From Burkholderiaceae bacterium (GTDB lineage Bacteria > Pseudomonadota > Gammaproteobacteria > Burkholderiales > Burkholderiaceae_C): a stretch of 38,778 nucleotides of DNA. The notes below the pieces were generated by a model. It was not told the DNA's origin, did not search any database, and saw only the letters and a program-made list of their open reading frames with translations. The position numbers were made by a program, and so were the translations under genes. Where the stretch lies: the NCBI GenBank assembly GCA_019751915.1, contig JAIEMS010000033.1, positions 1-38,778 of the forward strand, given 5' to 3'. Below, piece after piece: positions 1 through 38,778 of this stretch (position 1 is the first letter of the stretch; the number at the start of each line of letters is the position of its first letter).

Positions 1-270
1 CTTCACGTCCAATCTCCTGTCATATGGGATTGGACTCCAGAGTTAGCCGCTACTCAAATTCGGGGGGACGTCGGGGCGCTAAAAACCGCTCCATTTACAC
101 AAAAATTCAGACACCATCCGAAGTGGTATGAGCGTGGTGTCGCCAGACGGCAATTACAGGTAGTGCCCGGTTCAGCCACCAATCCATGCGATGACGGACA
201 GCGACATACCACGGTCACAGGGTGGGCCCTACTGCCTGTCGACTGTAAAAATGCAACGGTATTGCCATAG
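1..270 (+). CDS. 3' end of an unrecognised gene (partial)
   Basis: Frame 1 is open from the first base of the window to a TAG at 268-270, giving 89 codons with no start in view, so this would be the C-terminal end of a gene beginning outside the window. The peptide is polar and slightly basic, with no membrane segment, and I do not recognise a family. An open stretch of this length is somewhat unlikely by chance, and it is followed directly by a terminator-like hairpin, which supports it being a real gene end. A chance open frame in a 300-base intergenic region remains possible. Confidence 0.4.
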
Positions 271-271
271 T

Positions 272-302
272 CAGCCTCCCGTTTTTAGGGCTGTGGTTTT
301 TT
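272..302 (+). terminator. possible rho-independent terminator upstream of tsaD
   Basis: CAGCC at 272-276 can pair with GGCTG at 289-293 (5-bp stem, 12-base loop), followed by TGG and a run of six T at 297-302. It lies just after the stop of the partial frame ending at 270 and before tsaD. The stem is short, so this is only a moderate candidate. Confidence 0.35.
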
Positions 303-341
303 ATCTTTCAGCTATTGAAGCATGGCTCTACACTGCACCCC

Positions 342-1400
342 ATGAGTTTGCTGATTTTGGGAATTGAATCTTCGTGCGACGAAACCGGTGTCGCTTTGGT
401 GCGTACTACAGGCAGTGCTGTCCCGACACTGTTGGCGCATACGTTGCACAGCCAGATTGAAATGCACCAAGCCTATGGCGGTGTCGTGCCCGAACTTGCC
501 AGTCGTGACCACATCCGCCGGGTCTTACCGCTGACATCTGCAGTACTGTCCGAATCGCGCCAAACGCTGGCCGATGTGGATGTGGTGGCCTACACACGCG
601 GCCCCGGTTTGGCCGGTGCGCTGCTGGTGGGAGCGGGGGTTGCCTGCGCGTTGGCGGCTGCGCTGGGCAAGCCAGTGTTGGGCGTACACCACCTAGAAGG
701 GCATTTACTTTCGCCGTTTCTGAGTGCCGATCCGCCAGAGTTCCCCTTTGTTGCTCTGCTGGTATCAGGCGGGCATACGCAGTTGATGCGTGTCGATGGC
801 GTAGGACGTTACGAGATTTTGGGTGAAACCATCGACGACGCAGCTGGTGAGGCGTTTGACAAATCGGCCAAGTTGATGGGTTTAGGTTATCCCGGTGGGC
901 CAGCTTTGTCGCGCTTGGCTGAGTCGGGTAATCCGACTGCCTTTAAGTTGCCGCGCCCGCTACTGCACAGTGGCAACCTTGATTTTTCTTTTGCTGGCTT
1001 GAAGACTGCGGTCATGACGCAGGCCAAGAAGTTGGGCGATGATTTGCCAGTGCGCAAGGCCGATCTGGCTGCCAGTACGCAGGCAGCGATTGTGGATGTG
1101 CTGGTGAAAAAGTCCCTGACTGCACTCAAAGAAACGGGGCTGAAGCGGCTGGTGGTGGCCGGTGGTGTGGGTGCGAATCGGTTGCTGCGCGAGCAGCTCA
1201 ATGCCGCTTGCCAGCGTCAGCGGGTGCGTGTGCATTACCCCGAATTGCATTTGTGTACCGACAATGGTGCCATGATCGCCATGGCCGCTGCCATGCGTTT
1301 GCAGGCAGGCCAGCAGCAAGCCCGTTGCGACTATGCCTTTGATGTCAAACCGCGCTGGCCGCTGGATGCGCTGGAGACATTAAATCCAGTAGCCCTATGA
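342..1400 (+). CDS. tsaD: tRNA N6-adenosine threonylcarbamoyltransferase TsaD
   Basis: TsaD (YgjD/Kae1/Gcp family) transfers the threonylcarbamoyl group from TC-AMP to A37 of tRNAs that read ANN codons, together with TsaB and TsaE in the cytoplasm. The 352-residue product begins with the conserved [11 protein letters not shown] segment. It carries the metal-binding HHLEGH motif (H117, H121), the LVSGGHTQL segment, and the [10 protein letters not shown] and CTDNGAMIA blocks near the C-terminus, so it looks full length and active. ATG 342 is chosen over an in-frame TTG at 315 because the family starts a few residues before GIESSCDE. Its stop overlaps the start of the downstream antiporter gene (ATGA, 1397-1400), implying translational coupling. 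Confidence 0.97.
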
Positions 1401-2656
1401 CCGAGCCAACGCCGATTCAATGGGTGGGTGCGGCGCTGTTTGCTGTGGCAGTGCTACACACTTTTTCAACCAAATTCTTTGAACACTTGGCCCATACCCA
1501 GCCACGCCATGCCGGTATTTGGCATTTGCTGGGCGAGGTCGAGGTGGTGTTTGGTTTTTGGGCGATGGTGTTGATGGTGTTCATGTTTGCCTTGACTGGC
1601 AAGCAACAGGCAACGGCCTATTTGGATACGCGCAACTTCACGGAGCCGATGTTTGTTTTTGCCATCATGGTGATTGCGGGCACTCGCCCCATTTTGCAGT
1701 GTGCTGGCGCGCTGGTACAGCAGTTGGTGCGGTGGTTGCCACTGAATGCTGGCATGGCAATGTACTTTTGGGTACTGGCTCTGGTACCGCTGCTAGGCTC
1801 GTTGATTACCGAGCCTGCCGCCATGACGCTGGCGGCGTTGATGCTGCGCGACACCGTGTTTTCGCGCGGCGTATCGGAACGACTTAAATACGCCACGGTA
1901 GGGGTTTTGTTTGTCAATATTTCTATTGGCGGTACGCTGACACCGTTTGCAGCCCCACCCGTGTTGATGGTGGCTAGCCAATGGAACTGGGACATTTGGT
2001 TCATGGTGAGCACCTTTGGTTGGAAGGCAGCGTTGGCGGTAGCGATCAATGCGGGTGGTGCCATGCTGCTCTTTGGCCGTGAACTTCGTGCGATGGGCGG
2101 GGCACCTGCACCCAGCACATCGGTGGTGCCGCTGTCAGTCATGGTGGTGCATTTGCTCTTTTTAGCCGGTGTTGTAGTGTTTGCCCACCATCCGCCGGTG
2201 TTTATGGGCTTGTTGTTGTTTTTTCTGGGCTTTACCACAGCGTACCAGCGCCACCAAGACCCACTGATTTTGCGTGAGGCACTGCTGGTAGCCTTCTTTT
2301 TGGCTGGATTGGTGGTGCTCGGTGGTGTGCAGCAGTGGTGGTTGCAGCCGATTTTGCTGGGAATGGATGCCACGGCGGTGTTTTTTGGCACAACGGCACT
2401 GACGGCTATTACCGACAACGCGGCATTGACCTATCTAGGCTCGCTGGTTCCGGGGTTGAGCCAAGAGTTTCAGGTGGCCTTGGTGGCTGGCGCTGTGACT
2501 GGCGGCGGCTTGACAGTGATTGCCAATGCGCCCAACCCCGCTGGGGTGTCGATTTTGCGCGCTAGCTTTGAGCACAACGCTATTCATCCTCTGGGGCTGC
2601 TGGTGGCTGCACTTGCGCCAACATTGGTAGCTGTGGTGGCGTTTCGGGTGCTTTAG
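1397..2656 (+). CDS. putative Na+/H+ antiporter (PF07399-type membrane protein)
   Basis: This 419-residue, very hydrophobic protein has roughly ten to twelve predicted membrane segments. The N-terminal part ([13 protein letters not shown], then a [13 protein letters not shown] helix) and the [20 protein letters not shown] segment in the C-terminal half match my recollection of the putative Na+/H+ antiporter family PF07399. The asparagine- and aspartate-containing TDNA stretch and the NAPNPAG segment (about residues 375-381) are typical of ion-coupled transporters. The role would be cation/proton exchange at the inner membrane, but the ion is not established. The start codon overlaps the tsaD stop by 4 bases, so the two are probably one transcript, although no functional link to tRNA modification is known to me. 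Confidence 0.8.
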
Positions 2657-2739
2657 GGTTTGCTCGGGCGGATCTGTGCTTGATCACGACCGTTATTGGG
2701 TTTGTGCGCTGCCAGACAGTCACTGAGCAAAGTCCACAA

Positions 2740-2770
2740 CACGTTCTCATGGCACGCTCTGAGAATCGTG
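2740..2770. promoter_or_regulatory. inverted repeat upstream of the efflux operon
   Basis: CACGTTCTCA (2740-2749) faces TGAGAATCGTG (2760-2770). The inner 6-bp arms TTCTCA/TGAGAA are perfect, and CACG/CGTG extends the symmetry after one unpaired T. It sits about 80 bases before the start of the outer-membrane efflux gene in an otherwise featureless 191-base gap (2657-2847). A repressor operator is the natural guess. There is no T-run, so it does not look like a terminator. No regulator gene lies beside it. Confidence 0.35.
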
Positions 2771-2847
2771 AGTAAATGGCTTTACCGGGCCTTCACCTGT
2801 CAGGTGTTTGGACGATAACTTTGGCTTGCACAATCAAAAGCTCTGCA

Positions 2848-4266
2848 ATGGCCGTACCCTCTTTACCTATGGTGTCTTTTTCTTCCCGTTCTGAGCTTGG
2901 TTTATTGCTCCCTCTTGCTGGTGCGTTGGTGGTGGTCGTGGCACTTTCAGGGTGTGCAGGGCGCGGGCCACTGCCGCAGGGTGTTGGGCAAAATGCTGAT
3001 GCGCAGGGTCTATCGGCCCCGGCACCTGTGCCACTGGCGCAGTGGTGGCAGCGTTTTGACGATCCCCAATTGGCAGCACTGATTGTTCGGGCGCTACAGG
3101 CCAATACCAGCGTGCGTAGCGCGCAGGCCGCTTTGCAGCAAGCCCGTGCGCAGGCCGATGTGCAAGGCGCAGGCCTTTTGCCCAGTGTCGATGCCTCGGG
3201 TTCTGGGCAGCGCAGCCGCTTGGGTAACGAGACCAGCAACAGTTTTCGGGTCGGACTCGATGCCGGTTGGGAACTGGACATTTGGGGCCGCTTGCGTGCC
3301 GGTGTCGATGCCAGTCAGGCCGATGCCCGCGCTGCCCAAGCGAGTCTGGCCAATGTGCAGGTTTCACTGGCGGCAGAAGTCGCTAGCAACTACATCAGCG
3401 TGTGCAGTCTGCAAGAGCGCTTGACCATTGCGCGGCGCAATCTGGCGAGCCAGCAAGAGACGCTGCAAATTACCGATTGGCGCGTGCAAGCGGGCCTGAG
3501 CACTTCGCTGGTATCTGAGCAAGCAAGGGCCAATACCGAGCAGACCGCAGCGCAAATTCCATTGCTAGAGGCCAACTTGGCACAGTCGCGCCACAGCCTT
3601 GCCGTGCTAACGGGGCAAGCGCCGGGGGCATTGGATGCCCTGCTGGCCCGTACCGGCCCGGTGCCTATGCCACCCGAGGATTTGGCGCAGGAAATTCCGG
3701 CGCAGGTGCTGCGCCAGCGCCCCGATGTGCGGGTGGCCGAGGAGCGCATCACGGCGGCGTTGGCACGTTGGGCGCAAGCCGATGCAGCCCGTTACCCACG
3801 TTTTGATATCAGTGGCTCGGTCGGCCTGCGGGCCTTGACACTGGGGGCTTTGACGGGAGGAGCATCCGTCACCAGTGCGCTGTTGGGCAGCGTGTCGGTA
3901 CCGTTGTTCGATGGCGGTGCAGCCCGGGCCCAAGTGCGGGTGCAAGATGCGCTGCTGGAGCAGGCCCGCATTGGGTACGAAGCCACGGTGCTGGCAGCGT
4001 TGAAAGAAGTCGAAGACGCTTTGAGTGCTCTGCGTGGTGATCGTGAGCGTTTGCTGCGTTTGCAAAATGCTGCTGAAGCTGCCGCCAACGCTGCGTTGTT
4101 GGCGCAAAACCGCTACAGCAGCGGCTTGATCGATTTTCAGGCGGTGCTGGAAACCCAGCGCACGCTGTTATCGACCCAAGACAGCGTTGCCAGTACCCGT
4201 GCCAGTGTCAGTGCCGACCATGTGCGTTTGTACAAGGCGCTGGGCGGTGGCTGGGCGCAGCCCTGA
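2848..4266 (+). CDS. outer-membrane efflux lipoprotein, NodT/TolC-type
   Basis: This is the outer-membrane channel of a tripartite exporter. The 472-residue product from ATG 2848 has a hydrophobic signal segment (residues 17-35) ending in a lipobox LSGC, with Cys36 as the lipidation site, followed by the duplicated coiled-coil outer-membrane efflux protein domain (PLAQWWQRF...DPQLAALI, LDAGWELDIWGRLRAGVDASQAD, LRQRPDVRVAEERI, YSSGLIDFQAVLETQRTLL). An in-frame ATG at 2776 would add 24 residues ahead of the signal peptide, and ATG 2869 is also possible. Neither has a clearly better ribosome-binding site, so 2848 is a compromise. The gene is followed after 43 bases by the MacA-type adaptor and MacB-type pump genes, so it is the dedicated exit duct of that system. 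Confidence 0.92.
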   Translation: MAVPSLPMVSFSSRSELGLLLPLAGALVVVVALSGCAGRGPLPQGVGQNADAQGLSAPAPVPLAQWWQRFDDPQLAALIVRALQANTSVRSAQAALQQARAQADVQGAGLLPSVDASGSGQRSRLGNETSNSFRVGLDAGWELDIWGRLRAGVDASQADARAAQASLANVQVSLAAEVASNYISVCSLQERLTIARRNLASQQETLQITDWRVQAGLSTSLVSEQARANTEQTAAQIPLLEANLAQSRHSLAVLTGQAPGALDALLARTGPVPMPPEDLAQEIPAQVLRQRPDVRVAEERITAALARWAQADAARYPRFDISGSVGLRALTLGALTGGASVTSALLGSVSVPLFDGGAARAQVRVQDALLEQARIGYEATVLAALKEVEDALSALRGDRERLLRLQNAAEAAANAALLAQNRYSSGLIDFQAVLETQRTLLSTQDSVASTRASVSADHVRLYKALGGGWAQP

Positions 4267-4309
4267 ACCTTTTCCCGACTGCATTCGTGCTGCTATCGAA
4301 TTCTTCGCC

Positions 4310-5659
4310 ATGACCATCCCGAACAAAAATACCCCATCCGCCACCCCTACCACCCCTCCGGTGACCGATTTGCAAGCTCTGTTGGGCGATGGCCTAGAGC
4401 GGCGTTGGTGGCAGCGCCCGGCACTGTGGTTGGCGGCTGTCGTGCTGGCGCTGGCCGGTGGTGGCTGGTACTACTGGCAAGAAAAGCAACTGGCCGGTGC
4501 TGCTCCCAGTTTTGTCACCGAAGAGGTGCGCCGGGGCAACATCACCCTGAGCGTAGCGGCCACGGGCACGTTGCAACCGACGCGCTCGGTCAATATTGGC
4601 AGTGAACTGTCGGGCACAGTGCGCAGTGTGCGTGTCGATGTCAACGACCAAGTGCGCAAAGGGCAGGTGTTGGTTGAACTCGATACCGCCAAACTCGGGG
4701 CGCAGGTGCTGCGTTCGCGGGCCTCGCTGGCAGCGGCCCATGCCCGGTTAGCACAGGCCAGTGCCAGTACCAAAGAAGCCCAAGCCAACTTGGGGCGGCT
4801 CGAAGAAGTTGCGCGCTTGTCCGGCGGCAAGGTGCCATCGGCAGCCGAGTTGGATGCTGGTCGGGCGACGCTTGACCGGGCCATTGCCGACGAAGCCAGT
4901 GGCCGCGCTAGCGTTGATGATGCCAAGGCCGCTCTGTTTACCGACGAAACCAATCTCTCGAAAGCCTCTATCCGTTCGCCCATTGATGGCGTGGTGCTGA
5001 CCCGCACCGTCGATCCGGGCAATGCCGTGGCCGCTTCGCTGCAAGCGGTCACGCTGTTTACCGTGGCCGAAGACCTAACCCAACTGCAATTGCAAGTCAA
5101 TGTCGACGAGGCCGATGTGGGTGCGGTGCAGGTTGGGCAGAAGGCGTACTTCACCGTCAGCGCCTACCCATCGCGCAAATACCCGGCCAAAATCACCCGC
5201 GTGGCCTATGGTTCGACCAAGACCGACAACGTTGTCACCTACATCACTTGGCTGGAGGTCGATAACTCTGACCTGAGCCTGCGCCCCGGGATGACGGCGG
5301 CGGCCACCATCACTTCGACCGAAAGAAACGATGTGCTGCTGGTGCCCAACACTGCGCTGCGTTTTAAGCCCAGCGCCGCCGGGAGCAAACCGAGTGCTGC
5401 TGGCGGTGCGGGCATTGTCTCGCAACTCATGCCGCGCATGCCCCAGCGACCCGGTGGCAGTGGCAGTGGCCGCAGAGGTGGTGCTGAAAAGAGTGCGGGC
5501 AAAGTGCGCCAGATTTGGTTGCTCAAAGACGGCGTGGCCCAGCCCGTGGACGTAACGGTGGGCATCAGCGATGGCCGTACCACCGAAGTCAGCAGCGAGG
5601 CACTGCAACCGGGCATGGCCGTGATTACCGACCAGCGTTCTGCCAAGGCCGTGCCATGA
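4310..5659 (+). CDS. macA: MacA-type periplasmic adaptor (HlyD/RND membrane fusion protein)
   Basis: The 449-residue adaptor bridges the inner-membrane pump and the outer-membrane channel. A single N-terminal membrane anchor (about residues 37-57) is followed by the barrel-sandwich half motif (GTLQPTRSVNIGSELSGTV), a long alpha-helical hairpin rich in Ala, Glu and Arg (about residues 125-210), the second lipoyl half (IRSPIDGVVLTRTVDPGNAV) and a beta-barrel domain (LRPGMTAAATI). A Gly/Ser/Arg-rich low-complexity stretch (GGSGSGRRGG) near residue 390 interrupts the membrane-proximal domain and looks like a lineage-specific loop. ATG 4310 is chosen because upstream codons overlap the previous gene. 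The stop overlaps the ATPase start (ATGA, 5656-5659). Substrate is unknown: macrolides, peptides and siderophores are typical of MacAB relatives. Confidence 0.92.
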   Translation: MTIPNKNTPSATPTTPPVTDLQALLGDGLERRWWQRPALWLAAVVLALAGGGWYYWQEKQLAGAAPSFVTEEVRRGNITLSVAATGTLQPTRSVNIGSELSGTVRSVRVDVNDQVRKGQVLVELDTAKLGAQVLRSRASLAAAHARLAQASASTKEAQANLGRLEEVARLSGGKVPSAAELDAGRATLDRAIADEASGRASVDDAKAALFTDETNLSKASIRSPIDGVVLTRTVDPGNAVAASLQAVTLFTVAEDLTQLQLQVNVDEADVGAVQVGQKAYFTVSAYPSRKYPAKITRVAYGSTKTDNVVTYITWLEVDNSDLSLRPGMTAAATITSTERNDVLLVPNTALRFKPSAAGSKPSAAGGAGIVSQLMPRMPQRPGGSGSGRRGGAEKSAGKVRQIWLLKDGVAQPVDVTVGISDGRTTEVSSEALQPGMAVITDQRSAKAVP

Positions 5660-6404
5660 GCAGCGCACCACCGGGCTTGCCCGAGGACACCATGCCGCTG
5701 ATTCGCCTGCGCGGTGTGACCAAGGTGTATGGCGAGGGTGCGCTGGCATTTCAGGCGCTCAAAGGGGTTGATTTGGACATTGCCCGTGGCGATTTTGTCG
5801 CCATCATGGGGCCGAGCGGTTCGGGCAAATCCACGGCCATGAATACCCTCGGTTGCCTTGACCGACCCACTACCGGCGAGTTTTTGTTTCGCGGCGTGCA
5901 CGTCGAATCGCTCTCGCGCGACGAGCGCGCCCGGCTGCGTCGGCGCTACTTTGGCTTTGTTTTTCAGGGGTTTAACCTTTTGGCGCGCACTTCGGCACAA
6001 GAAAACGTCGAGTTGCCGCTGTTGTACCGGGGCGAGCCGGCCCGCGCCCGCCATGTTGCCGCAGCGCGGGCCCTTGATGCGGTGGGTTTGAAGGGTTGGG
6101 AGCACCATACGCCTGCCGAGTTGTCGGGCGGTCAGCAGCAGCGGGTGGCGATTGCCCGGGCCATCGTGACCGAACCGGCGGTGCTGCTGGCCGACGAGCC
6201 GACCGGCAACCTCGATACCCAGCGCAGCCACGAAATCATGGAGTTGCTGCGCCGCCTCAATACCGAACAGGGCATCACGGTGCTGATGGTCACGCACGAG
6301 CCGGACATGGCTGTTTATGCCCGGCGCATTGTGCGCTTTGTCGATGGTGTGGTGGCCAGCGATGCACCCAACTCTCACCTTGCCCCTGTTGCGGAGGTGT
6401 CCTA

Positions 6405-6405
<1 letters not shown>
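5656..6405 (+). CDS. MacB-type ABC transporter ATP-binding protein
   Basis: The 249-residue nucleotide-binding subunit belongs to the LolD/MacB ATPase group. It contains Walker A GPSGSGKST (residues 52-60), a Q-loop segment (FVFQGFNLL), the ABC signature LSGGQQQR, Walker B VLLADEPTGNLD, and the H-loop MVTHEP. In E. coli MacB this domain and the permease form one chain, whereas here they are separate genes. The permease start overlaps this stop (TAATG, 6403-6407), so equimolar synthesis by translational coupling is expected. It powers the mechanotransmission-type export driven by the neighbouring permease. It is not a truncated remnant, because all nucleotide-binding motifs are present. Confidence 0.95.
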
Positions 6406-7610
<1,205 letters not shown>

Positions 7611-7615
7611 GCCAA

Positions 7616-7683
7616 TTTTTTAGAAAAATAGGCCTGTAGCCCTTGATGGGTCTGCTTTGGTAGCTATTAAAAAGAGAGTAGCT
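7616..7683 (+). repeat. dispersed palindromic repeat, copy A
   Basis: This is one of five related 64-68-base intergenic elements in this window. It shares the block TAGCC/TAGC, CTTG, then GGTAGCTATTAAAA and a terminal TAGC with the other copies at equal spacing. Its right end overlaps the 3' end of the transglutaminase gene on the minus strand and supplies that gene's TAA stop (7667-7669) and the codons for its last residues. Confidence 0.7.
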
Positions 7684-9703
7684 TTCGGCGCATGAGTTGC
7701 CGCCGCAGAGCGCGCAGCGTGGCCTTGCTGCCGGGTTGGGCGGGTGCGTAGCGCAGGCGCTCCAGTGCCAGCAATTGGTCGTGCAGTGGCCGTGCTGCTT
7801 CGCCATAAGCGGCCAGCACCGCTTGGGCCAAGGTGCGTGGCGGTGCGGTGTCCGGCACCACTAAACCTTGGCGCTGAAGCCGCTGGCGCACCTGTTGCAG
7901 CAGGCGCAGCCACGGGTCGTGTTGGCTGCGCTCCCACAGCGTCCACAGGGCACCGGCCAGCGCCGCACCTGCCACCAGCGCGCCCAAAATGCGGGCCAAA
8001 TCGTGCCAACTGGGAGATTCAACGCCCAGCGCTTTGAGCAAATCCAGCTGGCGGCTTTGGGTGTAGTTCAGTACCCACTGGTTCCAGCCGTTGTTGATGG
8101 CCTCCCACGCCGCGCGCAGGTGCTGGGCCATGTTGGGGCTGATGACCGCGCCGACGGCGTTGCCAAACACGCCCAGTGGCGCTTGCAGTCGTTGAAACTG
8201 GCCGACCCGCCCCGGCGACACAGCCCCGGTCGGATCGACGCGCACCCAGCCGCGCTGCTCTATCCAGACTTCAGCCCACGCATGGGCATCGCTTTGGCGC
8301 ACCATCCAGTAATTGTCCAGAGGGTTGCGTTCGCCGCCTTGGTAGCCGGTGACGATGCGCGCAGGCACTTGGGCCGCCCGCATCAGCACGACAAAGGCCG
8401 AGGCAATGTGTTCACAAAAGCCTTGTTTGCGCTCAAACCAAAACTCATCAGCGGTGTGCTGACCATAGACTCCCGGCTCCAGCGTGTATTCGTAGCCCCC
8501 CTCGCGCAGCCGCGCCAGAGCCGCATCCACAATGGCTTGCGTGGCTCCTGCGCCGCGCGGAGCATCGGCACGCAGTTGCTGCGCCAGCGCCACAGTGCGC
8601 GGGTTAAAGCCCGGCGGCAGCACCGTCAGGGCGCGCAGCGCCGGGGTGATTTGCGCTGGGCCGTAGCGAAAATCGGGGTAGCTGGTGGCGCTGTAGCGCA
8701 CGACCTCGGTGATGGGTCGGCTCGATAGCCACTGCAAATCGGGTGTCATGTAGGCCCCCATTCCGGTCACGGTGGGCTTTTCGGGGGTGGCATCGAGCAC
8801 CATCAGCCACGGGCGTTGGTGCGGCTCCAGCGTGATGGCGTAGTGCAGCGGTGCGCCCAGAAGTTGTAATAGGCTTGGCCTGCCTAAGTGGTTCGGCCAG
8901 CCGTCGCTTTGGTGCCATGCCGGTGCTTGCCATTGGCGGCCATCAAAATCCGATAGCACCGGGCCACGAAAATAAAGCTGCGACTGCGCTGGGGCGGCGT
9001 TGCCGGGGGTATCGAACAGCACCCGAAAGGCCACGTTGTCGTCCAGCGCCAGTTGGGCAATGCTGCCGACCTTCATGGATTCCGACAAGCCACTGCGCCC
9101 GGTCAGGGTGTCGTTGGGCAGGCCCCACAGCGGTGCCATGCGCGGAAACAGCACAAACAGCGCCAGCATGATCGGTGCCCCCAGCAGCGCCATCGTGCCA
9201 GCAGTGCGCAGCGATTGCGCCAATGGCGGGCGGCCCACCGGCAAATGGGCATTGACCAGCGCCGTCAGCAGCCCCAGCAGCGCGATCAGCATGGCAGCGG
9301 CAGTGGGCAGCGACTGCGAAAAGAAGAAGTTACTGAGCATCGTAAAGAAGCCCAAGAAAAAGACCACCAGCGCATCCCGCCGCGCCCGCATCTCCAGCGT
9401 TTTGAGCGCCAGCAGCAAAACGATCAGTGCCACGCCGGCCTCGCGCCCGAGGATGGTGCGGTAGGTCAGCAGCGTGGCACCCACGGCCAGTGCCAATAAC
9501 CCGACCAGTAACCAGCGCTGGGGCAGTGGGCGGGCCGTCCACGCCAGCACGCCGCGCCACAGCAGCAAGGCAGCCGCTAGCGCACTGGCCCACAGCGGCA
9601 GGTGCGCCACTTGCGGCCCAATAACCCACGCAATCACCAGCAGCAAAAAAAGGCTGTCGCGGGCATCGCGTGGCAGGGCAGCGAGGGTCTGGCGCAGGGT
9701 CAT
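7667..9703 (-). CDS. TgpA-type membrane transglutaminase (DUF3488 + transglutaminase core)
   Basis: The 678-residue inner-membrane protein has about six membrane helices in residues 15-190 (DUF3488 region), a periplasmic transglutaminase-like domain, and one further helix near residue 570. The predicted catalytic triad is present: C430 in QGFCEHIASAF, H474 in SDAHAWAEVW and D490 in VRVDPTGAV. The family prototype is TgpA of Pseudomonas aeruginosa, where it is essential; its substrate is not firmly known. It is the last gene of moxR-DUF58-tgpA on the minus strand, an arrangement widespread in proteobacteria. The final residues (KLLSF) are encoded by repeat copy A, so the extreme C-terminus is probably not functionally constrained. 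The ATG at 9703 is preceded by repeat copy B. Confidence 0.93.
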   Translation of the reverse strand: MTLRQTLAALPRDARDSLFLLLVIAWVIGPQVAHLPLWASALAAALLLWRGVLAWTARPLPQRWLLVGLLALAVGATLLTYRTILGREAGVALIVLLLALKTLEMRARRDALVVFFLGFFTMLSNFFFSQSLPTAAAMLIALLGLLTALVNAHLPVGRPPLAQSLRTAGTMALLGAPIMLALFVLFPRMAPLWGLPNDTLTGRSGLSESMKVGSIAQLALDDNVAFRVLFDTPGNAAPAQSQLYFRGPVLSDFDGRQWQAPAWHQSDGWPNHLGRPSLLQLLGAPLHYAITLEPHQRPWLMVLDATPEKPTVTGMGAYMTPDLQWLSSRPITEVVRYSATSYPDFRYGPAQITPALRALTVLPPGFNPRTVALAQQLRADAPRGAGATQAIVDAALARLREGGYEYTLEPGVYGQHTADEFWFERKQGFCEHIASAFVVLMRAAQVPARIVTGYQGGERNPLDNYWMVRQSDAHAWAEVWIEQRGWVRVDPTGAVSPGRVGQFQRLQAPLGVFGNAVGAVISPNMAQHLRAAWEAINNGWNQWVLNYTQSRQLDLLKALGVESPSWHDLARILGALVAGAALAGALWTLWERSQHDPWLRLLQQVRQRLQRQGLVVPDTAPPRTLAQAVLAAYGEAARPLHDQLLALERLRYAPAQPGSKATLRALRRQLMRRKLLSF

Positions 9704-9708
9704 ATCTC

Positions 9709-9775
9709 GCTATTAAATAGATAGCTACTAAGCCGCATTGAATAAGGGCTATGGGCCATTTTGATCTTAAGTTTC
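9709..9775 (-). repeat. dispersed palindromic repeat, copy B
   Basis: Read on the minus strand it contains GATCAAAATGG, CATAGCCCTT, then TTAGTAGCTAT and TTTAATAGC, matching copies A and E in the same order and spacing. It lies between the DUF58 gene and the transglutaminase gene, so transcripts crossing the operon would contain it as a potential hairpin. Confidence 0.75.
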
Positions 9776-9801
9776 TGGATTTTTCCGCTCACAAGGCGTT
9801 T

Positions 9802-10776
9802 TCAGACCAGCGCCAGCGCCTGTAGGCAACGCTGGCGCTGGGCGCTGCCGTGGCCCAGTGCCACTTCAACCCCCGGTAGCCGCAGGCCGTAGTCCACGCC
9901 CAAACGCTCGGCTTGCAGCACCCAAGCGGTCAGGCGTGACAACCGCGCTTCGGGCGCAGTCAGGCCGGTGCGCTCGGGGGTGAGCCACAGTTCGTAGCGC
10001 TGCATGGCTTGGGTGTCGCGGCTGACCAAGGCTTCGCTGCCACTGGCGAGGGCTTGTGCGGCCTTCTTCCACACCACCAACTGCAACGGATCGCCCCGGC
10101 GGTAGGCGCGCACGCCGTCAAAATCGCCGATGCCTTGGTTGGGGGCCGCACCTGCCCCACCGGGGCGGGGTTCGCCCAGTGGCAACGGCGGCGCGCCCAG
10201 TTCGGGGGCGGGGTACACCAGCAACTGCGCCGCAGGTCGCCAAAGCGTCCAGACCCGAAAGGTTCCCAGCGGAAAGCGCGTCTCTGCCGTTAGCACCGGC
10301 ACCCGGTGCAGCCCTCGGCGTGGGGGGGCAAAGGCCACCTGCACCCGCGTGCTGCCTTGGGCGGGGACATCCGTCCAAGTCCATTGACCACTGCCATGCA
10401 CCGCCAGCGCAATGCCAAAGCGTGCCGTGCGCCGCTGGCTGGTCAGTTGCAGATCCAACACGGCGCTGTGGCCTAAAAAAGCGGCTTCGGGAGGATGCAA
10501 ATGCAGCGTTAAACCGCGCAAAGTTGCGTGGCAAATGTGCATGCCAACGGTGGCGCTTCCCGCCAGCAAGAAGGTGAGCAAATAACCCAGATTGAGCTGA
10601 AAATTGATCGAAGCCACCAACAGCACCAGCAACGTGACGGCCAGCATCCAGCCCGCGCCGGTGGGCAAGATATAAACATTGCGTTGGGTCAGTACCGTGG
10701 TGTCGCAAACGGGCAGGCGCGCTTGCCACCAGTGGTCAAGGCGGCGGCGCAGGGCTGCCGGGAGGCCGACTTTCAT
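9802..10776 (-). CDS. DUF58 domain protein
   Basis: The 324-residue protein has two adjacent membrane helices near the N-terminus (about residues 35-80: GWMLAVTLLVLLVASINF and LGYLLTFLLAGSATVGM), followed by a beta-rich region and the DUF58 signature, here DFDGVRAYRRGDPLQLVVWKKAAQ, which corresponds to the family's reYrpGDd.r.idWk.sAr motif. DUF58 proteins resemble von Willebrand factor A domains and are normally encoded beside MoxR ATPases, which are thought to act as chaperones on them. ATG 10776 is chosen because the open frame upstream overlaps moxR. The start lies 10 bases after the moxR stop, so the two are co-transcribed. Precise function is not established. Confidence 0.9.
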   Translation of the reverse strand: MKVGLPAALRRRLDHWWQARLPVCDTTVLTQRNVYILPTGAGWMLAVTLLVLLVASINFQLNLGYLLTFLLAGSATVGMHICHATLRGLTLHLHPPEAAFLGHSAVLDLQLTSQRRTARFGIALAVHGSGQWTWTDVPAQGSTRVQVAFAPPRRGLHRVPVLTAETRFPLGTFRVWTLWRPAAQLLVYPAPELGAPPLPLGEPRPGGAGAAPNQGIGDFDGVRAYRRGDPLQLVVWKKAAQALASGSEALVSRDTQAMQRYELWLTPERTGLTAPEARLSRLTAWVLQAERLGVDYGLRLPGVEVALGHGSAQRQRCLQALALV

Positions 10777-10786
10777 GGCTATAGCT

Positions 10787-11707
10787 TCATGGCAGTGGCA
10801 CCGCTTCGACCATTGCCAGCACCTGCTCGACGGGGCCTCTGCCAGCATTACCCACCGGCACCAAGCGGTGGGCAATGGTTTGCGCGACGATGGCCTGCAC
10901 ATCGTCGGGGGCCACATAGTCGCGGCCACAAATCAAAGCCTGCGCCTTGGCCGCACGCACCAGCGCAATGCCAGCGCGTGGCGACAAGCCCTGCACAAAC
11001 CAGCGCCCCGAGCGCGTGGCGGCAATCAGGTCTTGCACATAGTCCAGCAGCGGGTCGGCGGCATGCACCGCCAGCACCTGTTGTTGCAGCGCTGCCAGTT
11101 CAGCCCCCGAGAGCAGCGGCAACATGGATGTGACCATCTCGCGCCGGTCGTCACCGGCCAGCAGCAAACGCTCGGCGGCGCGGTCGGGGTAGCCCAGAGA
11201 AATGCGCATCAAAAAGCGATCCAATTGCGACTCTGGCAAAGCGTAAGTGCCCAACTGGTCGTGCGGATTTTGCGTGGCGATGACAAAAAAGGGCTGCGGC
11301 AGTGCGCGGGTTTCGCCCTCGACCGAAACTTGCTTTTCCTCCATGGCTTCGAGTAGCGCACTTTGCGTTTTGGGGCTGGCGCGGTTGATCTCGTCGGCCA
11401 ACAGCACTTGGGTGAACACCGGGCCGGGGTGAAAAACAAACCCCTCTTGGCCCCGTTCATAAACGGAAACACCGATCAAATCGCTGGGCATTAAATCGGC
11501 GGTGAACTGCACCCGGGCAAACTGCAAACCGAAGGTATGCGCCAGCGCGTGGGCCAAGGTGGTTTTGCCAACACCGGGCACATCCTCGATCAATAAGTGC
11601 CCACCGGCCAACAGGCAGGCCACGCAGTCTTGGACACGAGCGTTTTTACCGACAATCACCGTGTTAAGCTGATTCAAAAGCGATTTGATTTTGTGCTGTG
11701 CGTGCAT
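10787..11707 (-). CDS. MoxR-family AAA+ ATPase
   Basis: The 306-residue cytoplasmic ATPase has Walker A PGVGKTT (residues 44-50), the MoxR motif VQFTADLMPSDLIGVSVYE, Walker B LLADEINRASPKTQSALLEAMEE, sensor 1 ATQNP (followed by PESQLDRF), and a C-terminal lid domain. MoxR ATPases are believed to remodel or assemble partner proteins, often VWA/DUF58 proteins encoded next door, as here. It is the first gene of the three-gene minus-strand cluster. Only 43 bases separate its start codon from the divergent deacetylase-family gene, so the two promoters must overlap or lie inside the genes. Confidence 0.95.
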   Translation of the reverse strand: MHAQHKIKSLLNQLNTVIVGKNARVQDCVACLLAGGHLLIEDVPGVGKTTLAHALAHTFGLQFARVQFTADLMPSDLIGVSVYERGQEGFVFHPGPVFTQVLLADEINRASPKTQSALLEAMEEKQVSVEGETRALPQPFFVIATQNPHDQLGTYALPESQLDRFLMRISLGYPDRAAERLLLAGDDRREMVTSMLPLLSGAELAALQQQVLAVHAADPLLDYVQDLIAATRSGRWFVQGLSPRAGIALVRAAKAQALICGRDYVAPDDVQAIVAQTIAHRLVPVGNAGRGPVEQVLAMVEAVPLP

Positions 11708-11750
11708 AGCGTGACGTTATCCGAAAAAAATTATTGATGGAGGCACAACT

Positions 11751-12704
11751 GTGAGTAAGACGGGATATTTCACACACCGCGATTGCTGGAAACACGAAAT
11801 GGGGCCGGGGCATCCTGAGTGCCCTGAACGGCTCGATGCTATTGAAGATCGCCTTTTGATTACGGGTGTTCGTGATGCGCTGGAGGATTACGAGGCCCCC
11901 GAGGCCGCGTTGGCAGATATTGAATTGGCCCATGGCCGGTTGCATATTGCCTCGATTCGGGGTTTGACCGATTGGTTGGTCGAAGAAGTCGAGGCCGGTG
12001 GCCCTACGCACACCCAAGTCGACCCAGATACTTCGATCAACGTCCATACATGGAAAGCGGCCCTGCGCTCGGCGGGCGCGGCGCTGGCGGCCACCGACGC
12101 GGTGATGGCGGGCGAAATCGAAAATGCCTTTTGTGCCGTGCGTCCGCCGGGCCACCATGCCATGCGCGACAAGGCGATGGGCTTTTGCTTTTTTAACAAC
12201 GTCGCCATTGCCGCCAAATATGCCTTGCAGCGCTACAACCTGCAACGCGTGGCGGTGATTGACTTTGACGTTCACCACGGCAACGGCACCGAAGACATTC
12301 TGGCCGGTGACGAGCGCGCACTGATGGTTAGCTTCTTCCAGCACCCATTTTTCCCGTACACCGGCGACAAAGACCCCGCGCCGAACATGCTCAATGTGCC
12401 CATAGCCGCCTACACGCGTGGCATGGACATCCGGGAAATGATCGAGATGACGTGGATTCCGCGCCTAGAAGCCTTCAAGCCCGAGATGCTGTTTATCAGC
12501 GCCGGTTTTGATGCCCACCGCGAAGACGACATGGGCCAGCTCGGGCTGGTTGAGCAGGACTACACTTGGATTACCATGCGCCTGAAAGATGTGGCGCGGC
12601 GTTTTTGCAATGGTCGCATTGTTTCGTGCTTAGAGGGCGGCTATATGCCCAGCGCACTGGCACGCAGCGTGGAAGCCCATTTGCGCGTTTTGGCTGATTT
12701 GTAA
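11751..12704 (+). CDS. histone deacetylase-family amidohydrolase
   Basis: The 317-residue zinc-dependent deacetylase belongs to the arginase/deacetylase fold. Visible features are GHPECPERL near the N-terminus, the active-site RPPGHHA with H135 and H136, GFCFFNNVA, the zinc-binding VIDFDVHHGNGT (D173, H175), a further zinc aspartate in ISAGFDAH, and a late SCLEGGY motif. Bacterial members act on acetylated polyamines, acetoin-related or protein substrates; the actual substrate here is unknown. The start is GTG 11751, supported by GGAGG about eight bases upstream, with no in-frame ATG nearby. A strong terminator follows at 12715-12760, so it is probably a single-gene transcript. Confidence 0.93.
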   Translation: MSKTGYFTHRDCWKHEMGPGHPECPERLDAIEDRLLITGVRDALEDYEAPEAALADIELAHGRLHIASIRGLTDWLVEEVEAGGPTHTQVDPDTSINVHTWKAALRSAGAALAATDAVMAGEIENAFCAVRPPGHHAMRDKAMGFCFFNNVAIAAKYALQRYNLQRVAVIDFDVHHGNGTEDILAGDERALMVSFFQHPFFPYTGDKDPAPNMLNVPIAAYTRGMDIREMIEMTWIPRLEAFKPEMLFISAGFDAHREDDMGQLGLVEQDYTWITMRLKDVARRFCNGRIVSCLEGGYMPSALARSVEAHLRVLADL

Positions 12705-12714
12705 GCAGAGCCTT

Positions 12715-12760
12715 GGGTGCCAGCGCCTGCGGATATGCCGCAGGGCTGGCACCCTTTTTT
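12715..12760 (+). terminator. strong rho-independent terminator after the deacetylase gene
   Basis: GGGTGCCAGC (12715-12724) pairs with GCTGGCACCC (12745-12754), and after a one-base bulge CCTGCGG pairs with CCGCAGG, closing a 5-base loop, for about 17 base pairs in total. Six T residues follow at 12755-12760. It begins 10 bases after the deacetylase stop codon. Confidence 0.92.
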
Positions 12761-12782
12761 ATGGGCAAAACCCCCTTCAAAA

Positions 12783-13580
12783 ATGAACCCAAACTTCCTT
12801 GATGCCACAGGCCTGCTCGGTGTGCAGCGCGATGCGCGTGGCGTAGTCACGCTGACCCTCAACGATGCTGCGCGCTTTAACGCGCTCGGCACCGAAATGC
12901 TGCAGACATTGCAGCAGGCCCTCGACGCTGTGGCACGCGATGAATCGGTGCGTGTGGTGGTGCTGGCGGCCAACGGCAAAGCCTTTTGTGCCGGGCATAA
13001 CCTCAAAGACATGGCGGCCCATCCCGACTTGGCTTGGTACCAGCGGCTTTTTGCCCAGTGCAGCCGGGTAATGTTGGCTATCCACAAATTGCCTGTACCT
13101 GTGATTGCGCGGGTGCAGGGCATGGCAACGGCAGCAGGCTGCCAGTTGGTGGCACAGTGCGATTTGGCGGTGGCCGCCGACCACGCCACCTTTGCCACCA
13201 GCGGCATTCACTACGGCCTGTTTTGTGCTACGCCCAGCGTGCCGTTGGTACGCAATGTGCCGACCAAGCAGGCTATGGAGATGCTGCTGACGGGCGACTT
13301 TATCGATGCTGCCACGGCCTTGCAACAAGGCCTGCTCAATCGGGTCGTGCCGGTGGATGCGCTAGATGCCGAGGTTGAAAAATTGGTGCAATCGATCTTG
13401 CACAAGCCGCGCGTGGCCGTGGCAATGGGCAAGGCACTGGTGTACCAACAGCGCGAGTTGGGCATGGAGGCCGCTTACCAATTGGCCGGCCAAACCATGG
13501 CCGTGAACATGATGGACGAGGCCGCCCAAGAAGGCGCGCGCGCGTTTGCTGAAAAACGCAGACCAGCTTGGAAGGTCTAA
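12783..13580 (+). CDS. enoyl-CoA hydratase/isomerase-family protein, ECHDC3-like
   Basis: The 265-residue crotonase-fold protein has both oxyanion-hole segments (AFCAGHNLKDM, residues 67-77, and GMATAAGCQLVA, residues 113-124). The segment after the second hole reads HYGLFCATPSVPLVRNVP, which resembles ECHDC3-type proteins rather than classical hydratases, and I see no glutamate at either of the two usual catalytic positions. Hydratase activity is therefore doubtful, and an acyl-CoA-binding or other role is possible. ATG 12783 is chosen because upstream codons lie inside the terminator hairpin. No good Shine-Dalgarno is visible. The MscS gene start overlaps its stop (TAATG, 13578-13582). Confidence 0.88.
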   Translation: MNPNFLDATGLLGVQRDARGVVTLTLNDAARFNALGTEMLQTLQQALDAVARDESVRVVVLAANGKAFCAGHNLKDMAAHPDLAWYQRLFAQCSRVMLAIHKLPVPVIARVQGMATAAGCQLVAQCDLAVAADHATFATSGIHYGLFCATPSVPLVRNVPTKQAMEMLLTGDFIDAATALQQGLLNRVVPVDALDAEVEKLVQSILHKPRVAVAMGKALVYQQRELGMEAAYQLAGQTMAVNMMDEAAQEGARAFAEKRRPAWKV

Positions 13581-14881
13581 TGGCAGCGCCGATGCTCCCC
13601 CCCGATCCACCGATGTTCGACGATGTTGGACGCTGGTTTCAGGCATTTCTGAATCCGACCGTTTTGATTGAACTGGGTTCGCTGGCCGTTTGCGTCGGGC
13701 TGTCATGGCTGCTGGTATCGGGTCTGCGACGTGCCTTTCATAAGGGCGAGCCGCGTTCGATTCTTTTTGGCACCAAGGTGATTGATGGCGCACTCTTTCC
13801 GCTCATGCTACTGGGCTTGGGCTACGTTGCCAAAGCATTGCTGCTGCGCTGGATTTCCGTGGCGGCATTCAAAATTGCCATTCCAGTATTGATTGCGTTG
13901 GTGGTGATTCGCGTGGGGGCCAAGGTGCTAGAGGCTGCCTTTCCGCAATCGGCTTGGGTACACCCGATTGAGCGCACCTTGTCGTGGCTGGCATGGGGCA
14001 CGATGGTGCTGTGGGTCACTGGGTTGCTGCCGATGGTCTTGCAAGACCTTGATGAAATCACTTGGAAGCTCGGTAGCGCCACTTTGTCGGTGCGCACGCT
14101 GCTCGAAGGCGTAGTTACGGCCAGCGTGGTGCTGATTTTTACGCTGTGGGTCTCGTCGGCCATTGAATCGCGACTGCTGCGCGCGGCCACGGGCAGCGAG
14201 TTGTCTGTCCGTAAGGCTTTGAGTAATGCAGCGCGTGCTGTGCTGATGTTCTTGGGCCTTATTTTGGCGCTGTCGGCGGTGGGCATCGACCTGACGGCGT
14301 TGTCGGTGCTGGGCGGTGCGGTCGGGGTCGGTATTGGTTTTGGTTTGCAAAAACTGGCGGCCAACTATGTCAGCGGCTTTGTTATTCTGGCCGAACGCAG
14401 CGTGCGTATTGGCGACAACGTACGCATTGATGGCTTTGAAGGCCGGATCACTGACATCACTGGGCGTTACACCGTTATTCGTTCTGGGATTGGCCGCGAA
14501 TCGATCGTTCCCAACGAAATGCTAATTACCCAACGGGTCGAGAACTTTTCTCTGGCAGACCCGCGCGTTTGGCATTCGACGGTGGTCAGTGTCGCCTACG
14601 ACAGCGATGTCGATTTGGTCATGCGCTTGCTGGCACAGGCCGCCTTGGTCAGCCCACGTGTGCTGCGTGACCCAGCGCCGGGGGTTTCGTTGTCGGCTTT
14701 TGGCGCGGACGGCTTGGAGTTCACCGTTGGTTTTTGGATTACCGACCCTGAAAATGGTCTGTTGGGTTTACGCTCTGAAATCAATCTGGCAATTTTGCGT
14801 TCGCTGCAACAGCACGGTATTGAGATTCCGTACCCACAACGGATTGTGCAGTGGCGCGGTGGCCCGCCGCCAGCATCATAG
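13580..14881 (+). CDS. MscS-family mechanosensitive ion channel
   Basis: The 433-residue protein has four to five membrane helices between residues 28 and 235, then the conserved pore-lining helix (about 238-270, VLGGAVGVGIGFGLQKLAANYVSGFVIL) with the Gly/Ala packing typical of MscS TM3. The cytoplasmic beta domain (VRIGDNVRIDGFEGRITDITGRYT, residues 275-298) and a PNEMLI segment follow. It releases solutes on osmotic downshock. Relative to E. coli MscS (286 residues) it carries extra N-terminal helices, as in many paralogues. ATG 13580 overlaps the stop of the crotonase gene and is preferred over an in-frame TTG at 13568. It converges on the diguanylate cyclase gene with a 76-base gap and no obvious terminator. 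Confidence 0.94.
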   Translation: MAAPMLPPDPPMFDDVGRWFQAFLNPTVLIELGSLAVCVGLSWLLVSGLRRAFHKGEPRSILFGTKVIDGALFPLMLLGLGYVAKALLLRWISVAAFKIAIPVLIALVVIRVGAKVLEAAFPQSAWVHPIERTLSWLAWGTMVLWVTGLLPMVLQDLDEITWKLGSATLSVRTLLEGVVTASVVLIFTLWVSSAIESRLLRAATGSELSVRKALSNAARAVLMFLGLILALSAVGIDLTALSVLGGAVGVGIGFGLQKLAANYVSGFVILAERSVRIGDNVRIDGFEGRITDITGRYTVIRSGIGRESIVPNEMLITQRVENFSLADPRVWHSTVVSVAYDSDVDLVMRLLAQAALVSPRVLRDPAPGVSLSAFGADGLEFTVGFWITDPENGLLGLRSEINLAILRSLQQHGIEIPYPQRIVQWRGGPPPAS

Positions 14882-14957
14882 GCGATGCAAATGCTGTGCT
14901 GATCGTTGACGAATCAAGCAGGGACGGCATTCGGCAGGTCTCAAGCGCCTTGCCTCT

Positions 14958-16442
14958 TCAAGCAGCCATCACAACCCGGTTGCGCCCATTTTGTTTGGCT
15001 TGGTACAGTGCTTTGTCGGCACGTTGCAACATGGCATCGAAGGTTTTTTCGTCGGTGCCCAATGCAACAACGCCGATGCTGACCGTGAATGCCACCACCG
15101 CACCATCGTCTACCCGCACCGTGTCGGTTTTTTCTACCGCCACCCGCAACCGTTCGGCAATGACTTTGGCACCACCCGCGTCAGTAACGGGAAGAATGAC
15201 GGCGAACTCCTCGCCACCCAAACGCCCGCCCACATCTTGGTGGCGGGCAAGTGCCATGAGCAAACGGGCTAGCTCTTGAATCACCCGATCGCCCGTGGGG
15301 TGCCCCCAGCCGTCGTTAATGCTCTTAAATTTATCGATGTCCACCATCAGCACCGATAGCGGGTGCCCATAACGCCTTGCACGGGCAAACTCGCGCTCGC
15401 CGATGTCCATCAATTGGCGGCGGTTGGCAATGCCGGTCAGGGCATCGGTGGTTGCCAATTGGCGCATGGCCTCGCGTTGGCGCAAGGCTTGTAGGTGGGC
15501 ACGCAGTGCCAGCACTGCCAATACCGACAACACCACAAAACCGATGGCAAACTGCCATGCACGGTAGGTCCATGATTGGAGAATGCTTTCCCGATCCAAA
15601 CCCACAATGGCGACAAAAGGAAATCTGTGCAGCTTGCTCAGGCCGTTGATACGCATCCGGCCATCGATGGGTGAAGGCATCGTAAAAAATACCGAACCGA
15701 CAATTTCATTGAAATGGGGTTGCCCATCAGGTGTCGATGTTCGTTGACCCATCGCCACGGGCAATTCTGGATTGCGTGCCAGCAGCGTACCGTCGGTATC
15801 GACAATGGCCATCACATCGTTGCGTTCGATGTCTAGCTCAGAAATCCACCTTTGGGCAAATGCCACATCGATGACCGCCATAACACCACCGAGCAAACGT
15901 CCGTCAGCCGAACCAAGGGTGCGCGACATCAGTACCACCGCTTCGCCCCCAGCAGACTGATCGGCTGGCATATATTGAATATGGACACCTTGGCCCGGAT
16001 GCACCTTGGCATCTTTGCAAAAGCGCTGCTTGCTTTGAATGCCCGTGAGGGTGCCACTGGCGGTAGCGGTAAAAATGCAATCAGGGGACAACACCACCAG
16101 CGTTTTAACCCCGCTCAGGGTGTTGACCTTTTCTTTCAGCAGCGCAGTCAAGCGCTTTGTTGATTCAACATTGGGCTGCGGAAACACCAAATCTTGTCTG
16201 GTGTCGATCCGGCCCAAAACGTCGCGCAGAACATAATCAGCAGCCAAAAAGGTATCGCCAAACGAACGGCTGAGTAACTGGCTTTTGTGGACGGCAAGTC
16301 TGGCGGCATCGGCGGTGAGGCGGTCTCGCTCCTGAACAAAATCAAAAGCCAACCACGCACCAATCACCACCATCAAAACCAACAAGGCGGCGTAGCTGCG
16401 ACCCAGTTTCAGAGCAAATCGTGGTTTGGTGGTGGTGGTCAA
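14958..16442 (-). CDS. membrane diguanylate cyclase with periplasmic sensor domain
   Basis: The 494-residue protein makes cyclic di-GMP from two GTP. TM1 is at about residues 15-35, a large periplasmic region (36-290) has Cache-like features (FLAADYVLRDVLGRID, a GVKTLVVLSPDC strand, GGVMAVIDVAF), TM2 is at about 293-313, and a GGDEF domain occupies 330-494. The active site is GGEEF at 409-413 with FKSINDGWGHPTGD upstream, and the product-inhibition I-site RHQD (400-403) sits exactly five residues before it, so the enzyme looks active and feedback-controlled. The start is taken as TTG 16442: it follows the upstream gene's stop by two bases, has AAGGA eight bases upstream, and no ATG is placed suitably. 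It is the last gene of the TRAP transporter cluster. Confidence 0.93.
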   Translation of the reverse strand: MTTTTKPRFALKLGRSYAALLVLMVVIGAWLAFDFVQERDRLTADAARLAVHKSQLLSRSFGDTFLAADYVLRDVLGRIDTRQDLVFPQPNVESTKRLTALLKEKVNTLSGVKTLVVLSPDCIFTATASGTLTGIQSKQRFCKDAKVHPGQGVHIQYMPADQSAGGEAVVLMSRTLGSADGRLLGGVMAVIDVAFAQRWISELDIERNDVMAIVDTDGTLLARNPELPVAMGQRTSTPDGQPHFNEIVGSVFFTMPSPIDGRMRINGLSKLHRFPFVAIVGLDRESILQSWTYRAWQFAIGFVVLSVLAVLALRAHLQALRQREAMRQLATTDALTGIANRRQLMDIGEREFARARRYGHPLSVLMVDIDKFKSINDGWGHPTGDRVIQELARLLMALARHQDVGGRLGGEEFAVILPVTDAGGAKVIAERLRVAVEKTDTVRVDDGAVVAFTVSIGVVALGTDEKTFDAMLQRADKALYQAKQNGRNRVVMAA

Positions 16443-16444
16443 TT

Positions 16445-16918
16445 TCAGTGTCCTTGTTGCACGACCTTCTGGGCAAAAGCGTACAGCACAGCCACATCGG
16501 CACAGTAAAACCAAGCAATGGCCCCATTGCGTTTGCGCACCAACAAGCGCGGTGCCACGAGCCACTCAAGCCGTCGCCAATGGACGAGTTTGAAAGTGGC
16601 GACTTCGTGGGCCTGGACACGCTTGTCCCACAGCCATGTCTGAAGCAGGGCGGTGCCCTCTAGCCGGGTGTGGCTGTAAACCATCCACCATGCTACCCAG
16701 CCCATCAACCCTGCTGCCAGAGAAAACACCGACAGACTGGGAAAACTCCACTCGACAGCGCGCAACGCAGGCAGCGACCACACACCCGCACCCAGCAAGC
16801 CGACCACGACGGCGACCGCCAACACGCGCAGCAACGGTGGATAGGCCGGGCCTTCCAGCACTGCGCTGTGGTGGTCGGATGGCGCAGGTACGTCGGCGCT
16901 GGTGGTGCTAGCACTCAT
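16445..16918 (-). CDS. two-TM membrane protein of unknown function in the TRAP cluster
   Basis: The 157-residue protein is not one I recognise. It has a polar N-terminus, two hydrophobic segments (about residues 29-50 and 60-80), and a basic, tryptophan-rich cytoplasmic part (WLWDKRVQAHEVATFKLVHWRRLEWLVAPRLLVRKRNGAIAWFYCADVAV in part) followed by a short hydrophobic tail. The layout recalls small PH-like membrane proteins, but this is only a structural impression. Its ATG overlaps the dctM stop by 4 bases, and the diguanylate cyclase start follows its stop by two bases, so it is translationally tied to both and may connect transport with signalling. Confidence 0.82.
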   Translation of the reverse strand: MSASTTSADVPAPSDHHSAVLEGPAYPPLLRVLAVAVVVGLLGAGVWSLPALRAVEWSFPSLSVFSLAAGLMGWVAWWMVYSHTRLEGTALLQTWLWDKRVQAHEVATFKLVHWRRLEWLVAPRLLVRKRNGAIAWFYCADVAVLYAFAQKVVQQGH

Positions 16919-18450
16919 CGTGCAGGGCTGGCGGACGGTGCTGGCGCAGGCATGGGCAACTCTGCTGGAGCACCCGCATCGCTCTTTTTGTCACCAAAAG
17001 GGTCTTCCATATTGATGTTGTTGCCCGGTTGCTGGTCGGTGGGCATTTCCAGCTGCACCTTGTCGGTATCAACGACGACCTCTTTGTCCAAAAACACCGT
17101 CACCGTCTGCGGAAAGGCAATCACGATAGCGACGAGCAGTATCTGCATCCCGACCCAAGGAATAGCCCCCATGTAAATGTCGCTGGATTTGACGGGCCGG
17201 TCGATGCGTTTTTCTTTAAACAAGGTGTTTGCAATACCGCGCAGGTAAAACAGCGCGAACCCGAAAGGCGGGTGCATAAAGCTGGTTTGCATGTTCACGC
17301 ACAGCAGCACGCCAAACCACACCAAATCGATGCCGAGTTTGTGTGCCACCGGCCCCAGCAGCGGCAAGATGATGAAGGCGATCTCGAAAAAATCGAGAAA
17401 GAAGGCCAAAAAGAAGATAAACAGGTTGACCACCACCAAAAAGCCAATTTGTCCACCGGGCAGGTCACTGAGCAGATGCTCAATCCAGACCGCCCCATCC
17501 ACGCCCTGAAACACCAACGAGAACACCCGCGAACCGATCAAAATAAACACCACCATGGCCGTCAAGCGCATGGTGCCATCCATCGAATCGCGCACCAGCG
17601 CCCAATTCAAGCGTTTGTGAATCGCCGCCAAAATCAGCGCACCGACGGCACCCATGGCTCCAGCCTCCGTCGGCGTGGCAATAGCGTGGTCCATGAACGG
17701 CAACCCGCCCATAGAACCCAGCACGGCAAAAATCAAGATGGCCGATGGAATGATCCCGCGCAAGCATTTGCCCCACAGTGCCCAGCCGTGCAGGGTGCGG
17801 GCAGTGCGCGGCAAACCGGGCACATAGTCAGGCCGCAGACGGCCCAAAATGAAGGTGTAGAGGGCAAAAATCAGCACCTGCAAGATGGATGGCCCCCAAG
17901 CACCCTTGTACATATCGCCCACCGAGCGGCCCAATTGGTCGGCCATCACAATCAACACCAGCGAAGGCGGCACCAATTGGGTGATGGTGCCCGAGGCGGC
18001 CAGCACACCGGTGGCGTAGCGCATATTGTAGCCGTAACGCATCATCACTGGCAGCGAAATCATCGCCATCGCAATGACCTGACCGGCCACCGTGCCGGTA
18101 ATGGCCCCCAAAATAAAGCCCACGATGATGACCGAGTAACCCAGCCCACCGCGCACCGGGCCAAAGAGTTGGCCCATCGAGTCGAGCATGTCTTCGGCCA
18201 GACCGCACTTTTCTAGCACCGCCCCCATCAGCGTAAAGAACGGAATCGCCAGCAGCAGGTCGTTGGACAAAATGCCGAACATATTGATCGGCAAGTTGGC
18301 CATGAAATTGGCCGGAAACCATCCCATCTCGATGGCATAAAAGCCACTGAACAGCCCCAGCGCGGCCAGCGAGAACGCGACCGGAAAGCCGATCAGCATG
18401 ATGACGATCAACCCGGCGAACATGACCGGGGCAAAATTTTCCATTGACAT
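16915..18450 (-). CDS. dctM: TRAP transporter large permease subunit (DctM-type)
   Basis: The 511-residue inner-membrane protein has about twelve helices and the DctM hallmarks: IGFPVAFSLAALGLFSGFY near the N-terminus, LLAIPFFTLMGAVLEKCGLAEDMLD, GAITGTVAGQVIAMAMISLPVMMRYGYN, a GAMGAVGALILA segment and a late FFEIAFIILPLLGPV. It is longer than common DctM proteins (about 425-440 residues). The last 65 or so residues form a soluble Pro/Ala-rich tail with NMEDPFGDKK. It imports an organic acid or similar solute driven by a sodium gradient together with DctQ and a periplasmic binding protein, which is not encoded nearby. ATG 18450 has AGGA upstream, and a second in-frame ATG lies at 18444. Confidence 0.93.
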   Translation of the reverse strand: MSMENFAPVMFAGLIVIMLIGFPVAFSLAALGLFSGFYAIEMGWFPANFMANLPINMFGILSNDLLLAIPFFTLMGAVLEKCGLAEDMLDSMGQLFGPVRGGLGYSVIIVGFILGAITGTVAGQVIAMAMISLPVMMRYGYNMRYATGVLAASGTITQLVPPSLVLIVMADQLGRSVGDMYKGAWGPSILQVLIFALYTFILGRLRPDYVPGLPRTARTLHGWALWGKCLRGIIPSAILIFAVLGSMGGLPFMDHAIATPTEAGAMGAVGALILAAIHKRLNWALVRDSMDGTMRLTAMVVFILIGSRVFSLVFQGVDGAVWIEHLLSDLPGGQIGFLVVVNLFIFFLAFFLDFFEIAFIILPLLGPVAHKLGIDLVWFGVLLCVNMQTSFMHPPFGFALFYLRGIANTLFKEKRIDRPVKSSDIYMGAIPWVGMQILLVAIVIAFPQTVTVFLDKEVVVDTDKVQLEMPTDQQPGNNINMEDPFGDKKSDAGAPAELPMPAPAPSASPAR

Positions 18451-18468
18451 GGTGGGGGGTGTCCTGAG

Positions 18469-19008
18469 TTATTGCACGGGCTTTTCGTACTGGGTGCTCA
18501 TCTCGTAGCGCCCCCGCAAATGTGCGATGCGTTTGATAATTTCGGCTACGCCTTGCAAAAACACCGCGCCAAAACCCAGCGGCATCAGCAAGGCTGCGGG
18601 CCAGCGAATCAAGCCACCGATGTTGCTCGATATCTCGCCGCTGACGTACATATTCCAGAAGAAAGGCCACGTCAGCCACGTCATCAGCCCCATCACGGGC
18701 AGCAAAAAGAAAACCAAGCCAAACAAATCAACCAGCACCGGCCCTTTGCCGCGCAGCTTGCCGTAGATGATGTCCACGCGCACGTGCTCATTGAGTTGTA
18801 GCACCAGCGGTGCCCCCAACATGACCGTGGTGGCAAACAAATACCACTGGATTTCTAACCAAGCATTGGAGCTGAGGTCAAATCCGTAGCGCAGCAAGGC
18901 GTTGCCAGCCGAAATGAGGGCCGCAGCCAGCACGGCCCAGCCCGCCAATTTGCTGATTTTGCTGGAAACCCAGTCCATGCCCAAAGCCAGCTTAAGGAGT
19001 CCCGACAT
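18469..19008 (-). CDS. dctQ: TRAP transporter small permease subunit (DctQ-type)
   Basis: The 179-residue protein has four membrane helices and the typical DctQ features: WAVLAAALISAGNALLRY in helix 1, SSNAWLEIQWYLFATTVMLGAPLVLQLNEHVRVDIIY across helix 2, and the C-terminal LIRWPAALLMPLGFGAVFLQGVAEIIKRI helix. It partners the large subunit encoded 18 bases downstream. AGGAGA stands nine bases before ATG 19008, a clear ribosome-binding site. Substrate is unknown because the binding protein gene is missing from this cluster. Confidence 0.93.
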   Translation of the reverse strand: MSGLLKLALGMDWVSSKISKLAGWAVLAAALISAGNALLRYGFDLSSNAWLEIQWYLFATTVMLGAPLVLQLNEHVRVDIIYGKLRGKGPVLVDLFGLVFFLLPVMGLMTWLTWPFFWNMYVSGEISSNIGGLIRWPAALLMPLGFGAVFLQGVAEIIKRIAHLRGRYEMSTQYEKPVQ

Positions 19009-19079
19009 GGTGTGTCTCCTGAAAAAGTAAAAGTGACGAAAAAACCGGCCATCGTAATGGTTTGTGGCGTTGCGTGCTG

Positions 19080-19514
19080 TCAGTCGCGCGTAGCCCGCCG
19101 CTGCACGCAGGCAATGTAGGCCTCACCGTCGGGGGGGCGGCCTGCACGCTGGCTCTCCCAGAGCATCTGGCCTAAGCACTCCATCGTGGCGTGGTGGGCA
19201 TCGTGCAGCGAATCAAGCCGCTTGGCCAGCAGCTCTACCGCTTGGCGAATGCCCCGGGGTTGGTCGATGCTGCATTGCTCGCTGATCGACAGGTGCATCG
19301 ACAGGTGCAGAAAAGGATTGGTTTGGCCCGGCGGGTCGTCGTAGTTGTGCAGCAACGCTGCCTCGACATCAACCAGTTCTGCGTGGTACTCAGGGTGCTC
19401 GGCAATCCAAAGGCTGGCCAGCGTTTCGATGGCTTGCATCGGAGCACCGCTGTCGGTTTTGGCGTGGGCCGCACAGAAGAAACGGCGCACATCGGCTTGG
19501 GAGGGATTAAACAT
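19080..19514 (-). CDS. DUF1841 family protein
   Basis: The 144-residue soluble protein matches DUF1841 closely: MFNPSQADVRRFF at the start, a conserved HPEYHAEL block, TNPFLHLSMHLSISEQCSIDQPRGIRQ in the middle and HHATMECLGQMLWESQR near the end. The many conserved histidines and carboxylates suggest a metal or ligand site, but the function is unknown to me. It is typical of beta- and gammaproteobacteria. Its start codon shares bases with the divergent LysE-type gene (CATG, 19512-19515). The TRAP genes follow 71 bases downstream on the same strand, so co-transcription is possible. Confidence 0.93.
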   Translation of the reverse strand: MFNPSQADVRRFFCAAHAKTDSGAPMQAIETLASLWIAEHPEYHAELVDVEAALLHNYDDPPGQTNPFLHLSMHLSISEQCSIDQPRGIRQAVELLAKRLDSLHDAHHATMECLGQMLWESQRAGRPPDGEAYIACVQRRATRD

Positions 19515-20172
19515 GGCAGAAAATGTAAGCCATATGGAGTTTCATACTTGGTTGGCTTTTCTGGTGGCATCGTGCCTCATTGCCATCTCGCCCGGCTCGG
19601 GCGCGGTGTTGTCGATGAGCCACGGCCTTTGGTACGGCGTGCGCCAAACCAGCGCCACCATTTTGGGTTTGCAATTGGGCATTTTGCTGATTTTGCTGAT
19701 TGCCGGGGCCGGTGTTGGCTCGCTGTTGCTGGCTTCAGAGGTGGCGTTCAGCACAGTAAAGGTGCTGGGGGCTCTCTACTTGATATACATCGGGTGGTGC
19801 CAGTGGCGCGCGGGCGATGCCTCGCTGCTGCAGACCGAAACCGCAGCGACCCCAACGCCTTGGCAAAAACGCTGCCTGACGGGTTTTTTGACCAACGCCA
19901 CCAACCCCAAGGGAATCATTTTTATGGTGGCAGTGTTGCCCCAGTTTATGACCGAAACCCGCCCGCTGTGGTCGCAACTGGCGGTGATGGCGGCGACCCT
20001 TTGTTCGGTCGATGTGGTGGTCATGCACAGCTACGCTGCCAGCGCCAGCGCCTTGGGTAAGCTGCTGCGCAGCGCCCGGGCAGTACGGGTACAAAATCGG
20101 TTATTTGGCGGTTTATTGATGGCGGTCGGGGCAGGGCTGTTTTTCGTCAAGCGCAGCGGCGAAAACGCCTAA
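19513..20172 (+). CDS. LysE/RhtB-family amino acid exporter
   Basis: The 219-residue inner-membrane protein has about six helices and RhtB hallmarks: FLVASCLIAISPGSGAVLSMSHGL (residues 15-38), GLQLGILLILLIAGAGVGSLL, a YLIYIGWCQWR segment, and TGFLTNATNPKGIIFMVAVLPQF. It probably exports an amino acid or homoserine-lactone-like metabolite by proton antiport. ATG 19513 has GAGGGA about seven bases upstream; ATG 19534 is also possible but lacks such a site. Because the neighbouring DUF1841 gene starts on the opposite strand at 19514, the ribosome-binding site and promoter must lie within that gene. Confidence 0.92.
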   Translation: MAENVSHMEFHTWLAFLVASCLIAISPGSGAVLSMSHGLWYGVRQTSATILGLQLGILLILLIAGAGVGSLLLASEVAFSTVKVLGALYLIYIGWCQWRAGDASLLQTETAATPTPWQKRCLTGFLTNATNPKGIIFMVAVLPQFMTETRPLWSQLAVMAATLCSVDVVVMHSYAASASALGKLLRSARAVRVQNRLFGGLLMAVGAGLFFVKRSGENA

Positions 20173-20177
20173 TCTTG

Positions 20178-20245
20178 GCAATTTTTAGATAAAAACAGGC
20201 TCTAGCCCAAGGCTAGCAAGCCATTGTAGCTATATTTTTAATAGC
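20178..20245 (+). repeat. dispersed palindromic repeat, copy C
   Basis: It contains TTAGATAAAAACAGGCTCTAG, then CAAGCCATTGTAGCTAT and TTTTTAATAGC, in the same order and nearly the same spacing as copies A and E. It fills most of the 139-base gap between the LysE-type exporter and the lytic transglycosylase gene. The internal GGCTAG/CTAGCC pairing can form a hairpin. Confidence 0.7.
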
Positions 20246-20311
20246 GCCCTTCATGTCGGGATTGCCGCTGCTTGCAAGCTCTGCGCGCAAGGGGCGGCGA
20301 CAATCAGACCC

Positions 20312-21454
20312 ATGTACGCATCGAACTCCACCACCTTCAAAACAGCCCTGACGCTGTTGACGGCTGCGCTCTTGGCCGCTTCGGCGGGTGCCGCTGAACC
20401 GCACAAAAAAGCCCGCCACGCCCACCCTCAGCACAAGCTGCCAACGCAAGCCGCACCAGCGGCCAGCACCGTTCAGGGTGGGGCTGCTTATGCCCATCGC
20501 CCTGATGCCATGCAGTTCGCCGACGATGTGGCCCTGCGCCGTGACCTTGACCCGCAGTGGGTACGCGAGGTCATAGGGCAAGCCCGGTTTTTGTCCAAAG
20601 TGCCCCAGTTGATGCTGCCACCGGCCAAGGGCAGCGCCAAGAACTGGCGCGCCTACCGCAGCCGTTTTGTCGAGCCGGTGCGTATCCGCGCAGGGGTGCG
20701 CTTTTGGCAACAATACCGCGAGGCCCTGCTGCAAGCCGAACGCGAGTACGGGGTTCCAGCGCAAATCATTGTCGGCATCATTGGCGTTGAGACCATTTAC
20801 GGCCAACAAATGGGCAACTTTCGGGTGATGGACACGCTGGCGACGCTGGCCTTTGATTTTCCGGCGGCACACCCCCGTGCAGCCGAGCGCGCGGCCTTCT
20901 TTCGGCGCGAGTTGGAGCAATTTTTAAGTTTGGTACACCGCACGGGGGCCGACCCCTTCGCGGCACGCGGCAGCTACGCCGGAGCCATGGGGCTGGGCCA
21001 ATTCATGCCATCGAGCTGGGTGCGTTATGCGGTCGATTTTGATGCCGATGGCCGCATTGACCTGTACGCCAGCCCTGCGGATGCGATTGGCTCGGTCGCC
21101 AATTACTTCATCGGTCACGAGTGGAAGCCCGGCATGCCCACCCACTACCCAGTGGCCTTTGATGCCACCCGCGTGGACATGGATGCTTTGCTGGCCCCAG
21201 ACATCTTGCCCACCTTCAGCGCCGCCAGCATGGCAGCCAAAGGCGCTGTGCTCGACGCTGCGGGCGCACAGCACAACGGCCCACTGGCCTTGATTGAGCT
21301 GCAAAACGGCGACGAACCACCCAGCTACGTGGCAGGAACCGAGAACTTTTATGCCATTACCCGCTACAACTGGTCGAGCTACTACGCAATGGCCGTGATT
21401 GAGCTGGGGCGCGCCGTAGCGGCAGCCATGCAAACGGGCCAAGCCAGCAAATAG
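20312..21454 (+). CDS. mltB: lytic murein transglycosylase B (MltB/SltB type)
   Basis: The 380-residue periplasmic enzyme cleaves peptidoglycan glycan strands with formation of 1,6-anhydro-muramyl ends. It has an N-terminal signal peptide (cleavage likely after residues 24-28) without a lipobox, then the MltB fold with the catalytic glutamate E160 in IIVGIIGVETIYGQQMGNF, a SYAGAMGLGQFMPSSWV segment and DIYASPADAIGSVANYF-like sequence (here DLYASPADAIGSVANYF). The spacer rich in His, Lys, Ala and Pro (residues 30-60) is likely disordered. The next gene encodes an M23 peptidase, so two wall-cutting enzymes lie side by side. Confidence 0.95.
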   Translation: MYASNSTTFKTALTLLTAALLAASAGAAEPHKKARHAHPQHKLPTQAAPAASTVQGGAAYAHRPDAMQFADDVALRRDLDPQWVREVIGQARFLSKVPQLMLPPAKGSAKNWRAYRSRFVEPVRIRAGVRFWQQYREALLQAEREYGVPAQIIVGIIGVETIYGQQMGNFRVMDTLATLAFDFPAAHPRAAERAAFFRRELEQFLSLVHRTGADPFAARGSYAGAMGLGQFMPSSWVRYAVDFDADGRIDLYASPADAIGSVANYFIGHEWKPGMPTHYPVAFDATRVDMDALLAPDILPTFSAASMAAKGAVLDAAGAQHNGPLALIELQNGDEPPSYVAGTENFYAITRYNWSSYYAMAVIELGRAVAAAMQTGQASK

Positions 21455-21508
21455 CAACCCACCCGGCCACTTCGCCTTCAACGCCCATTTTTCGGGGATT
21501 TGTCCGCT

Positions 21509-22414
21509 ATGCCCACTTTTGACTCTGACCACAACCACCTGCCAGCATCCCGCCAGCGCCGCGCGGTGCTAGGGGCGCTCGGCACACTCGGATGGCTGGC
21601 GCTACCCACATCGCACCTTGGCGCAACCACGGTGGCATCGCCCGATATGGACGTTTGGCCGCGCACCCTACACGTGCCCCCCGGCGGTGTGGCACGGCTG
21701 TCGTTGGGTTCAGGTGCCGTACGGCCCGTGGCCCATACAGGCGATGGTGTGCCCGTGCTGGTGCTGGGCGATGCCATCGAGTGGACGGCGCTGGTCGGCA
21801 TTGCGCTGGCGGCCACGCCCGGCCCAGCACACATCACGGTGCAACACGGCGCCGGGGCATTGCAGCAACTGCTCTACACGGTAGTGGCCAAGCGCTACCC
21901 AGAGCAGCGCTTGCAAGTTGCGCCGCGCACGGTGGATTTATCGCCAGAAAACCAAGCCCGCTACGAACGCGAACGCGCGCACCAAGCCACTGTCATCGCT
22001 ACCTTCAGCCAACCCTTGCCCTCCACACTGCAAATGCGGGTGCCGACACCGGGGCGGCGCTCTAGCTCGTTTGGGCTGCGGCGGGTGTTCAATGGGCAAG
22101 CGCGCAATCCGCACAGCGGCATGGACATTGCGGCAGCGACCGGCACCGCCGTGGTGGCTCCTCTGCCGGGGCGGGTGATAGATACCGGCGACTATTTTTT
22201 CAACGGTCAGACGGTTTGGCTCGACCACGGTGGGGGGCTGCTCTCGATGGTCTGCCACCTCAGCGCCATCGATGTGCAGGTGGGCGATCTGCTGCCCACC
22301 GGCCAGCGTGTCGGGGCCGTGGGCGCAACAGGCCGGGCCACCGGGCCGCACTTGCACTGGGGGGTGATGCTCAACCGTACCATGGTCGATCCGGCCTTGT
22401 TTTTACCCGCTTGA
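21509..22414 (+). CDS. M23-family metallopeptidase (LytM domain)
   Basis: The 301-residue envelope protein has a probable signal with twin arginines (SRQRRAVLGALG, R17-R18), so export by Tat is possible. A beta-rich N-terminal region precedes the LytM domain. Zinc ligands are visible as H202 and D206 in NPHSGMDIAA and H283 in GPHLHWGVM (H281 also conserved), so it should be an active peptidoglycan endopeptidase rather than a degenerate amidase activator. ATG 21509 with GGGGA upstream is preferred to an in-frame TTG at 21500. It follows the MltB-type gene by 54 bases and is probably co-transcribed with it. Confidence 0.93.
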   Translation: MPTFDSDHNHLPASRQRRAVLGALGTLGWLALPTSHLGATTVASPDMDVWPRTLHVPPGGVARLSLGSGAVRPVAHTGDGVPVLVLGDAIEWTALVGIALAATPGPAHITVQHGAGALQQLLYTVVAKRYPEQRLQVAPRTVDLSPENQARYERERAHQATVIATFSQPLPSTLQMRVPTPGRRSSSFGLRRVFNGQARNPHSGMDIAAATGTAVVAPLPGRVIDTGDYFFNGQTVWLDHGGGLLSMVCHLSAIDVQVGDLLPTGQRVGAVGATGRATGPHLHWGVMLNRTMVDPALFLPA

Positions 22415-22455
22415 GGTCTTGACGTACCGCCGTTACATCCGTTGCAGCGTTCAAC

Positions 22456-23370
22456 TCACGCCAGCGCCAGCAGCGTGCGTGGACTTTCAAAATAGCGCGA
22501 CTCGCCGGTCAAGGGGTCGGTGAAGGCCAGCGATCGGGCCAACAATTGCAGGGGCCGCGAAAAATCCCCCGCTGGCGCATCGTTCACCTCGGGGTAGAGC
22601 GCATCGTGGCGCAGCGGCAACCTCAGCGCCGCCATATGAACGCGCAATTGGTGGCGCTTGCCGGTGATGGGCCGCAAGCGGTAGCGCGCCCAGTCACCTG
22701 CAACGTCAAGCACCTCGATGTGGGTACAGGTATTGGCTTCGCCGGGCACCTCTTGCATCCGAAAAAACTGTGCGCTTTCTTCGATACGGCTGCGGCGTTG
22801 ACACGGAAAAGCCACCTCGGCACGCCACGGGGCCACCGCTTCGTATTCTTTGGCAATGGCCCGATCCCGAAACAGCCCTTGGTAGCGGCCCCGCGTAGCC
22901 CGCTGCACCGAAAACAACACCAATCCAGCGGTATCGCGGTCGATGCGGTGCAAGGGCGACAGCTCTGGCAAACCAAGCTGCTGCTTCAAGCGCACCAGCA
23001 GCGTCTGGTGCAGATAGCGGCCCGAGGGGGTCACGGGCAAAAAATGGGGCTTATCGGCCACCAGCAAGTGCGCATCTTGGTAAAGCACCGACGCTTGGAA
23101 AGCGATCTCTGGCTCCGCGTCCAAACTGCGGTAGTAATACAGCCGCAGGCCGCGCTCGAAGGGGCGCAGGGCGGTGACGGCCACGCCGTGCTCATCGACC
23201 ACATCGCCCGCCTCTATGCGCTGCAACCACTGCGCCCGCCCCACAGTGGGCAAGCGCTGTGCCAAAAAATCAAGCAAACTGCCTTGTCCGGTGGCAGGCA
23301 AGACGATGCAGCTGGCACTCACGCCGTTGCGCATCGGTAAAACGGGAGGATTTGGTGGGTTCGCTTGCAT
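22456..23370 (-). CDS. RluA-family pseudouridine synthase
   Basis: The protein (304 residues from ATG 23370, or 308 from GTG 23382) converts uridine to pseudouridine in RNA. The catalytic aspartate lies in LSPLHRIDRDTAGLVLFS (D148 counting from the GTG start), followed by ITGKRHQLRVHM and a C-terminal strand. The N-terminal part contains an S4-like region (SLLDFLAQRLPTVGRAQWLQRIEAGDVVDEHG in part). Which rRNA or tRNA position it modifies cannot be told. Neither start has a clear Shine-Dalgarno, and ATG is preferred. It converges on the M23 gene across a 41-base gap. Confidence 0.92.
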   Translation of the reverse strand: MQANPPNPPVLPMRNGVSASCIVLPATGQGSLLDFLAQRLPTVGRAQWLQRIEAGDVVDEHGVAVTALRPFERGLRLYYYRSLDAEPEIAFQASVLYQDAHLLVADKPHFLPVTPSGRYLHQTLLVRLKQQLGLPELSPLHRIDRDTAGLVLFSVQRATRGRYQGLFRDRAIAKEYEAVAPWRAEVAFPCQRRSRIEESAQFFRMQEVPGEANTCTHIEVLDVAGDWARYRLRPITGKRHQLRVHMAALRLPLRHDALYPEVNDAPAGDFSRPLQLLARSLAFTDPLTGESRYFESPRTLLALA

Positions 23371-23398
23371 AGCGCTGGGCACAGTTGAAACAATTGAT

Positions 23399-23462
23399 TG
23401 CTATTAAAACAGTAGCTGATTGTGCATACCCATCAACCGCTACATGCCTATTTGACCTCAAA
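23399..23462 (-). repeat. dispersed palindromic repeat, copy D
   Basis: On the minus strand it reads TGAGGTCAAATAGGCATGTAGC, then AATCAGCTACTGTTTTAATAGC, matching copy E in the first ten bases (TGAGGTCAAA) and in the terminal TTAATAGC. It lies in the divergent gap between the pseudouridine synthase and ompR-type genes, upstream of both. Confidence 0.7.
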
Positions 23463-23510
23463 AAGGCTATTTTTTTGCTTCCATGGCCCATGCCGTCGAT
23501 GGGTTTAAAA

Positions 23511-23590
23511 ATTTGTAACGGTTGGTCAAACCTTGGTACCAACTGCTGTTTTCACAGCGCAAACTGGTAACAATGTCCGTTGTTACAAAT
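23511..23590. promoter_or_regulatory. nested inverted repeats upstream of the OmpR-type regulator gene
   Basis: ATTTGTAAC (23511-23519) is the exact reverse complement of GTTACAAAT (23582-23590). Inside this pair lie a perfect 7-bp inverted repeat GTAACAA/TTGTTAC (23567-23573 and 23580-23586) and the palindrome TTGGTACCAA (23533-23542). The repeated GTAAC/GTTAC core resembles OmpR-type half-sites, so autoregulation by the adjacent gene product is a reasonable guess. A cruciform or RNA hairpin is an alternative. The regulator start is 17 bases downstream. Confidence 0.5.
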
Positions 23591-23606
23591 GCGACCAAGG
23601 TAGACC

Positions 23607-24338
23607 ATGTCTTCGACAAACAACCGCGCCGACAAAATTTTGGTAGTAGACGACGACGCGCGCATCCGCGACCTGCTGCGCCGCTACCTGACGCAAGAAG
23701 GTTTTGATGTCATGGTGGCCGAAGACGGCAAAGCGCTGAACCGGTTGTTGCTGCGTGAATCGGTCGATTTGATCGTCCTTGACCTGATGATGCCCGGCGA
23801 AGACGGACTCTCCATTTGCCGCCGCCTGCGCTCGGTGAATGACCGCACGCCCATCATCATGCTGACCGCCAAGGTCGAAGACGTTGATCGGATCGTGGGC
23901 CTTGAAGTGGGCGCGGACGACTATTTGGGCAAACCCTTCAATCCACGCGAGCTGCTGGCGCGCATCCACGCCGTGCTGCGTCGGCGGCCACAGCAAGAGG
24001 CACCGGGCGCACCTTCGGGCGACAACGAGGTCGTTACCTTTGGCCCATTTTCTTTCGACTTGGGCACCCGTGCCTTGCAAAAAAGCGGCGAAGAACTGCC
24101 CCTGACCACGGGCGAATTTGCCATGCTCAAGGCCTTGGTGCGCCATCCGCGCCAGCCGTTATCGCGGGAAAAACTCGCTTTACTGGCCCGGGGCCGTGAA
24201 TTTGAGCCTTTTGATCGCAGCTTGGATGTGCAAATCTCGCGCCTTCGCAAACTGATTGAAGAAGATGCAGCCGCACCGCGCTACATCCAAACGGTGTGGG
24301 GCGTGGGCTACGTTTTCGTTCCAGACGGCAACCACTAA
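23607..24338 (+). CDS. ompR: OmpR-family response regulator
   Basis: The 243-residue DNA-binding regulator has a receiver domain with acidic pocket D15-D17, phosphoacceptor D59 in LIVLDLMMPGEDG, T87 and K109, followed by a winged-helix effector domain (about residues 130-238; LTTGEFAMLKALVRHPRQPLSREKL, then RSLDVQISRLRKLIEE and TVWGVGYVFVP). The receiver sequence and the partner kinase are OmpR/EnvZ-like. In related Bordetella the orthologous pair is called RisA/RisS, so targets may include envelope and stress genes rather than porins alone. AAGG lies about seven bases before ATG 23607. The kinase gene starts 17 bases after its stop. Confidence 0.93.
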   Translation: MSSTNNRADKILVVDDDARIRDLLRRYLTQEGFDVMVAEDGKALNRLLLRESVDLIVLDLMMPGEDGLSICRRLRSVNDRTPIIMLTAKVEDVDRIVGLEVGADDYLGKPFNPRELLARIHAVLRRRPQQEAPGAPSGDNEVVTFGPFSFDLGTRALQKSGEELPLTTGEFAMLKALVRHPRQPLSREKLALLARGREFEPFDRSLDVQISRLRKLIEEDAAAPRYIQTVWGVGYVFVPDGNH

Positions 24339-24355
24339 AAGCCTGCGGCACTGTT

Positions 24356-25846
24356 ATGCGTTCTCACTACCCTGCAGGGGATGATCCCACCAGCCCTGCC
24401 CCGCTAGAGACTGACACCCGCCAGCGCGAAAGCACCAAACGCGTTCCCTTGAACCTGTTTTGGCGCACCTTCTTTTTGCTCAGTTTATTGTTGGTCGGAA
24501 GCATCTTGGCTTGGCTACAGACGCTGCGGGTGTTGGAACTGGAACCGCGCACACTGCACACGGCCCGGCAGATCGCTTCGCTAGTCGATGTCAGCCTTGC
24601 TGCTTTGGTGCATACCGATGCCAACGCGCGCGCGCCACTGCTCAAAACCATGGCCGAACAAGAAGCCATGCGCGTCTTGCCGCGCCTGCCCAACGACCGG
24701 TTTGAACGCCTCGCCCCGTCCAGCATGGGGCAGCGCCTGACCGAAGAACTGGCCCAACGTTTGGGCAAAGACACCATCGTGGCGGGCAGCGTCAATGGCG
24801 AAAAGGGCTTGTGGGTGGGCTTTAGCCTGCACGGTGCGCCCCACTGGTTGCGCATGGACAGCGAGCGCTTTAACCCCGCAGGGGGCAAAACATGGCTGAT
24901 TTGGTTGATTACCGCCTGTGTGCTGTCACTGGCGGGGGCTGCGGCCATTGCCAATCTTGTCAACCGCCCACTCAAACAATTGTCGGACGCTGCCAACCGC
25001 GTGCGTGAGGGCGACTTTGCCGCCAGTCGGCTCGACGAAGAAGTCGTGACCAGCGAAATCCGCGAGGTCAATATCGGCTTTAACCGCATGGCACAAAAAC
25101 TCGCCAAACTTGAACAAGACCGGGCTGTTATGCTGGCAGGCATCTCGCACGACCTGCGGACACCACTGGCCCGGCTGCGCTTGGAAACCGAGATGAGTGT
25201 CGCCGACGAAATTGCCCGCGAACACATGGTGGCCGACATCGTTCAACTCGATGCCATCATCGATAAATTCCTCGACTATGCCCGACCCGACCATGTCACG
25301 CTGGCCCCGGTCAATCTGCACGGTGTCATCTCCTCGTGCGTCTATGCGGTGCAAGACCACCGTGAATTGCAAATTACCATGTCGGTGCCCGAAGATTTGA
25401 ACGTACTGGCCGACGAAGTCGAGCTGGCACGCATCATCTCCAACTTGCTTGAAAATGCCCGACGCTATGGCAAAACCGTCGACACCGACGTAGCCAGCGT
25501 GGACATTGCCGCCAAAGGCAACGAAGAATGGGTGCTCATCAAAGTACGCGACCACGGTGCAGGCGTTGCGCCAGACCAATTGGCCAACCTGACCAAACCA
25601 TTCTACCGAGGCGACACCGCACGCACCGCAGCCACGGGCGCTGGCTTAGGGCTGGCGATTGTCGAAAAAACCGTGCAGCGCATGGGCGGCATTTTTGCCT
25701 TGGCCAATTCGGCCACGGGTGGCTTGGTGGCCCATGTGCAGCTCCAACGCGGCCAAGACATGCCTCCGGGTGCCGATCTGCAGCAGCGCCTGCACCGCCC
25801 CCAAGTCAAGCGCAAACTTCCGCCCCAGCAACCGACAAAGGCTTGA
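24356..25846 (+). CDS. envZ: EnvZ-type sensor histidine kinase
   Basis: The 496-residue membrane kinase has TM1 at about residues 34-56, a periplasmic domain (57-178), TM2 at about 179-202, HAMP at 203-255, and a dimerisation/phosphotransfer domain with H265 in [18 protein letters not shown]. The ATP-binding domain shows N366 in [10 protein letters not shown], the DHGAG G1 box (399-403) and GAGLGLAIV (428-436). It phosphorylates and probably dephosphorylates the regulator encoded upstream. ATG 24356 is chosen because upstream in-frame codons overlap the regulator gene. The Pro/Gln-rich C-terminus ([15 protein letters not shown]) overlaps the convergent ispF gene by 41 bases. Confidence 0.95.
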
Positions 25847-26315
25847 ACAGCAATGCTACCGCCCGCGCCTCTATCGCCAGACACTGACCCACTGGCCCGA
25901 GGCGCTCGGCGGTTTTGGCCTTGACGTTGATTTGGTCGGTGCGCAACCCCAGCGCCAGCGCGATGCGCTCACGCATGGCCGGGATGTGCGCTGCCAAACG
26001 CGGTGCCTGTGCCACCACCGTGCTGTCAATATTGCCAATCTCGTAGCCCTGTGCACGCACACGCCGGGTCGCCTCGGCCAGCAATGTCAATGAATCAGCA
26101 CCCCGAAACGCCGCATCGGTATCTGGAAAATGGGTGCCAATATCGCCCAGCGCTGCCGCGCCCAGCAGCGCATCGGTGATGGCGTGCAACAACACATCAG
26201 CATCCGAGTGCCCCAGCAAACCAGTGGTGTGTTCAATGGTTACACCGCCAATCACCAAGCGCCGTCCCGGCACCAAGGCGTGAACATCCCAGCCCTCACC
26301 GATTCTTAAATTCAT
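25806..26315 (-). CDS. ispF: 2-C-methyl-D-erythritol 2,4-cyclodiphosphate synthase IspF
   Basis: IspF cyclises CDP-methylerythritol 2-phosphate in the MEP isoprenoid pathway. The 169-residue protein carries zinc ligands D10 and H12 (GEGWDVHAL) and H44 ([15 protein letters not shown]), the [11 protein letters not shown] loop and [10 protein letters not shown] near the C-terminus. ATG 26315 is chosen because AAAGG is eight bases upstream. ATG 26321 and GTG 26324 are in-frame alternatives. Its 3' end overlaps the 3' end of the kinase gene tail to tail. IspD is encoded 15 bases upstream on the same strand. Confidence 0.96.
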
Positions 26316-26330
26316 CACCATCACCTTTGT

Positions 26331-27200
26331 TCAAAAAATGGTTCGGGCAGGTGCGTCGCTGGCAATGCCGCGCTCACCACCAAAGCGGTCTAGGGTGCCA
26401 CCGTGGGCGCGCTGGGCCAGTACCGCCTCTGCCAATACAAAATCGTCGGGGTAGGTTACTTTGAAATTCAGGGCACTGGCCTGCACCAAGCGCGGATGCA
26501 AGCCTATCGCCTCCATCGCACTGGCTTCATCGGTCACCGCCGGGCCAATCTGCTCAATCGCCTCCATCAATGCCCCAATGCGAAACATTTGCGGTGTTTG
26601 CGCCAGCCATTTGTCGCTGCGGTCGACCGTCGATGCGACACGGATACCGCCCGGCCCAGCAATGGCCGTCTTCAAAGTATCGGCCAATTTGTGCGCCAAC
26701 AGCCCCCCCACGCCATCGCCAGCACAGTCGTCTATCAAAGAATCAATTTGTTCGGACGTAACCAAGCAGCGGGCCGCATCGTGTACCAACGCCCAATCAT
26801 GGGCATGGGCACCACGCTCTAGCAGGGCACGCAATCCCCCCAGCACAGTATCGGCCCGGGTGGGGCCTCCACAACCGACCGTAAAAAAAGACCGATTCGC
26901 ATAGGCAGCCAAAAAATGGTCGCCCGGGGCCACCGCCACCAACGTCCCCTGCAAGCGCGACACCGCAGCAAATGCAGCCAACGTGTGCAACACCAACGGC
27001 TGACCGGCTAAAAGTTGGTATTGCTTGGGCAGCAACTTCGCGCTGGGTGACAGGCCCGCAGGCAGCGCCCGGCTCCCAGTACCTGCACAGGGCACAACCG
27101 CCCAAAAGCGGGGGGCATCGGTAGATGGTTGGCGATGCGTCCCTTGGGGGTTCAGCACAGAGGCGGTAGTGGACAACAGGAGCGGCAAAGGTTCGGTCAT
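26331..27200 (-). CDS. ispD: 2-C-methyl-D-erythritol 4-phosphate cytidylyltransferase IspD
   Basis: IspD makes CDP-methylerythritol from MEP and CTP, the step before IspE and IspF. The 289-residue product has the nucleotidyltransferase loop in a slightly expanded form (VVPCAGTGSRALPAGLSPSAKLLPKQY, split across residues 35-61), GGPTRADTVLGGL, VHDAARCLVT, TVDRSDKWLAQTPQMFR and TDEASAMEAIG. It is longer than the usual 230 residues because of an N-terminal extension of about 30 residues that could mean a later true start, although no better codon is evident, and because of the widened loop. It is divergent from mfd with a 93-base gap. Confidence 0.94.
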   Translation of the reverse strand: MTEPLPLLLSTTASVLNPQGTHRQPSTDAPRFWAVVPCAGTGSRALPAGLSPSAKLLPKQYQLLAGQPLVLHTLAAFAAVSRLQGTLVAVAPGDHFLAAYANRSFFTVGCGGPTRADTVLGGLRALLERGAHAHDWALVHDAARCLVTSEQIDSLIDDCAGDGVGGLLAHKLADTLKTAIAGPGGIRVASTVDRSDKWLAQTPQMFRIGALMEAIEQIGPAVTDEASAMEAIGLHPRLVQASALNFKVTYPDDFVLAEAVLAQRAHGGTLDRFGGERGIASDAPARTIF

Positions 27201-27293
27201 GCTGGCATTCTAAAATCCGTACTTCCCGCTTTGGCCGGTCTGTGCGCGCACCGCGCCGTCGGCGGTCGTGGCGCGACCACTCACCTTCAGCGT

Positions 27294-30200
27294 ATGGACC
27301 TGCCCAAACTCTCCCCCGGTAAACGCTTTACTGTGCCCCGTCCCCGTGGCAGCGCCGATGCCTTGCTCCTAGCGCAGCTCGGCCAACGTGAGCAGGCCGC
27401 ACGGCGCACCACCGCCATCGTGACAGCCGATGCCTTTGATGCCGGTCGCTTGCTGGACGAACTGGCATTTTTTGCCCCGAACCTGCGCTGCGCGCTGTTT
27501 CCGGACTGGGAAACCCTGCCCTACGACACCTTCTCGCCACACCAAGACCTCATCAGTGAGCGTTTGGCAGCCCTGTGGCGCATCAGCCAAAAAGACAAAA
27601 ATACCGGCGCTGATGTGGTGATTGTTCCAGCCACTACAGCCCTGTACCGACTGGCACCACCGCGTTTTTTAGCGGGCTACACCTTCGAATTTAAGGTCAA
27701 ACAAAAGCTCGATGAGGCCAAATTTCGGGCCCAACTGACACTGGCCGGTTACAGCCACGTCACACAGGTGGTCAGTCCGGGTGAGTACGCCGTGCGCGGT
27801 GGCTTGATTGATTTGTTCCCGATGGGTTCGCCCGTACCTTACCGGGTCGATTTGTTTGACGATGAAATCGACAGCATTCGCACCTTCGACCCCGATACCC
27901 AGCGCAGCCTGTACCCGGTGCCCGAAGTGCGCCTGCTGCCGGGGCGCGAGTTTCCGATGGACGACGAGGCCCGCGCCAAATTCAGGGGTCGTTGGCGCGA
28001 GTTGCTCGACGGCGACCCGACCAAGAGCCGCATCTACAAGGACATGGGTGCTGGCGTGGCAACGGCCGGGATTGAGTATTACCTGCCGCTGTTTTTTGAC
28101 GATACCGCCACGGTATTTGACTACCTTGGGCAAGATGCCACCGTGGTGCTGCATGGCGACTTGGAACCCGTTTTTCAGCGCTTCTGGCAAGACACCAAAG
28201 AGCGCTACCGGCTGGTGCAGGGCGACCCCGAACGCCCGGTGCTGCCACCAGAGGCGCTGTTTTTAAGCGCCGATCAGTTTTATACCCAGCTCAAAACCCA
28301 TGCACAACTGGCAGTGCGCGGCGAGGCGGCCCCTGAAGAATCTGAAAACCGGGCTATTGCTGCGCTGCCCGATGTGTCGGTGGTGCGCGGGGCCGAGGAG
28401 CCACTGGCACGTTTGCGTGCCCACATTGCCAGCAGCCCGCAGCGGGTGCTGTTGCTGGCCGAAAGCGCCGGACGGCGCGAGAGTTTGCTGGACTTTCTGC
28501 GTACCGGCGGGGTCAATCCACCCGCATTTGACTCATTGGCTGCTTTTGATGCCAGTGCTGAAAAACTGGGTATTGCCACTGCAGCGCTCACCGTCGGTTT
28601 TGCGTGGAATGAGCAAGGCATTGATTTTGTTACCGAAACCGAACTTTTCTCTGCTGGAGCCACCACGCGCCGCCGCAAAAAGCAGGAGCAGGTCAGCGAT
28701 GTCGAAGCGCTCATCAAGGATTTATCGGAACTCAATTTGGGCGATCCGGTGGTTCACAGCGCACACGGTATTGGTCGCTACCGGGGTTTGGTGAACATGG
28801 ATTTGGGCGAGAAAAATGCCGATGGATCGCCCGCGCTGCAAGAGTTTTTGCACCTCGAATACGCTGCCCAAGCGGTGCTTTACGTGCCGGTCAGCCAACT
28901 CCAACTCATTAGCCGCTACACCGGTGTCAGCGCTGACGAGGCACCGCTGCACAAGTTGGGCAGCGGCCAGTGGGAAAAAGCCAAGCGCAAAGCTGCCGAG
29001 CAAGTGCGCGACAGCGCTGCTGAATTGCTGAACATTTACGCCCGCCGTGCCCTGCGCGAAGGCCATGCCTTTCGCTACAGTCCCCAAGATTACGAAACCT
29101 TTGCCAACGATTTTGGTTTTGAAGAAACCGCCGACCAAAACGCTGCCATCCACGCCGTGATTCAAGACATGATCAGCCCGCGCCCTATGGACAGGCTGGT
29201 GTGTGGTGATGTGGGTTTTGGTAAAACCGAAGTGGCCTTGCGCGCTGCGTTTATTGCCGTGACTGGCGGCAAACAAGTGGCCTTTTTAGCCCCCACCACA
29301 CTGCTGGCCGAGCAGCACTACCAAACGCTGGTCGATCGCTTTTCCAAGTGGCCGGTACGGGTGGCTGAAGTGTCGCGGTTTCGGTCGGGCAAAGAAATTA
29401 CCACGGCCATCAAGGGTATCGCCGATGGCATCGTCGATATCGTCGTGGGCACCCACAAACTGCTGTCGGAGTCCACCAAGTTTCACAATTTGGGCTTGCT
29501 CATCATTGACGAGGAGCACCGCTTTGGCGTGCGCCACAAAGAGCAAATGAAGGCGCTGCGCGCCGAAGTCGATGTGCTGACCCTGACAGCTACGCCGATT
29601 CCGCGCACGCTGGGCATGGCGCTGGAGGGTTTGCGCGATTTGAGTGTCATTGCCACCGCACCGCAGCGGCGTTTGGCGATTAAAACCTTTGTCCGCAGCG
29701 AAGGCACGGGCGTAATCCGCGAGGCAGTGCTGCGCGAACTCAAGCGCGGTGGGCAAGTCTATTTCCTGCACAACGAGGTCGAAACCATCGAGAACCGTCG
29801 GCAAAAACTCGAAGAAATTTTGCCCGAAGCACGCATTGCCATTGCCCACGGCCAAATGCCCGAGCGTGAACTGGAAAAGGTGATGCGCGACTTTGTCGCC
29901 CAGCGCTTCAATTTGCTGCTGTGCTCAACCATCATCGAGACCGGCATAGATGTGCCCACTGCCAACACCATCGTCATGAGCCGGGCCGACAAGTTTGGCC
30001 TGGCCCAATTGCACCAACTGCGGGGCCGCGTCGGGCGCAGCCACCACCAAGCCTATGCCTATTTGATGGTGCCCGATGTGGAAAACCTGACCAAACAAGC
30101 CCAGCAGCGTTTGGATGCGATTCAGGCGATGGAAGAACTGGGCAGCGGCTTCTATCTGGCGATGCATGATTTGGAGATTCGCGGGGCTGGCGAGGTGTTG

Positions 30201-30767
30201 GGCGAAAACCAAAGTGGCAACATGATGGAGATTGGCTTTCAGCTTTACAACGAGATGCTGTCAGAAGCGGTGCGCTGCCTCAAGGCGGGCAAAGAGCCTG
30301 ATTTGCTGGCACCGTTGTCGATCACCACCGACATCAACCTGCACGCCCCCGCCTTGCTACCGGACGATTTTTGTGGCGATGTGCATTTGCGCCTGAGCTT
30401 TTATAAAAAGCTGGCTACCGCCCGCACACCAGACCAAATCGATGCACTGTTAGAAGAAATCGTTGATCGTTTTGGCAAATTGCCTGCACAAGCACAAACG
30501 CTGATCGACGTACACCGGCTGCGCGTTCTAAGCCAGCCTTATGGCGTGGTCAAGGTCGATGCCGCACCGGGGGTCATCACCATCACCTTTAAACCCCAGC
30601 CGCCGGTCGATCCGATGCAAATCATTGCATTGATCCAAAAAAACAAGCACATCAAACTGGCCGGTAACGAGAAACTGCGCATTGAACGCGCTCTGCCCGA
30701 TCCCAAAGACCGGGCCCAGCTGGTGCGCGACGTTCTGCGCGCCCTAGGGCAACCATTGACAGCGTGA
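27294..30767 (+). CDS. mfd: transcription-repair coupling factor Mfd
   Basis: Mfd displaces RNA polymerase stalled at DNA lesions and recruits UvrA. The 1157-residue protein is full length (E. coli Mfd is 1148). It has the UvrB-like N-terminal part (CALFPDWETLPYDTFSPHQDLISERL), a RNA-polymerase-interacting segment (DPVVHSAHGIGRYRGLVNMDL), the helicase motor with Walker A GDVGFGKTEVALRAAF, TTLLAEQHYQT, the DEEHRFGVRHKEQ box, LTATPIPRTLGMAL, ETGIDVPTANT and QLRGRVGRS, and a C-terminal TRCF domain. ATG 27294 is chosen because the 165 upstream in-frame bases run into the divergent ispD gene and are not conserved-looking. Confidence 0.97.
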   Translation: MDLPKLSPGKRFTVPRPRGSADALLLAQLGQREQAARRTTAIVTADAFDAGRLLDELAFFAPNLRCALFPDWETLPYDTFSPHQDLISERLAALWRISQKDKNTGADVVIVPATTALYRLAPPRFLAGYTFEFKVKQKLDEAKFRAQLTLAGYSHVTQVVSPGEYAVRGGLIDLFPMGSPVPYRVDLFDDEIDSIRTFDPDTQRSLYPVPEVRLLPGREFPMDDEARAKFRGRWRELLDGDPTKSRIYKDMGAGVATAGIEYYLPLFFDDTATVFDYLGQDATVVLHGDLEPVFQRFWQDTKERYRLVQGDPERPVLPPEALFLSADQFYTQLKTHAQLAVRGEAAPEESENRAIAALPDVSVVRGAEEPLARLRAHIASSPQRVLLLAESAGRRESLLDFLRTGGVNPPAFDSLAAFDASAEKLGIATAALTVGFAWNEQGIDFVTETELFSAGATTRRRKKQEQVSDVEALIKDLSELNLGDPVVHSAHGIGRYRGLVNMDLGEKNADGSPALQEFLHLEYAAQAVLYVPVSQLQLISRYTGVSADEAPLHKLGSGQWEKAKRKAAEQVRDSAAELLNIYARRALREGHAFRYSPQDYETFANDFGFEETADQNAAIHAVIQDMISPRPMDRLVCGDVGFGKTEVALRAAFIAVTGGKQVAFLAPTTLLAEQHYQTLVDRFSKWPVRVAEVSRFRSGKEITTAIKGIADGIVDIVVGTHKLLSESTKFHNLGLLIIDEEHRFGVRHKEQMKALRAEVDVLTLTATPIPRTLGMALEGLRDLSVIATAPQRRLAIKTFVRSEGTGVIREAVLRELKRGGQVYFLHNEVETIENRRQKLEEILPEARIAIAHGQMPERELEKVMRDFVAQRFNLLLCSTIIETGIDVPTANTIVMSRADKFGLAQLHQLRGRVGRSHHQAYAYLMVPDVENLTKQAQQRLDAIQAMEELGSGFYLAMHDLEIRGAGEVLGENQSGNMMEIGFQLYNEMLSEAVRCLKAGKEPDLLAPLSITTDINLHAPALLPDDFCGDVHLRLSFYKKLATARTPDQIDALLEEIVDRFGKLPAQAQTLIDVHRLRVLSQPYGVVKVDAAPGVITITFKPQPPVDPMQIIALIQKNKHIKLAGNEKLRIERALPDPKDRAQLVRDVLRALGQPLTA

Positions 30768-30794
30768 ACGTCAACCCATTTAGAAAGAACGGCT

Positions 30795-31436
30795 ATGCCC
30801 TCCGATGAGGCTTCGGCGCTGCCGATGGTGGTGATTTTGGCCCTGGCATTGGGCGTAGCACTGTGGATGCGCCCGTGGCGGTTGTTGCGCGGCGGTGCCT
30901 TGCTAACCCCTGCGCTGGCTGTTTTGGTGCTACTGCCTTGGCTTTGGGCGCTCCCGCACCTGCATGCTATGCCGCTGCAATTGCAATGGTCGGGGGCCTG
31001 TTTGGTCGTTTTGATGCTGGGTTGGCCGTTGGCGATGCCCGTGCTGGCACTGGTGGGCGTGGTGGCGGGACTGTTCAGCGGAGCCTCGTGGGAAGCCATA
31101 GGCTCGATGGTGCTATGGCAAGGGGTTGTGCCAGCAACTTTGGCCTTGGGCTTTGGTGCGCTACTGCGCCGGTTTGTGGGTGAACACCTGTTTGTTTACG
31201 TACTGGGCCGGGCTTTTTTAGGCACGGTGGTGTGTGCCTTTGCAACCGGAGCGTTGGCCCAATGGAGTGGGCAGAGTCTGCCCGGCGTGGACGAGAACTT
31301 ATCGATGGTGGCCCGCTGGTTGATGGCTTGGGGCGATGCCTTTGTCACCGGTATGCTGGGTGCCGTCTTTGTGGCCTTTAAGCCTGAATGGTTAGCGACG
31401 TGGTCAGACACCCTTTATTTGCGTAAACCGCCCTGA
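30795..31436 (+). CDS. polytopic membrane protein of uncertain function
   Basis: The 213-residue, very hydrophobic protein has about six membrane segments. It has a central GASWEAIGSMVLWQGVVPATLALGFGALLRRFVGEHLFVYVLGRAFLGT stretch (shown here as a description of residues 97-145, with charged RR and GEH between helices) and an Asp-containing AWGDAFVTGMLGAVFVAF helix near the end. The pattern weakly recalls CbiM-type substrate-specific components of energy-coupling-factor transporters, but I see no ATPase or EcfT gene and do not rely on it. It starts 27 bases after mfd and may be co-transcribed with it. Confidence 0.8.
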   Translation: MPSDEASALPMVVILALALGVALWMRPWRLLRGGALLTPALAVLVLLPWLWALPHLHAMPLQLQWSGACLVVLMLGWPLAMPVLALVGVVAGLFSGASWEAIGSMVLWQGVVPATLALGFGALLRRFVGEHLFVYVLGRAFLGTVVCAFATGALAQWSGQSLPGVDENLSMVARWLMAWGDAFVTGMLGAVFVAFKPEWLATWSDTLYLRKPP

Positions 31437-31543
31437 TTTTCTGCCCGATCGCACAGGCAAAATCCTGTTCCCGGCCTTGCCGCTTCGCTCGGGGCTTGTT
31501 GCCTGCGAGGGCGTGCTCGGCCTTTCTTCAGGAAGGTTTTCGT

Positions 31544-32914
31544 ATGAATGTATTGTCAGCTGTCGTTGGTGCCACCAACGTACCCGTCTCAGTGAACCCA
31601 TCGCGGGCTTTTAGACTGCGCCGAACCCTCTGGAACAGTGCCTGCGCTGTGGCGCTGGCCACCAGCTTGTTGCCGGTCACCGCCCCAGCCAGTACGCCCG
31701 TAGCAGCTACGCCTGCATCCAAACCCCTCAAGCTGGCACTGATTGAAAGCCTCTCGGGGCCATTTGCCAACACCGGCGAGGCCGTGTTTCGCAACATCCA
31801 CTGGGCCTTGGAGCGGGTCAATGCGCGCGGTGGAGTGCAGTTGCCTGCCAGCGCCGGTGGCCCGCGCCCGATGGTGTTAGAGCGCTACGACAGCAAGGGC
31901 CAGAACGAGGAGGCATTGTCGGCCTTGCGCGCCGCCATTGACGATGGCGCTCAAGTCATTCTGCAAGGCAATTCGTCATCGACGGCAGCGGCGCTGATAG
32001 ACGCTATTAACAAACACAACGAGCGCGAGCCAAGCAAGCGGGTGCTGTTTTTGAACTATTCGGCAGTCGATCCCATTTTGACCAACGAAAAATGCAGCTT
32101 TTGGCATTTCCGCTTTGATGCCCATGCCGATATGCGCATGGCTGCCTTGATGGATGTGGTGCGCGAGGACAAAGCCATCAAGAGCGTTTATCTGATTGGT
32201 CAAGACTACAGTTTCGGTCAAGCGGTGCTGCGCGAAGCCAAAAAGCAACTGACGGCCCAGCGCCCCGATGTCAGCATCGTGGGTGACGAACTGCACCCCG
32301 TGGGCCGCGTCAAAGACTTTGCGCCCTATGCGGTCAAAATCAAATCCAGCGGCGCTCAAGCTGTGGTCACAGGCAACTGGGGCAACGATTTAACGCTGTT
32401 GGTCAAGGCCGCCCGCGAAGTCGGTTTTGATGGCACTTTCTATACCTTCTACGGTAACGCTCTGGGCGCACCCGCAGCGCTGGGGGATGCGGGCGTGGGT
32501 AAAGTGCTGGCTGTGGCCGATTGGTTGCCCAATGTACCGGGGGCACAAAGCGAGGCTTTTTACCAATCGTTTCGCACCCGCTTTCCTAAGCCGCAGGACG
32601 ACTATGTCCATATGCGGATGCAGCTGATGGTCGAAGCACTGGCGCAGTCGGCAGAGCGCGCGGGCAGCACCGATGTGCTGGCAATGGCCCGGCAACTCGA
32701 AAAATCCCAAGTTCAGTTGGCTGGTCAGGGCGGTTATATGCGTGCTGCCGACCACCAGTTCCAACAAGCACTGGTGGTCGGCATGATGGAAAAACAGGGT
32801 ACGCCGGGCGTGAAATTTGACGTTGAAGGCTCCGGTTATGGCTTTCGTGTGGTGCGTCAAATGACACCTGCCAAGGCAGAGCAGCCGCACAGCTGCAAAA
32901 TGCAGCGCCCTTGA
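31544..32914 (+). CDS. ABC-type branched-chain amino acid (LivK-like) substrate-binding protein
   Basis: The 456-residue periplasmic protein has a long basic N-terminal region, then a hydrophobic signal (about residues 30-50, cleavage near APAS), and a type I periplasmic-binding fold: LKLALIESLSGPFANTGEAVFRNI, a VILQGNSSSTAAALIDAI segment, YLIGQDYSFGQAVL and AQAVVTGNWGNDLTLLVKAARE. Such proteins bind amino acids, amides or aromatic acids for import. No permease or ATPase genes are near, so it is an orphan that either serves a transporter elsewhere or has a sensory role. AGGAAGG lies seven bases before ATG 31544, an excellent ribosome-binding site. An in-frame codon at 31496 is rejected for lacking one. 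Confidence 0.92.
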   Translation: MNVLSAVVGATNVPVSVNPSRAFRLRRTLWNSACAVALATSLLPVTAPASTPVAATPASKPLKLALIESLSGPFANTGEAVFRNIHWALERVNARGGVQLPASAGGPRPMVLERYDSKGQNEEALSALRAAIDDGAQVILQGNSSSTAAALIDAINKHNEREPSKRVLFLNYSAVDPILTNEKCSFWHFRFDAHADMRMAALMDVVREDKAIKSVYLIGQDYSFGQAVLREAKKQLTAQRPDVSIVGDELHPVGRVKDFAPYAVKIKSSGAQAVVTGNWGNDLTLLVKAAREVGFDGTFYTFYGNALGAPAALGDAGVGKVLAVADWLPNVPGAQSEAFYQSFRTRFPKPQDDYVHMRMQLMVEALAQSAERAGSTDVLAMARQLEKSQVQLAGQGGYMRAADHQFQQALVVGMMEKQGTPGVKFDVEGSGYGFRVVRQMTPAKAEQPHSCKMQRP

Positions 32915-33241
32915 GAGGGGCCGTGGCCTGAACTTTGAGGTCAAAAATGCTACTAGCGCTTGTACAGCAAGCGTTAGTAGCTATCAAATTAATAGCATTT
33001 TGGCAGATGGAAAACTTGAGGTGCGCCATTTCTTGGACAGGCACTCTCTTGGTTTTCCCTGCATGGTGCTGTGCTGACAGTGCTAGCACAAAAAGTCTGA
33101 TCAGCGTAGAACAATGCCTGAAGGACTGGTACGATTCTCTTTCTGATTTACTTCAGAGTCCCCCTTTCATCGTACAGGATGCAATAAAAAATTCTCCTTA
33201 TGACTACGGGGAATTCGGCAATCACCTATCGGGAGCCTTTC
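32915..33241. other. 327-base intergenic region between the LivK-like gene and the signalling operon
   Basis: The first part holds repeat copy E (32936-33001). The rest (33002-33241) appears non-coding and shows two exact palindromes, GTGCTAGCAC at 33080-33089 and CTGATCAG at 33097-33104. These lie 138-162 bases before the binding-protein start and could be operator sites. The base composition shifts to AT-rich within this region. I could not place a convincing sigma-70 promoter by eye. Confidence 0.5.
32936..33001 (+). repeat. dispersed palindromic repeat, copy E (best hairpin)
   Basis: The clearest copy of the family. GCTACTAGCGCTTG (32949-32962) pairs with CAAGCGTTAGTAGC (32968-32981) over 14 positions with one G-T wobble and a 5-base loop. 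A second pairing, AAAATGCTA (32944-32952) with TAGCATTTT (32993-33001), is perfect and partly exclusive of the first. It starts 22 bases after the LivK-like stop and could act as its transcript end. Confidence 0.85.
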
Positions 33242-34303
33242 ATGAAAAATTGGATTCAACTATTTTTCTGCTCGGTCATTGTTTCTGCATTATCTGGAAA
33301 TGCCATCGCCACAGATATGAAATCCTACCGAATTGGTGTTCTTTTCTGGTCATCCAATATTCCTGGTCAAGTCGCCATGCGAAAAGGACTGGAAGCCGAA
33401 GTTCAAAATATTAACCAAAGATCGCATACAGCCGGAGAGCCGGGGATTGAAATTTTTGCCAAGGTCGCCGGTGATGGGCCTTTGGGCGTTGAGAACCAAA
33501 TTTCTCAGATGAACGCCTTGATTGCTACCAAGCCAGATGCTATCGTAGTTCAACCCACTGATAATGCTGCATTGTCGGGGCCTCTTCGGGCAGCCAATCA
33601 AGCTGGAATTCCGGTTATTGCTTACGATCAATACATCAGTGGTGGTAAATTGGCGGCCTACGTTACTTCAGACAATCGTCAGGCCGGCTATCTTGGCGGA
33701 GAATATTTGGCAGCCAAATTTCCAGAAAAGTCAATACTAAATTTGATTTTGATTGAATATCCAATGGTTTCTTCTACCGTGGAGCGGCTCAACGGATTTC
33801 TGGACGCTCTTAGAGACAATGATAAGAAATTTAAAATACTCAAAATTTATCAGGCAGTGGAACCCATTTCAGGAAAATTGGCCGGAGAATCCATTGTTCG
33901 TGATTTCCCTGAACCACGCAGTATCGATGCAATATTTACAGTCAATGATGGCGGTGGTCTTGCAGTGGTTGATGCGCTATCGAAAGCTGGGCGAAATGAA
34001 ATTGCTATTGCCACAGTAGATGGTGATCCTACTTCGATCAAAAATATCCAAGAACGGCGACTTACCCAAATCGATGCAGCTCAATTTTGTGGGCCTATTG
34101 GGGCAGCAGCCATATCAACAGCTTATGCAATTTTGCGCGGGAGAAAGGTACCAACACAGATTCTGGTACCAGTTTTCCCAGTGACTGCGGAGACACTAGT
34201 ACGTTATCCGGGCTGGCAAGGCCCCATTCCTTCTTCTTTTATAAAGCCATGGAAAGCGAAGGAATCAATTTGGAACAAAAATCCGATGGAGGTAAATAAA
34301 TAG
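33242..34303 (+). CDS. secreted sugar-type periplasmic binding protein (PF13407-like)
   Basis: The 353-residue protein has a classical signal peptide (residues 1-23, cleavage after NAIA) without a lipobox, followed by a type I periplasmic-binding fold of the ribose/LuxP/TorT group: YRIGVLFWSSNIPGQVAMRKGLEAE, a NQISQMNALIATKPDAIVVQP segment, GIPVIAYDQYISGGKLAAYVTSDNRQAGYLGGEYLA and IAIATVDGDPTSIKNI. No ABC permease or ATPase gene is adjacent. Instead the stop overlaps by one base the GTG start of a histidine kinase, so its probable role is to present a ligand to the kinase sensor domain. GGGAG is seven bases before ATG 33242, and an in-frame start at 33200 is less likely. Composition is AT-richer than the genes to its left. 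Confidence 0.9.
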   Translation: MKNWIQLFFCSVIVSALSGNAIATDMKSYRIGVLFWSSNIPGQVAMRKGLEAEVQNINQRSHTAGEPGIEIFAKVAGDGPLGVENQISQMNALIATKPDAIVVQPTDNAALSGPLRAANQAGIPVIAYDQYISGGKLAAYVTSDNRQAGYLGGEYLAAKFPEKSILNLILIEYPMVSSTVERLNGFLDALRDNDKKFKILKIYQAVEPISGKLAGESIVRDFPEPRSIDAIFTVNDGGGLAVVDALSKAGRNEIAIATVDGDPTSIKNIQERRLTQIDAAQFCGPIGAAAISTAYAILRGRKVPTQILVPVFPVTAETLVRYPGWQGPIPSSFIKPWKAKESIWNKNPMEVNK

Positions 34304-36246
34304 TGTCATTGCTAGAGGATGGACTGAACTCCCAACGATTCTCCAATATTGATCGCCGGCTTGCACTGACATTTGGCGGCTTGATTTTTCTACTCATGAC
34401 GTTGGTACTACTTATCGGTGGTTGGTACCTCAGTGGTATTATGGAGAAAGAGCAGGATCGTCTCGCCACATTAACATCAAGGGTACTTTCCAATGCAGTT
34501 AGTCGCGTCAGTTTTTCAGGAAAATACCAAGCGCGACTCTTGCTTGAAGAGATCAAAGCACAACAGCACGATATTATTTACCTCCGGCTCATTGATCCCC
34601 AAGGCATTGTGATTGCCCACAGCAATCCAGCAGAAAATGACTCGCGGCTCGATGATGAGCCTATGATGGGGGTTCGCACGGTTCTTTCTAGCGAGACTGA
34701 TCTTATCGTCAGAAAATTCATTCTCAATGGTGAATCAATTCGTGAAGTTAGTGCATTTTATCGAGGTGGATATGATAATTCTACTGTCGGCGTGATTCAA
34801 ATAGGAATATCAGAAACCGTAAGAGAAAAATCACTGCGAGATGGTGTTTTTTATATTGCACTTCTTTTACTTTTACTGCTTATTATTGGAATTGCGGTTA
34901 CATTAAAAGTCAGCAAATATTTTGGTACACCCGTGCGTCAACTGGCTATTAAAATGGAACGAGAGCGTAGCTTTCTACACGCTTTAATAAGCACCATCCC
35001 AGACCTTATTTGGTTCAAAGATACAAATGGAGTCTATCTAACTTGCAATCGATCTTTCGAGAAATTGATAGGAAAATCTGAGATCGAAATTATCGGGAAG
35101 CGCGATAGTGATTTTTTTCCTCCTGATTTACAAGAGCTATTCCGAAAAAAGGATATGGAAGCTATCTCAGCAGGAAAACCAACTCTGAATGAAGAATGGG
35201 TTACTTTTGCAAACGATAATTCAAAAGCTCTTCTAGAAACCATCAAAACCCCTCTATACAACTACGATGGGAAATTAATGGGTGTTCTTGGGCTTGGGCA
35301 TGATATTACAGAACATCGCCATATCCAAAGTGAATTAACCCTCCATAGGGATCGCCTTGAAGATATTGTTCAACAAAGAACTGCTGAATTGGTTGCAGCA
35401 AAAACAGAAGCAGAGCGAGCGAATGAAGAAACTAACTTAGCGCTTGAAAATTTACGCCGCACCCAAGACGAATTGGTAAAATCTGAAAAAGTTGCTGCAC
35501 TTGGTTCATTGGTAGCTGGCGTTGCTCATGAGCTTAATACACCTATTGGCAACGCTGTCACCATCGCTTCGACGGTTCAATACAAGCTTATAGGACTCAA
35601 GGAGCTTGTAGAAAAGGGACTGACACGCAGCGCACTTATGGATTTCTTCGATACCGTTGGCGAGGGAACAGAAATTCTCGAAAGAAACCTACGTCAAGCT
35701 GCTGATCTTATTTCAAATTTTAAGCAATTGGCAGTAGACCAATCGAGCTACCAACGCCGGAAGTTTGTTTTGCATACTGCGATCAATGAGGTCAGCGTTG
35801 TTATGGCACCTGCGCTACGCAAGGCAGGTGTCAACCTCGAATGCACAGTTCCCCCTGAAATTAATTTAGATAGCTATCCTGGGCCACTAACCCAAGCCTT
35901 GATAATTTTAGTCAACAATTCATTAATTCATGCTTTCGCAGGCCGAGAAACTGGAAGTATTCATATATCGGCCCAAAGGGAAGAATCTGGGTGGATTAGT
36001 ATTATCACGAAGGATGACGGATCTGGGATTGAAAAAAACAATATCGGACGTATTTTTGAGCCATTTTTCACCACAAAATTAGGGCAAGGTGGTTCCGGTC
36101 TTGGCCTGCATATTTTATTTAATATTGTAACTGGAGTCCTCGGAGGACGAGTTTCCGTCGATAGCAAAATAAATAATGGTGCGAAATTTATTATTTCTAT
36201 ACCAATACTGCCAACATCTGCAAAATTAAATCCTCTTGCTATTTAA
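34303..36246 (+). CDS. PAS-domain sensor histidine kinase coupled to the binding protein
   Basis: The 647-residue membrane kinase has TM1 at about residues 21-43, a periplasmic sensor of about 140 residues (44-182; includes YLRLIDPQGIVIAHSN, a Cache/PAS-like strand), TM2 at 183-201, a PAS domain at about 221-340 (STIPDLIWFKDTNGVYLTCNRSF, ending GLGHDITEHRH), a coiled coil (345-395), and a kinase core. H409 lies in GVAHELNTPIGNAV, the N-box is near N538-N539 (LVNNSLIHA), the G1 box is DDGSG (571-575) and the G2 box GGSGLGLHI (596-604). The GTG start at 34303 overlaps the binding-protein stop, with GGAGG ten bases upstream. The receiver it should phosphorylate is encoded 45 bases downstream. 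Confidence 0.92.
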   Translation: MSLLEDGLNSQRFSNIDRRLALTFGGLIFLLMTLVLLIGGWYLSGIMEKEQDRLATLTSRVLSNAVSRVSFSGKYQARLLLEEIKAQQHDIIYLRLIDPQGIVIAHSNPAENDSRLDDEPMMGVRTVLSSETDLIVRKFILNGESIREVSAFYRGGYDNSTVGVIQIGISETVREKSLRDGVFYIALLLLLLLIIGIAVTLKVSKYFGTPVRQLAIKMERERSFLHALISTIPDLIWFKDTNGVYLTCNRSFEKLIGKSEIEIIGKRDSDFFPPDLQELFRKKDMEAISAGKPTLNEEWVTFANDNSKALLETIKTPLYNYDGKLMGVLGLGHDITEHRHIQSELTLHRDRLEDIVQQRTAELVAAKTEAERANEETNLALENLRRTQDELVKSEKVAALGSLVAGVAHELNTPIGNAVTIASTVQYKLIGLKELVEKGLTRSALMDFFDTVGEGTEILERNLRQAADLISNFKQLAVDQSSYQRRKFVLHTAINEVSVVMAPALRKAGVNLECTVPPEINLDSYPGPLTQALIILVNNSLIHAFAGRETGSIHISAQREESGWISIITKDDGSGIEKNNIGRIFEPFFTTKLGQGGSGLGLHILFNIVTGVLGGRVSVDSKINNGAKFIISIPILPTSAKLNPLAI

Positions 36247-36291
36247 AAAGAACGCGCTCTTGCTTACTTTGATTTAGAAGATAAATAATAT

Positions 36292-38517
36292 ATGAACACC
36301 ACAACCAAAGAGTCAACAAGCGATTTATTTGTTTTTACTGCAGAAGACCCTAAAGAAGTTCAATCGACAAGTATAGATGCGCAATGGAAAATACTCGTCG
36401 TGGATGATGAGAAAGATGTGCACAGCACGACCATTTTGGCTCTGCGTGGAGTTTTCATTGAAGGGCGCTCTTTATGTTTTATGCACGCTTATTCGGCAAG
36501 TGAAGCCAAGTCGATTATTGCAGATACCTCTGATATTGCCGTATTGCTACTTGATGTCGTCATGGAGTCAGAAAGTGCTGGCCTTGATTTAGTCAAACAT
36601 GTTCGAAAAGAATTAAATCGGAATGACGTTAGAATTGTTCTACGCACTGGCCAGCCAGGCTATGCACCAGAAGTTGACACAATCCGCGATTACGATATTA
36701 ACGACTATAAGACAAAGTCAGAGCTGACACGCACACGCCTTTTTACCAGCCTGACAGTGGCTATTCGCTCCTATCGACAAATCCGCCAATCAGAAGCGAC
36801 ACGACGTGGACTAGAAAGCATCATCAATGCAAGCATCGATCTTAGTCGTATTCAAAGTGTAAAAAACTTTGCCGATGGGGTCGTTACGCAATTATGTGCT
36901 CTGTTTGATGTTGAGTCTGAAGGCCTTGTATGTGCTGGAAATCAATATTCAAATAAGGAACCGCCATTTCTCGTGATGGCCGCCGCTGGACGTTATGCTC
37001 AATTCATCGGAAAATCCTTGGATACGATCACCGATAAAGAAGTAGTTCATCGTTTATATGAAACACTCAATCTTAAGAAAAGCACCATAGGCAAAGGAAC
37101 TTGCCTTTATTTTCCAGTAAGCGATTCCAAAGGAATTGCCGCATACATTGATCTATCAAGTAAGATTGATGAAATAGACAGGCAGCTCATTGAAATATTC
37201 ATCACAAATATCAAGTCAGGATTTGAAAATACATATCTACAGCAAAAAATAGCAACCTTGGCTTATTTTGATAGAATATCTGGGCTTCCCAATCGGAATT
37301 CATTTATTGATTTCATAAAAAAAGAAGCGACTGAGTGCTCTGTTGTTGCTCAGATTGATATTGATAATTTTTCTGATATTAATAGTATATTAGATTTAAG
37401 TTTTGGCGATGATGTATTACGTGCAGTAGCAGCAAGACTACTAGATAATTTTCCTCCACCAACACGATTAGCACGGCTTGGTTCAGATACGTTTGGCCTG
37501 CTTGGTTCGCAAGATGCTGTGAACCCTCATACCATTGAAGCCGTATTCTCCGACCCTTTTTTAATAGGGGAACACTCATTGCGTTTATCCGCAACAAGTG
37601 GCTTAGTGGTTTGTAGCAATGAATCATTAAATGGAATTAATGCACTCAAAAATTCGTCCGTTGCAGTCAAACAAGCAAAGCAGTTAGCACGGAGCAAATG
37701 CATTTTTTTTGATCCAGCTCAGTCGATTGCGGCAAAAGAACGATTATTAATGCTAAGTAACTTGCGATCAGCATTCTCATGCGATCGACTTTTTGTTGTT
37801 TTTCAGCCATTTATTAGCCTTAAAAACAATCAAATAGTTGGCGCAGAAACTTTATTGCGCTGGAAAACTGATTCTGGTAAATTCATTCCTCCCAACAGAT
37901 TTATACCATTAGCTGAAGAGTCTGGATTGATGGTTCCACTCGGAAAATGGATTATTCGATCAGCCTTTAGGGAGCAACGCAAATTCCAAATGATGACCAG
38001 CGACCCATTTAGAATTGCAATTAATGTTTCACACGTTCAATTTCGAGAACCAGATTTTGTTGAAACCCTTGCAAAGGCAATATTAGAATTTGATATTGAC
38101 CCAAACAATGTAGAAATAGAATTAACCGAATCTGTAGCCATAGATAATCTTATATCCATCATGGAAACATTGAAACAAGTAAGAATTCTTGGCGTAAGCA
38201 TCTCGATTGATGACTTTGGAACTGGTTATTCTTCTTTGTCCATCATCAGCAAATTACCAATTCATCGACTAAAAATTGATCAGAGTTTTATTAGAAATAT
38301 AGAAACCGACTCATCTATTTCTAAGTTAATTATTCAACTCGCCAAAGAATTGAATTTAGAAACTATCGCTGAGGGAATTGAGTCTGAAGCTCAATACAAA
38401 ATGATTCAAGATTTAGGCTGTACAGAAGGGCAAGGTTATTTATTTTCACGCCCGCTGACAGCCGATGCATTTGAAGATTATTTTGCCAACCAGATCCATG
38501 CAATCAGTGCGCAGTGA
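36292..38517 (+). CDS. response regulator with DUF3369, degenerate GGDEF and EAL domains
   Basis: The 741-residue cytoplasmic regulator has a receiver domain (about residues 30-160; D38/D39, phosphoacceptor D88 in LLLDVV, T119, K140), a DUF3369 domain (about 168-315, RRGLESIINASIDLSRIQ), a GGDEF-fold domain (about 322-475) whose signature is GSDTF at 397-401, and an EAL domain (about 485-735). The cyclase signature is lost, so no c-di-GMP synthesis is expected. The EAL domain keeps E519 (AETLLRW), N578, E610 (IELTES), D640-D641 (DDFGTG), K661, E694 and EGQGY, so c-di-GMP hydrolysis is likely. It has no DNA-binding domain. It is the output of the binding protein-kinase pair encoded upstream. 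Confidence 0.93.
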   Translation: MNTTTKESTSDLFVFTAEDPKEVQSTSIDAQWKILVVDDEKDVHSTTILALRGVFIEGRSLCFMHAYSASEAKSIIADTSDIAVLLLDVVMESESAGLDLVKHVRKELNRNDVRIVLRTGQPGYAPEVDTIRDYDINDYKTKSELTRTRLFTSLTVAIRSYRQIRQSEATRRGLESIINASIDLSRIQSVKNFADGVVTQLCALFDVESEGLVCAGNQYSNKEPPFLVMAAAGRYAQFIGKSLDTITDKEVVHRLYETLNLKKSTIGKGTCLYFPVSDSKGIAAYIDLSSKIDEIDRQLIEIFITNIKSGFENTYLQQKIATLAYFDRISGLPNRNSFIDFIKKEATECSVVAQIDIDNFSDINSILDLSFGDDVLRAVAARLLDNFPPPTRLARLGSDTFGLLGSQDAVNPHTIEAVFSDPFLIGEHSLRLSATSGLVVCSNESLNGINALKNSSVAVKQAKQLARSKCIFFDPAQSIAAKERLLMLSNLRSAFSCDRLFVVFQPFISLKNNQIVGAETLLRWKTDSGKFIPPNRFIPLAEESGLMVPLGKWIIRSAFREQRKFQMMTSDPFRIAINVSHVQFREPDFVETLAKAILEFDIDPNNVEIELTESVAIDNLISIMETLKQVRILGVSISIDDFGTGYSSLSIISKLPIHRLKIDQSFIRNIETDSSISKLIIQLAKELNLETIAEGIESEAQYKMIQDLGCTEGQGYLFSRPLTADAFEDYFANQIHAISAQ

Positions 38518-38778
38518 TGCCCGCCTGACCGGGCGTGAAAGGATTTGAAGTTCCCAATGGAGCAATGCCAAAAAGTGCGATTTGTTCCCCCGTTTTGCTT
38601 TTGCTCCCCCTGTTTGGATTTGAATGCTGGCAGTTTTGGAGTATGTGACAAGCCCCCCATGATGGCGTGCCTCGCTGGTGCGTCACCTGCAAATGAGTAG
38701 GTGACCTTGCCCCTGTATTACGTATCCCATAGCCGAGATCATGAACTGGCTTGCCTGGTCTGAGCCGCCAGCCAGTCT
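38518..38778. other. 261-base unassigned region at the right edge
   Basis: No convincing gene is seen. Base composition returns toward the window average. A short hairpin GCCCG/CGGGC (38519-38523 and 38530-38534) directly follows the response-regulator stop but has no T-run, so it is a weak terminator candidate. A perfect inverted repeat GTCACCT/AGGTGAC with a 10-base spacer lies at 38682-38705. Short minus-strand frames in 38478-38692 lack support. The region may mark the right edge of the AT-rich insertion, but this cannot be settled here. Confidence 0.4.

Follow-up and report, generated by a model that had tools for sequence, protein, structure and literature searches.

We analysed a window of 38,778 nucleotides, meaning the whole stretch of DNA examined, which is one entire contig of a 55-contig assembly totalling 2.72 Mb. 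Three co-directional genes lie at its end (Table 1), encoding a secreted solute-binding protein (SBP), a membrane histidine kinase and a response regulator. The open reading frames confirm the layout of the original prediction: the SBP and kinase genes overlap by one base, with the SBP stop codon TAG ending at 34303, where the kinase GTG begins, and the kinase end at 36246 is followed by a 45-nt gap before the regulator start at 36292. The SBP start codon, ATG at 33242, is preceded by a ribosome-site-like GGGAG stretch and opens a hydrophobic, signal-peptide-like N-terminus; an alternative in-frame ATG lies at 33200. The contig continues for 261 bases past the regulator gene, and further downstream genes are possible.

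Table 1. Features of the three-gene operon, with positions in the window.
Feature	Coordinates	Strand	Remarks
Secreted RbsB-like solute-binding protein (SBP, Peripla_BP_4)	33242..34303	+	353 aa; ORF, Pfam, alignment, structure model
Membrane histidine kinase	34303..36246	+	GTG start, 647 aa; TM1, sCache periplasmic domain, TM2, PAS, HELNTP, HATPase
Kinase sensor half (about residues 1-216; residues 14-216 at coordinates)	34342..34950	+	Common to partners of nine other SBPs
Response regulator REC-DUF3369-degenerate GGDEF (GSDTF)-EAL	36292..38517	+	741 aa; predicted c-di-GMP phosphodiesterase

The G+C content of the operon is 41.1%, against 59.7% for bases 1-32910, and at third codon positions its genes have a G+C of 0.31-0.36, compared with 0.66-0.67 for two genes upstream. 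Among 120 relatives searched, the SBP was found at E <= 1e-30 in one genome, the window's own. Because of this restriction and the low G+C, the operon was probably acquired, and with close relatives lacking the SBP, conservation was therefore sought in more distant genomes. Promoter-like and terminator-like sites were about as numerous as in shuffled sequence, Rfam and tRNA scans of the whole window gave no match, and PADLOC gave none on the three operon proteins.

The SBP matched Peripla_BP_4 in Pfam (1.7e-43), and the best structural matches of its AlphaFold2 model (mean pLDDT 83.4) were ribose-binding proteins. The kinase matched sCache_3_2 (6.8e-6, just below the gathering score), PAS and HATPase_c; it gave no match to Pfam HisKA, although a HELNTP motif containing H409 is present, together with an N box and G boxes. 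Hydrophobic stretches at residues ~18-48 and 176-208 flank its periplasmic part, close to the domain originally placed at residues 44-182. The model of this sensor domain (mean pLDDT 78.8, pTM 0.56) resembles the Cache sensors WalK, KinD, DctB and CitA; LuxQ ranks 48th. A search of the domain's sequence profile against PDB sequences returned a single match at E 0.1, which we judged to be chance.

The regulator matched EAL (4.6e-66), DUF3369 (2.4e-47) and GGDEF (2.6e-14), with a weak match to Response_reg (2.4e-4, below the gathering score). Its receiver carries the acidic pair D38/D39, D88, T119 and K140, and its EAL domain the motifs ETL (for EAL), INVS, ELTES, DDFGTGYSS, KID, AEGIES and GQGY; we take these residues, and those of the kinase motifs, to have the corresponding catalytic and phospho-acceptor roles. 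The GGDEF signature is degenerate and reads GSDTF at residues 397-401. Both the receiver phospho-acceptor set and the EAL catalytic motifs of a response-regulator phosphodiesterase are present, and the regulator is predicted to act as a phosphodiesterase but not as a cyclase. This prediction from motifs agrees with the earlier proposal that the output is removal of c-di-GMP, the messenger that holds cells in the biofilm state. DUF3369 is not specific to EAL outputs, because it is also described beside the receiver in HD-GYP proteins (PMC9756655, PMC4212101).

A scan for relatives of the regulator confirmed at least 533, and the best 80 loci were analysed, some of them ending at contig ends. 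Among these best 80 of at least 533, a same-strand HELNTP kinase lies within 700 nt of the regulator at 13 loci and at the other 67 it does not; 12 of the 67 have such a kinase further off or on the opposite strand, with HELNTP lacking in 3 of the 12. Since 67 of the 80 are without such a kinase nearby, the kinase-regulator pairing is not universal, and judging from these neighbourhoods the HELNTP class is a recurrent partner of such regulators. An SBP of the window's type was found at none of the best 80 of at least 533 loci, within the limits set by contig ends. The regulator therefore does not define the system, and was rejected as its defining component.

The SBP was searched for in overlapping sets of 120, 369, 20, 54, 399, 398 and 48 genomes, at E <= 1e-30 (E <= 1e-35 for the 369 class genomes). 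A family of ten members emerged, rare and scattered, with three of them (G905, G908 and G911) outside the window's class. The nine others are 53-66% identical to the window SBP in the local alignments of the search tables and 50-63% in a full alignment; plasmids searched with the SBP gave no match at E <= 1e-20. At nine of the ten loci the very next same-strand gene encodes a Cache partner, and at the tenth, G905, a transposase gene lies between the two. All ten partners matched sCache_3_2 at E <= 1e-3; the matches of the window and G548 proteins are just below the Pfam gathering score. Four are PAS-GGDEF-EAL proteins (G359, G491, G654 and G685), three are plain kinases (window, G256 and G548) and three are hybrid kinases (G908, G905 and G911). 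A reading of the G491 and G685 proteins as having a broken GGDEF or EAL domain was dropped, the motifs being AGDEF and EILLRM.

Downstream of the other five kinase partners, the stretches fetched contain no protein related to the window's REC-EAL regulator, and the full set of SBP, kinase and regulator occurs at the window alone among the ten SBP loci. Together with the regulator loci described above, this shows that the three genes are not a conserved unit. The idea that the SBP most likely senses rather than imports fared better: a Cache partner accompanies it at all ten loci, no ABC permease or ATPase was found among 36 scanned neighbouring ORFs (some perhaps not genes) at the nine other loci, and none is encoded within the window operon according to Pfam. 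In this the loci differ from those of CUT2-type ABC sugar importers. A habit of the SBP homologues of lying beside ABC permeases, which would have counted against sensing, was not seen at those nine loci. The gene immediately upstream of the G548 pair, in the same orientation, encodes an MFS transporter.

The partners are most alike in their sensor halves. In an alignment of the first 330 residues of each protein, the sensor (residues 17-215) is 30-58% identical to that of the window kinase, and the PAS region (225-340) is 11-21% identical, over 80-104 aligned columns. Because the shared part stops after the second membrane helix, the alignment indicates that outputs are exchanged at about the end of that helix. 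Among the 369 class genomes, the sensor half (E <= 1e-6) and the SBP matched the identical three genomes; with the window excluded, the naive chance of the other two coinciding is 1.5e-5. Pairwise distances between SBPs and between sensors are correlated (r = 0.855; none of 5000 permutations reached this value), a match to which shared descent may contribute or which it alone may explain. The pairing of SBP and sensor is beyond chance because the pair recurs in nine other genomes.

To compare the pocket, the checked sequence of E. coli RbsB was aligned with the ten SBPs, using a list of 14 positions that we take to be the ligand contacts of RbsB. Thirteen of the 14 are invariant across the ten SBPs, which range from Burkholderiales into a different class of the same phylum, against a background of 110 invariant residues among the 303 between 28 and 330 (naive binomial chance of at least 13 of 14, 1.8e-5, a figure tempered by the usual conservation of pocket residues in proteins of this kind). 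The family retains D89, S103, R141, N190, D215 and Q235 of RbsB. Eight of the 14 positions differ from the ribose pocket, including all four aromatics: in place of F15, F16, F164 and F214 the family has G, Q, V and V/I, the F164 column adjoining an alignment gap that makes its substitution less certain, and in place of N13, N64, R90 and I132 it has I, Q, Q and Y. Because 13 positions are invariant and eight are unlike RbsB, we infer that the ten SBPs may bind one common ligand, polar and other than ribose. Neighbouring genes vary between loci, and a guess at the ligand from them was therefore abandoned; the G359 pair is preceded by polyamine genes, and at G491, where the contig ends, the immediate upstream neighbour is unlike that of G359.

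With the sensor half kept while outputs vary, no ABC neighbours, the co-occurrence of SBP and sensor, and a shared pocket, the comparisons indicate that the SBP and its Cache receptor are a sensing module with exchangeable outputs. The window operon would then be two modules joined: this travelling receptor module, which elsewhere is fused to other kinases or directly to GGDEF-EAL, and a HELNTP kinase core with a REC-DUF3369-GGDEF-EAL regulator, which elsewhere occurs without an SBP. In the mechanism that we propose, the RbsB-like SBP would capture a periplasmic ligand and, loaded or empty, dock on the kinase's Cache domain, as its recurrence and matched divergence strongly suggest, and this docking would set kinase activity. 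The kinase would pass phosphate to the receiver of the regulator, a step suggested by their adjacency and by the same kinase class beside some other DUF3369-EAL regulators. Phosphorylation would switch the EAL domain, whose residues predict hydrolysis of c-di-GMP, whereas no synthesis is expected from the GSDTF domain; the ligand may raise this hydrolysis or lower it. We consider this mechanism as a whole, with its two-module assembly, probable.

A broader reading is that the ten SBPs form one receptor family for one non-ribose signal, and that their module has spread onto c-di-GMP enzymes and phosphorelays, the window operon leading through a phosphorelay to c-di-GMP breakdown. We put this forward tentatively, as somewhat less than an even prospect; if it is true, a single cue is interpreted through different internal pathways in different bacteria. 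The same sensing module appears on four direct GGDEF-EAL proteins and on six kinases, with one conserved pocket, and one ligand found for the soluble SBP could reveal what all ten respond to. Such a ligand would also make it possible to test whether recombination at the end of TM2 can move a receptor from one output type to another. For c-di-GMP networks, direct evidence of the route from stimulus to kinase is described as exceptionally scarce, and within the periplasmic-binding-protein clan the available text of the same source reports only SBP_bac_3 as studied in such networks (PMC8846402).

There are other explanations of the operon. The kinase may also phosphorylate regulators encoded elsewhere, in which case gene regulation would be the main output and the EAL protein a side branch. 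Five of the nine other partners are indeed kinases for which the fetched stretches held no downstream REC-EAL relative, and the window contig stops just past the third gene; yet by its spacing in the operon the EAL regulator is the foremost candidate, and the remaining four partners carry GGDEF-EAL directly, so that we hold a side branch to be rather unlikely. Slightly less credible, and in our view unlikely, is an SBP that feeds an ABC importer encoded elsewhere and sits beside the kinase by accident, with the Cache domain sensing the ligand directly and the kinase controlling the phosphodiesterase. Cache domains often bind small ligands themselves, and the SBP is a relative of RbsB, from a family of ABC importer subunits. 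The window's genome also has nine BPD_transp_2 permease matches elsewhere, but eight of them form close pairs and the remaining one adjoins an ABC ATPase gene. Adjacency does not always mean linkage, as the sensor domains of AgtS and AruS are reported not to bind nearby SBPs (PMC11113362); here, however, the pair is present at all ten loci, its sensor half is conserved while the output changes, and SBP and sensor co-occur identically in the 369 genomes. We regard sensing with the membrane partner, rather than import, as the most likely role of the SBP.

The output might also be something other than hydrolysis, if the EAL protein were an effector of c-di-GMP or of phosphorylation acting by protein contact. 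The ETL in place of EAL, the degenerate GGDEF and the weak receiver match would fit such an effector. The other EAL-domain motifs searched are nevertheless intact, including loop 6 (DDFGTGYSS), and MbaA of Vibrio cholerae is described as having EVL yet conserved metal-binding residues (PMC9993111). An effector role thus seems improbable to us, and docking of the SBP on the Cache kinase with predicted hydrolysis of c-di-GMP remains our preferred reading.

Several known systems resemble the window operon in part. A soluble SBP works with a membrane kinase in LuxP-LuxQ and TorT-TorS, with gene regulation as output. The window proteins fall far below the family cut-offs of these kinases (LuxQ 70.9 of 1200 bits, TorS 74 of 676.5 bits); the SBP is weakly similar to TorT (30.3 of 200 bits), and the LuxQ periplasmic domain is a distant fold match to the sensor model. 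In regulators of the RocR/PvrR type, a receiver and an EAL domain are placed under a kinase. The PvrR model matches the window regulator over residues 440-735 with 144.7 bits (cut-off 580), but the window regulator adds DUF3369 and a degenerate GGDEF. In RpfC-RpfG of Xanthomonas, a sensor kinase relays an extracellular signal to a c-di-GMP phosphodiesterase that has a receiver (PMC4212101). The output domain of this phosphodiesterase is HD-GYP in contrast to DUF3369-GGDEF-EAL in the window; the available text of that source does not mention an SBP.

Activation by binding proteins is described for chemoreceptors, kinases and c-di-GMP enzymes (PMC9602780). One such system is NspS-MbaA of Vibrio cholerae and Sinorhizobium meliloti, where the SBP gene overlaps that of its membrane partner, as in the window, and ligand state sets c-di-GMP (PMC9993111). 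NspS, however, is a PotD-like polyamine protein, whereas the window SBP is RbsB-like (Peripla_BP_4, with ribose-binding relatives), and MbaA itself carries GGDEF-EAL, whereas the window divides these tasks between a kinase and a response regulator; four of the nine orthologous loci combine an SBP of the window's family with a layout like that of MbaA. In ScrABC of Vibrio parahaemolyticus, the aminotransferase ScrA makes a signal that, with ScrB, switches ScrC to phosphodiesterase (PMC11315295). Unlike the window operon, ScrABC is without a kinase step. As in NspS-MbaA and ScrB-ScrC, the SBP gene of the window and of all nine other loci is linked to the gene of a membrane protein that has a periplasmic domain. 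The original prediction had named LuxP-LuxQ and TorT-TorS as precedents, with gene regulation as their output, and considered the exact composition undescribed. It overlooked NspS-MbaA and ScrB-ScrC, in which an SBP already acts on c-di-GMP (PMC9993111, PMC11315295); its second point stands in so far as none of the titles and abstract starts listed in searches of open-licence papers describes an SBP-kinase-REC-EAL set, an absence that is weak evidence. Control of c-di-GMP by an SBP is thus already known, and the novelty of the window lies in joining an RbsB-like SBP, a two-component step and a DUF3369-EAL output.

The second binding-protein gene, directly upstream of the window operon, resembles the host in G+C, unlike the operon itself. 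On the upstream side, the single ORF that was scanned (30795-31436) had no family match, and the probably acquired operon follows downstream, so neither flank showed an ABC gene. An inverted repeat stands between this gene and the operon. The genome holds three copies of its core pattern, against none in the reversed control. The inverted repeat is possibly a small repeat element close to the insertion junction.

Features neighbouring the window operon, or the pair of genes for the binding protein (SBP) and its Cache-domain membrane partner, in orthologue-bearing genomes
Locus	Coordinates	Feature	Placement
Window	31541-32914	Second binding-protein gene, Peripla_BP_6 (Pfam match)	Directly upstream of operon
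Window	32949-32981	Near-perfect inverted repeat, GCTACTAGCGCTTG...CAAGCGTTAGTAGC	G+C boundary preceding operon
L115 (G359)	14974-17861	Genes for spermidine synthase and arginine decarboxylase	~1-2 kb upstream of pair
L116 (G256)	3723-8827	Several signalling genes	Upstream of pair
L130 (G905)	9158-11053	DDE transposase gene	Between SBP and kinase genes
L130 (G905)	3471-7722	GGDEF-EAL gene, then DegT/DnrJ-type aminotransferase gene	Divergent from SBP gene
L131 (G911)	11668-15961	GGDEF-EAL gene, then DegT/DnrJ-type aminotransferase gene	Divergent from SBP gene

Near the G359 pair lie polyamine genes; the immediate upstream neighbour differs at the G491 pair, where the contig ends. The signalling genes at G256 encode an HDOD protein, a lone receiver, an HDOD-GGDEF protein and, directly before the SBP gene, a receiver protein whose C-terminal part is unassigned. 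At G905, whose pair is split by a transposase gene, the SBP has a C-terminal tail that diverges from the other members in the SBP alignment.

The aminotransferase gene near the G905 and G911 SBP genes could conceivably make a signal, since ScrA, which makes the signal of the Vibrio parahaemolyticus binding protein ScrB, is likewise termed an aminotransferase (PMC11315295).
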